From: Acetobacterium woodii
GTDB lineage: Bacteria > Bacillota > Clostridia > Eubacteriales > Eubacteriaceae
Direction of reading: 5' to 3'
Length of the DNA stretch: 64,000 bases
Assembly (NCBI GenBank): GCA_016213825.1
Contig: JACQZP010000021.1
Span: 269,109-333,108 of the forward strand
The first letter of the stretch is position 1; every line of letters starts with the position of its first letter. Below are positions 1-64,000 of the stretch, piece after piece. Made by a program: the position numbers and the translations under genes. Under the pieces are notes generated by a model. The model was given only the letters and a program-made list of their open reading frames with translations, was not told the DNA's origin and searched no databases.

Positions 1-2244
1 GGCGGCAGCACTTTCCTCGGCTGTTGCCGAGTTTTGCTGAACAACCTGGGCAACCTGTTCTACGCCCAGATTGATCTGGGCAATTCCAGTAGCCTGTTCA
101 TTCGATGCAGTGGCGATATTACCAATTAGATCGTTAACCTTGGCAATTCCGTCAACAATTTCATCCAGTGCACCGGCTGTTTCATCGGCGATCTTGGTCC
201 CTTCCTGCACCTTACTGATGGATCCTTCGATTAAACCCGTTGTCTCCTTGGCAGCATCGGCGCTACGGGCGGCCAATGTTCTGACTTCTTCAGCAACAAC
301 AGCAAAACCTTTACCATGCTGTCCAGCCCGGGCTGCTTCTACCGCAGCGTTTAGTGCCAGAATATTGGTTTGGAAAGCAATATCATCAATCACTTTGATA
401 ATTTTAGAAATATCTTCGGAGGACTTATTGATATCCACCATGGAACGCTGCATTTCGGTCATTTGAGCATTTCCTCGTTCTGCATTTCCCATTACGAGTG
501 ATGCCAGTTCCCGAGCTTTATTGGCGTCGATGGCATTGTTTTTAGTCTGGTCAGCTATTTCTGTGATTGACGCCGTCAGTTCCTGAATCGAGCTGGCCTG
601 TTCAGTCGAACCCTGAGCCAAAGCCTGGCTGCTTTGCGATACCTGATTGGCACCGACATTTACTTGTTCAGAAGCATTATTGATATCTCCCAGCAATGAG
701 TTCAATGTGCCGATAATGGTATTAAGCGCATTGGAAATGGCATTAAAATCACCGCCAAATTCACTGATGTTTTCAAGATTAAGATTACCGTTTCCAATTT
801 CTCCTGTCACTGTTGATATTTGGGTCACAATACTCTCAAGATTACTGCCCATGTTATTGACCGACTGTTTCAAATTATCGAACTTTCCTTGGTAGTAACC
901 AGTAACCGTTGCATTTAAATGACCGTTTGCGATCTCATTCATAACTTCCGAAACTTCTTCGATGGGTCTGATCATGACGCCAAGAATGCCGTTCATGCCG
1001 CTGATCAGTTCCTGCCATGATCCATTAAATTTAGCTTCATCTGCCCGGACATCCAAATCGCCCTGCATTGCCGCGGTGGTAAGGATGATTGCATCGCCGA
1101 TCAGGCTGTCAATGGAATCTTTAACTTCTCTGAGATTCGTTTCAATGGCACTGAACTGCTCATAAACTTCCCCAGTATAATCACCCGGTTCCTGAATATT
1201 CATATCAAAATTCAGGTTACCTGCTGCCAAACACGCCAGATTTTCTGCAAGTCGATTAATTTCTTTTTCGGAATATTTACTAACACTCATCGTTGCCGAG
1301 GTATTAAATGAAGTTTCAACATAACCGACTGTTTCGCCTTTTTTATTAATCATTGGCGTTGTATCCATGCGGTAGTATCCCCCACGGTATTCAAAGGGAT
1401 ACTCAATTCGGCCAGTTTCTCTAAAAGCTCTAACGCCACAGTTTTCGTCTTTACACATATCCAGATTTGAATTGCAGCAATCCTGCCCATAAATAGCTTC
1501 CCGGTCACCCTCTCGGCCTGTTGCCACTCTTAGATCTTGGAGGGTTTTATTAATAAAGGTCCACTTTAGATCCGTATCGACTACAGTAATTCGATACGGC
1601 ATAGCATCAAGAATCGTCCGAAAGAAATCTCTTTTTTCTGCTACTGTTTTTATACTAAGCGTGACACTTTCAACCGCCTTTTTAAAATCTCCGGTTAAAT
1701 CATTTTTCAGATTAACATCAATATCATTTTCCTGATCAATCTGATCAGGTAGCATTACCAGATAATCAAGCACTTTTCCGACTGACTGCTGAATTGCCAT
1801 TAAGCTATTCCCGATTCGATCATTGTCTGAAGATAGCACAACTTCTGCTGATAAATCACCGTCAGCCAACTTTTGGGCGGCAATTGCCTGGTCATTAATC
1901 CGTTCCGTAATACCAGCCAAGGCAATATTCACTTCACCCAATTGATCTTGAGCTTGATCATGTTTAAACAATCCCGCTACATCACCATCAGCAAATTGGT
2001 TAACCTCTTCTGCAAGTCTTGTTATTCTGTCGGATGTTGCTTTCATCCCAAAATAAATTATTCCAATCGTGATAATTAATCCAATTGCATAAATCAGTAA
2101 TAAGCTGTTCTGGATATTCGAAAATTGGTCAAAATTCTGATTTACTACAACCATCGTAATGCCAGCGGTTACCAAAAAAACGAGAATGACAGGTAAACCA
2201 ATTGTCATTAGAATCTTTGATAATAAACTTTTTTCATGCTTCAT
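1..2244 (-). CDS. Methyl-accepting chemotaxis protein, cytosolic PAS type (C-terminus outside window)
   Basis: Chemoreceptor that would signal to CheA/CheW. It starts at 2244 behind an AGGAGG site and runs off the left edge in frame; by alignment with its neighbour only about 25-30 C-terminal residues are missing. Two membrane segments (about residues 10-34 and 46-66) are separated by a very short outer loop, so there is no sizeable extracellular ligand domain. HAMP-like segments, a PAS-like domain (about 215-320) and the methyl-accepting/signalling domain follow; the hairpin tip includes [20 protein letters not shown]. The PAS region carries a cysteine cluster ([16 protein letters not shown], about residues 255-270). 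It is a close paralog of the receptor at 2627-4963, strongest in the last 250 residues. Cytosolic sensing is inferred from topology; the ligand is unknown. Confidence 0.93.
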
Positions 2245-2526
2245 TTTTTTCCTCCTAAATATTTGAGATTGTTTAATAAATTTAAAAACATTCGAATTGA
2301 TTTTAACCCACTCATCAAATCATCTTCGATCCATAAGCATGAAACATTTTGTAAATAACTGCACATAAGCAATATTTTCTCATCCTTCACAACTCTGATA
2401 TTCTGCCTAAATCAATAGTTTATTTAATTATTATATATGAAATATTTAGTAAATTCAAGAGTTCATTTAGTTTTAATCAATTAAACATAATTTAGATTGA
2501 ATATTATATCATATTAAATCTGACTA

Positions 2527-2575
2527 TAAAAAAACTGTCGACGAGCTCATTCAAAATAATGATCTCGCCGACAGT
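2527..2575 (-). terminator. Rho-independent terminator after the second MCP gene
   Basis: Long interrupted stem (ACTGTCG/CGACAGT, then CGAG/CTCG and CATT/AATG) starting about 50 bases past the stop at 2627. On the minus strand it is followed by a run of seven T. It separates the two MCP genes into different transcripts. The rest of the gap, 2245-2526, is AT-rich and should hold the promoter of the first MCP, but I see no convincing boxes. Confidence 0.85.
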
Positions 2576-2626
2576 CTAAATATCAATTTTTAATTTAAAT
2601 CTGTAGAACTACTTTACTAACAAATA

Positions 2627-4963
2627 TTAACCATTTTTAAGTTGAAATTGGTCAATCATCTGTTTTAACATAACAGATTGGCCTGATAATTCTTCACTTG
2701 CTGCTGCGCTTTGTTCGGCTGTTGCAGAGTTTTGCTGAACTACTTGAGCAACCTGTTCAACACCCATATTAATTTGAGCTATTCCGGTTGCCTGTTCATT
2801 TGAAGCGGTTGCAATATTTGTGATTAAATCATTGACCTTGGCGATGCCACCGACGATTTCATCCAAAGCTCCCGCTGTTTCATCAGCGATCTTAGTACCT
2901 TCTTGAACCTTGCTGATGGATCCTTCGATAAGACCTGTTGTCTCTTTGGCAGCATCAGCACTTCTTGCTGCTAAGGTTCTGACTTCCTCAGCTACGACAG
3001 CAAACCCTTTACCGTGTTGTCCGGCCCGAGCTGCTTCTACCGCGGCGTTAAGCGCTAAAATATTGGTCTGGAAAGCAATATCATCAATCACTTTGATGAT
3101 CTTAGAGATATCTTCAGATGATTTATTGATTTCTACCATCGAACGCTGCATTTCGGTCATTTGAGCATTACCTTTTTCAGCATTACCCATTACATCAGTC
3201 GCCAGTTCTCGCGCTTTGTTTGCATTAACCGCATTATTTTTGGTTTGGTCTGCTATTTCGGTAATTGATGCAGTTAGTTCCTGAATCGAACTTGCCTGTT
3301 CGGTTGAACCCTGGGCCAGCCCCTGACTGCTGTCTGATACCTGATTGGCACCAGCATTAACCTGTTCGGCGGCATTATTGATATCTCCCAATAATGAGTT
3401 TAGCGTTGAAATAATCGTATTGAGTGAATTTGAGATCGCATTAAAATCGCCTCGATAAGCTCGAATTTCTTCGATATTGAGATTGCCATTACCGATTTCC
3501 GTTGTCACCGCAGAAATTTCTGTCACGACTGCGCTGAATCGACTTCCCATCGTGTTAACAGAATCCTTTAATTCTTCAAAACGACCTTTGTATGAACCAG
3601 CGACTCGTGAAGACAAATTACCTTGAGTCATTTCATTCATAACAGTAACTGCTTCATCAAGTGGTTTGGCAATTTCTCCAAGTATCCCATTCATTCCGCT
3701 GATCACTTCCTGCCATGATCCACTAAATTTGGATTCATCTGCACGGGTTTCCAGTTGACCTGCAATCGCGGCATCTGTCAACATACTTGCATCATCAACA
3801 AGATTTCCGATCGTCTCTTTTACCTCGACTAAATTATCGCCAATCGCTTTAAATTGTTGATAAACTTCGTTTGTATACTGATTCGGTTCATCGACATGTA
3901 AATCAAGCTCAAGATTACCTGCCGAAAGTTGATGCAGGTTAACAGCCAGTCGCGCTACCGCTTCACTTCGATAGTTATTCACACTCATGATCGGGGTGGT
4001 ATCGTGCGATATTTCGACATGACCAATATGTTCACCTTTTTTATCGATCAGCTTCATCGTGTCCATTCGGTAATAGCGATCCATAAATTCGAAACGATAT
4101 TCTGCATACCCAAACTCATTCACCCGATCTCCACCGGCTTCTAACATTCGGACGCCGCAGTTCTCAGTATTGCACATTTCCAGGTTACATGAATTACACG
4201 CGTGGCCACGAATATCTTCCCGTTTTTCGGCTGTACCGGTTAATTTCATCAAATCTTCAAGTACCTTGTTGACAAAGACCATCTTCATATCATTATCCGA
4301 GGTGGTGATACGATAAGGTATTGCATCTAATATTGCTAAATAATAATCTCTGTCAGTGACAACCGTCTCAAAAGCCTGGTTGACCTGTTCAGCCGCCTTT
4401 TTAAAGTCTCCAGTCAGTTCATTCACCAGATTTTTAACGACATAATCCTCTTTTTCTACCAGATCAGAAGTTTTAGCCATATAGTCAAGTATTTTCCCAA
4501 CTGATTTCTGAATCGCCAGCAAATTGTTTCCAATCAGATCATTTTCTGATGATGGTAAGATTTCTACCGATAGGTCGCCATCAGCCATTTTTTTTGCAGC
4601 ATCCGCATGGGCTCTAATGGTTTCCCCAATGCTTGCTAATGCATATTCAACTGCTCCTAGTTGATCTTCCGGCTTGGCTGCTTTGAATCCAGTCTCAACA
4701 TCGCCATCGGCCAATCGATTTGCCGCTTTTGCTAAATCGGTTATTTTATTCGATGTGTCCCTCATTGCTAAAACGATCGCGCCAACCATAATAGCTAAAC
4801 CGATTACATAAATCATTATCATGCTGCTTTGAATATCCGCAAACCCGTCAAAATTCTGACTGACAACAACCATTGAAATACCAACTGTTACGAAAAAAAT
4901 CAAGATAACTGGTACGATTACCGTAATCAGGATTTTTGATAACAAACTTTTTTCACTCTTCAT
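2627..4963 (-). CDS. Methyl-accepting chemotaxis protein, cytosolic PAS type with Cys cluster
   Basis: Chemoreceptor of 778 residues. I choose the ATG at 4963 because an AGGAGG lies just upstream and the product then begins [10 protein letters not shown], matching the paralog's [10 protein letters not shown]; an in-frame start at 5035 has no such support. Layout: two membrane segments (about 10-34 and 45-65), two or more HAMP-like repeats, a PAS-like domain (about 210-320), further HAMP-like repeats and a C-terminal signalling domain with the canonical hairpin. The PAS domain has four cysteines in [17 protein letters not shown] (CX2CX4CX4C), which could bind a metal or iron-sulfur cluster. 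A sigma-28-like promoter lies upstream, fitting a motility/chemotaxis regulon. A redox or gas signal is possible but not shown. Confidence 0.95.
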
Positions 4964-5089
4964 TCTATCCTCCTCGAAAATTATATTATAGAATTCATAA
5001 AATACATCAGCTATTAACTGTCGCTTCTTTCGCAATCACTTCCCCTACATATTAATTATATTTTCATTTTCAGTGCTTTGCTCTCATCT

Positions 5090-5116
5090 ATATCGACATT
5101 TACCGGCTATAGTTTA
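5090..5116 (-). promoter_or_regulatory. Candidate sigma-28 (SigD-type) promoter for the MCP gene
   Basis: On the minus strand TAAA is followed by exactly 15 bases and then GTCGATAT, close to the flagellar/chemotaxis sigma consensus TAAA-N15-GCCGATAA. It lies about 125 bases upstream of the chosen MCP start. The match is by eye. Confidence 0.5.
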
Positions 5117-5249
5117 GTCATATTTAAATTATAACCGAAGTTTTTCGTAAATTCAATTAAATTCCACTATATAAGCAAGTTAACTAGAACATTTTTCAGA
5201 ATTTTGTTAAAAAATTTTTGCCATCTCATTTTGTTCGAACGACTAATAA

Positions 5250-5654
5250 TCAATGTGAACTACTATAAACCAACTCATTTTTTTCAAAGTCAAAGATATT
5301 GTTGATATGCCCGAGAATAATGAGTGCTTTTTTTAAGCTATCAAAATATGATTCATCATATTTGGCGCTGCCAATGTCATAGCCTTTAAGTGTTGGTAAT
5401 AATTCTTCAGCACGTTCCGGTGCATTGTCCACCGTGGTGCACAACTTGTATAGTTTTTTAAACTGATATTCCTCCACGATATAAAAGCGGCCATCATCCA
5501 CCCCGTTTTGGATATTCTCTAAAAACCATCGGTGAACCTGATTTGTTTTTTTCAGACGCCCCATTACTTCTGAAGCTACTGCCCAGGGTTTTAAACGTAG
5601 TTGTTTGAGATCCACACCCTTTTCACATTTATAAAAAACACTTTCTAATCCCAT
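5250..5654 (-). CDS. Small uncharacterised protein of a phage-associated family
   Basis: 134 residues starting with ATG behind GGAGG. I cannot assign a function. The layout recalls small proteins common in phages and clostridial genomes: an N-terminal MGLES start, a central WFLENIQNGVDDGRFYIV block, then LLPTLKGYDIGSAKYDESYF followed by a helix. From memory, related proteins share a WFVEN..QNGVDD block and a GS.EYDE.YF block. No signal peptide or membrane segment is visible. It stands alone between the MCP and the LiaF-like operon, and no other phage gene is nearby, so it may be a domesticated accessory gene. The family link is recalled, not searched. Confidence 0.7.
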   Translation of the reverse strand: MGLESVFYKCEKGVDLKQLRLKPWAVASEVMGRLKKTNQVHRWFLENIQNGVDDGRFYIVEEYQFKKLYKLCTTVDNAPERAEELLPTLKGYDIGSAKYDESYFDSLKKALIILGHINNIFDFEKNELVYSSSH

Positions 5655-5863
5655 GTAAATCCTCCATTTATGAATTGAGTGTTCCTCTCCAGAAAGGATA
5701 CTCTAAATTTACCAAATCTATTTTGCTTAAAAGAGATCATTCTTAATCATTTCTGCTTTTGAGGTCATCCTTCCTATCATTTTACCTACCTTATTGGATT
5801 TAGTCAATTATTATGAAGGATTTACAGTATTAATTTTCATTTAACAAATTATCTCTGGAAGAA

Positions 5864-5892
5864 TTTAATTTTTTCCGCAAGCGTGGTATAAT
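5864..5892 (+). promoter_or_regulatory. Probable sigma-A promoter with extended -10 for the LiaF-like operon
   Basis: TGGTATAAT (extended -10, TATAAT at 5887-5892) with a weak AT-rich -35 17 bases upstream. It lies about 40 bases before the ATG at 5932, which has an AGGAG site. Confidence 0.55.
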
Positions 5893-5931
5893 TAAAAAAA
5901 CTAAGAAATTGATCAGAAAAAGGAGAAAAAA

Positions 5932-6609
5932 ATGAGAAGTCGAGTTGGTAACCTGTTATGGGGTCTTTTATTAGTAGCCATTGGTCTTGGATTTGCTGGG
6001 AATGTCTTCGGTCTGTGGAATTTTGAACTGTTTTTTGCCGGTTGGTGGACCTTATTTATCATTGTGCCTTGCGCCATCAGTATGGTTCAGAATGGCGTGC
6101 AGCTTTGGAATACCATCGGCTTGGGTATTGGGGTTTTGTTATTCGTTTCAGCTCAAGGCATTTTTAACGGTCAGCTTCTGGGTGACCTGATTTTCCCCAT
6201 CATCATTATTGCAATTGGTTTAAGTATTATGTTTAAGGATCGTCTCAGTAAAAATGCCAAACTGATTCAAGGGATCAGCAAAGATGGGCTCCCTGAGTAT
6301 TCGGCAGTGTTTGGTGGACAGGATTTGAGCTTCCCAGGCGAAGCGTTCAAAGGCGCAAACTTAACCGCTGTTTTTGGCAGTGTCTCATTGGATTTAAGAC
6401 AGGCGATCATCGATGAAGATGTCTATGTTTCAGCTACCGCTGTTTTTGGCGGCATTGACATGATGGTTCCCAGTAATGTCCGGGTAGAAATGACCACAAC
6501 GCCGATCTTTGGAGGTGCATCGAACAAGGCCAATAAACCACTTGGAGAAAATCCACCGACGATTTACATCAACAGCACTAATATTTTTGGAGGCACTGAA
6601 GTTAAATGA
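5932..6609 (+). CDS. LiaF-like membrane protein (LiaI/LiaF transmembrane domain plus LiaF C-terminal domain)
   Basis: 225 residues. The first ~110 residues contain about four hydrophobic segments, including GLLLVAIGLGFAGNVFGLWN, typical of the LiaI-LiaF-like TM region. The C-terminal ~100 residues repeat a short beta-rich motif (YSAVFGGQDLS, LTAVFGSVSLDL, ATAVFGGIDMMVPS, TTPIFGGASN, STNIFGG), as in the LiaF 'cell-wall-active antibiotic response' domain. In Bacillus, LiaF modulates the LiaRS envelope-stress system; no histidine kinase or regulator gene is adjacent here, so any such role is inferred. It overlaps the next gene by 4 bases (ATGA), implying translational coupling. Confidence 0.85.
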   Translation: MRSRVGNLLWGLLLVAIGLGFAGNVFGLWNFELFFAGWWTLFIIVPCAISMVQNGVQLWNTIGLGIGVLLFVSAQGIFNGQLLGDLIFPIIIIAIGLSIMFKDRLSKNAKLIQGISKDGLPEYSAVFGGQDLSFPGEAFKGANLTAVFGSVSLDLRQAIIDEDVYVSATAVFGGIDMMVPSNVRVEMTTTPIFGGASNKANKPLGENPPTIYINSTNIFGGTEVK

Positions 6610-7451
6610 ATACAAATCAGAGTTGGATTAAATACATTGCTATCGCCTTTGGTCTGGTATTGGCTTTAGGTATTATTTCAACGATTGTTAATGGCGGCCT
6701 GGCAATTATGAAAGGTTTCGGTCTCATTGAAAATGAAGTTCGGATTGTTAATCAAAGCAAAGATACCTTTAGTCAAAAGTATTCAGGCGATTTGGAGTCT
6801 GTTTATATTAATTTTAATGTCGGGAGTGTGACCCTTCAATCCGGGGATGTCTTTCAAGTTGAAGGTTCGAACATATCTTCAAATCTTACCGCTAAACTTG
6901 AAAATGGTAAACTTATCATCGAAGATAAACAAAACAACAACTTTCTATCAAATTTCTTTGGTCCGGATAAGGTGCCAACATTGCTCGTTACCATTCCTAA
7001 AAATACCCAACTCAAAAAACTAGACTTGGAACTTGGAGCTGGTCATGGTGAACTATCGCAAATCAGCACCGATGAGCTCATCATCAAACAAGGAGCCGGT
7101 GAAATATCAGCCAATCAGCTCCAGGCGAATTCCGGTCAACTCAAAGGTGGAGCCGGTGCCGTTGATTTTTCGGATGTTTCATTAAATGATTTTGAGATCA
7201 AGGGTGGGGTTGGCCTCATCAACATCCAGGGCATCATGACCGGCGACCTGGAAATAAAGTGCGGTGTTGGTCAAACCAGTCTGGATATTAATGGAAACAT
7301 TGATGATTATTTCATCACCGCTGATCAGGGTGTCGGTTCGATTACCATCAATGGTCAGGGGATACCAGAAAATGGTACTGGTTCTAAGTCAGCACCCAAC
7401 CGGATCGATATCGATGGTGGTGTCGGACCTGTTAATATGACATTTAAATAA
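6606..7451 (+). CDS. DUF4097-family (LiaG-like, beta-helical) membrane-anchored protein
   Basis: 281 residues: one N-terminal membrane segment (about 10-35), then an exported beta-rich domain with repeats such as DLELGAGHGELSQIS, IKQGAGEISANQL and IKGGVGLINIQG. These match the DUF4097 'toastrack' fold found with LiaF/LiaG and PspC proteins in envelope-stress loci. A role at the outer face of the membrane is likely, the mechanism unknown. The ribosome site (GGAGG) lies inside the end of the preceding gene, and the pair ends at a strong terminator. Confidence 0.8.
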   Translation: MNTNQSWIKYIAIAFGLVLALGIISTIVNGGLAIMKGFGLIENEVRIVNQSKDTFSQKYSGDLESVYINFNVGSVTLQSGDVFQVEGSNISSNLTAKLENGKLIIEDKQNNNFLSNFFGPDKVPTLLVTIPKNTQLKKLDLELGAGHGELSQISTDELIIKQGAGEISANQLQANSGQLKGGAGAVDFSDVSLNDFEIKGGVGLINIQGIMTGDLEIKCGVGQTSLDINGNIDDYFITADQGVGSITINGQGIPENGTGSKSAPNRIDIDGGVGPVNMTFK

Positions 7452-7490
7452 GCAATAAAAAAACACGTTTAACGTGTTTTTTTATTGCTT
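7450..7490. terminator. Bidirectional terminator between convergent genes
   Basis: Near-perfect inverted repeat, AAGCAATAAAAAAACACGTT pairing with AACGTGTTTTTTTATTGCTT. T/A runs within both arms let it serve the LiaF/DUF4097 pair and the convergent flavoprotein gene. Confidence 0.9.
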
Positions 7491-7510
7491 AAAATAGATA
7501 TTTCTGCGAA

Positions 7511-8146
7511 CTATCGCACAAAATGCATATAAACTTTCTTAAATGGATTCGGTTCGGCCACCACTCCCTTACCATTTTCAATAAGACGCATAAGCCAAAC
7601 CATATTCGCGGCAGTGACCTCAATTGTCTGAGCGCCTTCGGTATCCTGAGTAGCTTCACCAGCGGTGCGACCATGGATAACATTCCAATAGTTACCGGTT
7701 GCCATCACCATTTCTGAATAGGTAATGTAATGATTCAGCTGATCAATAGTGGTAACGCCACCTGAACGGCGAACCGCAACTAGCGCTGCAGCGACTTTGT
7801 GCCGAAATAATCCGCCATTGGCTCCGGCCACATAAAATGCCCGATCCAGAAATGATTTCATATTTCCACCGATTCCAGAAAAGTGAACCGGACTTGCAAA
7901 AATAACGCCATCCGCTTCCTTTATCTTTTGAATACCTTCATTGACCACATCTTTGGTAAAGATGCATTGCTCATTTTTAGTTTTGCCGCAGGCGTTGCAA
8001 CCCGTACATCCCTGAACTGCTTTCATCCCTACATTGAAAATTTCAAAATCAATGCTTTCCTGGGCAAAAATCTCTCCAGCAATACTCAGGGCACTATAAG
8101 TATTGCCTTCTCCATGGGGACTGCCATTAATGCCTAATATTTTCAT
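7511..8146 (-). CDS. Iron-sulfur flavoprotein / NADPH-dependent FMN reductase family
   Basis: 211 residues with a flavodoxin-like fold. The N-terminus MKILGINGSPHGEGNT is the FMN phosphate-binding loop, and ASPVHFSGIGGNMKSFLDR is the second flavin-binding stretch. A compact cysteine motif CTGCNACGKTKNEQC (CX2CX2CX7C, residues ~47-61) matches the iron-sulfur flavoprotein (Isf) signature that ligates a 4Fe-4S cluster. Isf-type proteins shuttle electrons in anaerobes, some reducing O2 or peroxide; the partner here is unknown. It has its own GGGAGG site and faces the DUF4097 gene across the shared terminator. Confidence 0.87.
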   Translation of the reverse strand: MKILGINGSPHGEGNTYSALSIAGEIFAQESIDFEIFNVGMKAVQGCTGCNACGKTKNEQCIFTKDVVNEGIQKIKEADGVIFASPVHFSGIGGNMKSFLDRAFYVAGANGGLFRHKVAAALVAVRRSGGVTTIDQLNHYITYSEMVMATGNYWNVIHGRTAGEATQDTEGAQTIEVTAANMVWLMRLIENGKGVVAEPNPFKKVYMHFVR

Positions 8147-8268
8147 CTTAACCTCCCAGAGCGCGATGCTCCATCTGTTCTAGTTTAATGCTTTAAGTAT
8201 ACCACATTTTAAAGCAGTGAAACATAAAATCATCAATTGGACAAAGTAATCGTTATGAATATTCTCGC

Positions 8269-8297
8269 TTTATCCTATTTTAATTCTATGTTATACT
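8269..8297 (+). promoter_or_regulatory. Possible promoter of the YczE-like gene
   Basis: TTTATC, 17-base spacer, TATACT, about 30 bases before the ATG at 8326, which has a strong AAGGAGGG site. The -35 is weak. Confidence 0.4.
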
Positions 8298-8325
8298 GGG
8301 AACATTATTCATTAAGGAGGGCATT

Positions 8326-8979
8326 ATGACTGGATATATTATACGATTTCTCAAACTTAATTTTGGACTCTTTCTTTACGGTCTGGGAATTATTGTCACC
8401 ATGCGGGCAAATGTGGGTTATGCTCCCTGGGAGGTGCTTCATAGCGGAATCAGTCAAACACTTGGGGTTAGCATTGGTCTTGTTAACACCGCTGTTGGAG
8501 CCATCATTGTCATCATCGTTTGCCTATTTGGCGAAAAAATCGGCATCGGCACAATTTTTAATATGTTTATGATTGGTCTATTTATGGATTTAATTCTTTA
8601 TCTGGATTTTATTCCGATCTACCAGAACTTTTGGATTGGGACGCTGGTTCTTATTCTGGGTCTCTTTATTATTTCTTTGGGAACATATTTTTATATTTCT
8701 TCTGCTTTTGGAGCTGGACCACGCGACAGTCTGATGGTGGCCATAACGCGTAAGACTAATTTACCGGTCGGTCTCTGCCGAGGAATTTTGGAAGTCAGTG
8801 TGGTGATTATCGGCTGGTTTCTCGGTGGAATGGTTGGTTTAGGGACGGTTATCTCCGCTTTTGCAATTGGCTTTTGCGTTCAGATCACCTTTCGACTTTT
8901 GAAATTTGATCCGACCCAGGTTAATCATGAAACCTTTGGGGTGATGATTCACAACCTGCGTAATCTTAAAAAGAACTAA
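8326..8979 (+). CDS. YczE/YyaS/YitT-family integral membrane protein
   Basis: 217 residues, with about five hydrophobic helices. Features seen in this family: N-terminal LKLNFGLFLYGLGIIVTMRA, the GYAPWEVLHSGISQTLGVSIG stretch, and a second half with SSAFGAGPRDSLMVAI and a glycine-rich helix (GWFLGGMVGLGTVISAFAIG). The two halves look like an internal duplication (APWEVLHSGIS versus AGPRDSLMVAI). Transport function is not established for the family and I do not assign a substrate. Monocistronic, with its own promoter and terminator. Confidence 0.8.
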   Translation: MTGYIIRFLKLNFGLFLYGLGIIVTMRANVGYAPWEVLHSGISQTLGVSIGLVNTAVGAIIVIIVCLFGEKIGIGTIFNMFMIGLFMDLILYLDFIPIYQNFWIGTLVLILGLFIISLGTYFYISSAFGAGPRDSLMVAITRKTNLPVGLCRGILEVSVVIIGWFLGGMVGLGTVISAFAIGFCVQITFRLLKFDPTQVNHETFGVMIHNLRNLKKN

Positions 8980-8980
8980 C

Positions 8981-9018
8981 AAAAACCAGCCAATCCCAAA
9001 ATGGATTGGCTGGTTTTG
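8981..9018. terminator. Bidirectional terminator
   Basis: AAAACCAGCCAATCC pairs perfectly with GGATTGGCTGGTTTT across a 6-base loop. It sits between the YczE-like gene and the convergent HD-GYP gene and serves both. Confidence 0.92.
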
Positions 9019-9034
9019 CTTTGTAACGGATTTA

Positions 9035-11308
9035 TTATTCATCTTCAATGATCATGTCAACAAAGATCTGTGCTATTTCTGGATCAAACTGTGTACCTGA
9101 ACAACGGTTGATCTCTTCGATGGCTTCTTCAACAGTAAGGTCATCCATATGTAATCTCATTTTTGTCATGGCATCATAAGCGTCTGCAATGGCTATGATC
9201 CGGGCTTCCAATGAGATTTCCTCACCTTTTAGCCCTTTCGGGTAACCACTTCCGTCCCAATGCTCGTGATGTTCCAAAATGTGATCCGCTATTTCAGCAA
9301 ATTCATTAGCCGAACTCAAAATCCGATAGCCGACCTCTGGATGTCGCCGTATTTCTTTCCATTCCAGCTCATCCAGCATTTCCGGCTTGTTGAGAATCCC
9401 ATCCGAAATACCGATCTTTCCAATATCATGCATCAGTCCGGCTGTTTTTAAATCTTGGGTATCTTTCGTATTCAAACCAAGTTTGTTAGCAACTTCTTCT
9501 GATAGTTTGCTGACCCTTTGAGAATGCCGCATTTCCCGGTGATTTTTTTCAAATAGCGTATTGATAACCATTCCGACCGTTTTATTGCGCATTCCCAGAC
9601 TTTCAGTCAGTTTGCGACGATACATATAGTCTTCAGCTTTTTTAAATACCTGCTGAATGTCTTCATCTTTTATATACTTTGTCTCAAAGCCAAAAGATAT
9701 GGAGACATCGACTGTTCCAACCTTTTCATTTTTGGCCAGTGTTTCAATCCGTTTGATGACTTCTTCAGTTTCTAACGAATCTGTTTTAGGCAGGAGAATC
9801 ACAAATTCATCGCCTCCCAATCTTGCGATAATATCATCGGCACGACAGGCTTTGGTAATAATTTCTGCTGATTTCTTTAGCAGTTCATCCCCCATTGCAT
9901 GACCAAAACTGTCATTCACCAGTTTTAGTCCGTTGACATCTCCCATTACCAGAGATAGTGGCAGGTTTCTAGGCGTATCCAATCGCATTAACTCTTCTTC
10001 ATAAAAGCGACGATTATAAAGACCGGTCAGCTGATCGTGATAGCTTAAAAAGGCAATTTGATCTAATTTTTGTTTTTTCTCGGTGAAATCACGAAACACC
10101 AGCACGACACCCAAAACTGCTCCATTTTCTTCCATAATTGGCGCTGCACTTTCTTCAATCGGTCGTTCAAACCCATCTCTTGATATCAATAACGTGCGAT
10201 TGGTCAGTTCTCGGATTTTTTTTGTCCTGATCACATCTTTGACAATATTTTCGAACTTTTCCCGGGTGAAAGTATCAATTACATTGAAAACCAATTCGAT
10301 GGGTTTATTTAACGCCTCTTTTTTGGTCCAGCCGGTCAAATTCTCTGCCACCCGATTAATAAATAAAACCCGCCCATCCTGATCGCAGGAGATCACACCA
10401 TCCCCAACTGAGATTAATGTCGTTTCCAATAACTTACTATCTTTTGCCAGTTGCGCTTCTAATTGGCGTTGTTCGGTCATATCAATGCCAATACCCGTAA
10501 AATATTTTTTTTCGTCAAGCGTCATGACGACGCCGTTTGAACGAATCAGCAGCTTTTCGCCATTTTTTTTAATTAAATTGGCTTCTACTTCGCCATATCC
10601 CGTTTTAAAAACCCGGTCAACCGCTGCCAAAACCCGAACGAGATCGTCCCCATCGTACCATTTATCCATGGTCATTTGGGCTAATTCGGCTGATGAATAA
10701 CCCGTCATTTCTTCGTGTTGTTTATTCCATTTAATCAGTTTTCCGGTTTCATCATAAACGTAAAGAAATCCAGGGATACTCTCAAACAAGGCTCTGACAA
10801 AAACCAGTTCCCGTTCCAGTTCTGCTTTTGCTGCGCTAAGTTGTTTGTTAAGAGCTTCCAGCTCATACGTGCGCTCTGCCACCCGTTTTTCCAAAAATAT
10901 ATTTTCTTTTCTGAGTGTCTGACTATCCATTTGATCGTCCGTAATATCCCTCACAATTGATAACAAATATGCCTTACCTGCCAGTGAAACGGGACTCGAG
11001 TTTACTTCGACCTCTCTGATTTCGCCATTTGACAACCGATGTTTAAAATAAAACTTATTTCTTCTGCTTTCTTTGGCACTTTCGACTTCTTGCTTGAGTA
11101 TTTCTTCATTTAGACAATTGAAATGACTAATTTTTTTTGTGACCATTTCATCATGTGTTAAACCATAAAACAAACAGGCCGAGTGATTGCAATCTTCGAT
11201 TTTTAATGAATCCGGATTGATCAGAAGCATGATTTCCTGATTGTGTCTAAATAGTTCTTCAAAAAAAGATTCTTTATTGTAACGCTGGTCGTTCTTCTGA
11301 ACATCCAT
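9035..11308 (-). CDS. PAS-PAS-PAS-GGDEF-HD-GYP protein, bifunctional c-di-GMP enzyme
   Basis: 757 residues. I place the start at 11308 because GGAGGTG sits just upstream; an in-frame ATG at 11326 would lie before that site. Domains: three PAS domains (about 15-130, 180-290, 295-415), a GGDEF domain (about 430-590) with an intact RLGGDEF active site and an RADD inhibitory site five residues before it, then HD-GYP (about 600-757) with MHDIGKIG, HPEVGYRIL and HHEHWDGSGYPKGL. It therefore keeps residues for both making c-di-GMP and degrading it. No membrane segment is evident, so PAS sensing is probably cytosolic. One of three c-di-GMP genes within 10 kb, and upstream of GEMM-I-controlled genes. 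Confidence 0.95.
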   Translation of the reverse strand: MDVQKNDQRYNKESFFEELFRHNQEIMLLINPDSLKIEDCNHSACLFYGLTHDEMVTKKISHFNCLNEEILKQEVESAKESRRNKFYFKHRLSNGEIREVEVNSSPVSLAGKAYLLSIVRDITDDQMDSQTLRKENIFLEKRVAERTYELEALNKQLSAAKAELERELVFVRALFESIPGFLYVYDETGKLIKWNKQHEEMTGYSSAELAQMTMDKWYDGDDLVRVLAAVDRVFKTGYGEVEANLIKKNGEKLLIRSNGVVMTLDEKKYFTGIGIDMTEQRQLEAQLAKDSKLLETTLISVGDGVISCDQDGRVLFINRVAENLTGWTKKEALNKPIELVFNVIDTFTREKFENIVKDVIRTKKIRELTNRTLLISRDGFERPIEESAAPIMEENGAVLGVVLVFRDFTEKKQKLDQIAFLSYHDQLTGLYNRRFYEEELMRLDTPRNLPLSLVMGDVNGLKLVNDSFGHAMGDELLKKSAEIITKACRADDIIARLGGDEFVILLPKTDSLETEEVIKRIETLAKNEKVGTVDVSISFGFETKYIKDEDIQQVFKKAEDYMYRRKLTESLGMRNKTVGMVINTLFEKNHREMRHSQRVSKLSEEVANKLGLNTKDTQDLKTAGLMHDIGKIGISDGILNKPEMLDELEWKEIRRHPEVGYRILSSANEFAEIADHILEHHEHWDGSGYPKGLKGEEISLEARIIAIADAYDAMTKMRLHMDDLTVEEAIEEINRCSGTQFDPEIAQIFVDMIIEDE

Positions 11309-11489
11309 TTTCTTCACCTCCATCAAATTCTGTTCAGTTGCTATTGACCTAAGTCCACTTTGTATTGTGCCAACATCTTTATGGTTGACTGAACTCAGTT
11401 TATTATTAAACTATCTACCCTTGAATCCGCCCTGCTAATCATTTGCAATTTATTTTTCGTTGCCAAAACACTATCTGGGGATCAAAAAA

Positions 11490-11634
11490 TAACGAACTTC
11501 GGTTGCTTTGGTGCAGTTTCCACAAACAATTTCGTAACGTGTAGGCGAACAGTTCAGCGAACTGTCCGCCGTACAGTGTAGAAATTGTTTCGTGCGAAAC
11601 TGGGCACAAAGCTCACGGCACTTTCGCAATTACT
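11490..11634. repeat. Palindromic dispersed element, copy A (full-length type)
   Basis: About 145 bases in the 375-base gap between two minus-strand genes. GTGCAGTTTCCACAAACAAT and its continuation pair with a downstream arm ending CGAAACTGGGCAC, with the centre GAACAGTTC AGC GAACTGTCC, so the element could fold into one long hairpin. The right end reads CTCACGGCACTTTCGCAATT. The same sequence recurs at 46.2 and 49.7 kb, with short relatives at 53.2 and 62.3 kb. It is flanked by imperfect 26-base direct repeats (11464-11489 and 11635-11660, 21 of 26 identical). The rest of the gap (11309-11463) shows nothing I can name. Confidence 0.8.
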
Positions 11635-11656
11635 CAAAACATTCTTTGATGATCAA

Positions 11657-11693
11657 AAAACAAAAGCACCAATCTGATGATCAGTGCTTTTGT
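11657..11693 (-). terminator. Terminator of the QueG-like/SPFH operon
   Basis: AAAAGCAC pairs with GTGCTTTT around a 14-base loop, immediately after the SPFH stop. On the minus strand it ends in TTTTGTTTTTT. Confidence 0.85.
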
Positions 11694-11700
11694 TAAGTAA

Positions 11701-12555
11701 TTATTTTTCAATTGGTAAAATTCCAGACATTTCACCGATTACATTAATCAGTTGGGCGTTTGATGGCACAACAATTTTGGCATTGTTTTTTAAGGCGATT
11801 TCGGTGGTCTGTAATTGCTTTAATAATTGGGCGTTTCCAACAAAATACTCTTCAGCCGCTTCATTAACTAATTTGATTGCAAACGCCTCGCCTTCTGCTT
11901 CAAGAATTCGAGCTTGTTTGATCCCCTCTGCTTTTTTGATTTCCGCCCGTTTTACCCCATCTGCTGTCGTTTCTGCTGCAGTGGCAAAATCGATTGCCGC
12001 AACTTTTTCATTTTCTGCTTTAACGACCTTGTTCATGGTTTCCTGAACATCCTGAGGTGGATCAATTTCTCTTAACTCAGCCCGAACAATATCGATGCCC
12101 CATTTGTCCGTTTCTTCTTTTAATGTTTTAAGCAAATCCGTATTAATAATACTTCGTTCACTGTTTGCCGATTTTAATGTCATTGTCCCGATGATATTAC
12201 GTAAGGTGGTCCGGGCAAGGTTGACAATCTGCACCTTATAATTATTGACGTTATAAACGGAGTTCTTGACACTCTCCTCGTCAGGTTTGACCTTAAAATA
12301 AATCTGAGCATCAACAGTTGCATTAAGATTATCATTGGTAATAATGACCTGCGGCTCAGCATTAAACATTTGCTCCGTGACATTTACAATATAAATTTTT
12401 TGCACCCCGATTATGATCCAGTGAAAACCAGGTTCTGCATACTTTGTGTACTTTCCGAATGTTTCAATTAGACCACGACTTGTTGGTCGAATAATCCGAA
12501 CCCCAGCCAGAAAAAAAGCTAACGCAAGAACGAGAATCAGAATAAATAAAATCAT
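11701..12555 (-). CDS. SPFH/Band 7 (stomatin/prohibitin-like) membrane protein
   Basis: 284 residues. One N-terminal hydrophobic segment (MILFILILVLALAFFLAGV) anchors a Band 7 domain (IRPTSRGLIETFGKYTKYAEPG, LREIDPPQDVQETMNKVVKA), followed by an alanine/glutamate-rich coiled region (about 165-240, EKVAAIDFATAAETTADG, RILEAEGEAFAIKLVNEAAE). This is the stomatin/QmcA layout; such proteins form oligomeric scaffolds in membrane microdomains. No NfeD-type partner is adjacent. It is the last gene of a three-gene operon, 15 bases after the unknown gene, with an AAGGAG site at the right spacing for the ATG at 12555. Confidence 0.9.
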   Translation of the reverse strand: MILFILILVLALAFFLAGVRIIRPTSRGLIETFGKYTKYAEPGFHWIIIGVQKIYIVNVTEQMFNAEPQVIITNDNLNATVDAQIYFKVKPDEESVKNSVYNVNNYKVQIVNLARTTLRNIIGTMTLKSANSERSIINTDLLKTLKEETDKWGIDIVRAELREIDPPQDVQETMNKVVKAENEKVAAIDFATAAETTADGVKRAEIKKAEGIKQARILEAEGEAFAIKLVNEAAEEYFVGNAQLLKQLQTTEIALKNNAKIVVPSNAQLINVIGEMSGILPIEK

Positions 12556-12570
12556 GTTTTTATACTCCTT

Positions 12571-13116
12571 CTAATAGTCCCCGAGAGGGAAATAATCACC
12601 AGTTTCGGACATGCCAACCGGATAGTGACATCGATTCAACCAGTTTGTACTACTAAGTTCCGGAATCGGTGGCAGATTGAGGCAATGTTTAAAGCCTTCT
12701 CGAACAATGTCAACAACCTCCTGATCAATATCCGTTGCCACCTCATCAAAGACTTCCCAGCCTTTTTCAGGTAGGTGCAGCAAAATAATCTGCGTCTTGT
12801 TTCCCAACGTATAGGTGTCCAAAACCTTAAAATGCGAACCTGAATCAATGACACAAAGCCCCCAGTGGGTATTGTGCTCATAGGCTTGCATATTGGCATA
12901 ATGATTGGACAAAATTGCCAAACGATGCGTCGTGACCATCCCTCCTCTTCGCAAACTGGCATCAGTAAAACCCAGTTCTTTTAAGATCATCCCAACTTTA
13001 TATTTTGATCCCAGATCGCCAAGATTGGTGTCTCGGATCAGCAGGGTAATGCCCGGATAGGTAAACTGCATTAGTTTTTCTAATTCTTCTGACTTTTTAA
13101 ACTTATCTGTTAACAT
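12571..13116 (-). CDS. Uncharacterised protein in the SPFH operon
   Basis: 181 residues from the ATG at 13116, which has GGAGT upstream. A longer frame back to 13218 overlaps the preceding gene and is rejected. I do not recognise the family. It looks soluble, with no signal peptide or membrane segment, and contains stretches such as ITLLIRDTNLGDLGSKYKVG, TTHRLAILSNHYANMQAYE and NTHWGLCVIDSGSHFKVLDT, which suggest a compact alpha/beta domain. It starts 4 bases after the QueG-like gene's stop, so it is very likely co-translated with it. Confidence 0.75.
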   Translation of the reverse strand: MLTDKFKKSEELEKLMQFTYPGITLLIRDTNLGDLGSKYKVGMILKELGFTDASLRRGGMVTTHRLAILSNHYANMQAYEHNTHWGLCVIDSGSHFKVLDTYTLGNKTQIILLHLPEKGWEVFDEVATDIDQEVVDIVREGFKHCLNLPPIPELSSTNWLNRCHYPVGMSETGDYFPLGDY

Positions 13117-13120
13117 TTTA

Positions 13121-13957
13121 TTACTCCATATTGCCTGGTATCCCACTCTCACAGGGTACGTTGACCTGGCACTTTCCACAACCATACCGGGGCTTGAATT
13201 TTTCTGCGGTTTTATCAAGAAAAATACTGCATAACCGGTGATCTTTTCCTTTTTGAAGAGAAATAGCTTTAACTGGACATTGTTTTACACAAGCACCACA
13301 CTTGGTACAATAAGCATTATATACTTCATACGGATGTTGATTTGATTCCAACTCAAGTTCAGTCACCAGACTTCCAAACCTTCCGGCAATTCCCTTTTCG
13401 GTGATCAGTCCTTTTGAAAGTCCAAAGGTACCCAATCCAGCGAGATAGGCAATATGCCGCTCCGACCAATTACTGGTAAACGCCAGTGGTTCTCCGCACA
13501 GTTCTTCGATCGGCTCCGTAATACTGAAAAACTTCTTATCCATGGAAGGAATCACAGTCTCGAAACCAGCCTGATTGATACTGCTTTGCAAATGAATCAA
13601 CAGACTTCGTAATAATTGATGGCCTTCAATTCGACCGACCAGCCATCCCCAGGAAGGCCATATTTTCTGCTCCCGGTTGCTGGCCTTTACCGCCTCAGAA
13701 AATGGCAGAAAAAAGGAAATCACTGTTTTTGCTGTTGGCAGCCATTCTTGGGGATTTCTGAAATGACAACCAATGACTTCCGGCTTTTTGAGGATTGCAA
13801 ATGTCTCATCACTGGCATCACAAAACCCAAAAATAGGACCATCATAGATTCTTTTTCCAACTAAATCTTTTGGTGTATTATTTTCCATCTTTATCTGATT
13901 AAATGATGATGTTTCGATAAAGTTTGATGCTACTTGTACGATATCGTTTTTGTCCAT
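13121..13957 (-). CDS. Epoxyqueuosine reductase (QueG)-like 4Fe-4S ferredoxin-domain protein
   Basis: 278 residues. The C-terminal third holds CTKCGACVKQCPVKAI (CX2CX2CX3CP, one 4Fe-4S cluster) and a second cysteine group (CSIFLDK, YGCGKCQVNVPC) for another cluster. The N-terminal part (about 60-200) resembles the cobalamin-binding region of QueG-like proteins (SNWSERHIAYLAGLGTFGLS). True QueG is usually longer and acts in tRNA queuosine synthesis; no queuosine genes are nearby, so this may be a diverged redox paralog, as is common in Clostridia. First gene of a three-gene operon with an unknown gene and an SPFH gene. Confidence 0.82.
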   Translation of the reverse strand: MDKNDIVQVASNFIETSSFNQIKMENNTPKDLVGKRIYDGPIFGFCDASDETFAILKKPEVIGCHFRNPQEWLPTAKTVISFFLPFSEAVKASNREQKIWPSWGWLVGRIEGHQLLRSLLIHLQSSINQAGFETVIPSMDKKFFSITEPIEELCGEPLAFTSNWSERHIAYLAGLGTFGLSKGLITEKGIAGRFGSLVTELELESNQHPYEVYNAYCTKCGACVKQCPVKAISLQKGKDHRLCSIFLDKTAEKFKPRYGCGKCQVNVPCESGIPGNME

Positions 13958-13993
13958 TTTAAGCCTCTCGATCAGATTTCACATTTTACTTTT

Positions 13994-14022
13994 ATTATAA
14001 ACCAATACTTCAACTTTGTAAA
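13994..14022 (-). promoter_or_regulatory. Sigma-A promoter of the QueG-like/SPFH operon
   Basis: On the minus strand TTTACA, a 17-base spacer and a perfect TATAAT, about 37 bases before the ATG at 13957. Confidence 0.65.
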
Positions 14023-14121
14023 TTTTTACTTGAAAACGAACACAGTAATTGGGTTTAAGTCCATAAAATAAGGTTTATTTCATAAATAGCATGTTGATTT
14101 TTAAATAATAGCTAAAAATAA

Positions 14122-16053
14122 CTATTTCAGTTCAAATCTGGATTTTGAGATCCGAGACTTATCCTTATACATCTGTTCATCCGCCTGTTGCATTAACAAC
14201 TCCATTGACAACTCAGAATCGATGGTAATCGTATAACCCACGGATAACCCAATTTTGCGATGATCGTCTAATATTTCCTCATTATAGCTGACAATTGACT
14301 GCTTTATACAATAAACAAATTGCTCCGCCATGGCTTCTTCACAGTCGTTAATAATAGCTAAAAATTCGTCCCCACCGATCCGCACGACGGTGTCTGCTTC
14401 TCTGAAACATGTACTTAAAAATCCTGCCACCTGCGTAATCAATTCATCCCCAGCCAGATGCCCATAGTGATCATTAACGTATTTCAGCCGGTCAATATCA
14501 AACATAAAGATACAAACGGGATGATCCGGTTGGGGGTTTAACGCCAACTGTTTCAAATAGGTTCGATTATATAAACCAGTGAGTTGATCATGATAAACCA
14601 GATAAAGAATTTCTTCCTCCGCTTGTTTTCGCTTTGTAATATCGATAAAGAAATTCAAAGTAGCCGGTTTACCTTGCCAGTCAATAATAATGGAGTTCAT
14701 CTCCAACCATCGAATATCCCCATCTTTTCTTAACATTTTAAATGTACTGGCCATTTTTGTTTCATCACCGCGCAGATATTGAAAATGGTTTTCTGAAAGA
14801 CGTTGTTGATCTTCTGGATGAATTATTTTTTCTAAGGGTAATGACAACAATTCTTCTTTTGAATAACCAGATAATTCCACCGTTTTTTGATTACAAAGCT
14901 GTGGTTTGCCATCTTGTATCACAACAATGGCTTCCACAGCGTTTTCAAAAAGCAGTCGGTATTGTTCCTCGCTGGTTCGTAAGGCTTTCTCTGAAGCCTT
15001 TCTGGCAAGAATGTCCTCTCGCAGATATTGACTCGTTATTTCTAATTCACTTTGACGCAACGCCAGTTGCTTATTTAGTTTCCCCAGTTGTCGAATATAC
15101 AGAAAGCTTAGCAGTATTACGACACCAAAGATTAAAACGATCCAGGCAATTAATTCATAATCGTAGGACTCAACCGTGATGGAGACATATTGATTGATAA
15201 TTTTTTGGACCTCCTGAGGAGTCAGGGTTGCAATCCCTTTATTCAAAATATCCCGAAGCATGGGTTGCGAATTAACAACGCCTAACCGAAAATTATTGGT
15301 ATAATTGGGCAAGTCCTCGACAATTTTCAGGTTAAAAAAGCCTTCCTGTTTAATGGTATAGGCAGCCATGGTCATGGATCTCAAAGTCATATCCGCCTGA
15401 CGATTTTCCACCATTTTTATAGCGTCTACCTCTGAATCCACCAGAATAATCCCAATATTCGGATATTCACGGCGAATGCGTTCTTCGGTGCTGGTTCCTT
15501 TTGGCAGCGCCATGGTTTCACCATACAGATCTGATAAATTCGCAATGAAAGGATGATCTTCCCGGGAAATAAGAACACTAGGATCAGTAAAATAGGTATT
15601 GGTAAATATAAGCCATCCTTCTCGTACAGGGGTATCATTTAAAAAGCTCAATACGACACATCCGCCGACTTGGGACTCATCCAGGCTTGCTTCCCAGTTG
15701 TCGGTCGGTACCAATTCCAGGGTTACGCCCGAACGCTCTGCAATTAAGTCAATGAGATCTGCAGCAATGCCTGAGTATTTTCCTGAAGCATCAATTTCTT
15801 CATAAGGTATCCAGTCCGGGTCAACACAGATTTTTACTGGACCTAACACATCAAGATATGCTTGTTCCTCAGGTGTGAGGTCCACCATTACTTTATTTTC
15901 AGCTGTTTGGGAGGCACCAATTTGATCCAATTGGACGGATTTGTTGTTCGCTGAACCTAAGCGCTCAATCACAAATATGGCAGCCAATAAGATTAGAACC
16001 AATACGATTAAAATGGTGTAGCGTTTTTTATTTTGATCTGCAGTTTGAACCAT
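14122..16053 (-). CDS. Membrane diguanylate cyclase with extracellular SBP domain and PAS domain
   Basis: 643 residues: membrane segment (about 12-32), exported periplasmic-binding-protein-like domain of the SBP_bac_3 type (about 65-290, VKICVDPDWIPYEEIDASGK), second membrane segment (about 300-320), PAS domain (about 360-475), GGDEF domain (about 480-643). The active site RIGGDEF is intact and an READ inhibitory site sits five residues before it, so product-inhibited c-di-GMP synthesis is likely. The binding domain suggests sensing of an external amino-acid-like solute, which is inference. It follows the GGDEF/EAL gene by 28 bases with its own GGAGG, so maker and breaker are probably co-transcribed. 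Confidence 0.94.
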   Translation of the reverse strand: MVQTADQNKKRYTILIVLVLILLAAIFVIERLGSANNKSVQLDQIGASQTAENKVMVDLTPEEQAYLDVLGPVKICVDPDWIPYEEIDASGKYSGIAADLIDLIAERSGVTLELVPTDNWEASLDESQVGGCVVLSFLNDTPVREGWLIFTNTYFTDPSVLISREDHPFIANLSDLYGETMALPKGTSTEERIRREYPNIGIILVDSEVDAIKMVENRQADMTLRSMTMAAYTIKQEGFFNLKIVEDLPNYTNNFRLGVVNSQPMLRDILNKGIATLTPQEVQKIINQYVSITVESYDYELIAWIVLIFGVVILLSFLYIRQLGKLNKQLALRQSELEITSQYLREDILARKASEKALRTSEEQYRLLFENAVEAIVVIQDGKPQLCNQKTVELSGYSKEELLSLPLEKIIHPEDQQRLSENHFQYLRGDETKMASTFKMLRKDGDIRWLEMNSIIIDWQGKPATLNFFIDITKRKQAEEEILYLVYHDQLTGLYNRTYLKQLALNPQPDHPVCIFMFDIDRLKYVNDHYGHLAGDELITQVAGFLSTCFREADTVVRIGGDEFLAIINDCEEAMAEQFVYCIKQSIVSYNEEILDDHRKIGLSVGYTITIDSELSMELLMQQADEQMYKDKSRISKSRFELK

Positions 16054-16081
16054 AAAGCCTCCATACCCCTAATATTACATG

Positions 16082-19000
16082 CTAAATCTGCTGTTTTAGT
16101 ATTTCCTCAATGGCGGTTGCATCAAGGGGTTTATAATAGTAATATCCCTGGATCAAATCGCATTGTGATGTTTTTAAAAAAGCGATCTGATCCTCGTCTT
16201 CAACCCCTTCAGCTACGATTGATAAGCCCAGACTTTTGCCCAGCTGAATTATGGCATTGGCGATCGCCTGATCCTTATGATTATGACCGATACCATCAAT
16301 AAACTGCTTGTCCATTTTCAGCCGATCCAATGGCAGCATTTTTAATCGACCCAGAGAAGAATATTCCGTTCCAAAATCATCGATTGCAATTGAAACGCCA
16401 ATTTGTTTTAACCCATTGAGTTTTTCAATAATTTCTTCAAACTCTAATATGGCTGTACTCTCGGTAATTTCCACTTCCAGATATTCCGGCTGAAGACCGG
16501 TTTTTTTCAGAATGCCTTCAACCTGACTGATAAACTGTGGATTTTTAAACTGGCTGGCTGAAATATTAACCGCCATAATAACGGGATCCATACCCATATT
16601 CTGCCAGGCCATACTTTGACGACAAGCGGTTTCCAGCACCCATTCTCCGATGGGGTTGATCAGGCTGGTCTGTTCCGCTAATGGGATAATCACCGCTGGT
16701 GAAATTAAACCCAATTCCGGATGCTGCCATCGTAGCAGGGATTCTACTCCAGTAACCTTTCCGTTGCTCAAGCATACCTGGGGTTGATAATTGACAAATA
16801 GCTCATTTTTTTCAAGCGCCCGATACAGTGCACTTGTCAGTTGATTCTGTCGGATCACTTCTCCTTTTATAGCTGCCGAGCATAATAGGTACTGATTTCG
16901 GCCTTTCTCTTTCGCCTTGAATTTTGCAATATCAGCATTCATAATCAGCTCTTCCGGATCTTTCCCATCAATGGGATAGATTGCGATCCCGGCACTGGCG
17001 GTCATAAAAAATTCCTGTCCTTTCAGAATAAAGGGTTCATAGAAAAGATTCATTAACTTTTCTGCAATCGAAATTATTTGGTCTTCGTCACTTACATGAT
17101 TGATCATCACTAAAAATTCGTCGCCACTGAAACGTGAAACCAGATCATTTTTGCTCAGAACACTTTTGATTTTTTCGCCCACCAGATAGAGTAATTCATC
17201 ACCCATACTATGACCGACCGTATCATTAACGGTTTTAAATGAATCCAGGTCAAGAAAAACAACACTCAGATGATTGTCCGAAAACTCCTGCTTGACAATG
17301 CTGAAATAAACGTAATTTGTAAACAGATTTCGGTTTGGTAGCTTGGTGACTTCGTCATAATGCGCGATGAAACTTAATTCTTTTTCTGCATCAATCCGTG
17401 TCAACGTATCCCCCAGAATATTGGCGATTATCTTGACGAAATTGAGGTGATCATCCTGCCATTCGATAATCTTAGTTTCGGTGTCAAATCCCCAAAATCC
17501 AATGACCTTATCTTTGCTTGTTATCGGTGCGATAATCTCAGATTTAAGTAAATTAATATCAAGATTAAATAATTCAGCATTAACAAATTCTGGAAGTTTG
17601 CTGACATCTGAAGCGACAAATAGTTCATTACCAAGGATTTTTTCCATCCGCCAGTGACCGGAATCAATCGGAATATTCTGAATCCGATCGATTCCGGATT
17701 CAATGCCTGGGCGACAATAATCTTTTAACCCTGAAAATGTTTTTTTCTCTCGGTCAAACAAGCAGATATAGGTTCGATCGACCGCAAAAAACTCGCAGCT
17801 TGTTTTTAATAAATAGTCGATGTTTTCATCAAAATTTTGCTGATTTATACCAACACAATCCGTCGAAATCTGAGTGATCAATTCTTGTAATTTCATTTTT
17901 TCAGAGGTTTCATTCAGCCTCAATAAAAAAAGTTTGTTTATATAATAGCACAGCCAAATCGCGATGCAAAAAAGACCGATTCGCACCGAATAGTCGACCC
18001 CGCTTACTTTAACATAGGTGATTGGCATTACCACCCAAATGATGATTTGAGTGATAATAATCGAAAGGGCCATGATTCCCAAAAGGATTTTTTCTCTAAA
18101 TACTAAAAAAGCAATAATCAGTACAAATGGAAATGCCCAAATTGTAACGCCCCCATATTCAGTGAACTTTAAAGTCACAATCGGAATCAGCAGCGCAAGT
18201 AAACACACACTGACTAAATCCTTATGGCGCTCGGTCAGATCCAGTCGTTGCACTAGCTGCAGGATAATCCCGAAACTAATCAGGACACCACTTAAAATCA
18301 AAACTTCTGTCAGCGTCGACTCCTTACTCATCAAATATTGAGTGATAAAATTAAGGATACCTCCTAAAATCAGAGCGATCGATAGGTAAACATAGACTTT
18401 TTTTATTGCGATCACATTAAGAATCGCCCCATCCGATTCCACTGACCGAGGAATAATGAGACCAAAATAGCTTTTGTTATAGAACATCATAAACATCGGC
18501 AAGGCCATGAATATCGGTGCCATCTGAGGTATGGTAATACCCAGATAGGTATTGCTGAGAATATCCGTTAAAGTTGCCAGCAGAAAAACTAAAAAATACG
18601 AACCAATAATCGTTAATGCTTGTTTTTTGATCATTAACTCATTTTTTTTAAGATTCCAACGCCAAACCAGTATCATACTGATCATTGAATAGGCAATATA
18701 ATAAATGCCATGGAAAACATCCCAACTTGTATTTTGAGCCACATTGATCCACCCCCATTGGGTATTAACCAGGGCATAAAGTGGCGGGGCCAGATTATTT
18801 GAAATTGAAAAAACGAAGATGACAATTGCAGCGGGTAAATAGATTATGAAATAAATCCACCATTGTTTCAGAATGTTTTTCTTTTCCGTAAATAGTAACG
18901 AAAAATGTAAAAGAATCGCAAAAAACGCTCCCCATCCAATAGCTGAAAAACGACGCCAGAACAAGCACGTTTGATAATCACTAGCTGAGATAGCAATAGT

Positions 19001-19159
19001 AAAGCCAAATGTCCACACAGCAAGGGAGAAAAGCAGCGCAATAAGAACCTTATTGATGGCTTCTTTAGGCTCAGTCAAAAAAACGTACAGTCCTAAAGAG
19101 ATGTAAATTATAAAAAAAACAAAAAATATTATCGAAAAAACGAACGCCATGCTTTGCAT
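16082..19159 (-). CDS. 7TM-GAF-GGDEF-EAL protein, probable c-di-GMP phosphodiesterase
   Basis: 1025 residues from the ATG at 19159; the in-frame ATG at 19171 overlaps the GAGGTG site itself. N-terminal histidine-kinase-type 7TM sensor region (about 1-225), a further group of hydrophobic helices (about 250-400), GAF domain (about 425-590), GGDEF-like domain (about 600-760) and EAL domain (about 775-1025). The cyclase site is RFSGDEF and the inhibitory-site arginine is absent, so this half may be weak or regulatory. EAL residues look complete: ESLLRW, VNISASQF, EITES, IDDFGTEYSSL, KMDKQFIDG and VAEGVE. Net degradation of c-di-GMP is the likely activity. Probable operon with the cyclase downstream. 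Confidence 0.93.
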   Translation of the reverse strand: MQSMAFVFSIIFFVFFIIYISLGLYVFLTEPKEAINKVLIALLFSLAVWTFGFTIAISASDYQTCLFWRRFSAIGWGAFFAILLHFSLLFTEKKNILKQWWIYFIIYLPAAIVIFVFSISNNLAPPLYALVNTQWGWINVAQNTSWDVFHGIYYIAYSMISMILVWRWNLKKNELMIKKQALTIIGSYFLVFLLATLTDILSNTYLGITIPQMAPIFMALPMFMMFYNKSYFGLIIPRSVESDGAILNVIAIKKVYVYLSIALILGGILNFITQYLMSKESTLTEVLILSGVLISFGIILQLVQRLDLTERHKDLVSVCLLALLIPIVTLKFTEYGGVTIWAFPFVLIIAFLVFREKILLGIMALSIIITQIIIWVVMPITYVKVSGVDYSVRIGLFCIAIWLCYYINKLFLLRLNETSEKMKLQELITQISTDCVGINQQNFDENIDYLLKTSCEFFAVDRTYICLFDREKKTFSGLKDYCRPGIESGIDRIQNIPIDSGHWRMEKILGNELFVASDVSKLPEFVNAELFNLDINLLKSEIIAPITSKDKVIGFWGFDTETKIIEWQDDHLNFVKIIANILGDTLTRIDAEKELSFIAHYDEVTKLPNRNLFTNYVYFSIVKQEFSDNHLSVVFLDLDSFKTVNDTVGHSMGDELLYLVGEKIKSVLSKNDLVSRFSGDEFLVMINHVSDEDQIISIAEKLMNLFYEPFILKGQEFFMTASAGIAIYPIDGKDPEELIMNADIAKFKAKEKGRNQYLLCSAAIKGEVIRQNQLTSALYRALEKNELFVNYQPQVCLSNGKVTGVESLLRWQHPELGLISPAVIIPLAEQTSLINPIGEWVLETACRQSMAWQNMGMDPVIMAVNISASQFKNPQFISQVEGILKKTGLQPEYLEVEITESTAILEFEEIIEKLNGLKQIGVSIAIDDFGTEYSSLGRLKMLPLDRLKMDKQFIDGIGHNHKDQAIANAIIQLGKSLGLSIVAEGVEDEDQIAFLKTSQCDLIQGYYYYKPLDATAIEEILKQQI

Positions 19160-19315
19160 GAAACACCTCATTGCTATTGTAAAAATGGTATGCTTGAATT
19201 ATATCATTTTTAATGGTTTCGCAACAGATATTTAATTTATTATAAACCATCTAAAAACAAAACAATTATTCGCGGCAAACTATTAAATACAAATCACTTT
19301 ATTAAGCTTTTGGGA

Positions 19316-19345
19316 CAAAAAAAACAGCCTTTTGAAAGACTGCTT
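19316..19345 (-). terminator. Terminator of the ABC-F gene
   Basis: Minus-strand stem AAGCAGTC/GGCTGTTT (with G-U pairs) followed by TTTTTTTTG, about 35-65 bases past the ABC-F stop. Confidence 0.75.
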
Positions 19346-19382
19346 TAAAATAAATTTAAAATTGTTGGACACTATACTGCTT

Positions 19383-20975
19383 TTAAAGTGTTTTTTTATA
19401 GTCAATAAACTCATCATAGCTCGATAATCGATCCAGAATACCTTCTTCTCTGATTTCAATAATTCGATTGGCTACAGTTTGCATGAACTGGTGATCATGG
19501 CTGGCAAAGAGCAAGATGCCTTTGAAATCAATGAGACCGTTATTGACAGCGGTGATGGATTCCAAATCCAGGTGATTGGTTGGTTGATCCAGAACTAAAA
19601 CGTTTGAACCAAACATCATCATTTTTGAAAGCATGCAACGTACTTTTTCGCCCCCGGAAAGAACCTGGACTTCTTTATAAATATCATCTCCTGAAAACAA
19701 CATCCGTCCCAGGAATCCACGGATATAAGTTTCGGTAATCTCTTCAGTGTATTGCTGTAACCATTGGCAGATATTCAAGGTGCAGCCGTTAAAATAGTCG
19801 CTGTTATCTTTGGGGAAATATGATTGGGTGGTACTGACGCCCCATTTAAAGCTGCCTTCGTCTGGTTCAATTTCTTCCATTAAAATTCTAAAAAGCGTCG
19901 TCATGGCTATTTCATTGTCCGCAACAAACGCGATTTTTTCATCTCTATTGACTCGAAAACTGACGTTGTTTAAGACTTTAACACCATCAATGGTTTTTGA
20001 TAAATGTTCGACGGTTAAAATTTCTTTACCCGGCTCACGGTCGATCTGGAATCCGACCCATGGATATTTTCGGGATGACGATGGCATGTCCTCAATGTTT
20101 AGCTTATCAAGCATTTTCTTTCGCGAAGTTGCTTGTTTGGATTTGGATTTATTGGCCGAGAACCGCGCAATAAAGCTTTGCAGTTCTTTGGCCTTATCTT
20201 CGTTTTTCTTGTTTTGATCTTTCAATAAACGTTGAATTAATTGGCTGGATTCGTACCAGAAATCGTAGTTACCCACATAAACTTTGATTTTACCAAAATC
20301 AATATCCACAATATGAGTACACACATTGTTTAAGAAATAACGGTCATGTGATACCACGATGACAGTTCCCTCATAGTCCATTAAAAATTCTTCTAACCAC
20401 TCCACGGCCTGAATATCCAAATGGTTGGTGGGCTCATCAAGTAGAATAATTTCAGGTTTACCAAACAACGCCTGGGCTAATAAAACCTTAACTTTTTCAT
20501 TACCGGAAAGTCCATCCATGTTGGCGTCAAGAATCTCAACGCCTAAACCCAACCCTTGAATAATTCTGGATGCATCAGATTCCGCTTCCCAGCCACCCAT
20601 TTCGGCAAATTCGCCTTCAAGTTCGCCAGCTCGGATGCCATCCTCATCGGTAAAGTCTTCCTTCATGTATAAGGCATCTTTTTCTTTCATCACCGAATAA
20701 AGATGCTGATTTCCCATCATAATGGTGTCAAGAACAGAAAACGCATCAAATGCGTAATGATCCTGTTTTAGAACCGACATCCGCATGTTTTCGGGAATAA
20801 ACACATTACCGGTTGATGGCTCAAGCTCGCCCGATAAAATTTTTAAAAAGGTTGTCTTTCCAGCACCATTCGCCCCAATAACCCCATAACAATTCCCCGG
20901 AGTAAATTTTATATTTACATTGGTAAAAAGATTTGTTCCGCTAAAATTCAAACTTAGTTCTGATACTGTTATCAT
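19383..20975 (-). CDS. ABC-F family ATPase (YbiT/YkpA-like)
   Basis: 530 residues with two ABC ATPase domains and no membrane segment, the ABC-F layout. First domain: Walker A GANGAGKTT, signature near LSGNEKVKVLLAQALFG, Walker B IILLDEPTNHLD. An inter-domain linker of about 80 residues, basic and lysine-rich, follows. Second domain: a degenerate Walker A region (ADNEIAMTTLF), then signature LSGGEKVRCML and Walker B VLVLDQPTNHLD with Q in place of E. ABC-F proteins bind the ribosome E site; some give antibiotic resistance, others are housekeeping factors. This Walker pattern suggests the YbiT-like housekeeping type. Start ATG follows GGAGG. Confidence 0.92.
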   Translation of the reverse strand: MITVSELSLNFSGTNLFTNVNIKFTPGNCYGVIGANGAGKTTFLKILSGELEPSTGNVFIPENMRMSVLKQDHYAFDAFSVLDTIMMGNQHLYSVMKEKDALYMKEDFTDEDGIRAGELEGEFAEMGGWEAESDASRIIQGLGLGVEILDANMDGLSGNEKVKVLLAQALFGKPEIILLDEPTNHLDIQAVEWLEEFLMDYEGTVIVVSHDRYFLNNVCTHIVDIDFGKIKVYVGNYDFWYESSQLIQRLLKDQNKKNEDKAKELQSFIARFSANKSKSKQATSRKKMLDKLNIEDMPSSSRKYPWVGFQIDREPGKEILTVEHLSKTIDGVKVLNNVSFRVNRDEKIAFVADNEIAMTTLFRILMEEIEPDEGSFKWGVSTTQSYFPKDNSDYFNGCTLNICQWLQQYTEEITETYIRGFLGRMLFSGDDIYKEVQVLSGGEKVRCMLSKMMMFGSNVLVLDQPTNHLDLESITAVNNGLIDFKGILLFASHDHQFMQTVANRIIEIREEGILDRLSSYDEFIDYKKTL

Positions 20976-21014
20976 TAATTAATAATCCTCCACTATTTTT
21001 ATTCGTCAATAGCA

Positions 21015-21042
21015 ATTATAATATAACTCCTATTTATTCAAA
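21015..21042 (-). promoter_or_regulatory. Probable promoter of the ABC-F gene
   Basis: On the minus strand TTTGAA, 16-base spacer, TATAAT, about 40 bases before the ATG at 20975. Confidence 0.45.
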
Positions 21043-21112
21043 CTGCCATTTTTATCAATTCACAAATATAAAAATGCTCAATATCTATTAATGCTCACTG
21101 CTTTGCGAAAAG

Positions 21113-21146
21113 AAGAGGCCATTATCATAATATCGATAAGAGCCTC
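21113..21146 (-). other. Small hairpin in the gap between the BY-kinase and ABC-F genes
   Basis: AGAGGC pairs with GCCTCT across an AT-rich loop. It lies beyond the main EPS-operon terminator and may be a back-up terminator. The rest of this ~350-base gap (20976-21323) holds the ABC-F promoter and the terminator at 21240-21268; I see no gene in it. Confidence 0.4.
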
Positions 21147-21239
21147 TATCATAAGCCGTATTATTATATCCTTTTTGATGTCTTTTTTCCAGTCTTTTTG
21201 CAAAATATTGTCAGAATATTTAAAATTAATGGACTTAAA

Positions 21240-21268
21240 AACAGAGGCCAGCGAATGTCCTCTGTTTC
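21240..21268 (-). terminator. Terminator of the CpsB-Wzz-kinase operon
   Basis: AACAGAGG pairs with CCTCTGTT around an 11-base loop. On the minus strand it continues as TTTTTAAG, about 60 bases after the BY-kinase stop. Confidence 0.75.
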
Positions 21269-21323
21269 TCAAATCTTATTTTTTCGAACAATATGTCAAC
21301 TTCTTCTTGTTGACTTTAGTTGA

Positions 21324-22004
21324 TTAACCCTTATTTTTAGAATATCGATAGTAACTGTCGTTTCTTTTGAATTTAACTTTTGTCATAATAACTCCGATAA
21401 TGTTGGCCCCCACCTTATCAAGGGTTTTTTTTGCTTCAACCACCATTGCTTTTTTTGTTTCATGGGAAGCTACAACTAATAGAACACCATCAACTACTTT
21501 TGAAACAATACTTGCATCAGCAAAGCTCAAAACGGGAGGTGCATCAATTAGAATAATATCATATTCTTCTCTGGATGCGATGATCATTTTTTCGAAAGCA
21601 TCTGAATTTAATAGTTCAGTGGGTGAAACCTGTTTATTCCCAGCTGTTAAGACATCCAGATTGTCCAAATTATCTTTTTTATTGACCAGGGAATCAAGTG
21701 GTAGTGTATCGACAAGCATATTTGACAAACCTTTTTTTCTTTTATTAATGTCAAAGATCACATCCACCCGAGGTAATCGTAAATCAGCATCAATTAACAA
21801 AACTCGTTTTCCGGACTGGGCAAAAGTTACTGCCAAATTGCAAATTGTTGTCGTTTTTCCTTCTTCTTTACCCGAACTGGTCATCAACATAACCTGATAA
21901 CGATTATTGACATTTTTAAAATTAAGGTTCGTTCGCAACAACTTATAACTTTCGGTGACAAATGAGGAAGAATCTATTAATGTAACTAAACTTGCTGTAT
22001 CCAT
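21324..22004 (-). CDS. BY-type tyrosine kinase (CpsD/CapB-like) for exopolysaccharide control
   Basis: 226 residues, the stand-alone cytosolic kinase typical of Gram-positives. It carries Walker A (SSGKEEGKTTTICNLA), Walker A' (RVLLIDADLRLPRV) and Walker B (YDIILIDAPPVLSFADA). The C-terminus has a short tyrosine cluster (SYYRYSKNKG) for autophosphorylation. In known systems such a kinase works with a Wzz/CpsC membrane activator and is reversed by a CpsB/YwqE phosphatase; both genes are present in this operon (22006-22767 and 25813-26562). Starts two bases after the Wzz-like stop, with its GGGGAGG inside the end of that gene. Last gene of the operon. Confidence 0.94.
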   Translation of the reverse strand: MDTASLVTLIDSSSFVTESYKLLRTNLNFKNVNNRYQVMLMTSSGKEEGKTTTICNLAVTFAQSGKRVLLIDADLRLPRVDVIFDINKRKKGLSNMLVDTLPLDSLVNKKDNLDNLDVLTAGNKQVSPTELLNSDAFEKMIIASREEYDIILIDAPPVLSFADASIVSKVVDGVLLVVASHETKKAMVVEAKKTLDKVGANIIGVIMTKVKFKRNDSYYRYSKNKG

Positions 22005-22005
22005 C

Positions 22006-22767
22006 TTATCTTGCCTCCCCTTTAAATTCTGGAATATCTCCTAACACCGACACACCAATGAGATTTTCAATATCTTCTTCATCATTAACGGTATCACTTA
22101 ATAAAAACATCATGATAATAATAATAATTGCTAGAATAAAACCTAACAGTCCACCAACCAGCGCATTTTGCAATTTGTTTGGGGCGACCGGCTTTTGGGG
22201 TACCACAGCCTGATCTAAAATACGAATATTTTCAACACCCACAATTTCTGAAACTGCCAGTGTCAGCTGCTTTGCCAATTCATCCGAAACGATTTTTGAA
22301 ATTTGCGGGTCCGAATGAATGAATCCAACTGTAAAGAGCCGCGAATCCGCAACGGTTTCGATAACCGTATTATCCTGAAACTCCTTGTAGGTCATATTCA
22401 TAGCATCTTCAGAAGATTTTTTTCCTAAGCCAAAACTACTATTTCCGGTGCTGTCTTCCGAAATTTTCAATCCCGTATTTTTTGCCACCTCGTTGATGAC
22501 CAAACGCGTTAACGCCAATTGCTTGTAGTCAATAATCAATTGGCTATCTGCCTGCAATTGGCCCAGAGAAATACCAATTGATCCCAACCCGGTGTTTTCC
22601 TGACCGATATATAAAACTGTTTTTGCTTCATATGTTGGTGTTATAAAGACAGCGGTAAATGAGTAAGCCATAACGAAACCTGCTACTGTAAGTAATAGTA
22701 TCATCCACCATTTTTTAACTAAAATCTTAAATATTTCTTTTAAATCGATCTCTTTTGCTGTTTCCAT
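22006..22767 (-). CDS. Wzz/CpsC-like polysaccharide co-polymerase, kinase activator
   Basis: 253 residues from the ATG at 22767, preceded by AGGGAG; a longer frame to 22794 lacks that support. Two membrane segments (about 18-40 and 205-228) flank an extracytoplasmic domain, the Wzz layout. It opens with EIDLKEIFKILVKKWWMILL and ends with PVAPNKLQNALVGGLLGFIL, the proline-containing motif before TM2. In Gram-positives this protein sets chain length and activates the separate BY-kinase, encoded immediately downstream. Confidence 0.93.
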   Translation of the reverse strand: METAKEIDLKEIFKILVKKWWMILLLTVAGFVMAYSFTAVFITPTYEAKTVLYIGQENTGLGSIGISLGQLQADSQLIIDYKQLALTRLVINEVAKNTGLKISEDSTGNSSFGLGKKSSEDAMNMTYKEFQDNTVIETVADSRLFTVGFIHSDPQISKIVSDELAKQLTLAVSEIVGVENIRILDQAVVPQKPVAPNKLQNALVGGLLGFILAIIIIIMMFLLSDTVNDEEDIENLIGVSVLGDIPEFKGEAR

Positions 22768-22818
22768 ACTGGTCTCCCTTCTATTTTGCATCATAATTTG
22801 CTCTAAATTTGCGCTTTT

Positions 22819-23790
22819 CTAATTCCAACTTGCTGCATTTGATTGATCTTGATTATTAAATAAACTCTTTATAAAATCCAGATCTTCCTGATTGTAGAGT
22901 TCATACCACAATCCGTCAATGAGTTCGGAGTAAGTTTTAAGCCGATAATTTTCATAAGTAATATTATTATCCCCACTACTCATGTTGACATATTCCTCTA
23001 TTTTTGAAACGCTGGCATTCGTCTCTAAACCATTATTATAGAAAGTTTCAATGAGCTTTATTTTTTCTTTTAGACTAGTGGCTGAAAGTGACTCCATTAA
23101 GGACTTGATCACTTCTTGCTGACGGGCAATTCGTCCATAGTCCCCTTCTTCATCATAACGGAATCTTACATAAAAGAGAGCATCCCGCCCATTTAGGATC
23201 TGTTTTCCCTCCTTAATGGCAAGACTGTTATCTTGATTATAATAATAGTTCTTTTTAGCGACAACGCTAACTCCTCCCATTTGATCAATTATTTTCGAAA
23301 AGGTGTCAAAATCTAAATTAACCGAAAAATCGAGTTTTATTCCCAGTAATTCTTCAATGGTTTGATCACTTAAGGCTCTTCCACCATAAGCATAGGCATG
23401 ATTGATTTTGTCCAAACCATGTCCCGGAACATTAACTCTTGAATCCCTTGGTATCGACGCCATAACAAACTTTTTTTGCGAAGGATCATACTTGATCACC
23501 ATAATAATATCACTTCGACCTGTTTCATCTGTTTTTTCATCTGTCCCATAAAGCGCAAAAATAACCGGTTTTCGCGTATCGACAGCTTTTAGCAGGTCTT
23601 CGTTGTTCTTATTAAGGACGTCTTGCAATGATGAACCAGATTGCTGTTGCGTTGCATCAGTGTTTGCATTGGTCAAAGTGTTTGAACCGTTCAATGCGTT
23701 CATGTTTCCACCTGAGAGTCCATAGATAATAGCTGCACCCACCACTACAATAATAGCTACCACAATGAATAATTTTTTTTGATTTTTCAT
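22819..23790 (-). CDS. LytR-CpsA-Psr (LCP) family glycopolymer ligase
   Basis: 323 residues: one N-terminal membrane segment (about 7-27), a Gln/Ser/Thr-rich linker, then the LCP domain (about 70-250). Visible motifs: MASIPRDSRVNVPGHGLDKINHAYAYGG split over the conserved catalytic region, MGGVSVV, and RFRYDEEGDYGRIARQQEVI. LCP enzymes transfer lipid-linked polymers to peptidoglycan or protein at the outer face of the membrane. Its place between the dehydratase and Wzz-like genes suggests the polysaccharide made here is anchored to the wall. Start ATG follows AAAGGAG. Confidence 0.94.
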   Translation of the reverse strand: MKNQKKLFIVVAIIVVVGAAIIYGLSGGNMNALNGSNTLTNANTDATQQQSGSSLQDVLNKNNEDLLKAVDTRKPVIFALYGTDEKTDETGRSDIIMVIKYDPSQKKFVMASIPRDSRVNVPGHGLDKINHAYAYGGRALSDQTIEELLGIKLDFSVNLDFDTFSKIIDQMGGVSVVAKKNYYYNQDNSLAIKEGKQILNGRDALFYVRFRYDEEGDYGRIARQQEVIKSLMESLSATSLKEKIKLIETFYNNGLETNASVSKIEEYVNMSSGDNNITYENYRLKTYSELIDGLWYELYNQEDLDFIKSLFNNQDQSNAASWN

Positions 23791-23872
23791 TTGGGTTGAC
23801 TCCTTTCCTTCTTAAAACGATTGGGGATTAATTGACCTGCGAAATCAGGATAATCAATTTGTTCAGCTCGGT

Positions 23873-25744
23873 TTATTCAGGCAAATAAACATGTTGATTG
23901 TTAACTTCACAGTTATCTTTATAGGTTGGCACAATGTTTTTTACAATATCGACAATCTGATCCTGATTAGAAAATTTTAGGATCGGACGTAATTCATCGA
24001 GTGCTTTTTTAAGTATGATATAGTCAATTTCGCCGGGCCGACCAACTCGTATCTTTTCATATCGGGTCTCACTCAAACCTTCTTCATCCATGAGCAGCTC
24101 CTCATAAAGCTTTTCACCCGGTCTGAGCCCGACAATTTCAATTTCAATATCTTCATTAAGCTTAAGTCCGGAGAGTTTAATTAAATCGACCGCCAAGTCA
24201 TAAATTCGTACTGGTTGCCCCATATCCAGAACAAAGATTTCTCCACCTCGTGCAATGGCACCAGATTGAATGACCAATTGCGCTGCCTCTGGGATCGTCA
24301 TAAAATAGCGAATAATCTCTTTGTGGGTAACGGTGACCGGCCCACCCTCTCTGATCTGCTTCTTAAAAAGTGGCACGACCGAACCATTACTACCGAGTAC
24401 ATTGCCAAAGCGAACTGCAGTGAATTTTGTTTTACTTTGTTGCGCAAGACCCTGAATAATCATCTCACAGATTCGTTTGCTGGCACCCATGATATTGGTC
24501 GGGTTAACTGCTTTATCAGTTGAAACCATGACAAATCGATCTACCCCGAATTCATGCGCAGCTTCGGCCACATTTCTGGTTCCAAAAACATTATTTTTAA
24601 TTGCTTCATTTGGTGATCGTTCCATTAACGGGACATGTTTATGAGCTGCTGCATGGAAAATCACATCCGGATGGTATGCTTCTATTATTGCAAAAATATC
24701 GTCCCGATCCCTTATTGAAGCAATAATAACGTCCAACTTGAGCTTATTACCATAATCATTAATTAGCTCATTTTGTATCTCATAGGCATTATTTTCATAG
24801 TTGTCAAGAATGATCAACTTGCCTGGATTAAACCTGGCAATTTGCCTGCATAATTCTGATCCGATGGATCCGCCGCCACCAGTTACCATAATTATTTTTC
24901 CTTCTATATAACCGATCACTTCTCTGACATTCAGGTTAACCGTATCGCGACCAAGAAGGTCTTCGATTTCAACATCCCTGATCTTATTAAGAGAGACTTG
25001 ACCATCGATCATTTCACGAATACCCGGCATAATACGCACTTTTGCGGTCGTTCGTTTGCTCTCACTTAAAATCATTCTTAAAGTAGTAGGATCAGCTGTT
25101 GGTGTGGCAACGATAATTTCATTTATTCCAAATTTATGAACGACACTACCAATATCATAATTATTTCCAAGTACTTTAACGCCAGCAATGGATTTATTGA
25201 GTTTTTTTTCATCATCATCAATAAAACCGACTACCTTACCATAATTATCCGAATGATTTTTTATCTCAGTAGCAATGAGTGTTGCCGTTGAACCACTCCC
25301 AATAATCAGTATTTTCTTTACATCGTCATTTTTGTTAAATATTTTCCTGTTTTTTAAATTTCTAAACAATCGATAGCTGAAACGAACACTTCCTACAAAA
25401 ATCAGCTCAAAAATCATACTGGTTATATAAACACCAAAGAACAGCCGCTCACCCATATAGATGAGATAAATAATACCGAGAATATTAGCTACGACAACGG
25501 CTAGGATTACTTTTAATAACTCTTCCACCGAAGCATAGGACCATACACTATTATATAAATCAAAATATCGATAAACTAAAATCTTACCCAATGTCAAAAA
25601 GAAAATGCAATTCAAGTATATACTGATGACCTCTGATGGTATATTCCCTTCAAAATGCAAAAATAGGGTTAGAAAAAAAGCAAAATTTACGGCAATTACG
25701 TCTGCCAGAATCAAAAATATCTGTCTGCTAATTTTAGTATCCAT
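23873..25744 (-). CDS. WbpM/CapD/PglF-type UDP-sugar 4,6-dehydratase (membrane)
   Basis: 623 residues. I choose the ATG at 25744 (GTGAGG upstream) over 25756. Four N-terminal membrane helices (about 10-110), a nucleotide-binding CoA-like domain (about 140-265), then an extended SDR domain with MVTGGGGSIGSELCRQIA, HAAAHKHVPLMERSP, and VSTDKAVNPTNIMGASKR, where methionine replaces the usual catalytic tyrosine as in WbpM/PglF. The family converts UDP-GlcNAc to its 4-keto-6-deoxy derivative. With the DegT aminotransferase and PglC-like transferase at 40.8-42.5 kb it could start a bacillosamine-type amino-sugar pathway; that link is inferred. Confidence 0.93.
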   Translation of the reverse strand: MDTKISRQIFLILADVIAVNFAFFLTLFLHFEGNIPSEVISIYLNCIFFLTLGKILVYRYFDLYNSVWSYASVEELLKVILAVVVANILGIIYLIYMGERLFFGVYITSMIFELIFVGSVRFSYRLFRNLKNRKIFNKNDDVKKILIIGSGSTATLIATEIKNHSDNYGKVVGFIDDDEKKLNKSIAGVKVLGNNYDIGSVVHKFGINEIIVATPTADPTTLRMILSESKRTTAKVRIMPGIREMIDGQVSLNKIRDVEIEDLLGRDTVNLNVREVIGYIEGKIIMVTGGGGSIGSELCRQIARFNPGKLIILDNYENNAYEIQNELINDYGNKLKLDVIIASIRDRDDIFAIIEAYHPDVIFHAAAHKHVPLMERSPNEAIKNNVFGTRNVAEAAHEFGVDRFVMVSTDKAVNPTNIMGASKRICEMIIQGLAQQSKTKFTAVRFGNVLGSNGSVVPLFKKQIREGGPVTVTHKEIIRYFMTIPEAAQLVIQSGAIARGGEIFVLDMGQPVRIYDLAVDLIKLSGLKLNEDIEIEIVGLRPGEKLYEELLMDEEGLSETRYEKIRVGRPGEIDYIILKKALDELRPILKFSNQDQIVDIVKNIVPTYKDNCEVNNQHVYLPE

Positions 25745-25812
25745 TATGAACCTCACTTTTTGTCATATAATAACTAACTAAAACTTTTTTATTCTAAGTC
25801 TGATTAAAACTT

Positions 25813-26562
25813 TCAATTTTTTCTCAAACTAAATCTTTTTGATTTTTCTATTTTAGGAGCTAATAATTCCTGATCGTTGATTATCCGGCGTGGGTTTTCA
25901 ACAAACAAGGTCTGTGCACAGGATTCCCCAAATGATTTTTTGACGATCTCATAGGCCATTTTCATAACGGGAGGCCGCCAGACAATATCATGTCCATCCG
26001 AAGCTACAATGTTGATCAAACCGTTTTCAATCCACTGCAGTGCGTTTTTTCTTGTTTTTTTATTGATAATATATTCTGAGGTCAGTTGAGCATATATTCC
26101 ATTTCTTGACATTTCTTTGATTTTTTCAGGTTTTTTGTTAAAAATCTCATATCGTTCAACGTGTGCAAGGATAATTTTGTATTCATTACTGTATAGATCA
26201 TAAATAGCATCTTCATGAAATGGATAGAAATGATAGTTAGGTAATTCCAATAGCAAATATCGACTATCCCCCATAGTATAGGCCTCTTCTAACTTTATTG
26301 CTGCCATGTTTTCTTCACTTACATGAATCTCATTTCCTAAATGTAATTCAAAGTTAATCTTATTTGTTTCAATATGGTCAATTAACAATTGATATTGTTC
26401 TTTCACATTTTTATTGTAGTAGTGAGGGATATTAAAATGAGGTGTTAAAATCATCCCATTTACGCCTTCATTAATCGCCATTTCTAACATTTGGATTGAT
26501 ATTTCCAAGTTTTTCGCACCATCATCTACTTCAGGTATCATGTGTATATGTGTATCTATCAT
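25813..26562 (-). CDS. CpsB/YwqE-type manganese-dependent tyrosine phosphatase (PHP fold)
   Basis: 249 residues of the PHP metal-dependent phosphatase family. Metal-binding motifs include MIDTHIHMIPEVDDG at the N-terminus, HFNIPHYY, ILAHVERY and ASDGHDIVWRPP near the C-terminus. The family dephosphorylates the BY-kinase and its targets to control capsule output. First gene of the phosphatase-dehydratase-LCP-Wzz-kinase operon. About 70 bases separate it from the dehydratase. I could not fix its promoter in the AT-rich leader 26563-26887. Confidence 0.92.
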   Translation of the reverse strand: MIDTHIHMIPEVDDGAKNLEISIQMLEMAINEGVNGMILTPHFNIPHYYNKNVKEQYQLLIDHIETNKINFELHLGNEIHVSEENMAAIKLEEAYTMGDSRYLLLELPNYHFYPFHEDAIYDLYSNEYKIILAHVERYEIFNKKPEKIKEMSRNGIYAQLTSEYIINKKTRKNALQWIENGLINIVASDGHDIVWRPPVMKMAYEIVKKSFGESCAQTLFVENPRRIINDQELLAPKIEKSKRFSLRKN

Positions 26563-26887
26563 AACATCACTCTCTCTTCTTAGATAACTTATTTAATTAA
26601 TTATGCACCATAATATCAAATTCGTTGCCATTTGGGGATATTTAAATAAATTAACACGTTTTAATAATTAATTCCCTTTGAATCAACAGTTATTCTCTAT
26701 CTTTGTACCCCATTCGTTCTAAACATATCATCAACTTAAGAAATGTTAAATAATCTAAACACACCCCGATCCTTATTCACTAAACGCTTTATGAGACACT
26801 ACATTCAAATATTTTACTAATGTCAATTTTATTATTTAGATTATAACACATCTTATTTGAGAATAAAGTAAAACCTATTAAAAGACC

Positions 26888-26940
26888 AAAAAAAACAAAG
26901 CCCCTTGATGATAAAATAAATACATCGGGACTCTGTTTAG
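26888..26940 (-). terminator. Terminator of the ChW/beta-helix gene
   Basis: Imperfect stem AAACAAAGCCC...GGGACTCTGTTT, about 40 bases past the stop, followed on the minus strand by TTTTTTTT. It separates the riboswitch-controlled gene from the CpsB operon. Confidence 0.75.
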
Positions 26941-26978
26941 AGTAAATGATCCTCGAAAAATAGAATCATTGCATTAAA

Positions 26979-28760
26979 TTAGATTCTTTGAAGCGTTAAG
27001 CTATCGGCCACCATATTTCCATACATATTTCCGGCAAAGCTGCAGCCGGAATTATATCCTACGCCACTAATTTTACTGTTAGAAGCAACTGTCATTCCAT
27101 ATCCCTGGGTCTTCTTTGCCTGATCGTCGATAAATCTGCAATTTAAGAATTTCACATCTTTTATGTAACCAGTTGAATCCCAGGTATCGATTCGGATACC
27201 ATCCGCTGCTCCCGGCTGACTTTGGCTGTTGTTAGCGATCAGGGTATTATCAAAAGTGATTCTTTCGACCCCTTGCGATTGACCTGAGGTAACCAGTGAT
27301 ATTCCGCGGGATTTGTTTTTTGTGATGGTCATATTTTTAAACAAAGCATTGCAGACATCCTTTTCAAGTTCAACACCGTAAAGATTGTTATTAACAGTAT
27401 TATTGTCAAAAGTTAAATTGCTTGCTTTTACAAGTCGAATCCCCATATTGGAATTGTCGTTTATGCTGCTCCCACTAACCTCAACGCCCTGGATAATGCC
27501 GGTGATCCCCATTAGATCCAAACCTGATCCTTTATTCCCATAACACTGTGTATTCGTAATTTTAATGTTCTCGGAGGTTTGGTTGGCATCCGGTTCAATA
27601 TCGATACCCGCCTCCGGCAAAGTACCATTGGTATTTTTAAAAATACTATTGTTAATTGTTACTCTTTTTGCATCTGTAATGGACAACCCCTGACGGCGGT
27701 TATTATCGCAGACCACACTGTCAATGTTAATATCACTGACATAGGGGGAATCGCCCAGAAAAATACCGTCGCCCCAGCAATCGCTGATTGTCATATTGCT
27801 AATCTTAATGTTATTTGATCCTTGAATAACTTGAATACCCATTCCCCATTCACCAGAGGAACCCAAATGCCCATACCGCTCGCCAATGATCTTACCACCA
27901 ATAATGTTAACATTACTGACACCCGACATGCGAATAACTGCATTATAGCCATTTGAAGATGGCAGCGCTTTTAGCACCGCATTAGTGCTCAGTGTGACTG
28001 TCTGATTCGATTTGAGTAACAAAGGTTTATCGACATTAATCATGTATGTGCCATCTGGTATACATACCGTGGCATTTTCATTCAAGGCCGTTTGTATCGC
28101 TGTAGTATCATTGGTCACACCGTCACCTTTTGCACCGTAGTCTTTAACCGTTTTTCCTTGAGTAACTGGTGACGTTGACGTTGGCGGAGTAACCGTTGAA
28201 GCTGATTTTTTTTCAATCACAATTTCAATGGCTTCTAAACGCAAGCTTTTTCCTTCCGATCCAGCCAGTGCCCCGTCGACCACCCACCCCTGGGTCCAGC
28301 CTTCGTTTTGAATATGGGTCCGATATTTTACCGTATAGCCTGCTGCACTCGCTCCAGTTAATCTTATTTGAATCCCTTCCAACCGAAGACTTTGACCTTC
28401 TGATCCTGAAAAGCTACCATTAGAAGCCCATTTCTGTTCCCAGCCAATATTTTGAACATGAGTTCGATATTCGATTCCAAGATCTGCTGGCACATTACCA
28501 GTCAGTTTAATTTCGATCCCCTCTAAACGCAAGCTTTTTCCTTCCGATCCTGAAAGCGCACCATTGTTCATCCAGCCCTGGGCCCAACCTTCATTTTGAA
28601 TATGGGTTCGGTAGGTAACACCAACCGAATCGGTGGCGGTTGTTTCTAAATTTGCAGCGAAAACATTGTTCGAAAAAAATGCTAAAATCACTAAAAGGAT
28701 ACACGATATGCTTGTGCTAATACTCATTTTTTTCGCACTAAAAAAACTATTTCTATTCAT
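26979..28760 (-). CDS. Secreted ChW-repeat plus pectate-lyase-like parallel beta-helix protein
   Basis: 593 residues. Signal peptide (about 1-35, ending NNVFAA), three clostridial hydrophobic-W (ChW) repeats (about 47-86, 95-134, 144-184; each with YRTHxQNxGW, GSEG and SLRLE), a Thr/Ser/Pro linker, then a Pectate_lyase_3 type right-handed beta-helix (about 205-593) starting KTVKDYGAKGDGVTNDT. ChW repeats are linked to cell-surface association in Clostridia. The helix fold occurs in polysaccharide lyases, hydrolases and epimerases; the exact activity cannot be read here. It sits inside an EPS locus directly behind a c-di-GMP-I riboswitch, so c-di-GMP-controlled action on the secreted polymer is the likely role. 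About three-quarters similar over the helix to the product of 28999-30402. Confidence 0.9.
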   Translation of the reverse strand: MNRNSFFSAKKMSISTSISCILLVILAFFSNNVFAANLETTATDSVGVTYRTHIQNEGWAQGWMNNGALSGSEGKSLRLEGIEIKLTGNVPADLGIEYRTHVQNIGWEQKWASNGSFSGSEGQSLRLEGIQIRLTGASAAGYTVKYRTHIQNEGWTQGWVVDGALAGSEGKSLRLEAIEIVIEKKSASTVTPPTSTSPVTQGKTVKDYGAKGDGVTNDTTAIQTALNENATVCIPDGTYMINVDKPLLLKSNQTVTLSTNAVLKALPSSNGYNAVIRMSGVSNVNIIGGKIIGERYGHLGSSGEWGMGIQVIQGSNNIKISNMTISDCWGDGIFLGDSPYVSDINIDSVVCDNNRRQGLSITDAKRVTINNSIFKNTNGTLPEAGIDIEPDANQTSENIKITNTQCYGNKGSGLDLMGITGIIQGVEVSGSSINDNSNMGIRLVKASNLTFDNNTVNNNLYGVELEKDVCNALFKNMTITKNKSRGISLVTSGQSQGVERITFDNTLIANNSQSQPGAADGIRIDTWDSTGYIKDVKFLNCRFIDDQAKKTQGYGMTVASNSKISGVGYNSGCSFAGNMYGNMVADSLTLQRI

Positions 28761-28770
28761 CTAAAAAATT

Positions 28771-28853
28771 CCTTTCGGAAGCTGGCTGCCTTTCTTTTCA
28801 GTTAAGGTCCTTAGCTTTGCGTCCCAACCTTTCAGTTGGTTTGCCTTTATCGT
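28771..28853 (-). ncRNA. Cyclic-di-GMP-I (GEMM-I) riboswitch before the ChW/beta-helix gene
   Basis: On the minus strand the hallmark elements occur in order: AAAGGCAAACC, a GAAA tetraloop, GGGACGCAAAGC (receptor), a second stem, and AAGGCAGCCAGCTTCCG. The 3' edge, CCGAAAGGAA, supplies the ribosome binding site, 10 bases before the ATG at 28760, so ligand binding could gate translation. TTCC-GAAA-GGAA could also form a small hairpin hiding that site. Whether it is an ON or OFF switch cannot be told by eye. Confidence 0.92.
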
Positions 28854-28887
28854 AGAATTGGTTATCTCAAATCATATCATGTCTATA

Positions 28888-28915
28888 TTCATACTATTTC
28901 ATCAAATTATTTCAA
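28888..28915 (-). promoter_or_regulatory. Possible promoter ahead of the single GEMM-I leader
   Basis: On the minus strand TTGAAA, 16-base spacer, TATGAA, placing the RNA start about 25-30 bases before the aptamer. Weak -10. Confidence 0.35.
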
Positions 28916-28931
28916 TAAATCCTAACGATTT

Positions 28932-28969
28932 AAAAAGGATATTTAGAAAAACTAAATATCCTTTTTTTC
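28932..28969. terminator. Terminator between the two beta-helix genes
   Basis: AAAAAGGATATTTAG pairs perfectly with CTAAATATCCTTTTT around a 5-base loop, with T runs on both strands. It gives the two riboswitch-controlled genes separate transcripts. Confidence 0.9.
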
Positions 28970-28998
28970 AGTCAATTATTGAATTTGGGGATAAGTAT

Positions 28999-30402
28999 TT
29001 ATATTTTCTTAACAATGGCACTATCTCCAACGAGACCGCCGTTAATATTTCCAGAGAAAACACAACTTGAATCATATACAATTCCGCTTACTTTACTGTT
29101 AAAACCGACTGTCATCCCGTAACCTTGTGTCTTAGTTGCTTGATCATCAATAAATTTACAATTTAAGAATTTTACATCTTTGATATATCCGGTAGAATCC
29201 CATGCATCGATTCGGATACCATCTGCTCCACCAGGTTGACTTTGGCTATTATTTGAAAAAGTCGTATTTTCGAATACAATTTTTTCAACTCCCAGAGACT
29301 GTCCAGAAGTAACTAATGAGACGCCGCGTAATTTATTCTTTGATATGGTCATATTCTTGAATGACGCATTATAAACATCTTTCTCAATTTCAACGCCATA
29401 TAAATTGTTGGTAACGATATTATTATTGAATGTTAAATCACTGGTTTTAACAAGTCGAAGTCCCATACTGCCATTATCTTTTAAGGTACTATCAGTAAGA
29501 GAAACGCGTTGAATCGTTCCGGTGATTCCCATTAAATCCAAACCTGATCCGGCGTTGCCATAACACTGGGTATTGATGATTTGAATATCCTCAGATGTTT
29601 GATTTGCATCTGGTTCAATATCGATACCAGCTTGTGGCAAGGTGCCATTGGTGTTTTTAAAAATACTGTTTTTAATAATGACACGTTTAGCATCTGTAAT
29701 AGATAGGCCTTGACGTCGATTATTATCGCCAATTACATTATCTATGGTAACATCTGTTACTGCCGGTGAATCGCCTAAGAAGATGCCATCTCCCCAGCAA
29801 TCGCTGACGGTAATGTTACTGATTGTAATATTATTTGATCCCTGAATAACATGAATGCCCATTCCCCATTCACCAGAGGTTCCCTGGTGATTATTTCGTT
29901 CACCGACAATCTTGCCACCAGTAATAATAACATTGCTAACGCCAATCATTCGTACTACTGCGTTATACCCGTTAGCAGACGGCATTGCTTTTAATACTGC
30001 ATTTTGACTTAAGGTAATTGTCTGACTTGATTTTGGTTTCAACGTTTGATCTACATTAACTAAATAAGTACCATCCGGTATATAAACGGCTGAATTTTCG
30101 TTCAATGCTGTTTGAATAGCGGCTGTATCATTTGTTACGCCATCACCTTTAGCGCCATAGTCTTTAACACTCATCCCCTGTGCTGTCGGTGTTGGGGTGG
30201 TTGTTGTTGGCGTTGTTGTCGTCGGTGTTGTTGTCGTTGGCGTGGTTGTCGTTGGTGTGGTTGTCGTTGGCGTTGTTGTCGTTGGCGTGGTTGTCGTAGT
30301 TGGTGGTTTTGTTGTTACAACTCTCTTTTTTGTTGCCGCTTCAACTGGCATTGCACTAAATAATAAGATCAATGTAATCAATAAAACAGATAACTTTTTC
30401 AT
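28999..30402 (-). CDS. Secreted pectate-lyase-like parallel beta-helix protein with Thr/Pro linker
   Basis: 467 residues. Signal peptide (about 1-22, ending VEAA), a basic patch (TKKRVVTTK), a Thr/Pro linker of about 40 residues built from TTTTP units, then a Pectate_lyase_3 beta-helix (about 75-467) beginning SVKDYGAKGDGVTNDTAAIQ. The helix is closely related to that of 26979-28760, but ChW repeats are replaced by the linker, so the two paralogs probably differ in surface attachment or reach. Catalytic residues are not identifiable with confidence; it could be a lyase, hydrolase, epimerase or polymer-binding protein. Four tandem c-di-GMP-I aptamers precede it, and the ribosome site AAAGGA overlaps the last one. 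Own terminator at 28932-28969. Confidence 0.9.
   Translation of the reverse strand: MKKLSVLLITLILLFSAMPVEAATKKRVVTTKPPTTTTTPTTTTPTTTTPTTTTPTTTTPTTTTPTTTTPTPTAQGMSVKDYGAKGDGVTNDTAAIQTALNENSAVYIPDGTYLVNVDQTLKPKSSQTITLSQNAVLKAMPSANGYNAVVRMIGVSNVIITGGKIVGERNNHQGTSGEWGMGIHVIQGSNNITISNITVSDCWGDGIFLGDSPAVTDVTIDNVIGDNNRRQGLSITDAKRVIIKNSIFKNTNGTLPQAGIDIEPDANQTSEDIQIINTQCYGNAGSGLDLMGITGTIQRVSLTDSTLKDNGSMGLRLVKTSDLTFNNNIVTNNLYGVEIEKDVYNASFKNMTISKNKLRGVSLVTSGQSLGVEKIVFENTTFSNNSQSQPGGADGIRIDAWDSTGYIKDVKFLNCKFIDDQATKTQGYGMTVGFNSKVSGIVYDSSCVFSGNINGGLVGDSAIVKKI
30190..30303 (-). repeat. In-frame 15-base tandem repeats encoding the TTTTP linker
   Basis: About seven imperfect copies of a 15-base unit (plus strand GTTGTCGTTGGCGTG and variants), each encoding five residues (Pro-Thr-Thr-Thr-Thr). 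Because the unit is a multiple of three, slippage would lengthen or shorten the linker without a frameshift. Plus-strand open frames here (VVVVG repeats) are shadows. Confidence 0.85.
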
Positions 30403-30412
30403 GGTGGTAATT

Positions 30413-30495
30413 CCTTTCGGTAGCCGGCTGCCTTTCTTTTCAGGTTAAGGCCCTTAGCTTTGCGTCCCACTCTTTCGAATGGTTTGCCTTTTTCG
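30413..30495 (-). ncRNA. Cyclic-di-GMP-I riboswitch, tandem unit 1 (gene-proximal)
   Basis: Minus strand: AAAGGCAAACCATTCGAAAG, GTGGGACGCAAAGC, long second stem, AAAGGCAGCCGGCTACCG. Its longer second stem closely matches the single aptamer at 28771-28853 and differs from units 2-4. The 3' edge runs into AAAGGAATTACCACCATG, so the Shine-Dalgarno sequence of the beta-helix gene overlaps the aptamer edge. Confidence 0.93.
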
Positions 30496-30527
30496 TTGAA
30501 TTATGAATATGCAAGACAAAAAACTTC

Positions 30528-30604
30528 TCTTTCGGTAACTGGCTGCCATATTTTAGGCCCTTTAGTTTTGCGTCCCTATCTTTCAACAGGTTTGCCTTTT
30601 TCGC
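30528..30604 (-). ncRNA. Cyclic-di-GMP-I riboswitch, tandem unit 2
   Basis: Minus strand: AAAGGCAAACCTGTTGAAAG, GGGACGCAAAACTAAAGGGCC, ATGGCAGCCAGTTACCG. Short second stem as in units 3 and 4. The core has AAAACT where units 1 and 3 have AAAGCT, so ligand affinity may differ. Confidence 0.9.
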
Positions 30605-30659
30605 TGAAAAGCTGATCCCAACGTTTAAATAATTCAATCTTGTTTTGAGTTTTAGTCAT
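30576..30659 (-). CDS. Possible 27-residue leader ORF between aptamers 3 and 2
   Basis: ATG at 30659 directly follows GGAAGGA at the 3' edge of aptamer 3. The reading frame begins MTKTQNKIELFKRWDQLF and stops at 30576 inside the 5' half of aptamer 2. No homolog recognised. If translated, ribosomes would invade the next aptamer and stop it folding. It could be chance or a remnant of a duplicated gene start. Confidence 0.3.
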   Translation of the reverse strand: MTKTQNKIELFKRWDQLFSEKGKPVER

Positions 30660-30664
30660 TCCTT

Positions 30665-30740
30665 CCTTTCAGTAACTGGCTGCCATTTTACAGGCCCTTT
30701 AGCTTTGCGTCCCTGTCTTTCAACAGGTTTGCCTTTTTTG
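30665..30740 (-). ncRNA. Cyclic-di-GMP-I riboswitch, tandem unit 3
   Basis: Minus strand: AAAGGCAAACCTGTTGAAAG, CAGGGACGCAAAGC, AATGGCAGCCAGTTACTG. It is nearly identical to unit 4 in the first half, indicating recent duplication, and ends in GAAAGGAAGGA, a strong Shine-Dalgarno-like sequence. Confidence 0.92.
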
Positions 30741-30764
30741 CATCAAAGAGATAACTCTGAACAT
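30720..30764 (-). CDS. Possible 14-residue leader ORF between aptamers 4 and 3
   Basis: ATG at 30764 lies about 7 bases after AAAGGAAAG at the 3' edge of aptamer 4. It encodes MFRVISLMQKRQTC and stops inside the 5' part of aptamer 3. Same arrangement as the ORF at 30576-30659. Weak as a gene; listed because the architecture repeats. Confidence 0.2.
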   Translation of the reverse strand: MFRVISLMQKRQTC

Positions 30765-30774
30765 AAAAAACTTT

Positions 30775-30850
30775 CCTTTCGGTAACTGGCTACCATTTTA
30801 CAGGCCCTCTAGTTTTGCGTCCCTATCTTTCAACAGGTTTGCCTTTATCG
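30775..30850 (-). ncRNA. Cyclic-di-GMP-I riboswitch, tandem unit 4 (promoter-proximal)
   Basis: Minus strand: AAAGGCAAACCTGTTGAAAG, AGGGACGCAAAACTAGAGGGCC, AATGGTAGCCAGTTACCG. It has GGTAGCC where the others have GGCAGCC. First aptamer to be transcribed, about 25 bases after the predicted start. Confidence 0.9.
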
Positions 30851-30884
30851 TTGGAAAGCAATTCCACGATTTTAATTTTTCATA

Positions 30885-30914
30885 ATCATATTAATGTTAA
30901 AACCCTTTATTCAA
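30885..30914 (-). promoter_or_regulatory. Probable promoter of the four-aptamer leader
   Basis: On the minus strand TTGAAT, 18-base spacer, TATGAT, placing the RNA start near 30877, just before aptamer 4, so all four aptamers would lie on one leader of about 475 bases. The remainder up to 31053 is very AT-rich, with no other feature seen. Confidence 0.5.
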
Positions 30915-31053
30915 TAATTATTTAATAGATTATTGATTTAAGATTTATATCACATTATTAGTATATTAGATTACAGTATTTATGAATTGAATATAACACA
31001 TTTCCAAATATTAGTCAATACTTAATTCTGGTAATTTTTACATAATAATGATG

Positions 31054-32589
31054 TCATTTAAGAACTTTTATTACTTTGTCCAATAACTCCCTTTTACCCA
31101 CTTGAACTAAATGAATGAAGTCATTATTTTTTCTATAAATAATAAAAAATATTAAATTCGGAATGATCGCACAAATTACCAATTTTATCCCAAAATTCAC
31201 AATCCCTGCGCCAACGATGAATGAACAAATCAGCCAGGTAAAACCACCCGCGATGATTGTGATAAAAACATATTTAAAATATATTTTAAAGTACTCAATT
31301 GAACTGGTTTTGAATCCATATTTATATAACACAAAGGGTTCAACCCAAAAACTTGTCGTTATTGTGCTGATCATCGTTCCGATAAAAATTCCGATAACAC
31401 CCCAATAATTTGCCAATATAACGGAAGCAATAATATTAATAATTGATTCCGCCAGTGGTTTATAACGATCATACCAATACAACCCGTGAGCATCCTTAAA
31501 TACGCGAACGCTTGATCGCATCCCTGTCATATAAAAGTTAATAATCAAAACAGCAACGATTTGCATATTAAAAAGGTATTCACTGCCTAGCCAAATTTCA
31601 ATAAACGGATTCACCAGATTCCACAAAGCGATGGACGAAAATCCAAAAATCCAAAAAGCCGCAAAATTTGTGACATAGAAGACATTCTTGTTTTTTTCTT
31701 CTGTTTGGGTTATGCCAAGGTTTCCCACACTGGCTGTGAGCGATTCGAATATTAATCCATAAATCAGCATCAGTGCTGAAATAATCAGCAAGTAGTTCGA
31801 ATAGATTCCAACTGCCACCAGTCCAATCAGCATGGATATTAGTAAATTATCGGTACCCAGAACCACCACCCCGCCAATTCGATGGTAAATTAGTGCCTGA
31901 ACATTTTTTTTGATCAGTTCTTTCTCATTTGTTTCGAGCGGGAGAATATTTTTTTCTTTTAAATACGGGTACATTTTATCTGCTTTTATGGAAACCAGAA
32001 GATTTTCCAAAAATGTCGCGATCAGTTCAACAGATAAAAACAAAATATAGTTTTGGGTTGTGATCAAAATAATAATTTGGCAAATGCTCATCGCGATAAA
32101 AATTGAATAACGGTAAAGGGATGCAATGTATTTTTTTTCATTGGCAATAATAAGAAACCGTTTATATGAATAAAAATATGATATTGAAGAATTTATTACA
32201 AACATTAAAAAGATGATGCTAATATAGTCCACATTCGGCATGTCTTTTATAAAATAATGCAAAAATGGCGTAATCATTACTCCTAAAACCGTTATCAATA
32301 AACCAATAATCGTATACGTTTTTTTAAACAAATGCATTAATGATTTTATTTTTTCGACATCATTTTCAGCTATCGGTTTATACATGCTATAGACAATGGC
32401 GGTACCAATACCCATTTCCGCCAAAGATAAGATGGATAATATATTTGTAAAGAGTCCATTGATTCCCAAATATTCGGCGCTTAATACATTAACAAATATC
32501 ATCCTGGAAACAAAGGTAATAACCAGTGCCAACATTTGACCGATCAAAGCGTATTTTATGTTTTTAATCGAATTCTCTGTTCTTGACAT
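31054..32589 (-). CDS. Wzx-like oligosaccharide flippase
   Basis: 511 residues with about 12-14 hydrophobic helices along its length and no soluble domain, as in the polysaccharide transporter branch of the MOP superfamily (N-terminus IKNIKYALIGQMLALVITFV, then YLGINGLFTNILSILSLAEMG). It would flip the lipid-linked repeat unit for extracellular polymerisation. It is the last gene of the upstream EPS module, after the GT2 gene, with GTGAGG before the ATG. Confidence 0.92.
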   Translation of the reverse strand: MSRTENSIKNIKYALIGQMLALVITFVSRMIFVNVLSAEYLGINGLFTNILSILSLAEMGIGTAIVYSMYKPIAENDVEKIKSLMHLFKKTYTIIGLLITVLGVMITPFLHYFIKDMPNVDYISIIFLMFVINSSISYFYSYKRFLIIANEKKYIASLYRYSIFIAMSICQIIILITTQNYILFLSVELIATFLENLLVSIKADKMYPYLKEKNILPLETNEKELIKKNVQALIYHRIGGVVVLGTDNLLISMLIGLVAVGIYSNYLLIISALMLIYGLIFESLTASVGNLGITQTEEKNKNVFYVTNFAAFWIFGFSSIALWNLVNPFIEIWLGSEYLFNMQIVAVLIINFYMTGMRSSVRVFKDAHGLYWYDRYKPLAESIINIIASVILANYWGVIGIFIGTMISTITTSFWVEPFVLYKYGFKTSSIEYFKIYFKYVFITIIAGGFTWLICSFIVGAGIVNFGIKLVICAIIPNLIFFIIYRKNNDFIHLVQVGKRELLDKVIKVLK

Positions 32590-32717
32590 AACCTCACCAT
32601 TTCCATTTAAGACATTTCGTTATTAATTTATTTAAAGTGCCATTATTCATAACTCACCAATTGAGCCTTTTTTCGTTTATGCTTTGTTCGGTAATCAGAT
32701 CAATGATTCAATTACTT

Positions 32718-33749
32718 TCATCTTTTGACTTTTTCCAGTAAATCATTTGCACTAAATAATAAGAATAAGATTATAAAACACTTATGTTTCAAAAGATAAT
32801 AAACAAATTTTAGCCTCAATCCAGTCACCGCTGCATTTTCTAATGCAGACTCAAATTCGACCAAAGTAATAATCTGCTTCATTTCGGTATATTTATAACT
32901 AAAACTAGCATCACTGGAATACAGCTTTTCGATGGCTATGATATAGTATCTCAGAATCATTCCATCTATCTTCTTTGATACAACCCCTTTATCTAAATCA
33001 AATTTCTTTGAAAAGTCTCGAAGTCGCCGGTCTAAAATCTGGAAATTCTTGATATAATCGATATTCGGACGTCGTTTAAGATGGGACAACTGTAAATCAT
33101 GAAAATAATGATAAAATGGTGTCGTCAGAGCACAAACCTGATGCGATTTTTCGAGCACGTCTAAGACAAACTTAAAATCCTCCAATATGGACATATCTTT
33201 TTCAAAAACAATGTTATTATCTTTGACAATGGCAGATTTGATAACTTTATTACACGATGACAGAAAATAATTTCGTTCTGATAAATAAAAAAAGCATTCA
33301 TTTATATTTTTAACGTCAAAGCAGCGATTTTCTTCAATCGATTTTATTTCACGCCGCTGTATTTTCTGTTCTTTGAAGTATTCGAATTGCATACCGAATA
33401 TTACCATATCAATTGTATTATCCGTAAACTCTTTCATAACAGCTTCATATGTCTCTGAATCAATTACATCATCAGCATCAATGAAGGAAAGATATTGACC
33501 TTTGGCTAATTGGATTCCATGATTTCGTGCGGCACTTACGCGTGCGTTCTCTTGATGAACAACTTTCACTCTTGAATCAATTTTAGCGTACTGATTGCAA
33601 ATCATCAATGACGAATCCGTGGAGCCATCATCCACCAGGATTAACTCAAGATTACGATACGTTTGATTCAATATACTATTAATTGATATTTCTAATCGTT
33701 TTTCAGCATTGAATACTGGCATAATAACACTAATTAATGATTCGCTCAT
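32718..33749 (-). CDS. Family 2 glycosyltransferase
   Basis: 343 residues. N-terminal GT-A domain with SVIMPVFNAEKRLEISINSI, ELILVDDGSTDSS, ARNHGIQLAKGQYLSFIDAD and the DAD metal-binding motif, then a C-terminal helical region without clear membrane segments. It would add one sugar to the lipid-linked repeat unit at the inner face of the membrane; donor and acceptor are unknown. Lies between the Wzy-like and Wzx-like genes. Confidence 0.93.
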   Translation of the reverse strand: MSESLISVIMPVFNAEKRLEISINSILNQTYRNLELILVDDGSTDSSLMICNQYAKIDSRVKVVHQENARVSAARNHGIQLAKGQYLSFIDADDVIDSETYEAVMKEFTDNTIDMVIFGMQFEYFKEQKIQRREIKSIEENRCFDVKNINECFFYLSERNYFLSSCNKVIKSAIVKDNNIVFEKDMSILEDFKFVLDVLEKSHQVCALTTPFYHYFHDLQLSHLKRRPNIDYIKNFQILDRRLRDFSKKFDLDKGVVSKKIDGMILRYYIIAIEKLYSSDASFSYKYTEMKQIITLVEFESALENAAVTGLRLKFVYYLLKHKCFIILFLLFSANDLLEKVKR

Positions 33750-33773
33750 CGCTTTCTTTACCTCACTTTTAAT

Positions 33774-34949
33774 TTAAACGATGGTACTGATTGCATATGA
33801 AGAGTCAATAAGTTTATTTTCTGATTCTTTAGATACAACGTAAACCCAGATAAGCAAATAAAGCAAATTTCGATTGAATAAAATCTGATCACTTATCATA
33901 ATAAACATCAGAATGTACCACATCACGCGATAATTTGAACTGATTTTTCTGAACATAACAACACAAAGATTAATCCAAAATAATGAACCAAACAGACCGA
34001 ACGAAAAAACTAAAAATATGATCGAGTTTGCATAATTCCTTCCATACGATTCGCCACTCATATAAAGAAATTCTGCAAGTCGGTTGATACCAACTCCAAA
34101 AATCCATTCTGGCATCGAAAAGTACTGGAACAAACTTAATGTTCCCAAAATTCTGATATTTTCCATCAGATTTGTTAAACTCAATTTGCTGATATACTGA
34201 TTAAACAGCTCCGGTAAATAAATAAACAAAACGAGCCCAATCAAAGTAAAAATACTTACAAATACTAATGATTTCGCTTTTTTTATATTAATAATTATCG
34301 GAATTACAAGTAGCAATATAATACCTGTCGTGCTGGTCGAAAAAACAACTCCAGCAAAAAGAATGACAGCAATCCAGTACTCCTTTTTTATAATTGCCAT
34401 CGCATAAATTGGCGCAACATAAATACAATAATGAGCCGGCTCATAGAATAATGAAGTTGGTCTTCCATATTCAATGGATTGAAAACCTGTCTCAAGATAG
34501 GATAAAAACGGGATGTTCCCTTTGACAACAACATCTAAGATATTATAAGCAAAGACCTGATAAAAAAGAAAAGCCGTTGCGATCAGACCGACAAACTTAC
34601 ACGCTTTATACAATTTTTCCTTATCAAGGAAACCAGGACAACATAAAAAGCTTGCCAATATGGTGAAAACAATCATTCCCCCAGTATTATTAATTGTATT
34701 GGTAATATCCGGATATTTAATGGCTCCCACAATCAGATTAAGAATAATTAGAATCAGCATGGTACATAAGATTTCAAAATTAATGCGAATGACTAAATTC
34801 TGCTTAATCATCATGATTATAATAATTGCCATTAAAATAAAATTGCCGATATCTAATAAAGGCAGAAATTCATAAAGGGATAAAATTGGAAACAGAGCTA
34901 TTAACAAATATTTTAGATCGCTTAATTTGGGAGCATTTAATTTTATCAT
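33774..34949 (-). CDS. Wzy-like (O-antigen polymerase type) membrane protein
   Basis: 391 residues, about ten to twelve hydrophobic helices with a larger outer loop in the middle (around residues 150-180, PFLSYLETGFQSIEYGRPTS). Family sequence identity is low, so the call rests on topology, length and location between glycosyltransferase and flippase genes. The chosen ATG at 34949 is 7 bases from AAAGGG; the ATG two codons earlier is too close to it. Would polymerise flipped repeat units outside the membrane. Confidence 0.82.
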   Translation of the reverse strand: MIKLNAPKLSDLKYLLIALFPILSLYEFLPLLDIGNFILMAIIIIMMIKQNLVIRINFEILCTMLILIILNLIVGAIKYPDITNTINNTGGMIVFTILASFLCCPGFLDKEKLYKACKFVGLIATAFLFYQVFAYNILDVVVKGNIPFLSYLETGFQSIEYGRPTSLFYEPAHYCIYVAPIYAMAIIKKEYWIAVILFAGVVFSTSTTGIILLLVIPIIINIKKAKSLVFVSIFTLIGLVLFIYLPELFNQYISKLSLTNLMENIRILGTLSLFQYFSMPEWIFGVGINRLAEFLYMSGESYGRNYANSIIFLVFSFGLFGSLFWINLCVVMFRKISSNYRVMWYILMFIMISDQILFNRNLLYLLIWVYVVSKESENKLIDSSYAISTIV

Positions 34950-35065
34950 GTTCATCCCTTTCTAGTCTGTAGCACCAATAATTAACAAATATCATCAATT
35001 TATTCGTTATTGATTTTTTATGAGTCATTTCATTACAAAGTAACTTTTTCCGGTTCTCAAGCGGC

Positions 35066-36103
35066 TTAATTAAAACTTTGGTATATTTCACTCAAGGTTT
35101 TTTTATAAGCTCTTTCGTCATTAATTTTGTTGAATTTATCGATTTGTTTTATTGACATTTCTGTTCTGAGGTCGTTGTTCTTAATAAGTTTAACAACTGC
35201 CTCAACTAAAATATTATCATCATCTGATAAATATCCGGTTACTTTATTTCCAATCAACTGATTTAAACCATCTGTTGGCGTTGAAACAATCGGCACCCCA
35301 AAATACATGGCTTCCAGTGCTGAAATCGGAGTTCCTTCAAATCTGGAACAAAATAACATACATTTCGCTTGTTTGATGGCCTGATAAGGATATGACAGAT
35401 TGCCAGTCATTATGGCACGATTCGACACGCCATTGGTTTTAAAGATCGCCTCCATTACTGCTTTTAATTCGCCATCCCCTATAACTCCAAATTTAGCATC
35501 AGGAAGCTGTTTTAAAACTGCAGATGCGACCTCTGCAAGTCTCTGAGGATTTTTTTGATAAGAGAGTCTGCCTAAAAAAATAAAATCAAAAAAATAATCC
35601 TGATCATTTTTGTGCATTAAAATTTCCAGTCGTTTTGAATAAATAATATTTTTTAGTACAATCGTTTTGTTTTCGATCGCTTTTTTAAAAACATATTCAT
35701 CAATACAGCTTTCTGAAACAGCGATAATTTTTTTTGCTTTTTTTGCAGCTACCCTATACAAAAATGACTTGATCGTGGTTTTCCTCATGTCATCGTTATT
35801 AACGTGCAAATGTGAGATAAAAGGTATTGATTTGCAGGCTAGTGCTGCAACAACTGTAGCTCTGACATCATGTGCATCAATCAGATCCGGTTGATACGCT
35901 GAGATCACGCGCTTTAATTCCTTGACACTTAATTCTTTAATGGGGATAAAGGTAGTCTCCCGGTCTGCCAGAGCTTTTCTGATCGAGCCATCTGGCGAGC
36001 AATAAGCCATTTCATAGTCTTCTTTAAACATCATGCAAATATCTGCAGCTACATTTTCAGCTCCTGATAATTTACCGGTATTTAAAACATGTAGTATTTT
36101 CAA
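35066..36103 (-). CDS. GT-B (family 4-like) glycosyltransferase
   Basis: 345 residues. N-terminal Rossmann part begins KILHVLNTGKLSGAENVAAD; the C-terminal domain has DFIFLGRLSYQKNPQRLAEV and the GT4 signature FEGTPISALEAMYFGVPIV. The start codon is TTG at 36103, 8-9 bases after GAGGTGAG. It probably transfers a sugar to the growing repeat unit in the cytosol. Confidence 0.92.
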   Translation of the reverse strand: MKILHVLNTGKLSGAENVAADICMMFKEDYEMAYCSPDGSIRKALADRETTFIPIKELSVKELKRVISAYQPDLIDAHDVRATVVAALACKSIPFISHLHVNNDDMRKTTIKSFLYRVAAKKAKKIIAVSESCIDEYVFKKAIENKTIVLKNIIYSKRLEILMHKNDQDYFFDFIFLGRLSYQKNPQRLAEVASAVLKQLPDAKFGVIGDGELKAVMEAIFKTNGVSNRAIMTGNLSYPYQAIKQAKCMLFCSRFEGTPISALEAMYFGVPIVSTPTDGLNQLIGNKVTGYLSDDDNILVEAVVKLIKNNDLRTEMSIKQIDKFNKINDERAYKKTLSEIYQSFN

Positions 36104-36186
36104 TTAAGCTCACCTCATCTCCTGTCTCGATTATGTTTTGGTTTTAGCCAAATGATTATTGCATCCAAATTCTTATTTTTCAACGT

Positions 36187-37335
36187 CTAAACCAAACTTA
36201 GGTATAACGCTTCCATAATCGTGTTGATATTTTCTTTATCATATTTGTAGGCTTCCTCCGCGTTTACATCACCCATTTTTTTTCTTAATTCAGCATTACT
36301 CATAAGTTTTTCAATACTCTGCGCAAACCCCACCACATCTTCGGGCTGATGCAAAAAACCGCCAAGTTCATTTTTTATTAAATCGGTATTGCCACGAATT
36401 GATGAACAAATAATTGGTAATCCGGCTGACATTGCTTCCATAACAGCTACTGGCAATCCTTCTTGATATGATGGAAAAACAAAAATATCTGCGGCCACAC
36501 ATATTTCTGGTATATCTCGTCGATAACCAAGCAATTGCACCTTATTTTCGATCCCAAGTTTTACCGCCAGATCTTTTAAATAGCTATCAAGTTTACCTTC
36601 CCCGCATATCAAATAAACAAAATTCTGACTATTTAACTTCGATATCGCTCTTAGAGCGCTTTCATGATTTTTTCTTTCGATTAACTCACCAATTGACAAT
36701 AATACTACCGTATCTTCGGATATTTTTAGTTCTGCTCTTTTTTCGGTCCGATCGACATCGACATTTCTGAACTTACCGGTATCGACACCAATTCCAGGAA
36801 TATAGACAACTCTTTTGGCTTTAAAAGTTTGCGCTCTTTCATAATCTTCTTTATTAATGGTAATTAATAGATCTGTAAATCTTGAAATCCATTTTTCAAT
36901 TGAATAATATACAAGCCAATTTTTTTTGGGTGCCCCTTTATAAAAATGAAATCCATGGGCCGTATAAACCACTTTGGTCCCATTTTTTCTTTCCCCCCGA
37001 CAGGCCAATCTGGCAACGACACCACCAATTGGTGAGTGACAATGAACAATATTATAGTGATTTTCTTCGCAAATTTTTTTCATTAATCGATACGATATGA
37101 TAATGTTTTTGATTTCCTTAATGCTTCGCGAAACAGGCAGCTGATATGTCTTGATGCCTTGTGCTTCTACTTCTTTGCGATATTCAATGCCTCGCTCTTT
37201 ACTTGAGTCGCTTCCATGTTCAAAATTACAGCCAATATCGACTTGATAGCCCAGATTTTGAAGAATTTTTATATTATCCCGATTGAATGAGCTGATCATC
37301 GAGGCAACTGATGCCATCATTAATGCTCGTTTCAT
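36187..37335 (-). CDS. GT-B (family 4) glycosyltransferase, PglA/CapM-like
   Basis: 382 residues. N-terminal MMASVASMISSFNRDNIKIL, CHSPIGGVVARLACR and VYTAHGFHFYKGAPKKNWL are typical of the PglA/EpsD group, which extends a bacillosamine- or amino-sugar-primed lipid. The donor-binding half has SIGELIERKNHESALRAIS and PSYQEGLPVAVMEAMSAGLP. That resemblance fits the PglC-like initiating enzyme and DegT aminotransferase upstream, but the sugars are not proven. AAGGATG precedes the ATG. Confidence 0.92.
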   Translation of the reverse strand: MKRALMMASVASMISSFNRDNIKILQNLGYQVDIGCNFEHGSDSSKERGIEYRKEVEAQGIKTYQLPVSRSIKEIKNIIISYRLMKKICEENHYNIVHCHSPIGGVVARLACRGERKNGTKVVYTAHGFHFYKGAPKKNWLVYYSIEKWISRFTDLLITINKEDYERAQTFKAKRVVYIPGIGVDTGKFRNVDVDRTEKRAELKISEDTVVLLSIGELIERKNHESALRAISKLNSQNFVYLICGEGKLDSYLKDLAVKLGIENKVQLLGYRRDIPEICVAADIFVFPSYQEGLPVAVMEAMSAGLPIICSSIRGNTDLIKNELGGFLHQPEDVVGFAQSIEKLMSNAELRKKMGDVNAEEAYKYDKENINTIMEALYLSLV

Positions 37336-37392
37336 TTGCCCACATCCTTTTTCAATAATTTTAACCCCACCGATCCATAAAAATAGCTTTTA

Positions 37393-38382
37393 TTATTTAA
37401 CTAATTCCATGTTTTCATCAAGACAAATACTATTGTCAAACCTTACAAAATAAATATTGTCTTTGTAGTTTTCGTTGTATTCCAATTTTTCACCCATTAG
37501 CAATCGAAACAAATTCTCGCAGGAATCTGCACCACAGTCTATCCCCATTGGTGCACCTCCGCCATACCGTGGGTTTATCTCAAAGTACTCAATTCCATGG
37601 CGGGTTTTGAACAATTGAATTGTAATATGACCGATAAATTTTAATTTTGTGAGCAGTCTTTTTATATCATTAATAATTTCGCGATCTTTGACAATTTTTG
37701 CTTTCATAATTTCGCCGCCACGCGCAGCAATTCTCAATCGAGGTGCAATTGTGATGACATTGCTTTCGAAATCAAGAAAGACATCCACCGTGAATTCTTC
37801 GCCATCTGAAAAATCCGATATAATTGCATCACAAACCAGCGTTTTATAGGCGGCTAGTTCTTCGTAGGTATCTATCCTCATTGTATTGATACTTGAACTT
37901 CCCGTTCTCGGTTTTGCAAATAAGGGAAAATGAATGTCCAATCTATTGGTCAGTTTAATTTCTTCATCACAATACATTTTTGCCATCTTTAAACCATGTT
38001 CTTCAAAATATTTTTGTGTTAATGCTTTATCTTTGCATATTTCAATCACTGATTTTTCAGAAATCATCACTTTTGCATGGGTTTTTGACTCAATGTATTC
38101 TTTATTTTCAGCAAGCACAGGCAAGTCTGTATCGATTGTTGGAATAATTAAGGCAATATTTTCTCGATTGCAGACATCAATAATAGTATTAATGTAACTT
38201 GGGTCTTCGATCGGAGGCATCTTTACCTTTTTATCTGTAAAATATAGTGCCGGCGCAAGTTCCGACGAGTCTCCACCAACAATTTTACTTTTTATGTTTA
38301 ACCTTTGTGCGGCACTTCTAAATCGTTGAACCAGTTCCACCCGCCTGCCAACACACAAAATTAGCAAATTATATTCCTTCAT
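37393..38382 (-). CDS. ATP-grasp ligase (CarB-like), second of two in the EPS module
   Basis: 329 residues. Pre-ATP-grasp domain (about 1-100; LILCVGRRVELVQRFRSAAQ, ALYFTDKKVKMPPIEDPSYI), then the ATP-grasp fold with FPLFAKPRTGSSSINTMRI, a central sheet and YFEINPRYGGGAPMGIDCGA as the metal/ATP site. ATP-grasp enzymes join a carboxylate, through an acyl-phosphate, to an amine. Paralogous to 39811-40800 at the same length, including the VGRR start and ALYF.DK block. Their neighbours suggest amide formation on an amino sugar or with an amino acid; substrate unknown. Confidence 0.88.
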   Translation of the reverse strand: MKEYNLLILCVGRRVELVQRFRSAAQRLNIKSKIVGGDSSELAPALYFTDKKVKMPPIEDPSYINTIIDVCNRENIALIIPTIDTDLPVLAENKEYIESKTHAKVMISEKSVIEICKDKALTQKYFEEHGLKMAKMYCDEEIKLTNRLDIHFPLFAKPRTGSSSINTMRIDTYEELAAYKTLVCDAIISDFSDGEEFTVDVFLDFESNVITIAPRLRIAARGGEIMKAKIVKDREIINDIKRLLTKLKFIGHITIQLFKTRHGIEYFEINPRYGGGAPMGIDCGADSCENLFRLLMGEKLEYNENYKDNIYFVRFDNSICLDENMELVK

Positions 38383-38615
38383 CTTATGTCACCTCTCACC
38401 ATTTTATTATTAAAAGCCTTTATTTATTATCCTATTCAACAATAATACCCTTTTTGTTGAATAAAAAACGCTCATCAATAAATGGATCAATCTATAAAAG
38501 AATAAGGCTGTCTTAAAACTGGCAGTCTTGCTCATTCACGTTTCATCGATTATTCATTCTTTTGAATTCGTTTACCAGTCGTTAATTAAATCATCGTTAA
38601 TCCGGTATTACATAA

Positions 38616-39818
38616 TCACCCTACTGAATTACCAATTTGAAGATAATCGTTTATTGACATTTTTCGACGAGCTAACTCAAGACAATCGCCATCTTTAATA
38701 TAAACAGGAGGGAAAAAGTTAACAAACAATGGGTTCAAACTCATTGTATACGAACCTACCATATTAAACATAATGCGATCATTAACATCTAAGACATGAG
38801 AATTATTGAGTATCATCAGGCGATCAAGATCCATACAACTAAAACCGCAAATTATCTGTTTAGGATTAATCTTTCTAACCGTCTGATGCGTTGACACGTT
38901 GAATGAATATGCCGATTTTCTCATTAATGGATCAATATTCACCCGACTTCCATCGATGGTGACAATTCGACTTTTCTTCGTATCTTTCACATCAATCACA
39001 CTTGTTAAAAATGAAATCGGTGAACCGATTATTGCCGAACCTGGCTCTAATATCAGTTTTGTCTTGGTAACATCGAAATTTTTTTTCAATTCCTGACTAA
39101 TTGCTGATAGATACTCACTAAAAGTTGGTTTGTTTGGGACACCTCCAAAAAAACCACCCCCTATATCAATGTAATCAAATACCAAACCAGTGTCATCGTT
39201 GATTTTACAGGCAATCTTAGCCAACTGTCGATAGACATTAATACTCCGTGTCTGACTGGTGCTATGGAGATGCAAGCCAGCAATCTGGATACGTCCAGTA
39301 GCAAGCAAACGATCAATTACTCGATACAATTCACCTGTTTCCAAACTAAACCCAAAACGTGTGCCATCTTTTTCATAGCCGATATCGTCTGGACAAAAAT
39401 CTTCAATTGAAAAATTGACGCGTAGCCCAACTTTAAATTGTTGATACGTTTTTTCTAATAAACTGTTAAGCCAGTCGAGTTCCAATTTTGAATCAATATT
39501 TACGATCGCACCATTCATTAATGCTTCAATAAATGTTTCTTCATTTTTGACCGGACCATTATAAATAATTTGATCGCACGGATACCCGGTTGCCACTGCT
39601 AAACAGTATTCATCAGATGACGCAACTTCACCATAAAAATCACACCTTTGCAGATACTTGAGTAACCATGGTAGTGCATTTGTTTTAAATGAGTATCCAA
39701 TTATATAATTGGGCCAATAGGTATTTAAGGCATTTTTTAATTGATTGATATTCTGATCAAGTTTTGATTTGTCAAGAATAAAAAAGGGTGTTTCTATTTC
39801 ATGAAAACTGTTAACCAA
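38616..39818 (-). CDS. Fold-type III PLP enzyme, Orn/DAP/Arg decarboxylase-2 family
   Basis: 400 residues: alanine-racemase-like barrel then beta domain. The PLP lysine is in IGYSFKTNALPWLL (about residue 46); GLHLHSTSQ and DIGGGFFGG supply the phosphate-binding region; the C-terminal GFSCMDLD carries the Cys/Asp pair of the active site formed with the partner subunit. Family members decarboxylate ornithine, lysine, arginine or diaminopimelate. Start is TTG at 39818, overlapping the upstream ATP-grasp stop by 8 bases, so the two are coupled. Sandwiched between two ATP-grasp genes in an EPS operon; decarboxylation of a polymer-linked or polymer-destined amino acid is inferred. Confidence 0.88.
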   Translation of the reverse strand: MVNSFHEIETPFFILDKSKLDQNINQLKNALNTYWPNYIIGYSFKTNALPWLLKYLQRCDFYGEVASSDEYCLAVATGYPCDQIIYNGPVKNEETFIEALMNGAIVNIDSKLELDWLNSLLEKTYQQFKVGLRVNFSIEDFCPDDIGYEKDGTRFGFSLETGELYRVIDRLLATGRIQIAGLHLHSTSQTRSINVYRQLAKIACKINDDTGLVFDYIDIGGGFFGGVPNKPTFSEYLSAISQELKKNFDVTKTKLILEPGSAIIGSPISFLTSVIDVKDTKKSRIVTIDGSRVNIDPLMRKSAYSFNVSTHQTVRKINPKQIICGFSCMDLDRLMILNNSHVLDVNDRIMFNMVGSYTMSLNPLFVNFFPPVYIKDGDCLELARRKMSINDYLQIGNSVG

Positions 39819-40800
39819 GTTCTTTCTCCTTCCTAATAATTACACTATCATACATCATCATTACAATATCTTCATCGTAGGAATCACAATCCAATTCATT
39901 TTCAATGCCATCAAGATTGTTCACGATACACTTAAAGAAATCAACCCCTGCTCCAAATGCATGTAGGTAAGCACCACCGAAACGTGGATTGATTTCAGAT
40001 AAATAATAAACGCCATCGACGTTAAAAAAATCGATATCAATTGGGCCATTAAAATCTAAAGTTTGGATAATTTTCTGAATGACTTTAACAAGCTCTTTAT
40101 TCTTAAAAGAGATTGTTTTGTTTGCTCCACCAATTGTTGTCTCCAGCTTTATCTTGGTAAAGATACGCACTGGTTTCTTCGAAACAGTATCAATATAAAC
40201 ATCGGCATCAATATCTAGTCCACTTATATATTTTTGAATAATTAGATTCTCGTCTTCCGCAATTAACAGTTTTAATTTTTCATAATTCTCAACTTTTTTA
40301 GCACCAACACTGCCGCTTCCAAACCTTGGTTTTACAAAAACCGGAAAATGAATCGTCTCATTAAAAAGTGCTTGATTAAATTCATCAATGTTTTCATATG
40401 TTGGTACCGTTGCGATATTATTTTTAACGGCATGCTGATACAGTTTAAATTTATCAATGCATAAATTTGATGTTTCAGAGTAAGGCGCTAGAACTTCTAC
40501 GCCAATGGCCTCAAACATCTTTCGGTTTTCTGACAAAATTTGAATTTCTGGATCGATCAATGTCGTAATTGCATCAATTTTTTCGACATTGCAGATGTTT
40601 AAGAGCACATCCAAATATGAGGGGTCATCAATTCTTGGTACAATGTATTGTTTATCCGCAAAATAAAGTGCGGGCGCAAATTTACTGCAATCGGTTGCGA
40701 TAATTTTTACACTTGAGTTTAATGAGGCTTTACAGTTCTTAATTAATTCGCCTCGTCTTCCGACACTGCAAAAAAGAAAATTTTTAGTCTGTCTAGTCAT
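39811..40800 (-). CDS. ATP-grasp ligase (CarB-like), first of two in the EPS module
   Basis: 329 residues. Pre-ATP-grasp region (LFCSVGRRGELIKNCKASL, ALYFADKQYIVPRIDDPSYL), then ATP-binding lobes with FPVFVKPRFGSGSVGAKKV and the terminal metal-binding motif LSEINPRFGGAYLHAFGAG. It starts within the stop of the sugar transferase gene (ATGA overlap) and ends overlapping the decarboxylase-like gene, a tightly coupled trio. It probably activates a carboxylate and couples it to an amine. Similarity to the other ATP-grasp protein points to an old duplication with divided substrates. Target not identifiable from sequence. Confidence 0.88.
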   Translation of the reverse strand: MTRQTKNFLFCSVGRRGELIKNCKASLNSSVKIIATDCSKFAPALYFADKQYIVPRIDDPSYLDVLLNICNVEKIDAITTLIDPEIQILSENRKMFEAIGVEVLAPYSETSNLCIDKFKLYQHAVKNNIATVPTYENIDEFNQALFNETIHFPVFVKPRFGSGSVGAKKVENYEKLKLLIAEDENLIIQKYISGLDIDADVYIDTVSKKPVRIFTKIKLETTIGGANKTISFKNKELVKVIQKIIQTLDFNGPIDIDFFNVDGVYYLSEINPRFGGAYLHAFGAGVDFFKCIVNNLDGIENELDCDSYDEDIVMMMYDSVIIRKEKELG

Positions 40801-41405
40801 TTGTCCCCCCTGAACTCTTCCATGATTTCATCTTTTTGATTGTTTATTCCTTCTCTTTTGAAAACCTTATTAAAGGTCTTTAAAATAATCTTGATATCTC
40901 CAATAAAACTTACATTGTCTACATATTTAATATCCAAATCAAATTTTTCTTGCCAACTGATTGCATTTCTTCCATTCACTTGAGCTAAGCCTGATAATCC
41001 CGGTCGCACCTCATGCCTACGTCTTTGCTGCTCGTTATAGCGAGGTAGATATTTGATAAGCAATGGTCTCGGGCCAATCACAGCCATGTCTCCCCGGATC
41101 ACATTAAAGAGCTCAGGAAGCTCATCTAAACTGGTTGATCTTAAAAAATTTCCAAACTTCGTTAGCCGTTTATCATCCGGTAATAAAGTACCTTTATCAT
41201 CTCTTTGATCTGTCATTGTTCTAAATTTGTACATCGTAAATATTTTTTCATTTAACCCGGGTCTTTGCTGTTTAAAAAAGACTGGACTCCCCAGTTTTTT
41301 TCTGACCATAAATGCCAAAACAAGATACACTGGAGAAAAAACAATAATGGCAATCAACGATAGACAAAAGTCTATCGGCCTTTTTAGAAATTTTCGATAA
41401 ATCAT
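40797..41405 (-). CDS. Initiating sugar-1-phosphate transferase (PglC/WcaJ-type)
   Basis: 202 residues, the short PglC-like form with a single N-terminal membrane helix (FCLSLIAIIVFSPVYLVLAFMV). The catalytic domain shows SPVFFKQQRPGLNEKIFTMY, KFRTM, LRSTSLDELPELFNVIRGDM and GPRPLL, then the proline-rich RPGLSGLAQVNGR stretch. It loads the first sugar phosphate onto undecaprenyl phosphate at the inner membrane face. It starts one base after the aminotransferase stop, so translation is coupled. With the PglE-like and PglF-like genes, an amino-dideoxy sugar is a plausible first residue. Confidence 0.95.
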   Translation of the reverse strand: MIYRKFLKRPIDFCLSLIAIIVFSPVYLVLAFMVRKKLGSPVFFKQQRPGLNEKIFTMYKFRTMTDQRDDKGTLLPDDKRLTKFGNFLRSTSLDELPELFNVIRGDMAVIGPRPLLIKYLPRYNEQQRRRHEVRPGLSGLAQVNGRNAISWQEKFDLDIKYVDNVSFIGDIKIILKTFNKVFKREGINNQKDEIMEEFRGDK

Positions 41406-41406
41406 T

Positions 41407-42519
41407 TTACTGCCACAGCCCTTTTATAATCTTACAGATTCTTTCCAGATCCGTTTCGGTCATCTTCGTATCTGAGGGTAAGCAAACGCCAGATTCAAAC
41501 AGCTTTTCTGAAACACTTTCTCCAATGTAATCATACTTTTCAAAAAAAGGCTGCATATGCATTGGTTTCCAGATCGGTCGTGACTCAATATTTTCTTTCT
41601 CCAAAGCATCCATCAACTCAAATGGTTTCACAGTATCGCTCAAGGTGATACAGCTTAGCCAGTAATTGGGTTGATTCCATTGATTAATCGGCATAAAATT
41701 AATTCCCGGCAGCGCTTGTAATTCTCGTTTGTAAAACTCGAAAATATATTTCTTTTGGGTGATTCGCTGGTCTAACACTTTTAATTGACCACGACCAATT
41801 CCCGCTGAAATATTGCTCATCCGGTAATTAAAACCTAATTCACTATGCTGATAATGCCTTGCCTCATCTCGGGACTGAGTCGACCAGAACCTAACTTTTT
41901 TAATTCTTTCTTCATTCTCTGAAACAAGCATCCCTCCACCTGAGGTTGTGATAATCTTATTTCCATTAAAACTAAAAACACCATATTCACCAAAAGTGCC
42001 GGTCTGCCTACCTTTATATAATGTCCCCAACGATTCTGCTGCATCTTCGATGACGGTTACACCATAACGGCGACAAATCTCCATGAGTCTATCCATATCT
42101 GCTGAAAGTCCATAAAGATGAACCACAATCACAGCCTTTACATTTGGATATTTTTCAAATGCCCGTTCTAACGCTTTGGGACACATGTTCCAAGTTTCAT
42201 AATCACTGTCAATAAATACAGGGATCGCCTTTTCATAAATTATTGGATTTGCGGTGGCTGAAAATGTGAGGGAAGGACAAAAGACAATATCCCCTTCGCC
42301 AACCCCTACCGCTCTTAACGCCAAGTGAATAGCTGCCGTACCAGTATTTACTGCCGCAGCATATTTAGAACCTACTCTTAATGCAAATTCTTTTTCAAAT
42401 TCATTGACATTTGGACCGAGTGGCGCAATCCAGTTCGTCTTAAATGCTTCTTGAATATAATTCATTTCATAACCTTCATCACTCATATGTGGTGATGCAA
42501 GAAATATTTTATCCGCCAT
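41407..42519 (-). CDS. DegT/DnrJ/EryC1 aminotransferase (PglE-like sugar aminotransferase)
   Basis: 370 residues from the ATG at 42519, which sits 9 bases after GGAGGT; an upstream frame to 42579 is not supported. PLP-dependent sugar aminotransferase: ASPHMSDEGYEMNYIQEAF, NTGTAAIHLALRAVGVGEGD, VIEDAAESLGTLYKGRQTG, and the PLP lysine in FSFNGNKIITTSGGG. The family aminates 4-keto-6-deoxy nucleotide sugars; the matching dehydratase may be the WbpM-type protein at 23873-25744. First gene of the upstream EPS module. No acetyltransferase (PglD) follows, unlike classical bacillosamine loci. Confidence 0.94.
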   Translation of the reverse strand: MADKIFLASPHMSDEGYEMNYIQEAFKTNWIAPLGPNVNEFEKEFALRVGSKYAAAVNTGTAAIHLALRAVGVGEGDIVFCPSLTFSATANPIIYEKAIPVFIDSDYETWNMCPKALERAFEKYPNVKAVIVVHLYGLSADMDRLMEICRRYGVTVIEDAAESLGTLYKGRQTGTFGEYGVFSFNGNKIITTSGGGMLVSENEERIKKVRFWSTQSRDEARHYQHSELGFNYRMSNISAGIGRGQLKVLDQRITQKKYIFEFYKRELQALPGINFMPINQWNQPNYWLSCITLSDTVKPFELMDALEKENIESRPIWKPMHMQPFFEKYDYIGESVSEKLFESGVCLPSDTKMTETDLERICKIIKGLWQ

Positions 42520-42637
42520 TTTATGCCTACCTCCTTCATAATTGTCGTTTAATTTATTATTACTACATAATTGCTGCATTTTTTAGGCAATTATTAATAA
42601 ACACTTTGCATTTACAAACTAGAATTATTCTAAATAT

Positions 42638-42666
42638 AATATACTATTTTTATCACATAAACACAA
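42638..42666 (-). promoter_or_regulatory. Possible promoter of the upstream EPS module
   Basis: On the minus strand TTGTGT, 17-base spacer, TATATT, about 120 bases before the aminotransferase ATG. AT-rich surroundings make this tentative. Confidence 0.35.
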
Positions 42667-42815
42667 GCAATGTATTTCCAATTCTCATTAATTAGTTGCC
42701 TGCGATCTAGATACACTGACCACTCAAAGCAATTAAGCGATCCATACTCAAAATATTTGCGCTAACACTGACATTGATTGCATGTTGTTTTGCTATTCGA
42801 TTATATCATAATATC

Positions 42816-42841
42816 AAATCGGAGGCAGTCCGATTTTTCTT
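42816..42841 (+). terminator. Orphan terminator-like hairpin on the plus strand
   Basis: AAATCGGA, 5-base loop, TCCGATTT followed by TTTC. It lies upstream of the promoter for the plus-strand gene at 42909 and no plus-strand gene ends here. It may end a small RNA transcribed from the 42.7 kb region, or be chance. Otherwise the gap 42520-42908 holds only the promoters listed. Confidence 0.45.
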
Positions 42842-42859
42842 AAAATAAAATTATCCCTC

Positions 42860-42889
42860 TTGTTTTTAAATAGAACCATTGGGTATAAT
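42860..42889 (+). promoter_or_regulatory. Promoter of the MazG-like NTP pyrophosphatase gene
   Basis: TTGTTT, 18-base spacer, TATAAT, then GAGGTG and the ATG at 42909. Confidence 0.65.
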
Positions 42890-42908
42890 ATGCTTGAGGT
42901 GATAGATT

Positions 42909-43229
42909 ATGAAAGTTGAGTACAATAAAATTGTTCGGGATAAGATTCCTGAAATCATTAGAGGCAGCGGACGTACCTGTGAGTACAAAATCTTAGGTGA
43001 ATCAGAAGTTAAAGATGCATTAAAAGAAAAGCTTCTTGAAAAAGCTCAAATATTTTTGAAAAGACCCTCGGAAGATGAACTTTCGGATATTTACGAGCTA
43101 CTGGATGCCATTGTAGAATCCTTTGAGTATGAGCCACTTCATATTGATTATCTAAAAATTCAGAATAAGGAAAACAAAGGTACCTACTCCGAAAAAGTTT
43201 TTTTGATCTCTGTAGATGATGGCCAATAA
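42909..43229 (+). CDS. MazG-superfamily house-cleaning NTP pyrophosphatase-like protein
   Basis: 106 residues. N-terminal YNKIVRDKIPEII, then a helical core with KLLEKAQIFLKRPSEDELSD and IYELLDAIVESFEYE. This is the layout of the small COG4997 all-alpha NTP pyrophosphatases, related to HisE and MazG, thought to remove non-canonical nucleotides. Metal-binding acidic residues (EDELSDIYELLD) are present. Single gene with its own promoter and terminator, divergent from the EPS module. Confidence 0.82.
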   Translation: MKVEYNKIVRDKIPEIIRGSGRTCEYKILGESEVKDALKEKLLEKAQIFLKRPSEDELSDIYELLDAIVESFEYEPLHIDYLKIQNKENKGTYSEKVFLISVDDGQ

Positions 43230-43240
43230 TGACTACCTAA

Positions 43241-43286
43241 AATAAACAGGACTGTTGCAGAATAACTGCCACAGTCCTGTTTTATT
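43241..43286. terminator. Bidirectional terminator
   Basis: AATAAACAGGACTGT pairs with ACAGTCCTGTTTTATT around a 15-base loop. It serves the pyrophosphatase gene and the convergent yraN-like gene. Confidence 0.92.
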
Positions 43287-43309
43287 GATTCATAGTCAGA
43301 ATTTTTGAA

Positions 43310-43675
43310 CTAAAAAGAAAATGCCCCTTCAAAATGATTGATGACTTGGGTTCCATCGCTCATATAATAAATTTCAATCATATCGAAACGTACATTTACG
43401 TCTTCCTGTTTTTTATCTTTTAAATACCAAAGCGCTGTTTTCGTAATTCTTTTTTGTTTTGCCCGGTTTACCGCTTCCCGGGGATATCCATATTCCAAAT
43501 TTTTGCGATACTTTACTTCAATGAAAACTAGAGTATCGCCATCTCTAGTAATAATATCGATTTCACCTGATGGCTTTTTATAATTCCGATCACAGATAAG
43601 ATGATTCTTGTTTTTTAAAAACGTAACCGCTAGTTCTTCTCCCGCATTCCCCTTTTTTAGATTATGTGTTTTCAT
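43310..43675 (-). CDS. yraN: YraN/UPF0102 family nuclease-like protein
   Basis: 121 residues. N-terminal KGNAGEELAVTFLKNKN, then SGEIDIITRDGDTLVFIEVK (the D...E-x-K nuclease-like motif of the restriction-endonuclease fold) and REAVNRAKQKRITKTALWYL, all typical of UPF0102. The cellular role is unsettled, though it usually sits next to rnhB, as here. The ATG at 43675 shares a base with the rnhB stop (TGATG), so it is translationally coupled. Confidence 0.93.
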   Translation of the reverse strand: MKTHNLKKGNAGEELAVTFLKNKNHLICDRNYKKPSGEIDIITRDGDTLVFIEVKYRKNLEYGYPREAVNRAKQKRITKTALWYLKDKKQEDVNVRFDMIEIYYMSDGTQVINHFEGAFSF

Positions 43676-44451
43676 CACACACCCAAATTCCGAATAAAAC
43701 TCTTTCGATGAATAGGAGTGGGCCCGAATTTTCGTAAGGCATCGATGTGAGCGGTCGTACCATAACCCATATTATGATCAAAACCGTATTCCGGATATTC
43801 TTCATGATAAAGCTGCATCAGGTTATCCCGGTATACTTTAGCGACAATACTTGCGGCAGCAATGGCATAACTGGTGGCATCGCCGTGAATAATCGACTTT
43901 TGGGGAATTTTTGTATCAAGCTGTAGCGCATCAATGAGCAAGAGTTCCGGCGTTGCTGACAACGTGGTTAATGAATCGGTCATCGCTTTTTTGGTAGCAT
44001 TTAGTATATTAATATCATCAATCACATCACTATCAACCTGACCGATCGCATATTCTATTGCGTCTTCCAATAACAGTTGACACAATGCTTCCCGATTTTT
44101 TTTCGACACCTTCTTCGAATCATTGACATATAACCGACTGGAGTCCGGCTTTAGAATAATGACGCAGGTTACTACTGGTCCAGCCAATGGTCCCCGTCCG
44201 ACCTCATCGATTCCACCGATTCTCTGGATTCCCCGACAATAATAGGTTTCCTCAATGGATTTCATTTGTTTGATCCGCTCGATTTCTTTGTTTCTGGCAC
44301 AAACCTTTTTCTTCAATGATTCCGCAATTTTTTGAACCGCCGATCGTGAGTCTTGCTTTAATTCCGGAATCAGGTCTGGATATGATAAAATATCTAAAGC
44401 TGCAAGATAGTCTTTAATTGATGTTACGGTCATATTCTGAAATGAATTCAT
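43675..44451 (-). CDS. rnhB: Ribonuclease HII
   Basis: 258 residues. Degrades the RNA strand of RNA-DNA hybrids and removes misinserted ribonucleotides. Conserved IGGIDEVGRGPLAGPVVTC with the DE pair, a later LLIDALQLD aspartate, and SYAIAAASIVAKVYRDNLM. An N-terminal extension of about 70 residues (NMTVTSIKDYLAALD) is the Bacillus RnhB-type substrate-binding domain. Last conserved core gene pair with yraN. The strong GAGGT site at 44460 suggests a separate ribosome start after the glycosyltransferase stop. Confidence 0.96.
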   Translation of the reverse strand: MNSFQNMTVTSIKDYLAALDILSYPDLIPELKQDSRSAVQKIAESLKKKVCARNKEIERIKQMKSIEETYYCRGIQRIGGIDEVGRGPLAGPVVTCVIILKPDSSRLYVNDSKKVSKKNREALCQLLLEDAIEYAIGQVDSDVIDDINILNATKKAMTDSLTTLSATPELLLIDALQLDTKIPQKSIIHGDATSYAIAAASIVAKVYRDNLMQLYHEEYPEYGFDHNMGYGTTAHIDALRKFGPTPIHRKSFIRNLGV

Positions 44452-44530
44452 ACTTACCTCTTCTTTGTTATTTGATGCTTTGTCTTATCTTGATATTATA
44501 CTATAAGCCAGACAAATTAAATATCCTATT

Positions 44531-46120
44531 TTAATCATTGCGAATTTCCAGATACTGTTTGGCAATGATTTCCCAGGAATAGTGATCAATACAAATTTGA
44601 TGTGCCTTCTTTCGGATTGATCGCTTTTTCGTTAGACTTAAAGTCCGATTGTAGCTTAGCAAGGTCGAAATGTTCAAGCCCAAATTCTCGACAAGATGCT
44701 CATCTAGCCGCAACTCTTTTAAATTCAGATGATTGAACTCATCCGCAAATTCTGTTTGATAGACATTAACCATTTCGGAAAAACCACTCTGATTTGTTTG
44801 CACCGGGATAATTCCAGATGCTAAAGCTTCAATTCCCACCAAGCCAAAAGCTTCGGGAAAAATAGACGGAGCTACCATTAACGCTGAACAGGCAATCAGC
44901 GGGTTTAAGTGTTCATGACCTAAATAGCCAGCAATCACAATGGCTTTTTTTATTTTATTCTCCGCGGTCCTAAAATAATCATCAGCAAATGACGGTTCTG
45001 CCAATCTTTTGATTAATGAATTAAAAAACCTGGCGGTCGTCTGATCCACTTCATATCCAAAACGAACCGGATGCTCTATCAGTTGAATGAACTCCACTTT
45101 GCTGCGGTTATGCAAGGCATCAATCATCGCTTCAAAATAACTGAGAGATGATCCGAACCCGACAAAAAGAAAGCGAACATTGGGGCTTTTTTGCATAATT
45201 AATGGTGCCGCCGCGATTAGCAGATGGAGTCCCTTTGTCCATAAGTATTTCCCATAATAAATGACGACTTCTTCTCGTTCAAAGTCAATGCTACTTAGCT
45301 TTTTAATGGTATCTGCTTTTGAGGCATCAATCGCTTCAAAGGAATTACCAACTGAAGATGACCTGTCCTTCTTTAATTCGGTTAAAGCATTCATTATTTT
45401 GATCTTTTTTTCTTCAGAATTATTTAATGGTTGGAATTGATTTAAATCGACCCCTCCCGGAATGACTAGTGATTTTCCCAGAATGAAATTCTTTTCCCAA
45501 TTAAAAAAAGAACTAAACTCTTCTTTTGAGTAATTGCTGATAAATACAATTTTATCAACATCCAAAATGCTTTCTTCGGCATATCTTTGCAGCAATTCAC
45601 TTTTTCTAACCGCAAAATTCAGGCAACTCCCATGCATAATCATCACATGAATGCTGCGCTGCCGATTGTAATTGCTCCTGGCAATATACACCGGCTGCAT
45701 AATTGTGTGATTGGATATAATCATGTCGATCTCATCGCTTTTCAAGCCATTGTTGAATGCATTTTTATTGCCATCAAGATAATTTTCGATTTCTTGCTGG
45801 GTACAATCGATAAACGCTTTTACTCGATATCCCGTATAATGATCATGCACAAAAACCGGTAAAAAACCATTTAAGTTTGGACGATACAAAAAACACTTCC
45901 CCAAATACGGGGTTTCTTTTTGATGAACACATGTTGGAATAGTATTGTTGACATCAAACTCATAGACTTTTTCGATAAAATCAAATTGGTTACCGTCATT
46001 TTCCTGACAAAATAAACGGACATCGTGACCCATTTTGCAAAACTCCCGACACAGATTTTGGACCAAAAGATTGCTGCCTGTGCCATTTAAAAAATAGCCG
46101 TGCACCATTGCAATTTGCAT
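44531..46120 (-). CDS. GT-B (family 4) glycosyltransferase inserted in the core gene cluster
   Basis: 529 residues, longer than usual for GT4. N-terminal MVHGYFLNGTGSNLLVQNLC and MGHDVRLFCQEND, middle DKIVFISNYSKEEFSSFF and LVIPGGVDLNQF, donor half VIYYGKYLWTKGLHLLIAA and FPEAFGLVGIEALASGIIPV. No membrane segment. It interrupts the usual rbgA-rnhB neighbourhood; upstream lie two terminators and copy B of the palindromic repeat, so it probably has its own promoter in 46121-46162, though none is clear. Acceptor unknown; an alternative role is glucosylation of a glycolipid or protein. Confidence 0.9.
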   Translation of the reverse strand: MQIAMVHGYFLNGTGSNLLVQNLCREFCKMGHDVRLFCQENDGNQFDFIEKVYEFDVNNTIPTCVHQKETPYLGKCFLYRPNLNGFLPVFVHDHYTGYRVKAFIDCTQQEIENYLDGNKNAFNNGLKSDEIDMIISNHTIMQPVYIARSNYNRQRSIHVMIMHGSCLNFAVRKSELLQRYAEESILDVDKIVFISNYSKEEFSSFFNWEKNFILGKSLVIPGGVDLNQFQPLNNSEEKKIKIMNALTELKKDRSSSVGNSFEAIDASKADTIKKLSSIDFEREEVVIYYGKYLWTKGLHLLIAAAPLIMQKSPNVRFLFVGFGSSLSYFEAMIDALHNRSKVEFIQLIEHPVRFGYEVDQTTARFFNSLIKRLAEPSFADDYFRTAENKIKKAIVIAGYLGHEHLNPLIACSALMVAPSIFPEAFGLVGIEALASGIIPVQTNQSGFSEMVNVYQTEFADEFNHLNLKELRLDEHLVENLGLNISTLLSYNRTLSLTKKRSIRKKAHQICIDHYSWEIIAKQYLEIRND

Positions 46121-46162
46121 GGATTGTCCTCCTCAGTAAATTAAATATATAGGCTAGCGAAA

Positions 46163-46283
46163 CTCATAAGCGTCGAACAGTAGTTGCTTTGCGTTCGGTT
46201 TCCACAAACAATTTTGTATGGTGCGAAACTGGACACAAAGCTTACCGCACTTTTATAAATACATCCGTTAGAATACTTATGAG
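46163..46283. repeat. Palindromic dispersed element, copy B (centre deleted)
   Basis: About 120 bases bounded by CTCATAAG and its inverse CTTATGAG. It holds TTGCTTTGCGTTCGGTTTCC, then CACAAACAATTTTG, then GTGCGAAACTGGACACAAAG, matching copies A and C but lacking roughly 55 bases around the palindrome centre. Same orientation as A and C. I see no clear flanking direct repeat. Confidence 0.75.
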
Positions 46284-46367
46284 ATATACCCTATTTTCTT
46301 AAATTTAAATCTATATTCTGGGAAGATCAGGCCTCGAATAAAATTTATCTATAAAATGACGATAAAA

Positions 46368-46407
46368 AAACAACCAACTTCCATCTTAATAGAAATTGAT
46401 TGTTTTG
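46368..46407 (-). terminator. Second terminator after rbgA
   Basis: Stem AAAACAA/TTGTTTT with an inner AACTTC-like pairing; minus-strand tail TTTTTTTATCG. Acts after the stronger hairpin at 46413-46451. Confidence 0.55.
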
Positions 46408-46412
46408 AGCAT

Positions 46413-46451
46413 ACAGAGAATAGATTTAATCAACACAAATCTATTCTCTGT
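46413..46451 (-). terminator. Terminator of the rplS-lepB-rbgA transcript
   Basis: ACAGAGAATAGATTT pairs perfectly with AAATCTATTCTCTGT around a 9-base loop, about 35 bases after the rbgA stop. Confidence 0.85.
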
Positions 46452-46483
46452 CATTGTTTATTAATTTTACAATAATTTAATGA

Positions 46484-47326
46484 TCAAATTTCAGGACGTT
46501 CCAGGGTAATCCGACCAATCCGGCCATTTTTAAAATCATTGAGGATCAGTACGCTGGTACGGGCATAATCATACTCGCCGCCTTTAATCAGCAGTCCCCG
46601 ACTTTTCGCAATGGCATCAAAAACCGCTGGCAGATTTTTATCGTCCAGCTCAATCTTATAAATAGCTTCCAGTTCATCAGGATAATAGGCGATCAAGTAT
46701 TTCAAAAGATCTGCCGCAATGTTCTCTTTTTCATAAATTGTATCTTTAATCGAGCCTAACCAGGCTAAATGCAACCCCACCATCGGATCTTCAAATTTAG
46801 GCCATAAGATTCCCGGGGTATCCAATAACATCAGATTATCTGGTGTACTGAGCCACTGTTGACCTTTGGTAACCCCAGGCTTGTTGCCAATCTGGGTTTT
46901 CTTTTTGCCAATCAGACTATTGATTACCGTTGATTTTCCAACATTAGGGATCCCACAAACCAGGCATTTTACTTGAGCCTTTTCTTTAATATTTAACTCG
47001 TGGATGGTTTTGACCAGATCGGTTTTCATTCGTCGGTCAAAGGCATCATATAGGACAATTTTCTGAATATCGGTATTCTTTTTAAACCAGTCAATCCATT
47101 CTAGACTAACTTCCGGATCAGCTAGATCGGCTTTATTCAGTAACAGAATATGCTGTTTATTCCAGGTATACTGATTGATTTCGGGATTCTTACTGGAAAT
47201 CGGCAACCGGGCATCGACTACCTCGATGACCACATTAATCAGCTTGAGTTTCTCTTTTATTTCCCGGTTGGCTTTAGCCATGTGTCCGGGGTACCATTGG
47301 ATATATTCAATTTTTTCTTCCGACAT
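46484..47326 (-). CDS. rbgA: Ribosome biogenesis GTPase RbgA (YlqF)
   Basis: 280 residues from the ATG at 47326, one base after the lepB stop; an in-frame extension into lepB is rejected. Circularly permuted GTPase: VVEVVDARLPISSKNPEI, LLNKADLAD (G4), then GIPNVGKSTVIN (G1), PGVTKGQQW (G2) and LLDTPGILWPK (G3). It assists late assembly of the 50S subunit. N-terminal IQWYPGHMAKA is diagnostic. Last gene of the ribosomal operon before the terminators. Confidence 0.96.
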   Translation of the reverse strand: MSEEKIEYIQWYPGHMAKANREIKEKLKLINVVIEVVDARLPISSKNPEINQYTWNKQHILLLNKADLADPEVSLEWIDWFKKNTDIQKIVLYDAFDRRMKTDLVKTIHELNIKEKAQVKCLVCGIPNVGKSTVINSLIGKKKTQIGNKPGVTKGQQWLSTPDNLMLLDTPGILWPKFEDPMVGLHLAWLGSIKDTIYEKENIAADLLKYLIAYYPDELEAIYKIELDDKNLPAVFDAIAKSRGLLIKGGEYDYARTSVLILNDFKNGRIGRITLERPEI

Positions 47327-47327
47327 A

Positions 47328-47855
47328 TTAGACCGTGCCAATTTCTGTGAATGGCCAAATCCTAAAGATAACGCGCCCGTCGATGGCATCTTTTTTAACA
47401 AAACCAAGACTTGGGTAACGGCTGTCAGAACTGTTTGCCCGGTTATCCCCCATTACGAAATAGGTTCCCTCTGGCACAGTAACCTTGGCAAAATCTTCAT
47501 AAGGATCGGTATTAATATAATCTTCTTCCAGTGGTTCGCCATTACGATAAACAACCATATTTTTTATTTCAATGGTATCGCCACCCTTACCAATAACCCG
47601 TTTGACATACTCGACACTATCACTATAGCTGAGAATCACAATGTCGCCGTAGTCCGGTTCACCAATGGTATAGCCAATTTTATTGACAATCAGTCGATTC
47701 CCCTGGACAAGGGTTGGAAACATGGAGCTTCCCTGAACCATGACAAAGTCGAATAAAAACATTTTTATAATAAAAGCAAGCACAATGGCAATCACTGCGG
47801 ATTGTATCCATTCTTTAAGTTCCAAATTACCTTTAGATTCCTTATCGTCTTTCAT
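47328..47855 (-). CDS. lepB: Signal peptidase I
   Basis: 175 residues. One N-terminal membrane helix (WIQSAVIAIVLAFIIKMFLF), then box B VQGSSMFPTL with the catalytic serine (about residue 43), and YVKRVIGKGGDTIEI with the catalytic lysine (about 82), followed by FVMGDNRANSSDSRYP. It cleaves signal peptides outside the membrane. Located between rplS and rbgA as in many Clostridia. AAGGAAG precedes the ATG. Confidence 0.96.
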   Translation of the reverse strand: MKDDKESKGNLELKEWIQSAVIAIVLAFIIKMFLFDFVMVQGSSMFPTLVQGNRLIVNKIGYTIGEPDYGDIVILSYSDSVEYVKRVIGKGGDTIEIKNMVVYRNGEPLEEDYINTDPYEDFAKVTVPEGTYFVMGDNRANSSDSRYPSLGFVKKDAIDGRVIFRIWPFTEIGTV

Positions 47856-47931
47856 TTTTTCACTTCCTTGCTAATCGCTATTTAGTTTTAAATGTAAATA
47901 TAACCAAAAAAGAGGCTTGTCAGCCTCTGAA

Positions 47932-48276
47932 TTACGCTCTTTTTTCTTTGACTTTTGCTGCTTTACCAACACGATCTCGAAGATAGTTAAGTTTAGCTCG
48001 ACGCACTTTTCCGTGTCGAACAATATCAACTTTTTCGATTTTTGGTGAGTGGATCAAGAAGGTTCTTTCTACACCAAAACCAGAAGATATTTTACGTACC
48101 GTAAACGTTTCGCCAACGCCACCGTTTTGTTTTTTTAGCACAATGCCTTCAAAAATCTGAATTCGTTCTTTTTTTCCTTCGATTACTTTTACATGAACTT
48201 TTACAGTGTCACCAACGCTAAACTTTGGTGGTTCTGCCTTCATGTTTTCTAATTGAATCTTCTTAATAATGTCCAT
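47932..48276 (-). CDS. rplS: Ribosomal protein L19
   Basis: 114 residues from the ATG at 48276 (GGAGA site), the normal L19 length; a longer frame to 48318 runs into the leader. Matches L19: [40 protein letters not shown] and [20 protein letters not shown]. Binds 23S rRNA at the 30S-50S interface. About 75 bases separate it from lepB. Confidence 0.97.
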
Positions 48277-48302
48277 TTTTTTCTCCTTAAAATTCGATTT
48301 CC

Positions 48303-48333
48303 GACGTTCGTGCATCACGTACAGAGGACCGTC
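48303..48333 (-). promoter_or_regulatory. rplS: Candidate structured leader of rplS
   Basis: Between trmD and rplS a small nested structure is visible: GACG...CGTC enclosing CGTG-ATG-CACG. L19 leaders that may mediate autoregulation are known in Firmicutes; whether this belongs to that class is a guess. Confidence 0.35.
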
Positions 48334-48375
48334 TCTATTAATAACATACTGATATATTATACACTTAGTTTATTT

Positions 48376-49074
48376 TTAATGCAAGCTTTTTTCAAATTTA
48401 TATTTTTCAAATAAATCTGGTCGCTTTTCCCGAGTTCGGTCTTCAGCTTTTTGTTTTCGCCATTTTTTGATCTCGGCGTGATTTCCCGACAACAGCACCT
48501 CGGGCACTTCCTGGCCTTCAAATTCCCGAGGTTTGGTATAGTGTGGATACTCCAGCAAATGACTTTCGAAAGACTCTTCTGCCAAGCTGTCACAGTTACC
48601 TAAAAAACCGGGAATGTGTCTGGCGATGGCATCAGCCAGCGTCAGCGCCGGCAATTCTCCGCCAGTCAAAACATAGTCGCCCACCGAAAACTCCAAATCC
48701 ACGTAGCCATCAATGACCCGTTGATCGATACCTTCATAATGACCACATATAAAAATCAGTCCCGGATGCGCTGCTAAGGCCACCCCGTCTTTCTGTTCAA
48801 AGGGCTTACCGCCAGGGGTTAAATAAACCACTGGATAATCCTGGTAGTTGGTTATGCTTTTAAGCGCATTGACAATCGGCGGCGCTGCCATTACCATCCC
48901 GGCACCGCCTCCATAGGGTGAGTCATCCACCTTATGATGCTTATTGCCTGAGAAATCCCGGATATTAATCACTGTGTATTCGATCAAGCCAGCTTTTACC
49001 CCGCGACCAATCATCCCTGTTTGAAAATAGGTTTCAAATATTTCCGGAAACAGGGTTAAAAAATAAAATCTCAT
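48376..49074 (-). CDS. trmD: tRNA (guanine-N1-)-methyltransferase
   Basis: 232 residues. Methylates G37 of tRNAs to prevent frameshifting. Classic TrmD: FLTLFPEIFETYFQTGMIGR, IRDFSGNKHHKVDDSPYGGG, GHYEGIDQRV and VLTGGELPALTLADAI (SAM-binding trefoil knot), then SHLLEYPHYTKPREFEG. Overlaps the rimM stop by 4 bases (ATGA), so the pair is translationally coupled. Confidence 0.97.
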   Translation of the reverse strand: MRFYFLTLFPEIFETYFQTGMIGRGVKAGLIEYTVINIRDFSGNKHHKVDDSPYGGGAGMVMAAPPIVNALKSITNYQDYPVVYLTPGGKPFEQKDGVALAAHPGLIFICGHYEGIDQRVIDGYVDLEFSVGDYVLTGGELPALTLADAIARHIPGFLGNCDSLAEESFESHLLEYPHYTKPREFEGQEVPEVLLSGNHAEIKKWRKQKAEDRTREKRPDLFEKYKFEKSLH

Positions 49075-49583
49075 AAATCCAATATTTCCTGGGGAATCGT
49101 TGCCTCGATTCGTCCGGCTTTAACATCGATCGCTTTGAAATAGAGCTTCCGCGCTGGTACACAATACACTTTCTTGCCTTCTGAGATGGTATAAACATCC
49201 ACGCCACCGGCTTGCATCACGTCGGTAATTTTGCCCAACAGCACACCCTCATTGTAAACCGGCAGCCCCAACAACTCTTCAATGAAAAATTCATCTTCGG
49301 CTAATTCGACTGCCAATTCCTTAGGAATACCAACTTTTCTGCCAATCAACGCTTCCGCATCGTTTCGGTTAGTAATACCTTCCAGAAATAGTAAGACATT
49401 ATTTTTATGCAGCCGGCAATTGGTTATACGATACTCATCCTCGGTTTTATCATTAATGAGGGTTACCGAATCCAGATCATAGAAACGTCCTGGATCGTCG
49501 GTGAGGGGCTGAATTTTTAATTCTCCCTTGATTCCATGCACACCAAGAATACGGCCAATGATAATTAAGCGATTATCTTCCAT
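49071..49583 (-). CDS. rimM: 16S rRNA processing/maturation protein RimM
   Basis: 170 residues from the ATG at 49583, preceded by AAGGAG. An open frame continues upstream to 49817 but only through repeat copy C. N-terminal IIIGRILGVHGIKGELKIQP and a C-terminal PRC-barrel (EDEFFIEELLGLPVYNEGVL) identify RimM, which binds S19 during 30S head assembly. Confidence 0.96.
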   Translation of the reverse strand: MEDNRLIIIGRILGVHGIKGELKIQPLTDDPGRFYDLDSVTLINDKTEDEYRITNCRLHKNNVLLFLEGITNRNDAEALIGRKVGIPKELAVELAEDEFFIEELLGLPVYNEGVLLGKITDVMQAGGVDVYTISEGKKVYCVPARKLYFKAIDVKAGRIEATIPQEILDL

Positions 49584-49609
49584 TTTTTCTCCTTTTTCGA
49601 ATAACCCTA

Positions 49610-49779
49610 TTCGGCAATTGCTAAATACATGAACGTCGAACAATGATTGCTTTGCGTTCAGTTTCCACAAACAATTGTGTAACGTGTAGGCGAACAGGCG
49701 GTAGCCTGTCCGACGTACAGTGTAACAATTGTTTCGTGCGAAACTGGACACAAAGCTCACCGCACTTTCGCAATTACCT
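49610..49779. repeat. Palindromic dispersed element, copy C, with 10-base flanking direct repeats
   Basis: About 170 bases inserted between khpA and rimM. Outer ends are GGCAATTGC and its inverse GCAATTACC; inner arms are GCTTTGCGTTCAGTTTCC and GGACACAAAGC, meeting at AACAGGC GGTA GCCTGTCC. The direct repeat AATAACCCTA lies at 49600-49609 and again at 49780-49789, as expected for a target-site duplication. No transposase-like frame; the plus and minus frames crossing it are accidental. Best-preserved member of the family. Confidence 0.85.
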
Positions 49780-49788
49780 AATAACCCT

Positions 49789-49815
49789 AAAAAAAAAGAG
49801 CTGTTTACACAGCCC
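49789..49815 (-). terminator. Terminator after khpA
   Basis: Minus-strand GCTGT-GTAA-ACAGC followed by TCTTTTTTTTT, immediately after the khpA stop at 49824. It may end or attenuate transcription before rimM. Confidence 0.7.
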
Positions 49816-49823
49816 AATGCCTT

Positions 49824-50054
49824 TTATTGGATAATTTCCAACATGACACGTTTATCTTCTTTCGTGGCAGCGGCTTTTATGACGGTACGAATTGCTTTTG
49901 CGATACGCCCCTGTTTTCCAATGACTTTGCCCATATCGTCGTCAGCGACCTTTAATTCCAAAATAATGGATTGTTCGCCTTCAACTTCCTGGACAGATAC
50001 AGCATCGGGGTGTTCAACAAGAGCCTTAGCGATAATTTCCACAAGTTCTTTCAT
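49824..50054 (-). CDS. khpA: KH-domain RNA-binding protein KhpA (YlqC)
   Basis: 76 residues, a single KH domain with [20 protein letters not shown] (the GxxG loop) as the main RNA-contact motif. KhpA pairs with KhpB/Jag in Firmicutes to control cell elongation genes and RNA. The second of two adjacent ATGs (50054) is better spaced from AGGAGG than the first. Sixteen bases after rpsP, as usual. Confidence 0.94.
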
Positions 50055-50070
50055 CATTTACCTCCTGGTA

Positions 50071-50316
50071 CTACTCGATTACGTTTTCTCTTTTTAATAA
50101 ATACTTAACGGTATCCGTTGGTTTTGCACCATTGGCCAACCAAGTTTTGGCTTTATCTGCATCTACTTTTACGAGCGCAGGGTCAACACAAGGGTTGTAG
50201 TATCCAATTTCTTCGATGAACTTACCATCACGTGGTGCTCGTGCATCTGCAACAACGATTCTATAAAAAGGTTTTTTCTTTTTACCCATTCTTTTTAATC
50301 TAATTTTTACTGCCAT
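50071..50316 (-). CDS. rpsP: Ribosomal protein S16
   Basis: 81 residues from the ATG at 50316 (AAAGGGGG site); an in-frame extension to 50373 is in the untranslated gap after ffh. Sequence matches S16: [39 protein letters not shown] and [12 protein letters not shown]. Standard ffh-rpsP-khpA order. Confidence 0.97.
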
Positions 50317-50380
50317 GTTCGTTCCCCCTTTCTTAACATCTTTTATCTTATGACATAGTGTCTTTGATAACAATAATAAT

Positions 50381-51718
50381 TTACATAAAAGGTAGCTTCA
50401 TACGACCTTTTTTTGCAATATTCGGATTTGACAATTGTTTCATCATTTTCTTGGACTGATCAAAACCTTTTAATAAGCGATTGACATCGGCAACTTTGGT
50501 ACCACTTCCTAACGCGATTCGTTTTCTGCGGCTGGCATTAATGATGCCTGGTTTATGTCGTTCTTCCATGGTCATCGACAAAATAATGGCTTCGGTTTGT
50601 TTTGTATTGGCTCCACTTAAATCCATGTTTTTCATGGCTTTTTTATTGGCGCCCGGCATCATTTCCAACAAACTGCTGATGGAACCCATCTTTTCGATCT
50701 GCTTGATTTGATCTAAAAAGTCATTGAGATCAAAATCCTGATTTCTGAACTTTTCTTCCAGTTCTTTCGCTTTTTCGTCATCCATCATACTTTGAGCTTT
50801 ATCAATAAAGGATAGCACATCCCCCATTCCCAAAATTCGGGAGGCCATTCGGTCCGGATAAAAGAGTTCAATGTCGGTGAGTTTTTCACCGGTACCAATA
50901 TATTTTATCGCTTTGCCAATGGTGTAGGTAATTGATAAGGCGGCCCCACCACGGGTATCGCCATCAAGCTTGGTTAAAATGACTCCGGAAATATCCAACT
51001 GGCGGTTAAACTCGTTGGCAACATTAACTGATTCCTGACCAGTCATCCCATCGACGGTTAATAAAATCTCGGTAGGATTAATAGCTGCTTTGATATTGAC
51101 CAGCTCATCCATCAGCGCTTCATCGATTTGCAAACGACCAGCGGTATCAAAGATGACCAGATCATAATAGCCTTCCACCGATTTTTGCAACCCCCGTTTG
51201 GCAATACCAACCGGATCTTTTACATCATGTTCGGAGTAGACATCAATTTTTAATTCGTCACCCAGAATTTCAAGCTGTTTAATTGCTGCCGGACGGTAGA
51301 CATCACAGGCCACCAGCAAGGGTTTGAATTTTTTTTCTTTTTTTAATAAGTTGGCAAGCTTAGCTGCTGTTGTCGTTTTTCCAGCACCTTGGAGACCCAC
51401 CATCATATAAACATTCTGGCGTCCCTGAACAAAATCCATTCGCTCAATTTCCCCGCCGAGCAGGGTCGTCATCTCATCTTTGACAATTTTTATAAACTGC
51501 TGTCCCGGGGTCAAGCTGCTTAAAACCTCTTGACCGATGGCACGTTCGCCGATATTTTTTGTAAATTGTTTAACAACTTTAAAATTGACATCTGCTTCCA
51601 GTAGAGCCATCTTTATTTCACGATTGACTTCCTGAATGTCTTTTTCATTGAGCTTTCCTTTGCGCTTTAGCTGGGAAAATATGTTTTGAAACTTTTCATT
51701 TAATCCTTCAAAGATCAT
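50381..51718 (-). CDS. ffh: Signal recognition particle GTPase Ffh
   Basis: 445 residues. N domain (1-90), G domain with [24 protein letters not shown] and [13 protein letters not shown], then the methionine-rich M domain (about 300-445; [33 protein letters not shown]) that binds signal peptides and 4.5S RNA. Works with FtsY (52222-53124) to target proteins to the membrane. Nine bases after ylxM. Confidence 0.97.
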
Positions 51719-51727
51719 CTGTCACCT

Positions 51728-52084
51728 CTAGTTTTCTTCACTGACTTTTTTCAGCTTTTCAACCACCAGCATCAATTCAGATTTAAGCTGCTCGTCTTTT
51801 TCCCGTTCAGCACAATCCAATAAATCTTTCTCTATTTCTTCCATCAGAATTTGAGATTTTAAAAACTTGGCAATCAGTCCCAGTTTTTCTTCATAGGCTT
51901 CCATCATGGCTTTAGAGCGTTTGATTACATCAAAAATACCCTGTCGGGTAACTGCCATAACCTCGGCAATTTCAGCCAGGCTATAATCATCGTCGTAGTA
52001 ATACTCTAAAATCTGTTTTTGTTTGTCTGTCAACAGTTCACCATAAAAATCAAATAAATATTGTTCCCCGACTTTTTTTTCCAT
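51728..52084 (-). CDS. ylxM: YlxM, SRP-associated helix-turn-helix protein
   Basis: 118 residues from the ATG at 52084, spaced from GAAGGTG. The HTH region LLTDKQKQILEYYYDDDYSL and SLAEIAEVMAVTRQGIFDVI resembles sigma-4 domains, followed by a helical tail. In Streptococcus YlxM modulates SRP activity; it is always next to ffh. Confidence 0.94.
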   Translation of the reverse strand: MEKKVGEQYLFDFYGELLTDKQKQILEYYYDDDYSLAEIAEVMAVTRQGIFDVIKRSKAMMEAYEEKLGLIAKFLKSQILMEEIEKDLLDCAEREKDEQLKSELMLVVEKLKKVSEEN

Positions 52085-52221
52085 AAGCACCTTCATCATC
52101 GTCGTAAAGGAAATTTACTTGACGACCTCACTATTGTAAGTCCTGGACGCAAAAAAGTCAAGCTTTTATTCCCATTCTCAGGGACATTTCTTCAATAATT
52201 TTAAGAATTTTTTTCAGAATT

Positions 52222-53124
52222 TTATTCAAATAGAAGATCGACAAATTTCTTGGGATCAAAATCGATTAGATCCTCAGCTTTTTCACCAATTCCCACATAT
52301 TCAATGGGTATCTGCATTTCATCAATGATTGAAATAGCGATCCCACCTTTGGCGGTTCCGTCCAGTTTGGTCAGCACGATCCCGCTGATCTCGACGCATT
52401 CATGAAAAACTTTGGCCTGATTAATCGCATTTTGACCGGTAGTGGCATCTAACACAATCAGATTATGGATGTTGAAACCGGTCCCTTCGCGTTGAATAAC
52501 CTTGCTTATTTTCTCAAGTTCTTTCATCAGGTTAACCTTGTTGTGTAGGCGTCCGGCGGTATCACAGATTAGGACATCCGCTTTTCGGGCTTTAGCTGCC
52601 CCAATCGCGTCAAAAACAACCGAACTGGGATCGGCTCCGGTTGTACTTTTAATAATATCCACACCCACTCGCTTGGCCCACTCATCCAGTTGTTCCACGG
52701 CTGCGGCTCTGAACGTATCGGCCGCCGCAATAATCACCTTTTTGCCTTCTTTTTTATAGCGTTCAGATAGCTTGGCAATGGAGGTGGTTTTTCCTACCCC
52801 ATTAACGCCTACCACCAAAATAATAACGGGCGTCTGCATTTTTTCGCTGTCTACCTGAACCATATCAATCAGGATTTGCTTTAAAAAGCCAACGACCTCT
52901 TCCTTGCTTTTGGACTTGGTTTCGATTATTTTTGCCCGCAGTGCTTCCGTAATCTTAACTGAAGTATGAGCCCCTAAATCCGAAAGGATCAGGGTTTCTT
53001 CCAATTCGTCAAAAAAATCATCATCAAAACTGCCCATGTACATAACATTTTCAATTTTTTCTTTGAAATTATCCGCTGTTTTAACCAGCTTGTTCCGCAT
53101 TCGTTCATATAAACTTAATTCCAT
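52222..53124 (-). CDS. ftsY: SRP receptor FtsY
   Basis: 300 residues: N domain (about 1-85) and G domain with [44 protein letters not shown] and [10 protein letters not shown]. It lacks a long acidic A domain, as usual in Firmicutes. Docks SRP-ribosome complexes at the membrane. A 137-base gap to ylxM shows no clear feature. Confidence 0.97.
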
Positions 53125-53150
53125 TATTAACTCCTTAATACTAAAATGTT

Positions 53151-53203
53151 AGGCAATTGCGAAAGTGCCGTGAGCTTTGGGCCCAATTTCGCAAATGCCT
53201 AAA
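53151..53203. repeat. Palindromic dispersed element, copy D (short form) with 9-base direct repeats
   Basis: 53 bases between smc and ftsY. AGGCAATTGCGAAAG at one end and TTTCGCAAATGCCT at the other form terminal inverted repeats; the inner GTGCCGTGAGCTTTGGGCCC matches the right end of copies A and C read in reverse. TAAAATGTT occurs on both sides (53142-53150 and 53204-53212), a likely target-site duplication abutting the smc stop. Confidence 0.8.
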
Positions 53204-53212
53204 TAAAATGTT

Positions 53213-56200
53213 TTAAGCATAATCGGTGAGTCGGACAGAAACCAGTTGGGATACACCATCCTTGGACATCGAAACGCCGTAAAGATTATCACAGACCTCT
53301 AAGGTTTTTCGTCGATGGGTAATGGTGATAAACTGATTATGCTCCGATACTTTTTTCAGATAATTGATGTAGCGATAAATATTATGATCATCCAGCGCCG
53401 CATCAACCTCATCGATCACACAAAATGGTGACGGGTTAATTTCCAGAAAAGAAAACAACAGCGCAATGGCGACCATCGATTTTTCCCCGCCGGAAAGCAG
53501 TGAAATATGCCGCAGGCGTTTGCCCGGCGGCTGGGCGACCAGTTCAATGCCGCCTTCCAGAACCCCGGTTGGATCAGTAAACTCCAAATAGGCGCGGCCG
53601 CCTTCAAACAGGATACTGAAGATCCGGGTGAAATTTTCCTGAAGTTTGATGAAATTAGCCTTGAACTGCTCTGTCATCGCATCATATAGGGTGTTGATAA
53701 TATCGAGCAGCTCGCTTTTTCCCGCTTTGAGATCATCCATTTGCTCTTTCATAAACTCATGTCGGGTTAGAATTTCTTCATATTCTTCAATGGCATTGAG
53801 ATTGACATTCCCCAAGGCAGCAATCTTGTCTTTAAGGGTACGTTGCCGTTCTTCTGACAAATCCAGTTCATCCAGCTGCTGGTTGAGCGCTAATTGCTGG
53901 TAGGCATCTTCCACCATTAAATAGTTCATTTCATAGCTTTTATACATATTCTCTTCCCAATGATTCATCTGTAGCTGCAGGCTGCTTAATTGTGTGGAAA
54001 GAGTATTCTTTTTGTCGTTATCGATAATCAGTTGGTGATTGTCAATTTTTATTTCTTCCTGAAGGGTCTCCAGTCGCTGAGCATTTCGCTTCTGAAGTTC
54101 CACCGATTTTTTATTTTTATCCCGATGGGACTCAATCGCCTTGCTCAATCGTTCGTGATCTGCTGCCAGTCGCTCCTGCAAACCCGTCAGTTCCCGGGAG
54201 TCTTGCTGGTAATTTTCCATTTCTTCTGCCAGCGCTTTTTTTCTGGTCGTTTGATGAGCGAGCTGTTCCCGCATTAACACGATTTGCTGATCAAATCCAG
54301 CAATTTCACCCTTTATCTGAGTCATAATCATTTGACTTTCAGAAATTTTTAAACGGACTTCATCCAGCTGATTTCTGATTTCCTCAGCGATATCATCAAC
54401 TTCTTGTCCTTTTGTTGCTTCTTTAGCCTGATTGTAGGCTTCTTCGACGGCTGCAAATTCCTTGGCTAACTGCACCAGCCTTTGGCTGAGAACAGCCAGT
54501 TTTTGCTCATGTTCAGCCATGGTTCGGATGTCCACTTGCTGTTTTTCTGACAAATCCTCAGTGATTTTATTTTTTTCCCATAACGCCTGTTTGCAGTGGT
54601 TGTATTGATTTTCAAGTTCCTTTAAGGCATCAACTTTTTGTGCCAGTGAACCTTGTGTCGCTTCGTCCTGATTTTTAAGGGCAATCAGTGTTCTTTGCTG
54701 CTCAGCCATTTCATTTTCAAGATTCTGAATTTCTATTTTCTTAGATAGCGGTGACTGGCGGTTATCCTTGGTCTGTCCACCGACAATTGCCCCGCCAGGA
54801 TAAAATATTTCTCCCTCCAAGGTTACAACGGTATATTTAGAGAGCATTTTGCGTTGCAGATCTCTCCCGGTAGAAAAATCTCTGGCGACAATAATGCGTC
54901 CCAACAGACTTTCAATCGCCGCGTGATAACGCACATCTGTTTTGACTAAGTCGCTGGCGATTCCTTCGAACCCGAGAATCCCACTAAGATCCTTTCTGGT
55001 TTTGGGATCAATGGCACTATATTTTAAATTATCAAGCGGCAAAAATGTTGCCCGACCTAATCGCTCTTTCTTGAGTAGATCAATGCAGTCACTGGCCACT
55101 TTGACACTGGCAACCACAATATTCTGACTTTTCCCGCCTAAGGCAATATCGATCGCCTGAAGATATTTGGCCTCGGTGGAGATGAGTTCACCTACCGGTC
55201 CGTAAACCTCATGAATGACTGGTCCCAACATTTTTTCCGATGTCATCAGTTTACGAATGGTTGGAAAATAATCCTGATAATTTTTTTGGATATTCTTCAG
55301 GTACTCAACCTTAGAAGTATTGACCTTGTAGTTATTTGAGATTAAGTGAACCTGATTTTGAAGTTTTTTATGTTCGCCTGAATCATGGTTATATTGATTT
55401 TGCAAGCGCTTATATTGGTCTTCGAGGTTTTGTTTTTCCACCTTCAGGTTATTGGTTTCTTCATCTACATGTTTGAGATCTGCTTCTAATTGGCTTTGAC
55501 TATTACCCGTTTCGGCCAGACGCTTTTCAACAAAGGATGACTCGGTTTTAGCTTCCTGGATACTTGTTCGCAGTTCTAAACGCTTTACCTCAAGCTGTTC
55601 ACAAAGCGATTGATGATTTAATACCGCATCCTGACTGGCTTTGATGCGATTTTTTTCTTGCTGTTCTTCTAACAGTAAACGGTTTAAGCTCGTTTCCAGT
55701 TCCTGATTATTTACTTCCTGGGTTTTGAGGTTCTCCACCAAGACTTCTTTTTCAAGCTCAACGGCTCGAATCCGTTCCAGGGTTGCATTGATTCGTGTTA
55801 CCAGACTTTCCTGTTCCGTTTTTAAGCGTTCTTGGGTTATTTCATTGGCTTCCAACTGACTCTTACAACGGATATCCTCGCGCTGAACCTGATCAAAATC
55901 GGCTCTGATCACTGAAAGGTTTTTCTTTTCGGTGTCAGCCAGCAAATCCAATTCCCGATTTTCGATGGTCAATTTCTGATACAAGCCATCTTTTTCCTGA
56001 ATCGTTGTTTCGATTTGTTCGCATGATTCGATCTGAACTTTCAGCTGCTTTTTTAAATCCTCCAGTTCGATAACGGCGCTGCTCATTTTGCGATGAAAAA
56101 TCACCAGATCGACGGTTTTTAATTCGTCATGAAGCGTTATCCAGCTTTTGGCCTTACGAGACTGATTCTTTAATGGCCCCACTTGCTTTTCAATTTCCGT

Positions 56201-56785
56201 CATAATATCCCGAAGACGATCCAGATGACTTTGAGTTTGTTCCAGTTTTTTTTCAGCTTCATTTTTTTTTGTTTTGTAAGATACAATCCCCACTGCCTCT
56301 TCAAAAATGTTGCGCAGTTCGGTCGGACTACTGGCGAGAATATTTTCAATACTGCCCTGACTGATCAGTGAATAACCATTTTTCCCCAATCCGGTATCCA
56401 TAAAAATGCTGTGTATTTCTTTAAGCTTACAGCTTTTTTTATTGATTGCATAGTCACTTTCACCCGATCGAAACAGCTTTCTTGAAATGGCAATTTCCTG
56501 GGGATAATTTTCCAATGACCCATCTTTATTATCTAACATCAAAACAACCTCGGCATAACCAGAGGCTTGTTTTTTTTCGGTTCCCGAGAAGATCACATCT
56601 TCCATTTTTTTACCCCGGAGGGATTTAATACTTTGTTCGCCTAAGACCCATTTGATGGCGTCTGTAATATTACTTTTCCCACTGCCGTTAGGGCCCACAA
56701 TTGCAGAAATACCTTCTGAAAACTCAAGGCTTACAGGGTCTGCAAATGATTTAAACCCCGACAATCGCAATTTTTTTAAATACAA
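53213..56785 (-). CDS. smc: Chromosome segregation ATPase SMC
   Basis: 1190 residues: Walker A GPNGSGKSNITDAIKWVLG, long coiled coil (about 165-510), hinge (about 515-680; GPVGELISTEAKYLQAIDIA), second coiled coil (about 690-1020), signature LLSGGEKSMVAIALLF and Walker B FCVIDEVDAALDD. Complete and undamaged. Starts with TTG at 56785 behind GAGGTGAG. Forms condensin with ScpA/ScpB, which are not in this window. Confidence 0.98.
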   Translation of the reverse strand: MYLKKLRLSGFKSFADPVSLEFSEGISAIVGPNGSGKSNITDAIKWVLGEQSIKSLRGKKMEDVIFSGTEKKQASGYAEVVLMLDNKDGSLENYPQEIAISRKLFRSGESDYAINKKSCKLKEIHSIFMDTGLGKNGYSLISQGSIENILASSPTELRNIFEEAVGIVSYKTKKNEAEKKLEQTQSHLDRLRDIMTEIEKQVGPLKNQSRKAKSWITLHDELKTVDLVIFHRKMSSAVIELEDLKKQLKVQIESCEQIETTIQEKDGLYQKLTIENRELDLLADTEKKNLSVIRADFDQVQREDIRCKSQLEANEITQERLKTEQESLVTRINATLERIRAVELEKEVLVENLKTQEVNNQELETSLNRLLLEEQQEKNRIKASQDAVLNHQSLCEQLEVKRLELRTSIQEAKTESSFVEKRLAETGNSQSQLEADLKHVDEETNNLKVEKQNLEDQYKRLQNQYNHDSGEHKKLQNQVHLISNNYKVNTSKVEYLKNIQKNYQDYFPTIRKLMTSEKMLGPVIHEVYGPVGELISTEAKYLQAIDIALGGKSQNIVVASVKVASDCIDLLKKERLGRATFLPLDNLKYSAIDPKTRKDLSGILGFEGIASDLVKTDVRYHAAIESLLGRIIVARDFSTGRDLQRKMLSKYTVVTLEGEIFYPGGAIVGGQTKDNRQSPLSKKIEIQNLENEMAEQQRTLIALKNQDEATQGSLAQKVDALKELENQYNHCKQALWEKNKITEDLSEKQQVDIRTMAEHEQKLAVLSQRLVQLAKEFAAVEEAYNQAKEATKGQEVDDIAEEIRNQLDEVRLKISESQMIMTQIKGEIAGFDQQIVLMREQLAHQTTRKKALAEEMENYQQDSRELTGLQERLAADHERLSKAIESHRDKNKKSVELQKRNAQRLETLQEEIKIDNHQLIIDNDKKNTLSTQLSSLQLQMNHWEENMYKSYEMNYLMVEDAYQQLALNQQLDELDLSEERQRTLKDKIAALGNVNLNAIEEYEEILTRHEFMKEQMDDLKAGKSELLDIINTLYDAMTEQFKANFIKLQENFTRIFSILFEGGRAYLEFTDPTGVLEGGIELVAQPPGKRLRHISLLSGGEKSMVAIALLFSFLEINPSPFCVIDEVDAALDDHNIYRYINYLKKVSEHNQFITITHRRKTLEVCDNLYGVSMSKDGVSQLVSVRLTDYA

Positions 56786-56794
56786 GCCCTCACC

Positions 56795-57460
56795 TCAAAT
56801 TAGTTTCTTGGTTTTAATCAAGTAGTTTTTTGCAGCGTCCTGCTCCCCTTCTTTTTTACTTTTTCCGATCCCATGACTGACACAGTCGCCATTAAAAATC
56901 AAATTGATATAAAAGGTTTTATTGTGTTCCGGTCCTTCAGATCGGTCCAAAACGTATTCAATCACATTATCATTATTTTTTTGAATATATTCCTGCAGTT
57001 CGGTTTTATAATCTTTGACCAGGGCTCCGGACAGGGCTAACTGGATATTACTCTCAAGTATTTTTAAAACAACTTTCCGGGTTGTTTCAAAATTACTGTC
57101 TAAAAAAACAGCCCCAATCAGGGCCTCAAATGCATTGGCAAGATTCGATTTACGCTGTCTGCCACCGGTTACAATTTCACCTTTTCCCAAGAAAATATGA
57201 TCTCCCAGTTGGAGCTCGTAGGCAGCCTTGGAAAGTGACTCGGCACATACAATATTGGAACGGATTTTCGTCATTTTACCCTCAGATAATTTGTGAGACA
57301 AAAATAGATACTCACTGATAATCAGTTCCAATACTGCATCCCCCAAGAATTCAAGTCGTTCATTGTTGGTTGAATTTCCTGAATGTGAACTATGTGTTAA
57401 TGCTACTTTTAATAAATCCTTTTTTTTGAAACGGTAATCGATCTTTTCTTCGATTGTCAC
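56795..57460 (-). CDS. rnc: Ribonuclease III
   Basis: 221 residues. Signature NERLEFLGDAVLELIISEYL with the catalytic acidic residues, a later EALIGAVFLDS metal-site region, and a C-terminal double-stranded RNA-binding domain (about 150-221; KTELQEYIQKNND, GIGKSKKEGEQDAAKNYL). Processes rRNA precursors and other duplex RNA. Start is GTG at 57460 behind AAGGGGGGG. Nine bases before smc. Confidence 0.97.
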   Translation of the reverse strand: MTIEEKIDYRFKKKDLLKVALTHSSHSGNSTNNERLEFLGDAVLELIISEYLFLSHKLSEGKMTKIRSNIVCAESLSKAAYELQLGDHIFLGKGEIVTGGRQRKSNLANAFEALIGAVFLDSNFETTRKVVLKILESNIQLALSGALVKDYKTELQEYIQKNNDNVIEYVLDRSEGPEHNKTFYINLIFNGDCVSHGIGKSKKEGEQDAAKNYLIKTKKLI

Positions 57461-57583
57461 TTAATACCCCCCCTTATCGATCACGAGACAAGCGTCATGC
57501 ATACTGCTCGTTGTTTCCCAGGCTAATCTCTACCAAATATCCCGACTAAAGCATGGGTACTGATACATCCTAGCTCGTATGAT

Positions 57584-57610
57584 GAATGCCGCTGTTACAC
57601 AGCGGCATTC
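57584..57610 (-). other. Strong 12-bp hairpin in the acpP-rnc gap
   Basis: GAATGCCGCTGT and ACAGCGGCATTC pair perfectly over a tiny loop, 11 bases after the acpP stop. There is no T tract, so it is a poor Rho-independent terminator; mRNA 3'-end stabiliser or leader element of rnc are alternatives. The remaining 57461-57583 is less AT-rich than other gaps and holds several short pairings but nothing I recognise. Confidence 0.6.
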
Positions 57611-57621
57611 ACTAGTTTGTT

Positions 57622-57846
57622 TTAAGAAATTGCATTAATAATATCTTCAACTGTTTGGATATTTTCTAATGCAGTTTCGTCAATTTTTGTTCCAAATTCA
57701 TCTTCAAATGCCATAATCAACTCAACCACATCCAATGAGTCTGCTTCCAGATCATCAATGAGTGAGGTTTGTAACGTAATTTTTTCAATATCAACATCAA
57801 GTTGTTCTGAAATAATTGCCGTAACTTTTAAAAATTTTTCATCCAT
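57622..57846 (-). CDS. acpP: Acyl carrier protein
   Basis: 74 residues. The phosphopantetheine serine is in EADSLDVVELIMAFEDEFG. Carries growing acyl chains in fatty-acid synthesis. Its GGAGG lies in the last codons of plsX, 3 bases after whose stop the ATG begins. Confidence 0.97.
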   Translation of the reverse strand: MDEKFLKVTAIISEQLDVDIEKITLQTSLIDDLEADSLDVVELIMAFEDEFGTKIDETALENIQTVEDIINAIS

Positions 57847-57849
57847 GAC

Positions 57850-58845
57850 TTAAGCCTCCATATTTTTTGCGTTATCGGTTATCTTTTGCAGCACATCATT
57901 TTCAATAAACTTAATGCTCTGCCGGACCGCATTTTTAATGGCGAATGCATCACTGCTGCCATGGGCTTTGATGATGCCGCCTTTCACACCTAAAAACGGT
58001 GCTCCACCATATTCTGCATAATCAAATTGTTTCTTAAAGCTTTTCAAATTGTCCTTAATCAGCATTCCCCCAATTTTACCTTTGGTGTTGCTCATGATTG
58101 AGGTCTTTATTCCTTTAAGTAGATAATCCGCGACGCCTTCGGTTAATTTCAACACAATGTTACCTGTGAATCCATCACATACTAAAACATCGGCCTTCGT
58201 ATCGGGAATATCCCGTGCTTCCACATTGCCCAAAAAATTAAATTCCCCAGCTTCCAAAAGCTCATAGGCCGCTTTGACAAGACTGTTTCCTTTTTTTGCT
58301 TCCGCACCGATATTAATCAGACCGATACCCGGATTTTTTTTACCTAAAACATTTTCTGAATAAATTTTTCCCAATTGGGCAAACTGTTCCAAATATTCCG
58401 GTTTACAATCGGCATTGGCACCCGTATCAATCAAAACAAAAACGCCATCGCTTTTAGGCAGTGTTGCGGCCAGTGCCGGACGTTTGATGCCTTTGATCCG
58501 ACCCAATTTTAAAAGCCCACCAGATAAAAGTGCCCCAGTGCTGCCGGCTGAAATTAAAACCGCATTTTCTCTGTTTTTCATTTCATCCAACGCCACCACC
58601 AACGACGAATCTGGCTTTCGTCGGATTGCCATGGCTGGGTCTTCAGTGTTTTCAATCACCGTTTCAGCATGAAGTATCTCAATTTTGTCTTTAGGGTAAT
58701 CGTATTTTGAAAGTTCTTCTTCAATGGCTGACCTTCGCCCTACCAGCGTGAGCGACACGTCATATTCTTTAACGGCATCAATGGCACCCTTTATGATTTC
58801 GTAGGGAGCATGATCACCACCCATAGCGTCTAAAAATATATTCAA
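57850..58845 (-). CDS. plsX: Acyl-ACP:phosphate acyltransferase PlsX
   Basis: 331 residues. N-terminal IFLDAMGGDHAPYEIIKGAI, MAIRRKPDSSLVVALDEMK and VLVCDGFTGNIVLKLTEGVA identify PlsX, which makes acyl-phosphate for membrane phospholipid synthesis. Start is TTG at 58845, 8 bases after GGAGG. No FapR gene or clear FapR operator in the 58846-58942 gap. Confidence 0.97.
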   Translation of the reverse strand: MNIFLDAMGGDHAPYEIIKGAIDAVKEYDVSLTLVGRRSAIEEELSKYDYPKDKIEILHAETVIENTEDPAMAIRRKPDSSLVVALDEMKNRENAVLISAGSTGALLSGGLLKLGRIKGIKRPALAATLPKSDGVFVLIDTGANADCKPEYLEQFAQLGKIYSENVLGKKNPGIGLINIGAEAKKGNSLVKAAYELLEAGEFNFLGNVEARDIPDTKADVLVCDGFTGNIVLKLTEGVADYLLKGIKTSIMSNTKGKIGGMLIKDNLKSFKKQFDYAEYGGAPFLGVKGGIIKAHGSSDAFAIKNAVRQSIKFIENDVLQKITDNAKNMEA

Positions 58846-58942
58846 AATTACGCCTCCTTTATATCTGTCTATTATCCCAGAAAAAACCTATTCAGTAAAT
58901 ACTATCGGTAAAAATTATCCGGTCTAAAATAATCCCAGATAG

Positions 58943-58969
58943 AGAAAAAACAGAGTCTAAACTCTGTTT
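58943..58969 (-). terminator. Terminator overlapping the rpmF stop codon
   Basis: AAACAGAGT/ACTCTGTTT stem with a short loop; minus-strand tail TTTTTTCTC. It ends the yceD-rpmF transcript, so plsX must have its own promoter. Confidence 0.85.
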
Positions 58970-59147
58970 ATTCGTTAAAGCTGATAACGCTAACGTCTTT
59001 GTATGTGCCACAAGACTTGCAAACTCGATGAGGTAATTTAATTTCACCACATTTTGGACAAGTACTCATTCCTGGAATATTTAATTTGTAATGTGTTCTT
59101 CTTTTATCTCTTCTAGATTTTGAAGTTTTTCTCTTTGGTACAGCCAT
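58968..59147 (-). CDS. rpmF: Ribosomal protein L32 (zinc-ribbon form)
   Basis: 59 residues from the ATG at 59147 (AGGAGGTG site). [20 protein letters not shown] then [18 protein letters not shown]: four cysteines that bind zinc, the C+ form. Follows yceD by 33 bases, as in most bacteria. Confidence 0.97.
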
Positions 59148-59180
59148 CACTCACACCTCCTAATAGTAAAGTCATTTCAC

Positions 59181-59639
59181 TTACAACAAATTTTTCAACG
59201 CTTCAAATCGAGGATCATAATCACCAAATTTGTCACATTCACATTGCTCGTGATTTAAATTATTGCCACATTTTGGACACAAACCCGCACAATCTTCACT
59301 GCATAATACACGGAAAGGCTCATTAATATAAATGCATTCTTCAACGACGGGCAATAGATCTAGAATTGTCACATCATCTTCAACCGTTACCGTGTCTGAA
59401 TAGTCATAACGACAATCGATTGGGGTTGGTTCTAGGCAACGCGCACAGGGATAGATCATGGTCATCTCGATGGTGAAAGTCACCAGAAAATTACCTTTTG
59501 ATAATTTCTCAATGTTTCCCCGGATCAATGCACCATTTTCGTCCAGTTCTCCCTCTATGTCATTTAAATCCGTATTTTTCACAACAAATTCAAAAGGGAT
59601 TATTTTTTCCTGTAATAGCTTATTGATTTCAAAATTCAT
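59181..59639 (-). CDS. yceD: YceD/DUF177 family protein
   Basis: 152 residues from the ATG at 59639 (GGAGTGA). Family motif CARCLEP in the middle, plus a C-terminal cysteine group CPKCGNNLNHEQCEC then DYDPRFEALKNLL. YceD homologs sit before rpmF and have been linked to 23S rRNA or ribosome assembly; the mechanism is not settled. Driven by a consensus promoter inside an inverted repeat (59651-59694). Confidence 0.93.
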   Translation of the reverse strand: MNFEINKLLQEKIIPFEFVVKNTDLNDIEGELDENGALIRGNIEKLSKGNFLVTFTIEMTMIYPCARCLEPTPIDCRYDYSDTVTVEDDVTILDLLPVVEECIYINEPFRVLCSEDCAGLCPKCGNNLNHEQCECDKFGDYDPRFEALKNLL

Positions 59640-59650
59640 TTTATCACTCC

Positions 59651-59688
59651 AAACGGGCAATCATCATTATATAGACGATTGCCCGTTT
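59651..59688 (-). terminator. 12-bp inverted repeat between ackA and yceD (ackA terminator and/or operator)
   Basis: AAACGGGCAATC and GATTGCCCGTTT are perfect 12-base arms around a 14-base centre. It follows the ackA stop by 21 bases, so it may end ackA, but only TTT follows the stem. The -10 box of the yceD promoter lies in the centre, so it could equally be an operator. Confidence 0.6.
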
Positions 59689-59694
59689 TGTCAA
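59666..59694 (-). promoter_or_regulatory. Consensus sigma-A promoter for yceD-rpmF
   Basis: On the minus strand TTGACA, exactly 17 bases, TATAAT, both boxes perfect. The predicted RNA start (about 59659) falls in the second arm of the surrounding inverted repeat. Confidence 0.75.
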
Positions 59695-59709
59695 GTGAAA
59701 TACTTTACA

Positions 59710-60900
59710 TTATTTAGCTAAAGCCAGGGTGTCTCTTGCAATCATTAATTCTTCGTTGGTTGGAATAACCATTACGGTTGTTTTGGAGTCTTTATCTGAG
59801 ATAATCGTCGCTTCGCCGCGTTTGCTGTTGGTAACTGGATCTAAAGTAATTCCTAAGAATTTTAATCCTCCACAAATTGCAGCTCGGGAAGTTGTTGAGT
59901 TTTCTCCTAAACCAGCGGTGAAGATAATGCCATCTACGCCGTCCATTGCAGCAACGTAAGCACCAATGGTGGTTCGGACTCGGTAATGGAAAATATCAAG
60001 TGCTAATTGAGCACGTTTATTGCCATTATTAGCAGCACCTTCAACATCGCGGAAATCTGAGCTGATTCCAGAAACGCCAAGGACACCAGACTTTTTGTTC
60101 ATGATGTTATCAACTTCTTCAACGGTGTAACCTTTGTTAACCAGGAAAGGAATAATCGCAGGATCGATGTCACCACAACGGGTTCCCATTTCCAATCCGG
60201 CCAATGGTGTTAATCCCATTGAAGTATCAACCGATTTGCCATTTTTGATTGCACAAAGGCTGGCACCATTACCTAAATGACAGGAAATCAATTTCAGATC
60301 TTCCAGTTTCTTACCCATTAACTCAGCAGCTGCCAGGCTCACAAATTTGTGAGATGTTCCGTGGAAGCCATATTTTCTGATCTTGAATTTTTCATATAAT
60401 TCATAAGGGAGTGGATACATGAAAGCTTCGCCTGGTAATGTCTGATGGAAAGCGGTATCAAATACGGCTACCATTGGTACATTTGGCAATAATTCCCGAC
60501 AGGCATTAATTCCGATGAGGTTTGCAGGGTTATGAAGTGGCGCTAATTCTGAACATTCTTCTAAACTTTTGATAACCGCATCATCAATAACGACTGAATC
60601 AGAGAAAGTTTCAGCACCATGAACAGCTCGATGACCAACAGCAGAAATTTCTTCCAAAGACTTCACTACACCATGAGCTGGATCAACTAACGCTGCCATC
60701 ACAAGATTCAAAGCTTCTTTGTGTGTTTTCATTGGTTGTTCCAATTTTACTTTGTCTTGACCTGGAGCTTCGTGAACCAAAACAGATCCTTCAATACCAA
60801 TTCTCTCAACCAAACCTTTAGCCAAAACTTCTTCAGTGGTCATATCAAGCAACTGATATTTTAGTGAAGAACTACCGCAGTTAATAACAAGTACATTCAT
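59710..60900 (-). CDS. ackA: Acetate kinase
   Basis: 396 residues. Makes ATP from acetyl-phosphate, the final energy-yielding step of acetogenesis or acetate fermentation. Signatures: [52 protein letters not shown] and [15 protein letters not shown]. No pta gene adjacent; it appears monocistronic. AAAGGAGAG precedes the ATG. Divergent from tmcAL across a 149-base AT-rich gap. Confidence 0.98.
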
Positions 60901-61049
60901 TAATAATTACTCTCCTTTAGTTTTTTATTGATTACATTTCATACGTTCTATATAATAACAGTTATAAGCAAAGAATACCATTATTTTTTTGTCATATTTC
61001 GATAATAAATCAAAAAATTGCTATTTTTTTAACAAAGAAAGAGGCTAAT

Positions 61050-62303
61050 ATGAAAATTATTGGTATTATCGCCGAATACAATCCCTTTCACAAGGGACAT
61101 GCCTGGCAAATTGAATCGTCAAAAAAAGAGAGTGGTTGTGATGGCGTCATGGTTTTAATGAGTGGCAGTATCACTCAGCGCGGTGATTTTGCAATTCTAA
61201 ACAAATGGGAACGAACCCGGCTGGCTTTATCATCTGGTGTTGATCTGGTCTGTGAACTCCCCTTCGGATATGCCTGCCAGAGTGCGGAAGCCTTTGCCCA
61301 TGGTGGGATTAAGATCTTTAACGCCACTGGGGTGATTGATGTCCTCTCCTTTGGATCCGAATTCGGCTACCTAAAACCCTTGAATAGCCTGGCTAAAATA
61401 TTGGTTGATGAACCAGCTGAATTTAAAAGCTTCCTTAAACAAGAATTAGCTACCGGGGTTTCTTTTCCCAAAGCCCGAGAACTTGCCATCCAGTCTTTTT
61501 TAGGCAATGAAGTTGGCAATCTTCTGAAAACCCCCAATAATATTTTGGCGCTTGAATACCTTAAAGCCCTTCACAAAACAGAGCATACCATCACACCGAT
61601 GACCGTAAAACGCCAGGGTGCTGATTATCATAGCGTGAAGCCATCTGAATATCTCAGCGCCAGTGGTATTCGGAAAATTTTAAAGGATGCTCAAGTACAC
61701 CCAGCGTTTGAACGAACCATTTTACAGACGCTAGACCATAAACTTCCCTATCCCATTGACGAATTGCTTACACCATTTAGAAAGAATTACAATCCCAATG
61801 GCGACGACGCTTTTCTAAATGCGCTTCGCCTGCAAATTCTTTCCCGGGATGTTTATCATCTAAAAAACACGCCCTATGTCAGTGAAGGCTTAGAACATAA
61901 AATCAGAGATGCCTTAAAAACCGCAACGAATCTTGATGAATGTCTCAATGCGATTATTTCTAAGCGGATTCCCCTGACCCGGGTTCGCCGCATTCTTTGC
62001 AACCGACTTTTAGAGTTGGATAAAGAAACGCTCGGTCTTTTTCAATCTGAGTCCTATGTACCTTACCTCCGAGTGTTAGGTTTTAATGAAAAAGGCAAAA
62101 GCATCCTCAAGCAAATTAAAGAAAAAGGTGACCTGCCAATATTAACAAACCTAAAAAAGAGCCGCTTCAGCCTTTCTCCAATGCAGCGAAAAATGCTATA
62201 CTATGATTGCCGGGCGACCGACTTACATAATCAATTCTACGAAAACAACTACTGCTATCATCGAGATTACATTCAAAGTCCCGTGCAATCGTGCAAATGC
62301 TAA
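61050..62303 (+). CDS. tmcAL: tRNA(Met) cytidine acetate ligase TmcAL
   Basis: 417 residues. Nucleotidyltransferase fold with IGIIAEYNPFHKGHAWQIE (HxGH motif), VMVLMSGSITQRGDFAIL and LSASGIRKILKD. In Bacillus TmcAL activates acetate with ATP to acetylate C34 of elongator tRNA-Met. Its position beside acetate kinase is common in Clostridia and may reflect acetate use. The stop codon touches the flanking repeat of element copy E. Confidence 0.95.
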   Translation: MKIIGIIAEYNPFHKGHAWQIESSKKESGCDGVMVLMSGSITQRGDFAILNKWERTRLALSSGVDLVCELPFGYACQSAEAFAHGGIKIFNATGVIDVLSFGSEFGYLKPLNSLAKILVDEPAEFKSFLKQELATGVSFPKARELAIQSFLGNEVGNLLKTPNNILALEYLKALHKTEHTITPMTVKRQGADYHSVKPSEYLSASGIRKILKDAQVHPAFERTILQTLDHKLPYPIDELLTPFRKNYNPNGDDAFLNALRLQILSRDVYHLKNTPYVSEGLEHKIRDALKTATNLDECLNAIISKRIPLTRVRRILCNRLLELDKETLGLFQSESYVPYLRVLGFNEKGKSILKQIKEKGDLPILTNLKKSRFSLSPMQRKMLYYDCRATDLHNQFYENNYCYHRDYIQSPVQSCKC

Positions 62304-62314
62304 AGTTATTAAAA

Positions 62315-62374
62315 TAAGTAATTGCCAAAGTGCCATGAGCTTTGTTCGATGTTTTTTAAATTCTCAAATGCCTA
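62315..62374. repeat. Palindromic dispersed element, copy E (short form) with 13-base direct repeats
   Basis: About 60 bases after the tmcAL stop. It begins AGTAATTGCCAAAGTGCCAT and ends CTCAAATGCCTA, matching the ends of copy D and the reverse of the right end of A and C. AAAGTTATTAAAA (62302-62314) and AAAGCTATTAAAA (62375-62387) flank it, 12 of 13 identical. Confidence 0.7.
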
Positions 62375-62401
62375 AAAGCTATTAAAACTAAGGAGATCTG
62401 T

Positions 62402-63970
62402 ATGCCATTTTTTAACACCAAAAAAACAGAAATGCCGAAACGACCGATCCTTTATCCTCCCTGCGGCTCCGTTCAGGGGCAATTCCGAAAAGGTGTTTCC
62501 AGCTATAAAGGAATCCCCTATGCACTACCACCAATCGGCCAAAGGCGATTTAGAGCACCTGAACCGATGGCCCCCTGGAAAGAAGTCCGGGATTGCTCAA
62601 AACATGGTAACACCTCGCTGCAAATGGGAGGAATTACGGTCGATTCTCCCGGTACCTATCATATGGATGGTAAAAGTGAAGACTGTCTCTTTTTGAATAT
62701 TTGGACACCAGCCCAGACGACGGTCGATCGATTTCCCGTTTACGTCTTCATCCACGGCGGTGCTTTTTCCTCTGGTTCTGGGTCTGAGATGGTCTATGAC
62801 GGCGGCAGGATGGCCCAGGAAGGGGTCGTTGTGGTTACTATTAACTATCGTCTTGGTGCTCTAGGTTTTCTGGCCACCCGGGGGTTGCGTGAAGAATCTG
62901 GAACCACTGGTAACTACGGATTACTTGATCAGATTCAGGCACTGCACTGGATCCAGGAAAACATCGCAGCTTTTGGTGGCGATCCTGATCAAGTCACCAT
63001 CGGCGGTCAATCCGCTGGTGCTTACAGTGTCACTGCGCTTTTGCTTTCGCCCCTGGCCAAAGGACTTTTTCATCAGGCCGTCATTGAAAGCGGTTCGATC
63101 TTCTCAATTTCAGCATTTTCCGTACTCAATCGTGGCGATATGGAAAAAACGCTGGATAATGGTAACCTCTTTTGTGATTTATACGGCATTGAAGATTCTC
63201 AAGCCGGTCTGAATGCCTTGAGAGATCTTCCCGGTGATATTTTTGCAGCGCTCTCGATGATCAAATCCGATCAGTCCACAGTTCCGAATGCGTTTAGTTT
63301 TTGGCCAGTATTCGATGGGGTTGTCCTCCCAGAAGATCCGGTAAAGGCACTTAAAAACGGTGATGTAAATAAGGTCAGAATTTTGATTGGCTATAATACT
63401 GCCGAATCCTCCTTATTCATCAAAGGTCATACGAATCTTGGTATTTATCAGATGCTTTGTTATCATATCTTCGGTCCAGACAATGCCCCGAAAGTTATGG
63501 ATCATTTCTTTGTCGATGCGGAACATTCTCCTCTGGAACGTGCGCAACAGATTTATACTTATTCAGCCTTTTTAATTGGCATGGTCATGATGGCAAAGGA
63601 ATATGCTCAATTGGGATTTGATGTTTATTTTTATAATTTCGATTATGATCCGGCGATCCTTAAAATAGTCGGATTGAATACTGCTCATGGCATGGAACTT
63701 CCTTTTGTATTTGGCAATGGGATTGGACAACGCCGCGCCACCAAAATCAGTAATTTGTCCTGGGTCATGCAGCAATCCTGGGTCAATTTTATAAAATATG
63801 GCAATCCAAATTTTAAGGAAGAATATAAAGGTCAAATTATCTGGCCAAAATTCGACTCTGAAAACAAATACATTATGGTTTTTGATGCGCGGCTCTCCAG
63901 CAGAAATCTTCCCAATCAGGAAGATTTAGCTTTTTTAGAAAATCTGATGTTTGCTGAGCTGGCGGAATAA
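62402..63970 (+). CDS. Type-B carboxylesterase (PnbA-like)
   Basis: 522 residues, alpha/beta-hydrolase fold of the cholinesterase/carboxylesterase B family. N-terminal GSVQGQFRKGVSSYKGIPYA and RFRAPEPMAPWKEV, oxyanion-hole region VYVFIHGGAFSSGSGSE, nucleophile elbow IGGQSAGAYSV (Ser about 202), and NTAESSLFI and NTAHGMELPFVFG near the C-terminus as acid and His regions. No signal peptide, so cytosolic. Substrate unknown. GGAGATC precedes the ATG. Ends 30 bases before the window edge. Confidence 0.93.
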   Translation: MPFFNTKKTEMPKRPILYPPCGSVQGQFRKGVSSYKGIPYALPPIGQRRFRAPEPMAPWKEVRDCSKHGNTSLQMGGITVDSPGTYHMDGKSEDCLFLNIWTPAQTTVDRFPVYVFIHGGAFSSGSGSEMVYDGGRMAQEGVVVVTINYRLGALGFLATRGLREESGTTGNYGLLDQIQALHWIQENIAAFGGDPDQVTIGGQSAGAYSVTALLLSPLAKGLFHQAVIESGSIFSISAFSVLNRGDMEKTLDNGNLFCDLYGIEDSQAGLNALRDLPGDIFAALSMIKSDQSTVPNAFSFWPVFDGVVLPEDPVKALKNGDVNKVRILIGYNTAESSLFIKGHTNLGIYQMLCYHIFGPDNAPKVMDHFFVDAEHSPLERAQQIYTYSAFLIGMVMMAKEYAQLGFDVYFYNFDYDPAILKIVGLNTAHGMELPFVFGNGIGQRRATKISNLSWVMQQSWVNFIKYGNPNFKEEYKGQIIWPKFDSENKYIMVFDARLSSRNLPNQEDLAFLENLMFAELAE

Positions 63971-64000
63971 TCATTCATCTAAAGAAAAATGCCATCATAC

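Follow-up and report, generated by a model that had tools for sequence, protein, structure and literature searches.

A 64-kb stretch of Acetobacterium DNA (hereafter the window, meaning the whole stretch analysed) contains a leader in which four c-di-GMP-I aptamers stand ahead of one gene for a secreted protein, raising the question of what four copies of the same sensor could do on a single message.

Four class-I aptamers on one leader

The initial annotation had claimed four complete class-I aptamers on this leader, its strand unnamed, and a covariance search finding at least four units above threshold had been named beforehand as the test. A cmscan search of the whole window gave four head-to-tail matches to RF03167 (c-di-GMP-I-GGC) on the minus strand, from 30852 to 30415, all above the gathering score of 59 bits (E 9.1e-13 to 2.6e-14). 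The letters refer to unit types discussed below.

30777–30852, minus strand: aptamer unit 1 (type B), RF03167, 63.9 bits
30667–30742, minus strand: aptamer unit 2 (provisionally type A), without clear output, RF03167, 68.2 bits
30530–30605, minus strand: aptamer unit 3 (type B), RF03167, 65.6 bits
30415–30497, minus strand: aptamer unit 4 (type C), RF03167, 69.3 bits

All four units also pass RF01051 in a whole-genome search (67.7–75.6 bits against a cut-off of 35), and the claim is thus borne out with both models. The unit starts are spaced 110, 137 and 108 bases apart along the array. Across the genome the search counted 13 class-I units, with five inside the window, and a permissive scan of 28400–32600 listed no fifth unit beside the array. 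G and C occupy both ligand-contact positions (20 and 92, which we take to be the numbering of the G20 and C92 named in the literature) in four of four units. Judged by their sequences, the four units are complete c-di-GMP-I aptamers and would be expected to bind c-di-GMP.

The array ends 12 nt before the ATG (30402) of a gene for a beta-helix protein, and the next gene, a paralog with ChW and beta-helix matches, has an aptamer of its own.

28999–30402, minus strand: gene presumed to be regulated, 467-aa beta-helix protein with a T/P-rich linker (Pfam Beta_helix and Pect-lyase_RHGA_epim)
28774–28855, minus strand: single aptamer ahead of the paralogous gene 26979–28760, RF01051, 72.1 bits

The beta-helix gene lies in a polysaccharide cluster, with a CpsB/CapC-type gene, a Polysacc_synt_2 gene and a glycosyltransferase nearby, and a flippase-like gene in the same stretch falls just below its Pfam cut-off. 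A low-complexity run on the minus strand (30190–30310) encodes the T/P-rich linker, with TTTTP repeats, near the start of the protein. Matches to GGDEF number 65 in this genome (63 over the cut-off); three are found in the window, at about 9605–17365 on the minus strand.

Transcription start

The array had also been described as lying between one promoter and one start codon, with a transcription start inside the array named as what would speak against it. Both minus-strand promoter-like sites nearest to the array lie upstream of unit 1, which fits that description: a weaker one at 30914–30885, and the following.

30990–31018, minus strand: promoter-like site TTGACT-17-TATATT with TG before the -10 (extended -10), from a consensus scan and recurrence in relatives

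On the minus strand, none of the 14 sites given by the consensus scan, which is distinct from start-site mapping, falls inside the array; on the opposite (plus) strand one does, at 30604–30633. The total is not above chance (shuffled mean 10.7, sd 3.0), so the promoter-like site draws its weight from relatives, in which it recurs: 12 of 14 leaders have a TTGAC-17 box with TG no more than 260 nt ahead of their first scored unit, a count made without a shuffled control, and the remaining two (L067 and L068) have one farther upstream. Transcription is therefore likely to start once, upstream of the entire array.

Closing helices of units 1 and 3

The layout around the closing helix (P1) of units 1 and 3 is unusual: a predicted upstream hairpin, an extended P1 and a U tract follow one another.

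30847–30870, minus strand: upstream hairpin of unit 1 (anti-P1), which takes the P1 5' strand; -9.0 kcal/mol, z about -4.4
30771–30781, minus strand: 3' strand of the extended P1 of unit 1, ending at the U tract; covarying helix, from the alignment
30765–30770, minus strand: U6 directly after P1 of unit 1, a putative terminator tail by its sequence
30602–30623, minus strand: upstream hairpin of unit 3 (anti-P1), unlike that of unit 1 in sequence; -7.8 kcal/mol, z -2.5
30524–30534, minus strand: 3' strand of the extended P1 of unit 3, from the alignment
30518–30523, minus strand: U6 directly after P1 of unit 3, a putative terminator tail by its sequence

Eighteen units with a U tract, from 14 genomes, have a P1 lengthened by six pairs that ends at the U tract. 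In this set 96.5% of cells are paired, and changes on both sides occur at four of eight pairs. None of 500 shuffles scored as high, and versions of the helix slid along the alignment reached 29–66%; because the 18 units were chosen by their U tract and are related sequences of a single genus, the shuffles overstate this support. In the U-tract class, swapping P1 strands between units weakens the pairing: 26 of 5000 permutations did as well as the cognate strands, identical strand pairs being counted once. The same permutation went against cognate pairing in a small third class of four units (5000 of 5000).

Folding predicts an upstream hairpin for each of the 18 U-tract units, and in 17 of them z is -1.9 or lower. 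Its sequence differs in window unit 3 and in the second units of L056 and L058, where another pairing hides the same P1 5' strand. As one fixed helix the hairpin covaries weakly: 82.1% of cells are paired, and 114 of 500 shuffles match the number of doubly changed pairs. The hairpin and P1 states are mutually exclusive, and the hairpin is ahead in 18 of 18 units by 0.3–6.3 kcal/mol (mean 4.2) in a comparison of folding energies that covers neither tertiary contacts, ligand nor kinetics. By unit, its lead is 3.8 kcal/mol in unit 1, 2.6 in unit 3 and 0.6 in unit 4. Since the hairpin state is favoured by folding energy, ligand would be needed for P1 to form, and the lead would fit a switch that is open without ligand. 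The hairpin, strand-permutation and energy comparisons exclude terminator-type units; the latter two also exclude L013, L027, L028, L035 and L037, and the energy comparison the last units of L064 and L068, whose register is shifted.

The P1 stem, six pairs and an internal loop, is weak as a terminator, and its large loop is beyond what the terminator scan scores. The free minimum that RNAfold gives for units 1 and 3 is neither the clean hairpin state nor the clean P1 state. The single aptamer at 28855–28774 has a U6 between its Shine-Dalgarno sequence and the ATG, so the U tract might derive from a ribosome-binding site.

Unit 4 and unit types

Unit 4 is arranged differently, with the 3' strand of its P1 lying close to the start codon.

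30408–30420, minus strand: P1 3' strand of unit 4 with the Shine-Dalgarno-like AAAGGA; by sequence it can pair with 30503–30498 (duplex -4.0 kcal/mol)

This arrangement hints that P1 of unit 4 could cover the Shine-Dalgarno sequence. In the Shine-Dalgarno class, made up of last units, cognate strands pair no better than swapped ones (1346 of 5000) and covariation gives no support, so that the case for a translational block comes from position and pairing in the window itself. Unit 4 has no convincing upstream hairpin (z 1.1).

A run of at least five T within 20 nt after P1 follows 13 of 13 penultimate units and none of 13 last units; earlier units have one in 4 of 11 cases. Adding two leaders that were read by eye brings the penultimate and last counts to 15/15 and 0/15. 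Sequence identities, taken with L055 excluded, place unit 1 nearest to the penultimate units of relatives (92% to L066) and unit 3 nearest to unit 1 and the penultimate units (82–83%), while unit 4 most resembles last units (up to 82%). For unit 2 the nearest is the single unit of L069 (79%), followed by the first units of triples (75–78%), which lead only slightly over others at 75%. The unit order thus appears to be B-A-B-C, an assignment that is fair overall and weak in part. In a pseudo-cooperative tandem riboswitch every complete unit would carry an expression platform of its own; here candidate platforms are seen for units 1 and 3 (P1-U6) and for unit 4 (Shine-Dalgarno sequence), and none for unit 2. 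Read as a bi-mechanism array, in which one unit acts on transcription and another on translation with the same ligand, it would have a transcriptional side backed by comparison and a weak translational side.

One to four units in the genus

RF03167 is matched in all 19 Acetobacterium genomes with E of 0.001 or lower, and over the cut-off in at least 16 of them. Since the 20 regions of relatives were picked from the best matches listed, counts for the genus are lower bounds. Among leaders of the window type, four units are found in the window and in L055 (genome G009), three in L056, L057, L058, L060, L061, L062 and L064, and two in L065, L066, L067, L068, L072 and the second leader of L058. 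Pattern-based extraction dropped identical units and missed others, among them the last unit of L066 and, in the second L058 doublet, the first; those were read by eye. The beta-helix protein of the window matches proteins at 11 of 13 other loci with 30–98% identity (L055, L057, L058, L060, L061, L062, L065–L068 and L072). Some of these matches are short, and low-complexity filtering was switched off for the comparison; L056 and L064 end at most about 220 bases past the array.

These relatives bear on the possibility that the copies are redundant, with only the last one or two units regulating and the rest being leftovers of repeated duplication on their way to decay. Decayed first units are indeed seen upstream of the doublets L065–L068 (local scores 82–146, shuffle maxima 39–43), the first units of L057, L058, L060, L061 and L064 carry G20A and other changes, unit 3 of L055 has A at position 20, and unit 2 of the window has no clear output. 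No decayed extra unit was found upstream in L072, and the gap between units 1 and 2 of L056 shows no sign of one (score 32). The window array itself argues against decay: four of four units exceed the cut-off with G and C at the ligand contacts, and the P1 changes in units 1 and 3 preserve pairing. Four units are also kept in two genomes with 96–99% identity per unit, although such closeness also implies that there has been little time for decay. Redundancy is rated as unlikely, while retaining real weight.

A proposed two-level array

The analysis shows the four units and a promoter-like site ahead of them and, by comparison and folding, an extended P1 in units 1 and 3 together with its competing hairpin. 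From these, a four-unit OFF array acting at the levels of both transcription and translation is proposed, for which the chances are judged about even. Without ligand, the hairpin upstream of units 1 and 3 would hold the P1 5' strand, and RNA polymerase would read on. With c-di-GMP bound, this strand would be drawn into the extended P1, whose 3' end is immediately followed by six U; the extended P1 would itself be the terminator stem, and transcription would end. Transcripts passing both gates would reach unit 4, where a ligand-stabilised P1 would take the Shine-Dalgarno sequence and lower translation of the beta-helix gene. Unit 2, a complete aptamer with an intact consensus and no recognisable output, does not fit this scheme, which counts against it.

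The opposite direction, in which c-di-GMP raises expression, P1 is no terminator and other alternative folds matter, is considered improbable, more so than redundancy. Secreted matrix-type genes are often expected to go up with c-di-GMP, which would favour it. Left to fold freely, the U tract also finds other partners, such as the P3 strand of unit 1. The tandem class-I system of Bacillus thuringiensis is likewise described as ON in the available excerpt (PMC4759541). However, the terminator scan listed no ordinary terminator between units on the minus strand within the array, so P1 would have no such hairpin to exclude, and a ligand-stabilised P1 would stand directly before the U tract of units 1 and 3 and, in unit 4, would take in the Shine-Dalgarno sequence. 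That the ATGs also present after units 1 and 2 open short upstream frames coupling translation to the array is very hard to credit: each of the two units has a purine-rich stretch as well as the ATG after it, and a 27-codon frame follows unit 2, but that frame is interrupted by a TGA in L055, the matching ATG is absent from the other relatives compared, and upstream frames were rejected as a functional element for want of conservation.

For the proposed OFF array, the effect of unit number was estimated with a product model of independent, equal OFF units. Half-points of 1, 0.41, 0.26 and 0.19 K were obtained for one to four units, with 90-to-10% ranges of 81-, 40-, 32- and 29-fold. Because the drop in half-point is large and the narrowing modest, such an array would gain more in sensitivity than in steepness and would be neither broadened nor strongly digital. 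It had been suggested that several aptamers could sharpen or broaden the response; under this model a modest sharpening (81- to 29-fold) survives, broadening does not, and the main effect is the lower half-point (0.19 K against 1 K). That suggestion named no mechanism; the units fall into different types of candidate platform.

Other arrays and known systems

Comparison with published systems relies on excerpts of the papers cited. A survey of tandem riboswitches gives 347 doublets and 12 triplets of c-di-GMP-I, with quadruplets (16) given for glycine (PMC9481103); those tandems likewise repeat one class and ligand, but the excerpt gives no c-di-GMP-I quadruplet, whereas four units are present here. 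A 2025 study covers triples of this class (PMC12452182). The array had been put forward as a quadruple with no known description. In this respect no c-di-GMP quadruple was found among the matches listed in excerpted open-licence literature, but the array is not alone, as L055 has the same one and L059 and L075 have others.

L059 (genome G017; 1312–1853, minus strand) has four c-di-GMP-I units, all over the cut-off, and is a second kind of quadruple in the genus. Read by eye, every unit has an ordinary stem and a U run after it, unlike the window layout, and the quadruple precedes an ORF that reads like a subtilisin-type protease. Leaders related to it have three units (L063, L070) or two (L071, L073). 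L075 (3936–4416, plus strand), from an uncultured Clostridia MAG, has four tightly packed c-di-GMP-I cores; three units pass the gathering score, and the fourth (57.5 bits) appears only in a permissive run, in which the second is unlisted. L075 came from a search for spaced cores at one spacing, which gave five stretches (L075–L079): L075 is a true array, L079 belongs to Acetobacterium, and nothing in L076, L077 or L078 reaches the c-di-GMP-I gathering score. Pattern searches found quadruples in 2 of 40 genomes (this one and G009), 1 of 67 (G017) and 1 of 391 (this one), and three hits among 398 genomes all proved to be triples; these counts are lower bounds because exact cores and a fixed spacing were required. 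L084, L085 and L086 are triples from other lineages. In L085 (1470–1847) and L086 (1457–1844), units 1 and 2 are each followed by a terminator-like stem and unit 3 by sequence complementary to the Shine-Dalgarno region, as seen by eye; this suggests transcription first and translation last, possibly another two-level array.

In the excerpts, the nearest relatives of the proposed scheme each share part of it. The Bc3-5 triple of B. thuringiensis also has complete class-I units in tandem on one leader ahead of cell-surface genes, but it has three units, a terminator after each and an ON response (PMC4759541), whereas the window has four units, no ordinary terminators, a P1-U6 layout and a proposed OFF response. 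Cd1 is a class-I transcriptional OFF switch in which ligand favours the terminator, as proposed here; it is a single unit with switching strands downstream, whereas the competing strand here lies upstream of the aptamer (PMC9262584). The SAM-II/SAM-V tandem senses one ligand at transcription and then translation, as proposed here, but with two aptamer classes instead of four copies of one (PMC9481103). Bi-mechanism pairs are listed there for SAM classes, and its authors state that they did not check every tandem for this.

The array is a c-di-GMP-I tandem larger than those described, with an unusual platform layout. Four such units on one leader, now seen in three kinds of example, exceed the previous maximum of three. 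A further reading is tentative, somewhat short of an even chance: an OFF device in which four sensors of one aptamer class act at two levels, with the closing helix as terminator stem and its competitor upstream, in a layout that would be genus-wide with a varying number of units. The novelty of this layout is judged against the excerpted papers. If the platform reading is true, copies of one aptamer class would control a single message twice, at transcription and afterwards at translation. Within the genus, related genes are preceded by anything from one to four units, so natural leaders can be used to test how sensor number affects the dose response and to trace the gain and decay of units.

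Ligand contacts in the relatives

A c-AMP-GMP variant (GEMM-Ib) or mixed ligand specificity was considered for the window array and rejected, as A20 occurs in none of its four units. Across the loci read, A20 is found in 10 of 55 units that are not of the terminator type. Because it occurs mostly in first units, several of them degenerate, drift is a simpler reading than mixed specificity. The letter at position 92 is unreliable for L027, L028, L035 and L037, which are one base longer. In L058 (8654–8772, minus strand), the first unit of the triple has A and U at the ligand contacts (G20A/C92U), while the neighbouring units have C92; according to the excerpt available, a G20A/C92U mutant pair can bind c-di-AMP (PMC7288161).
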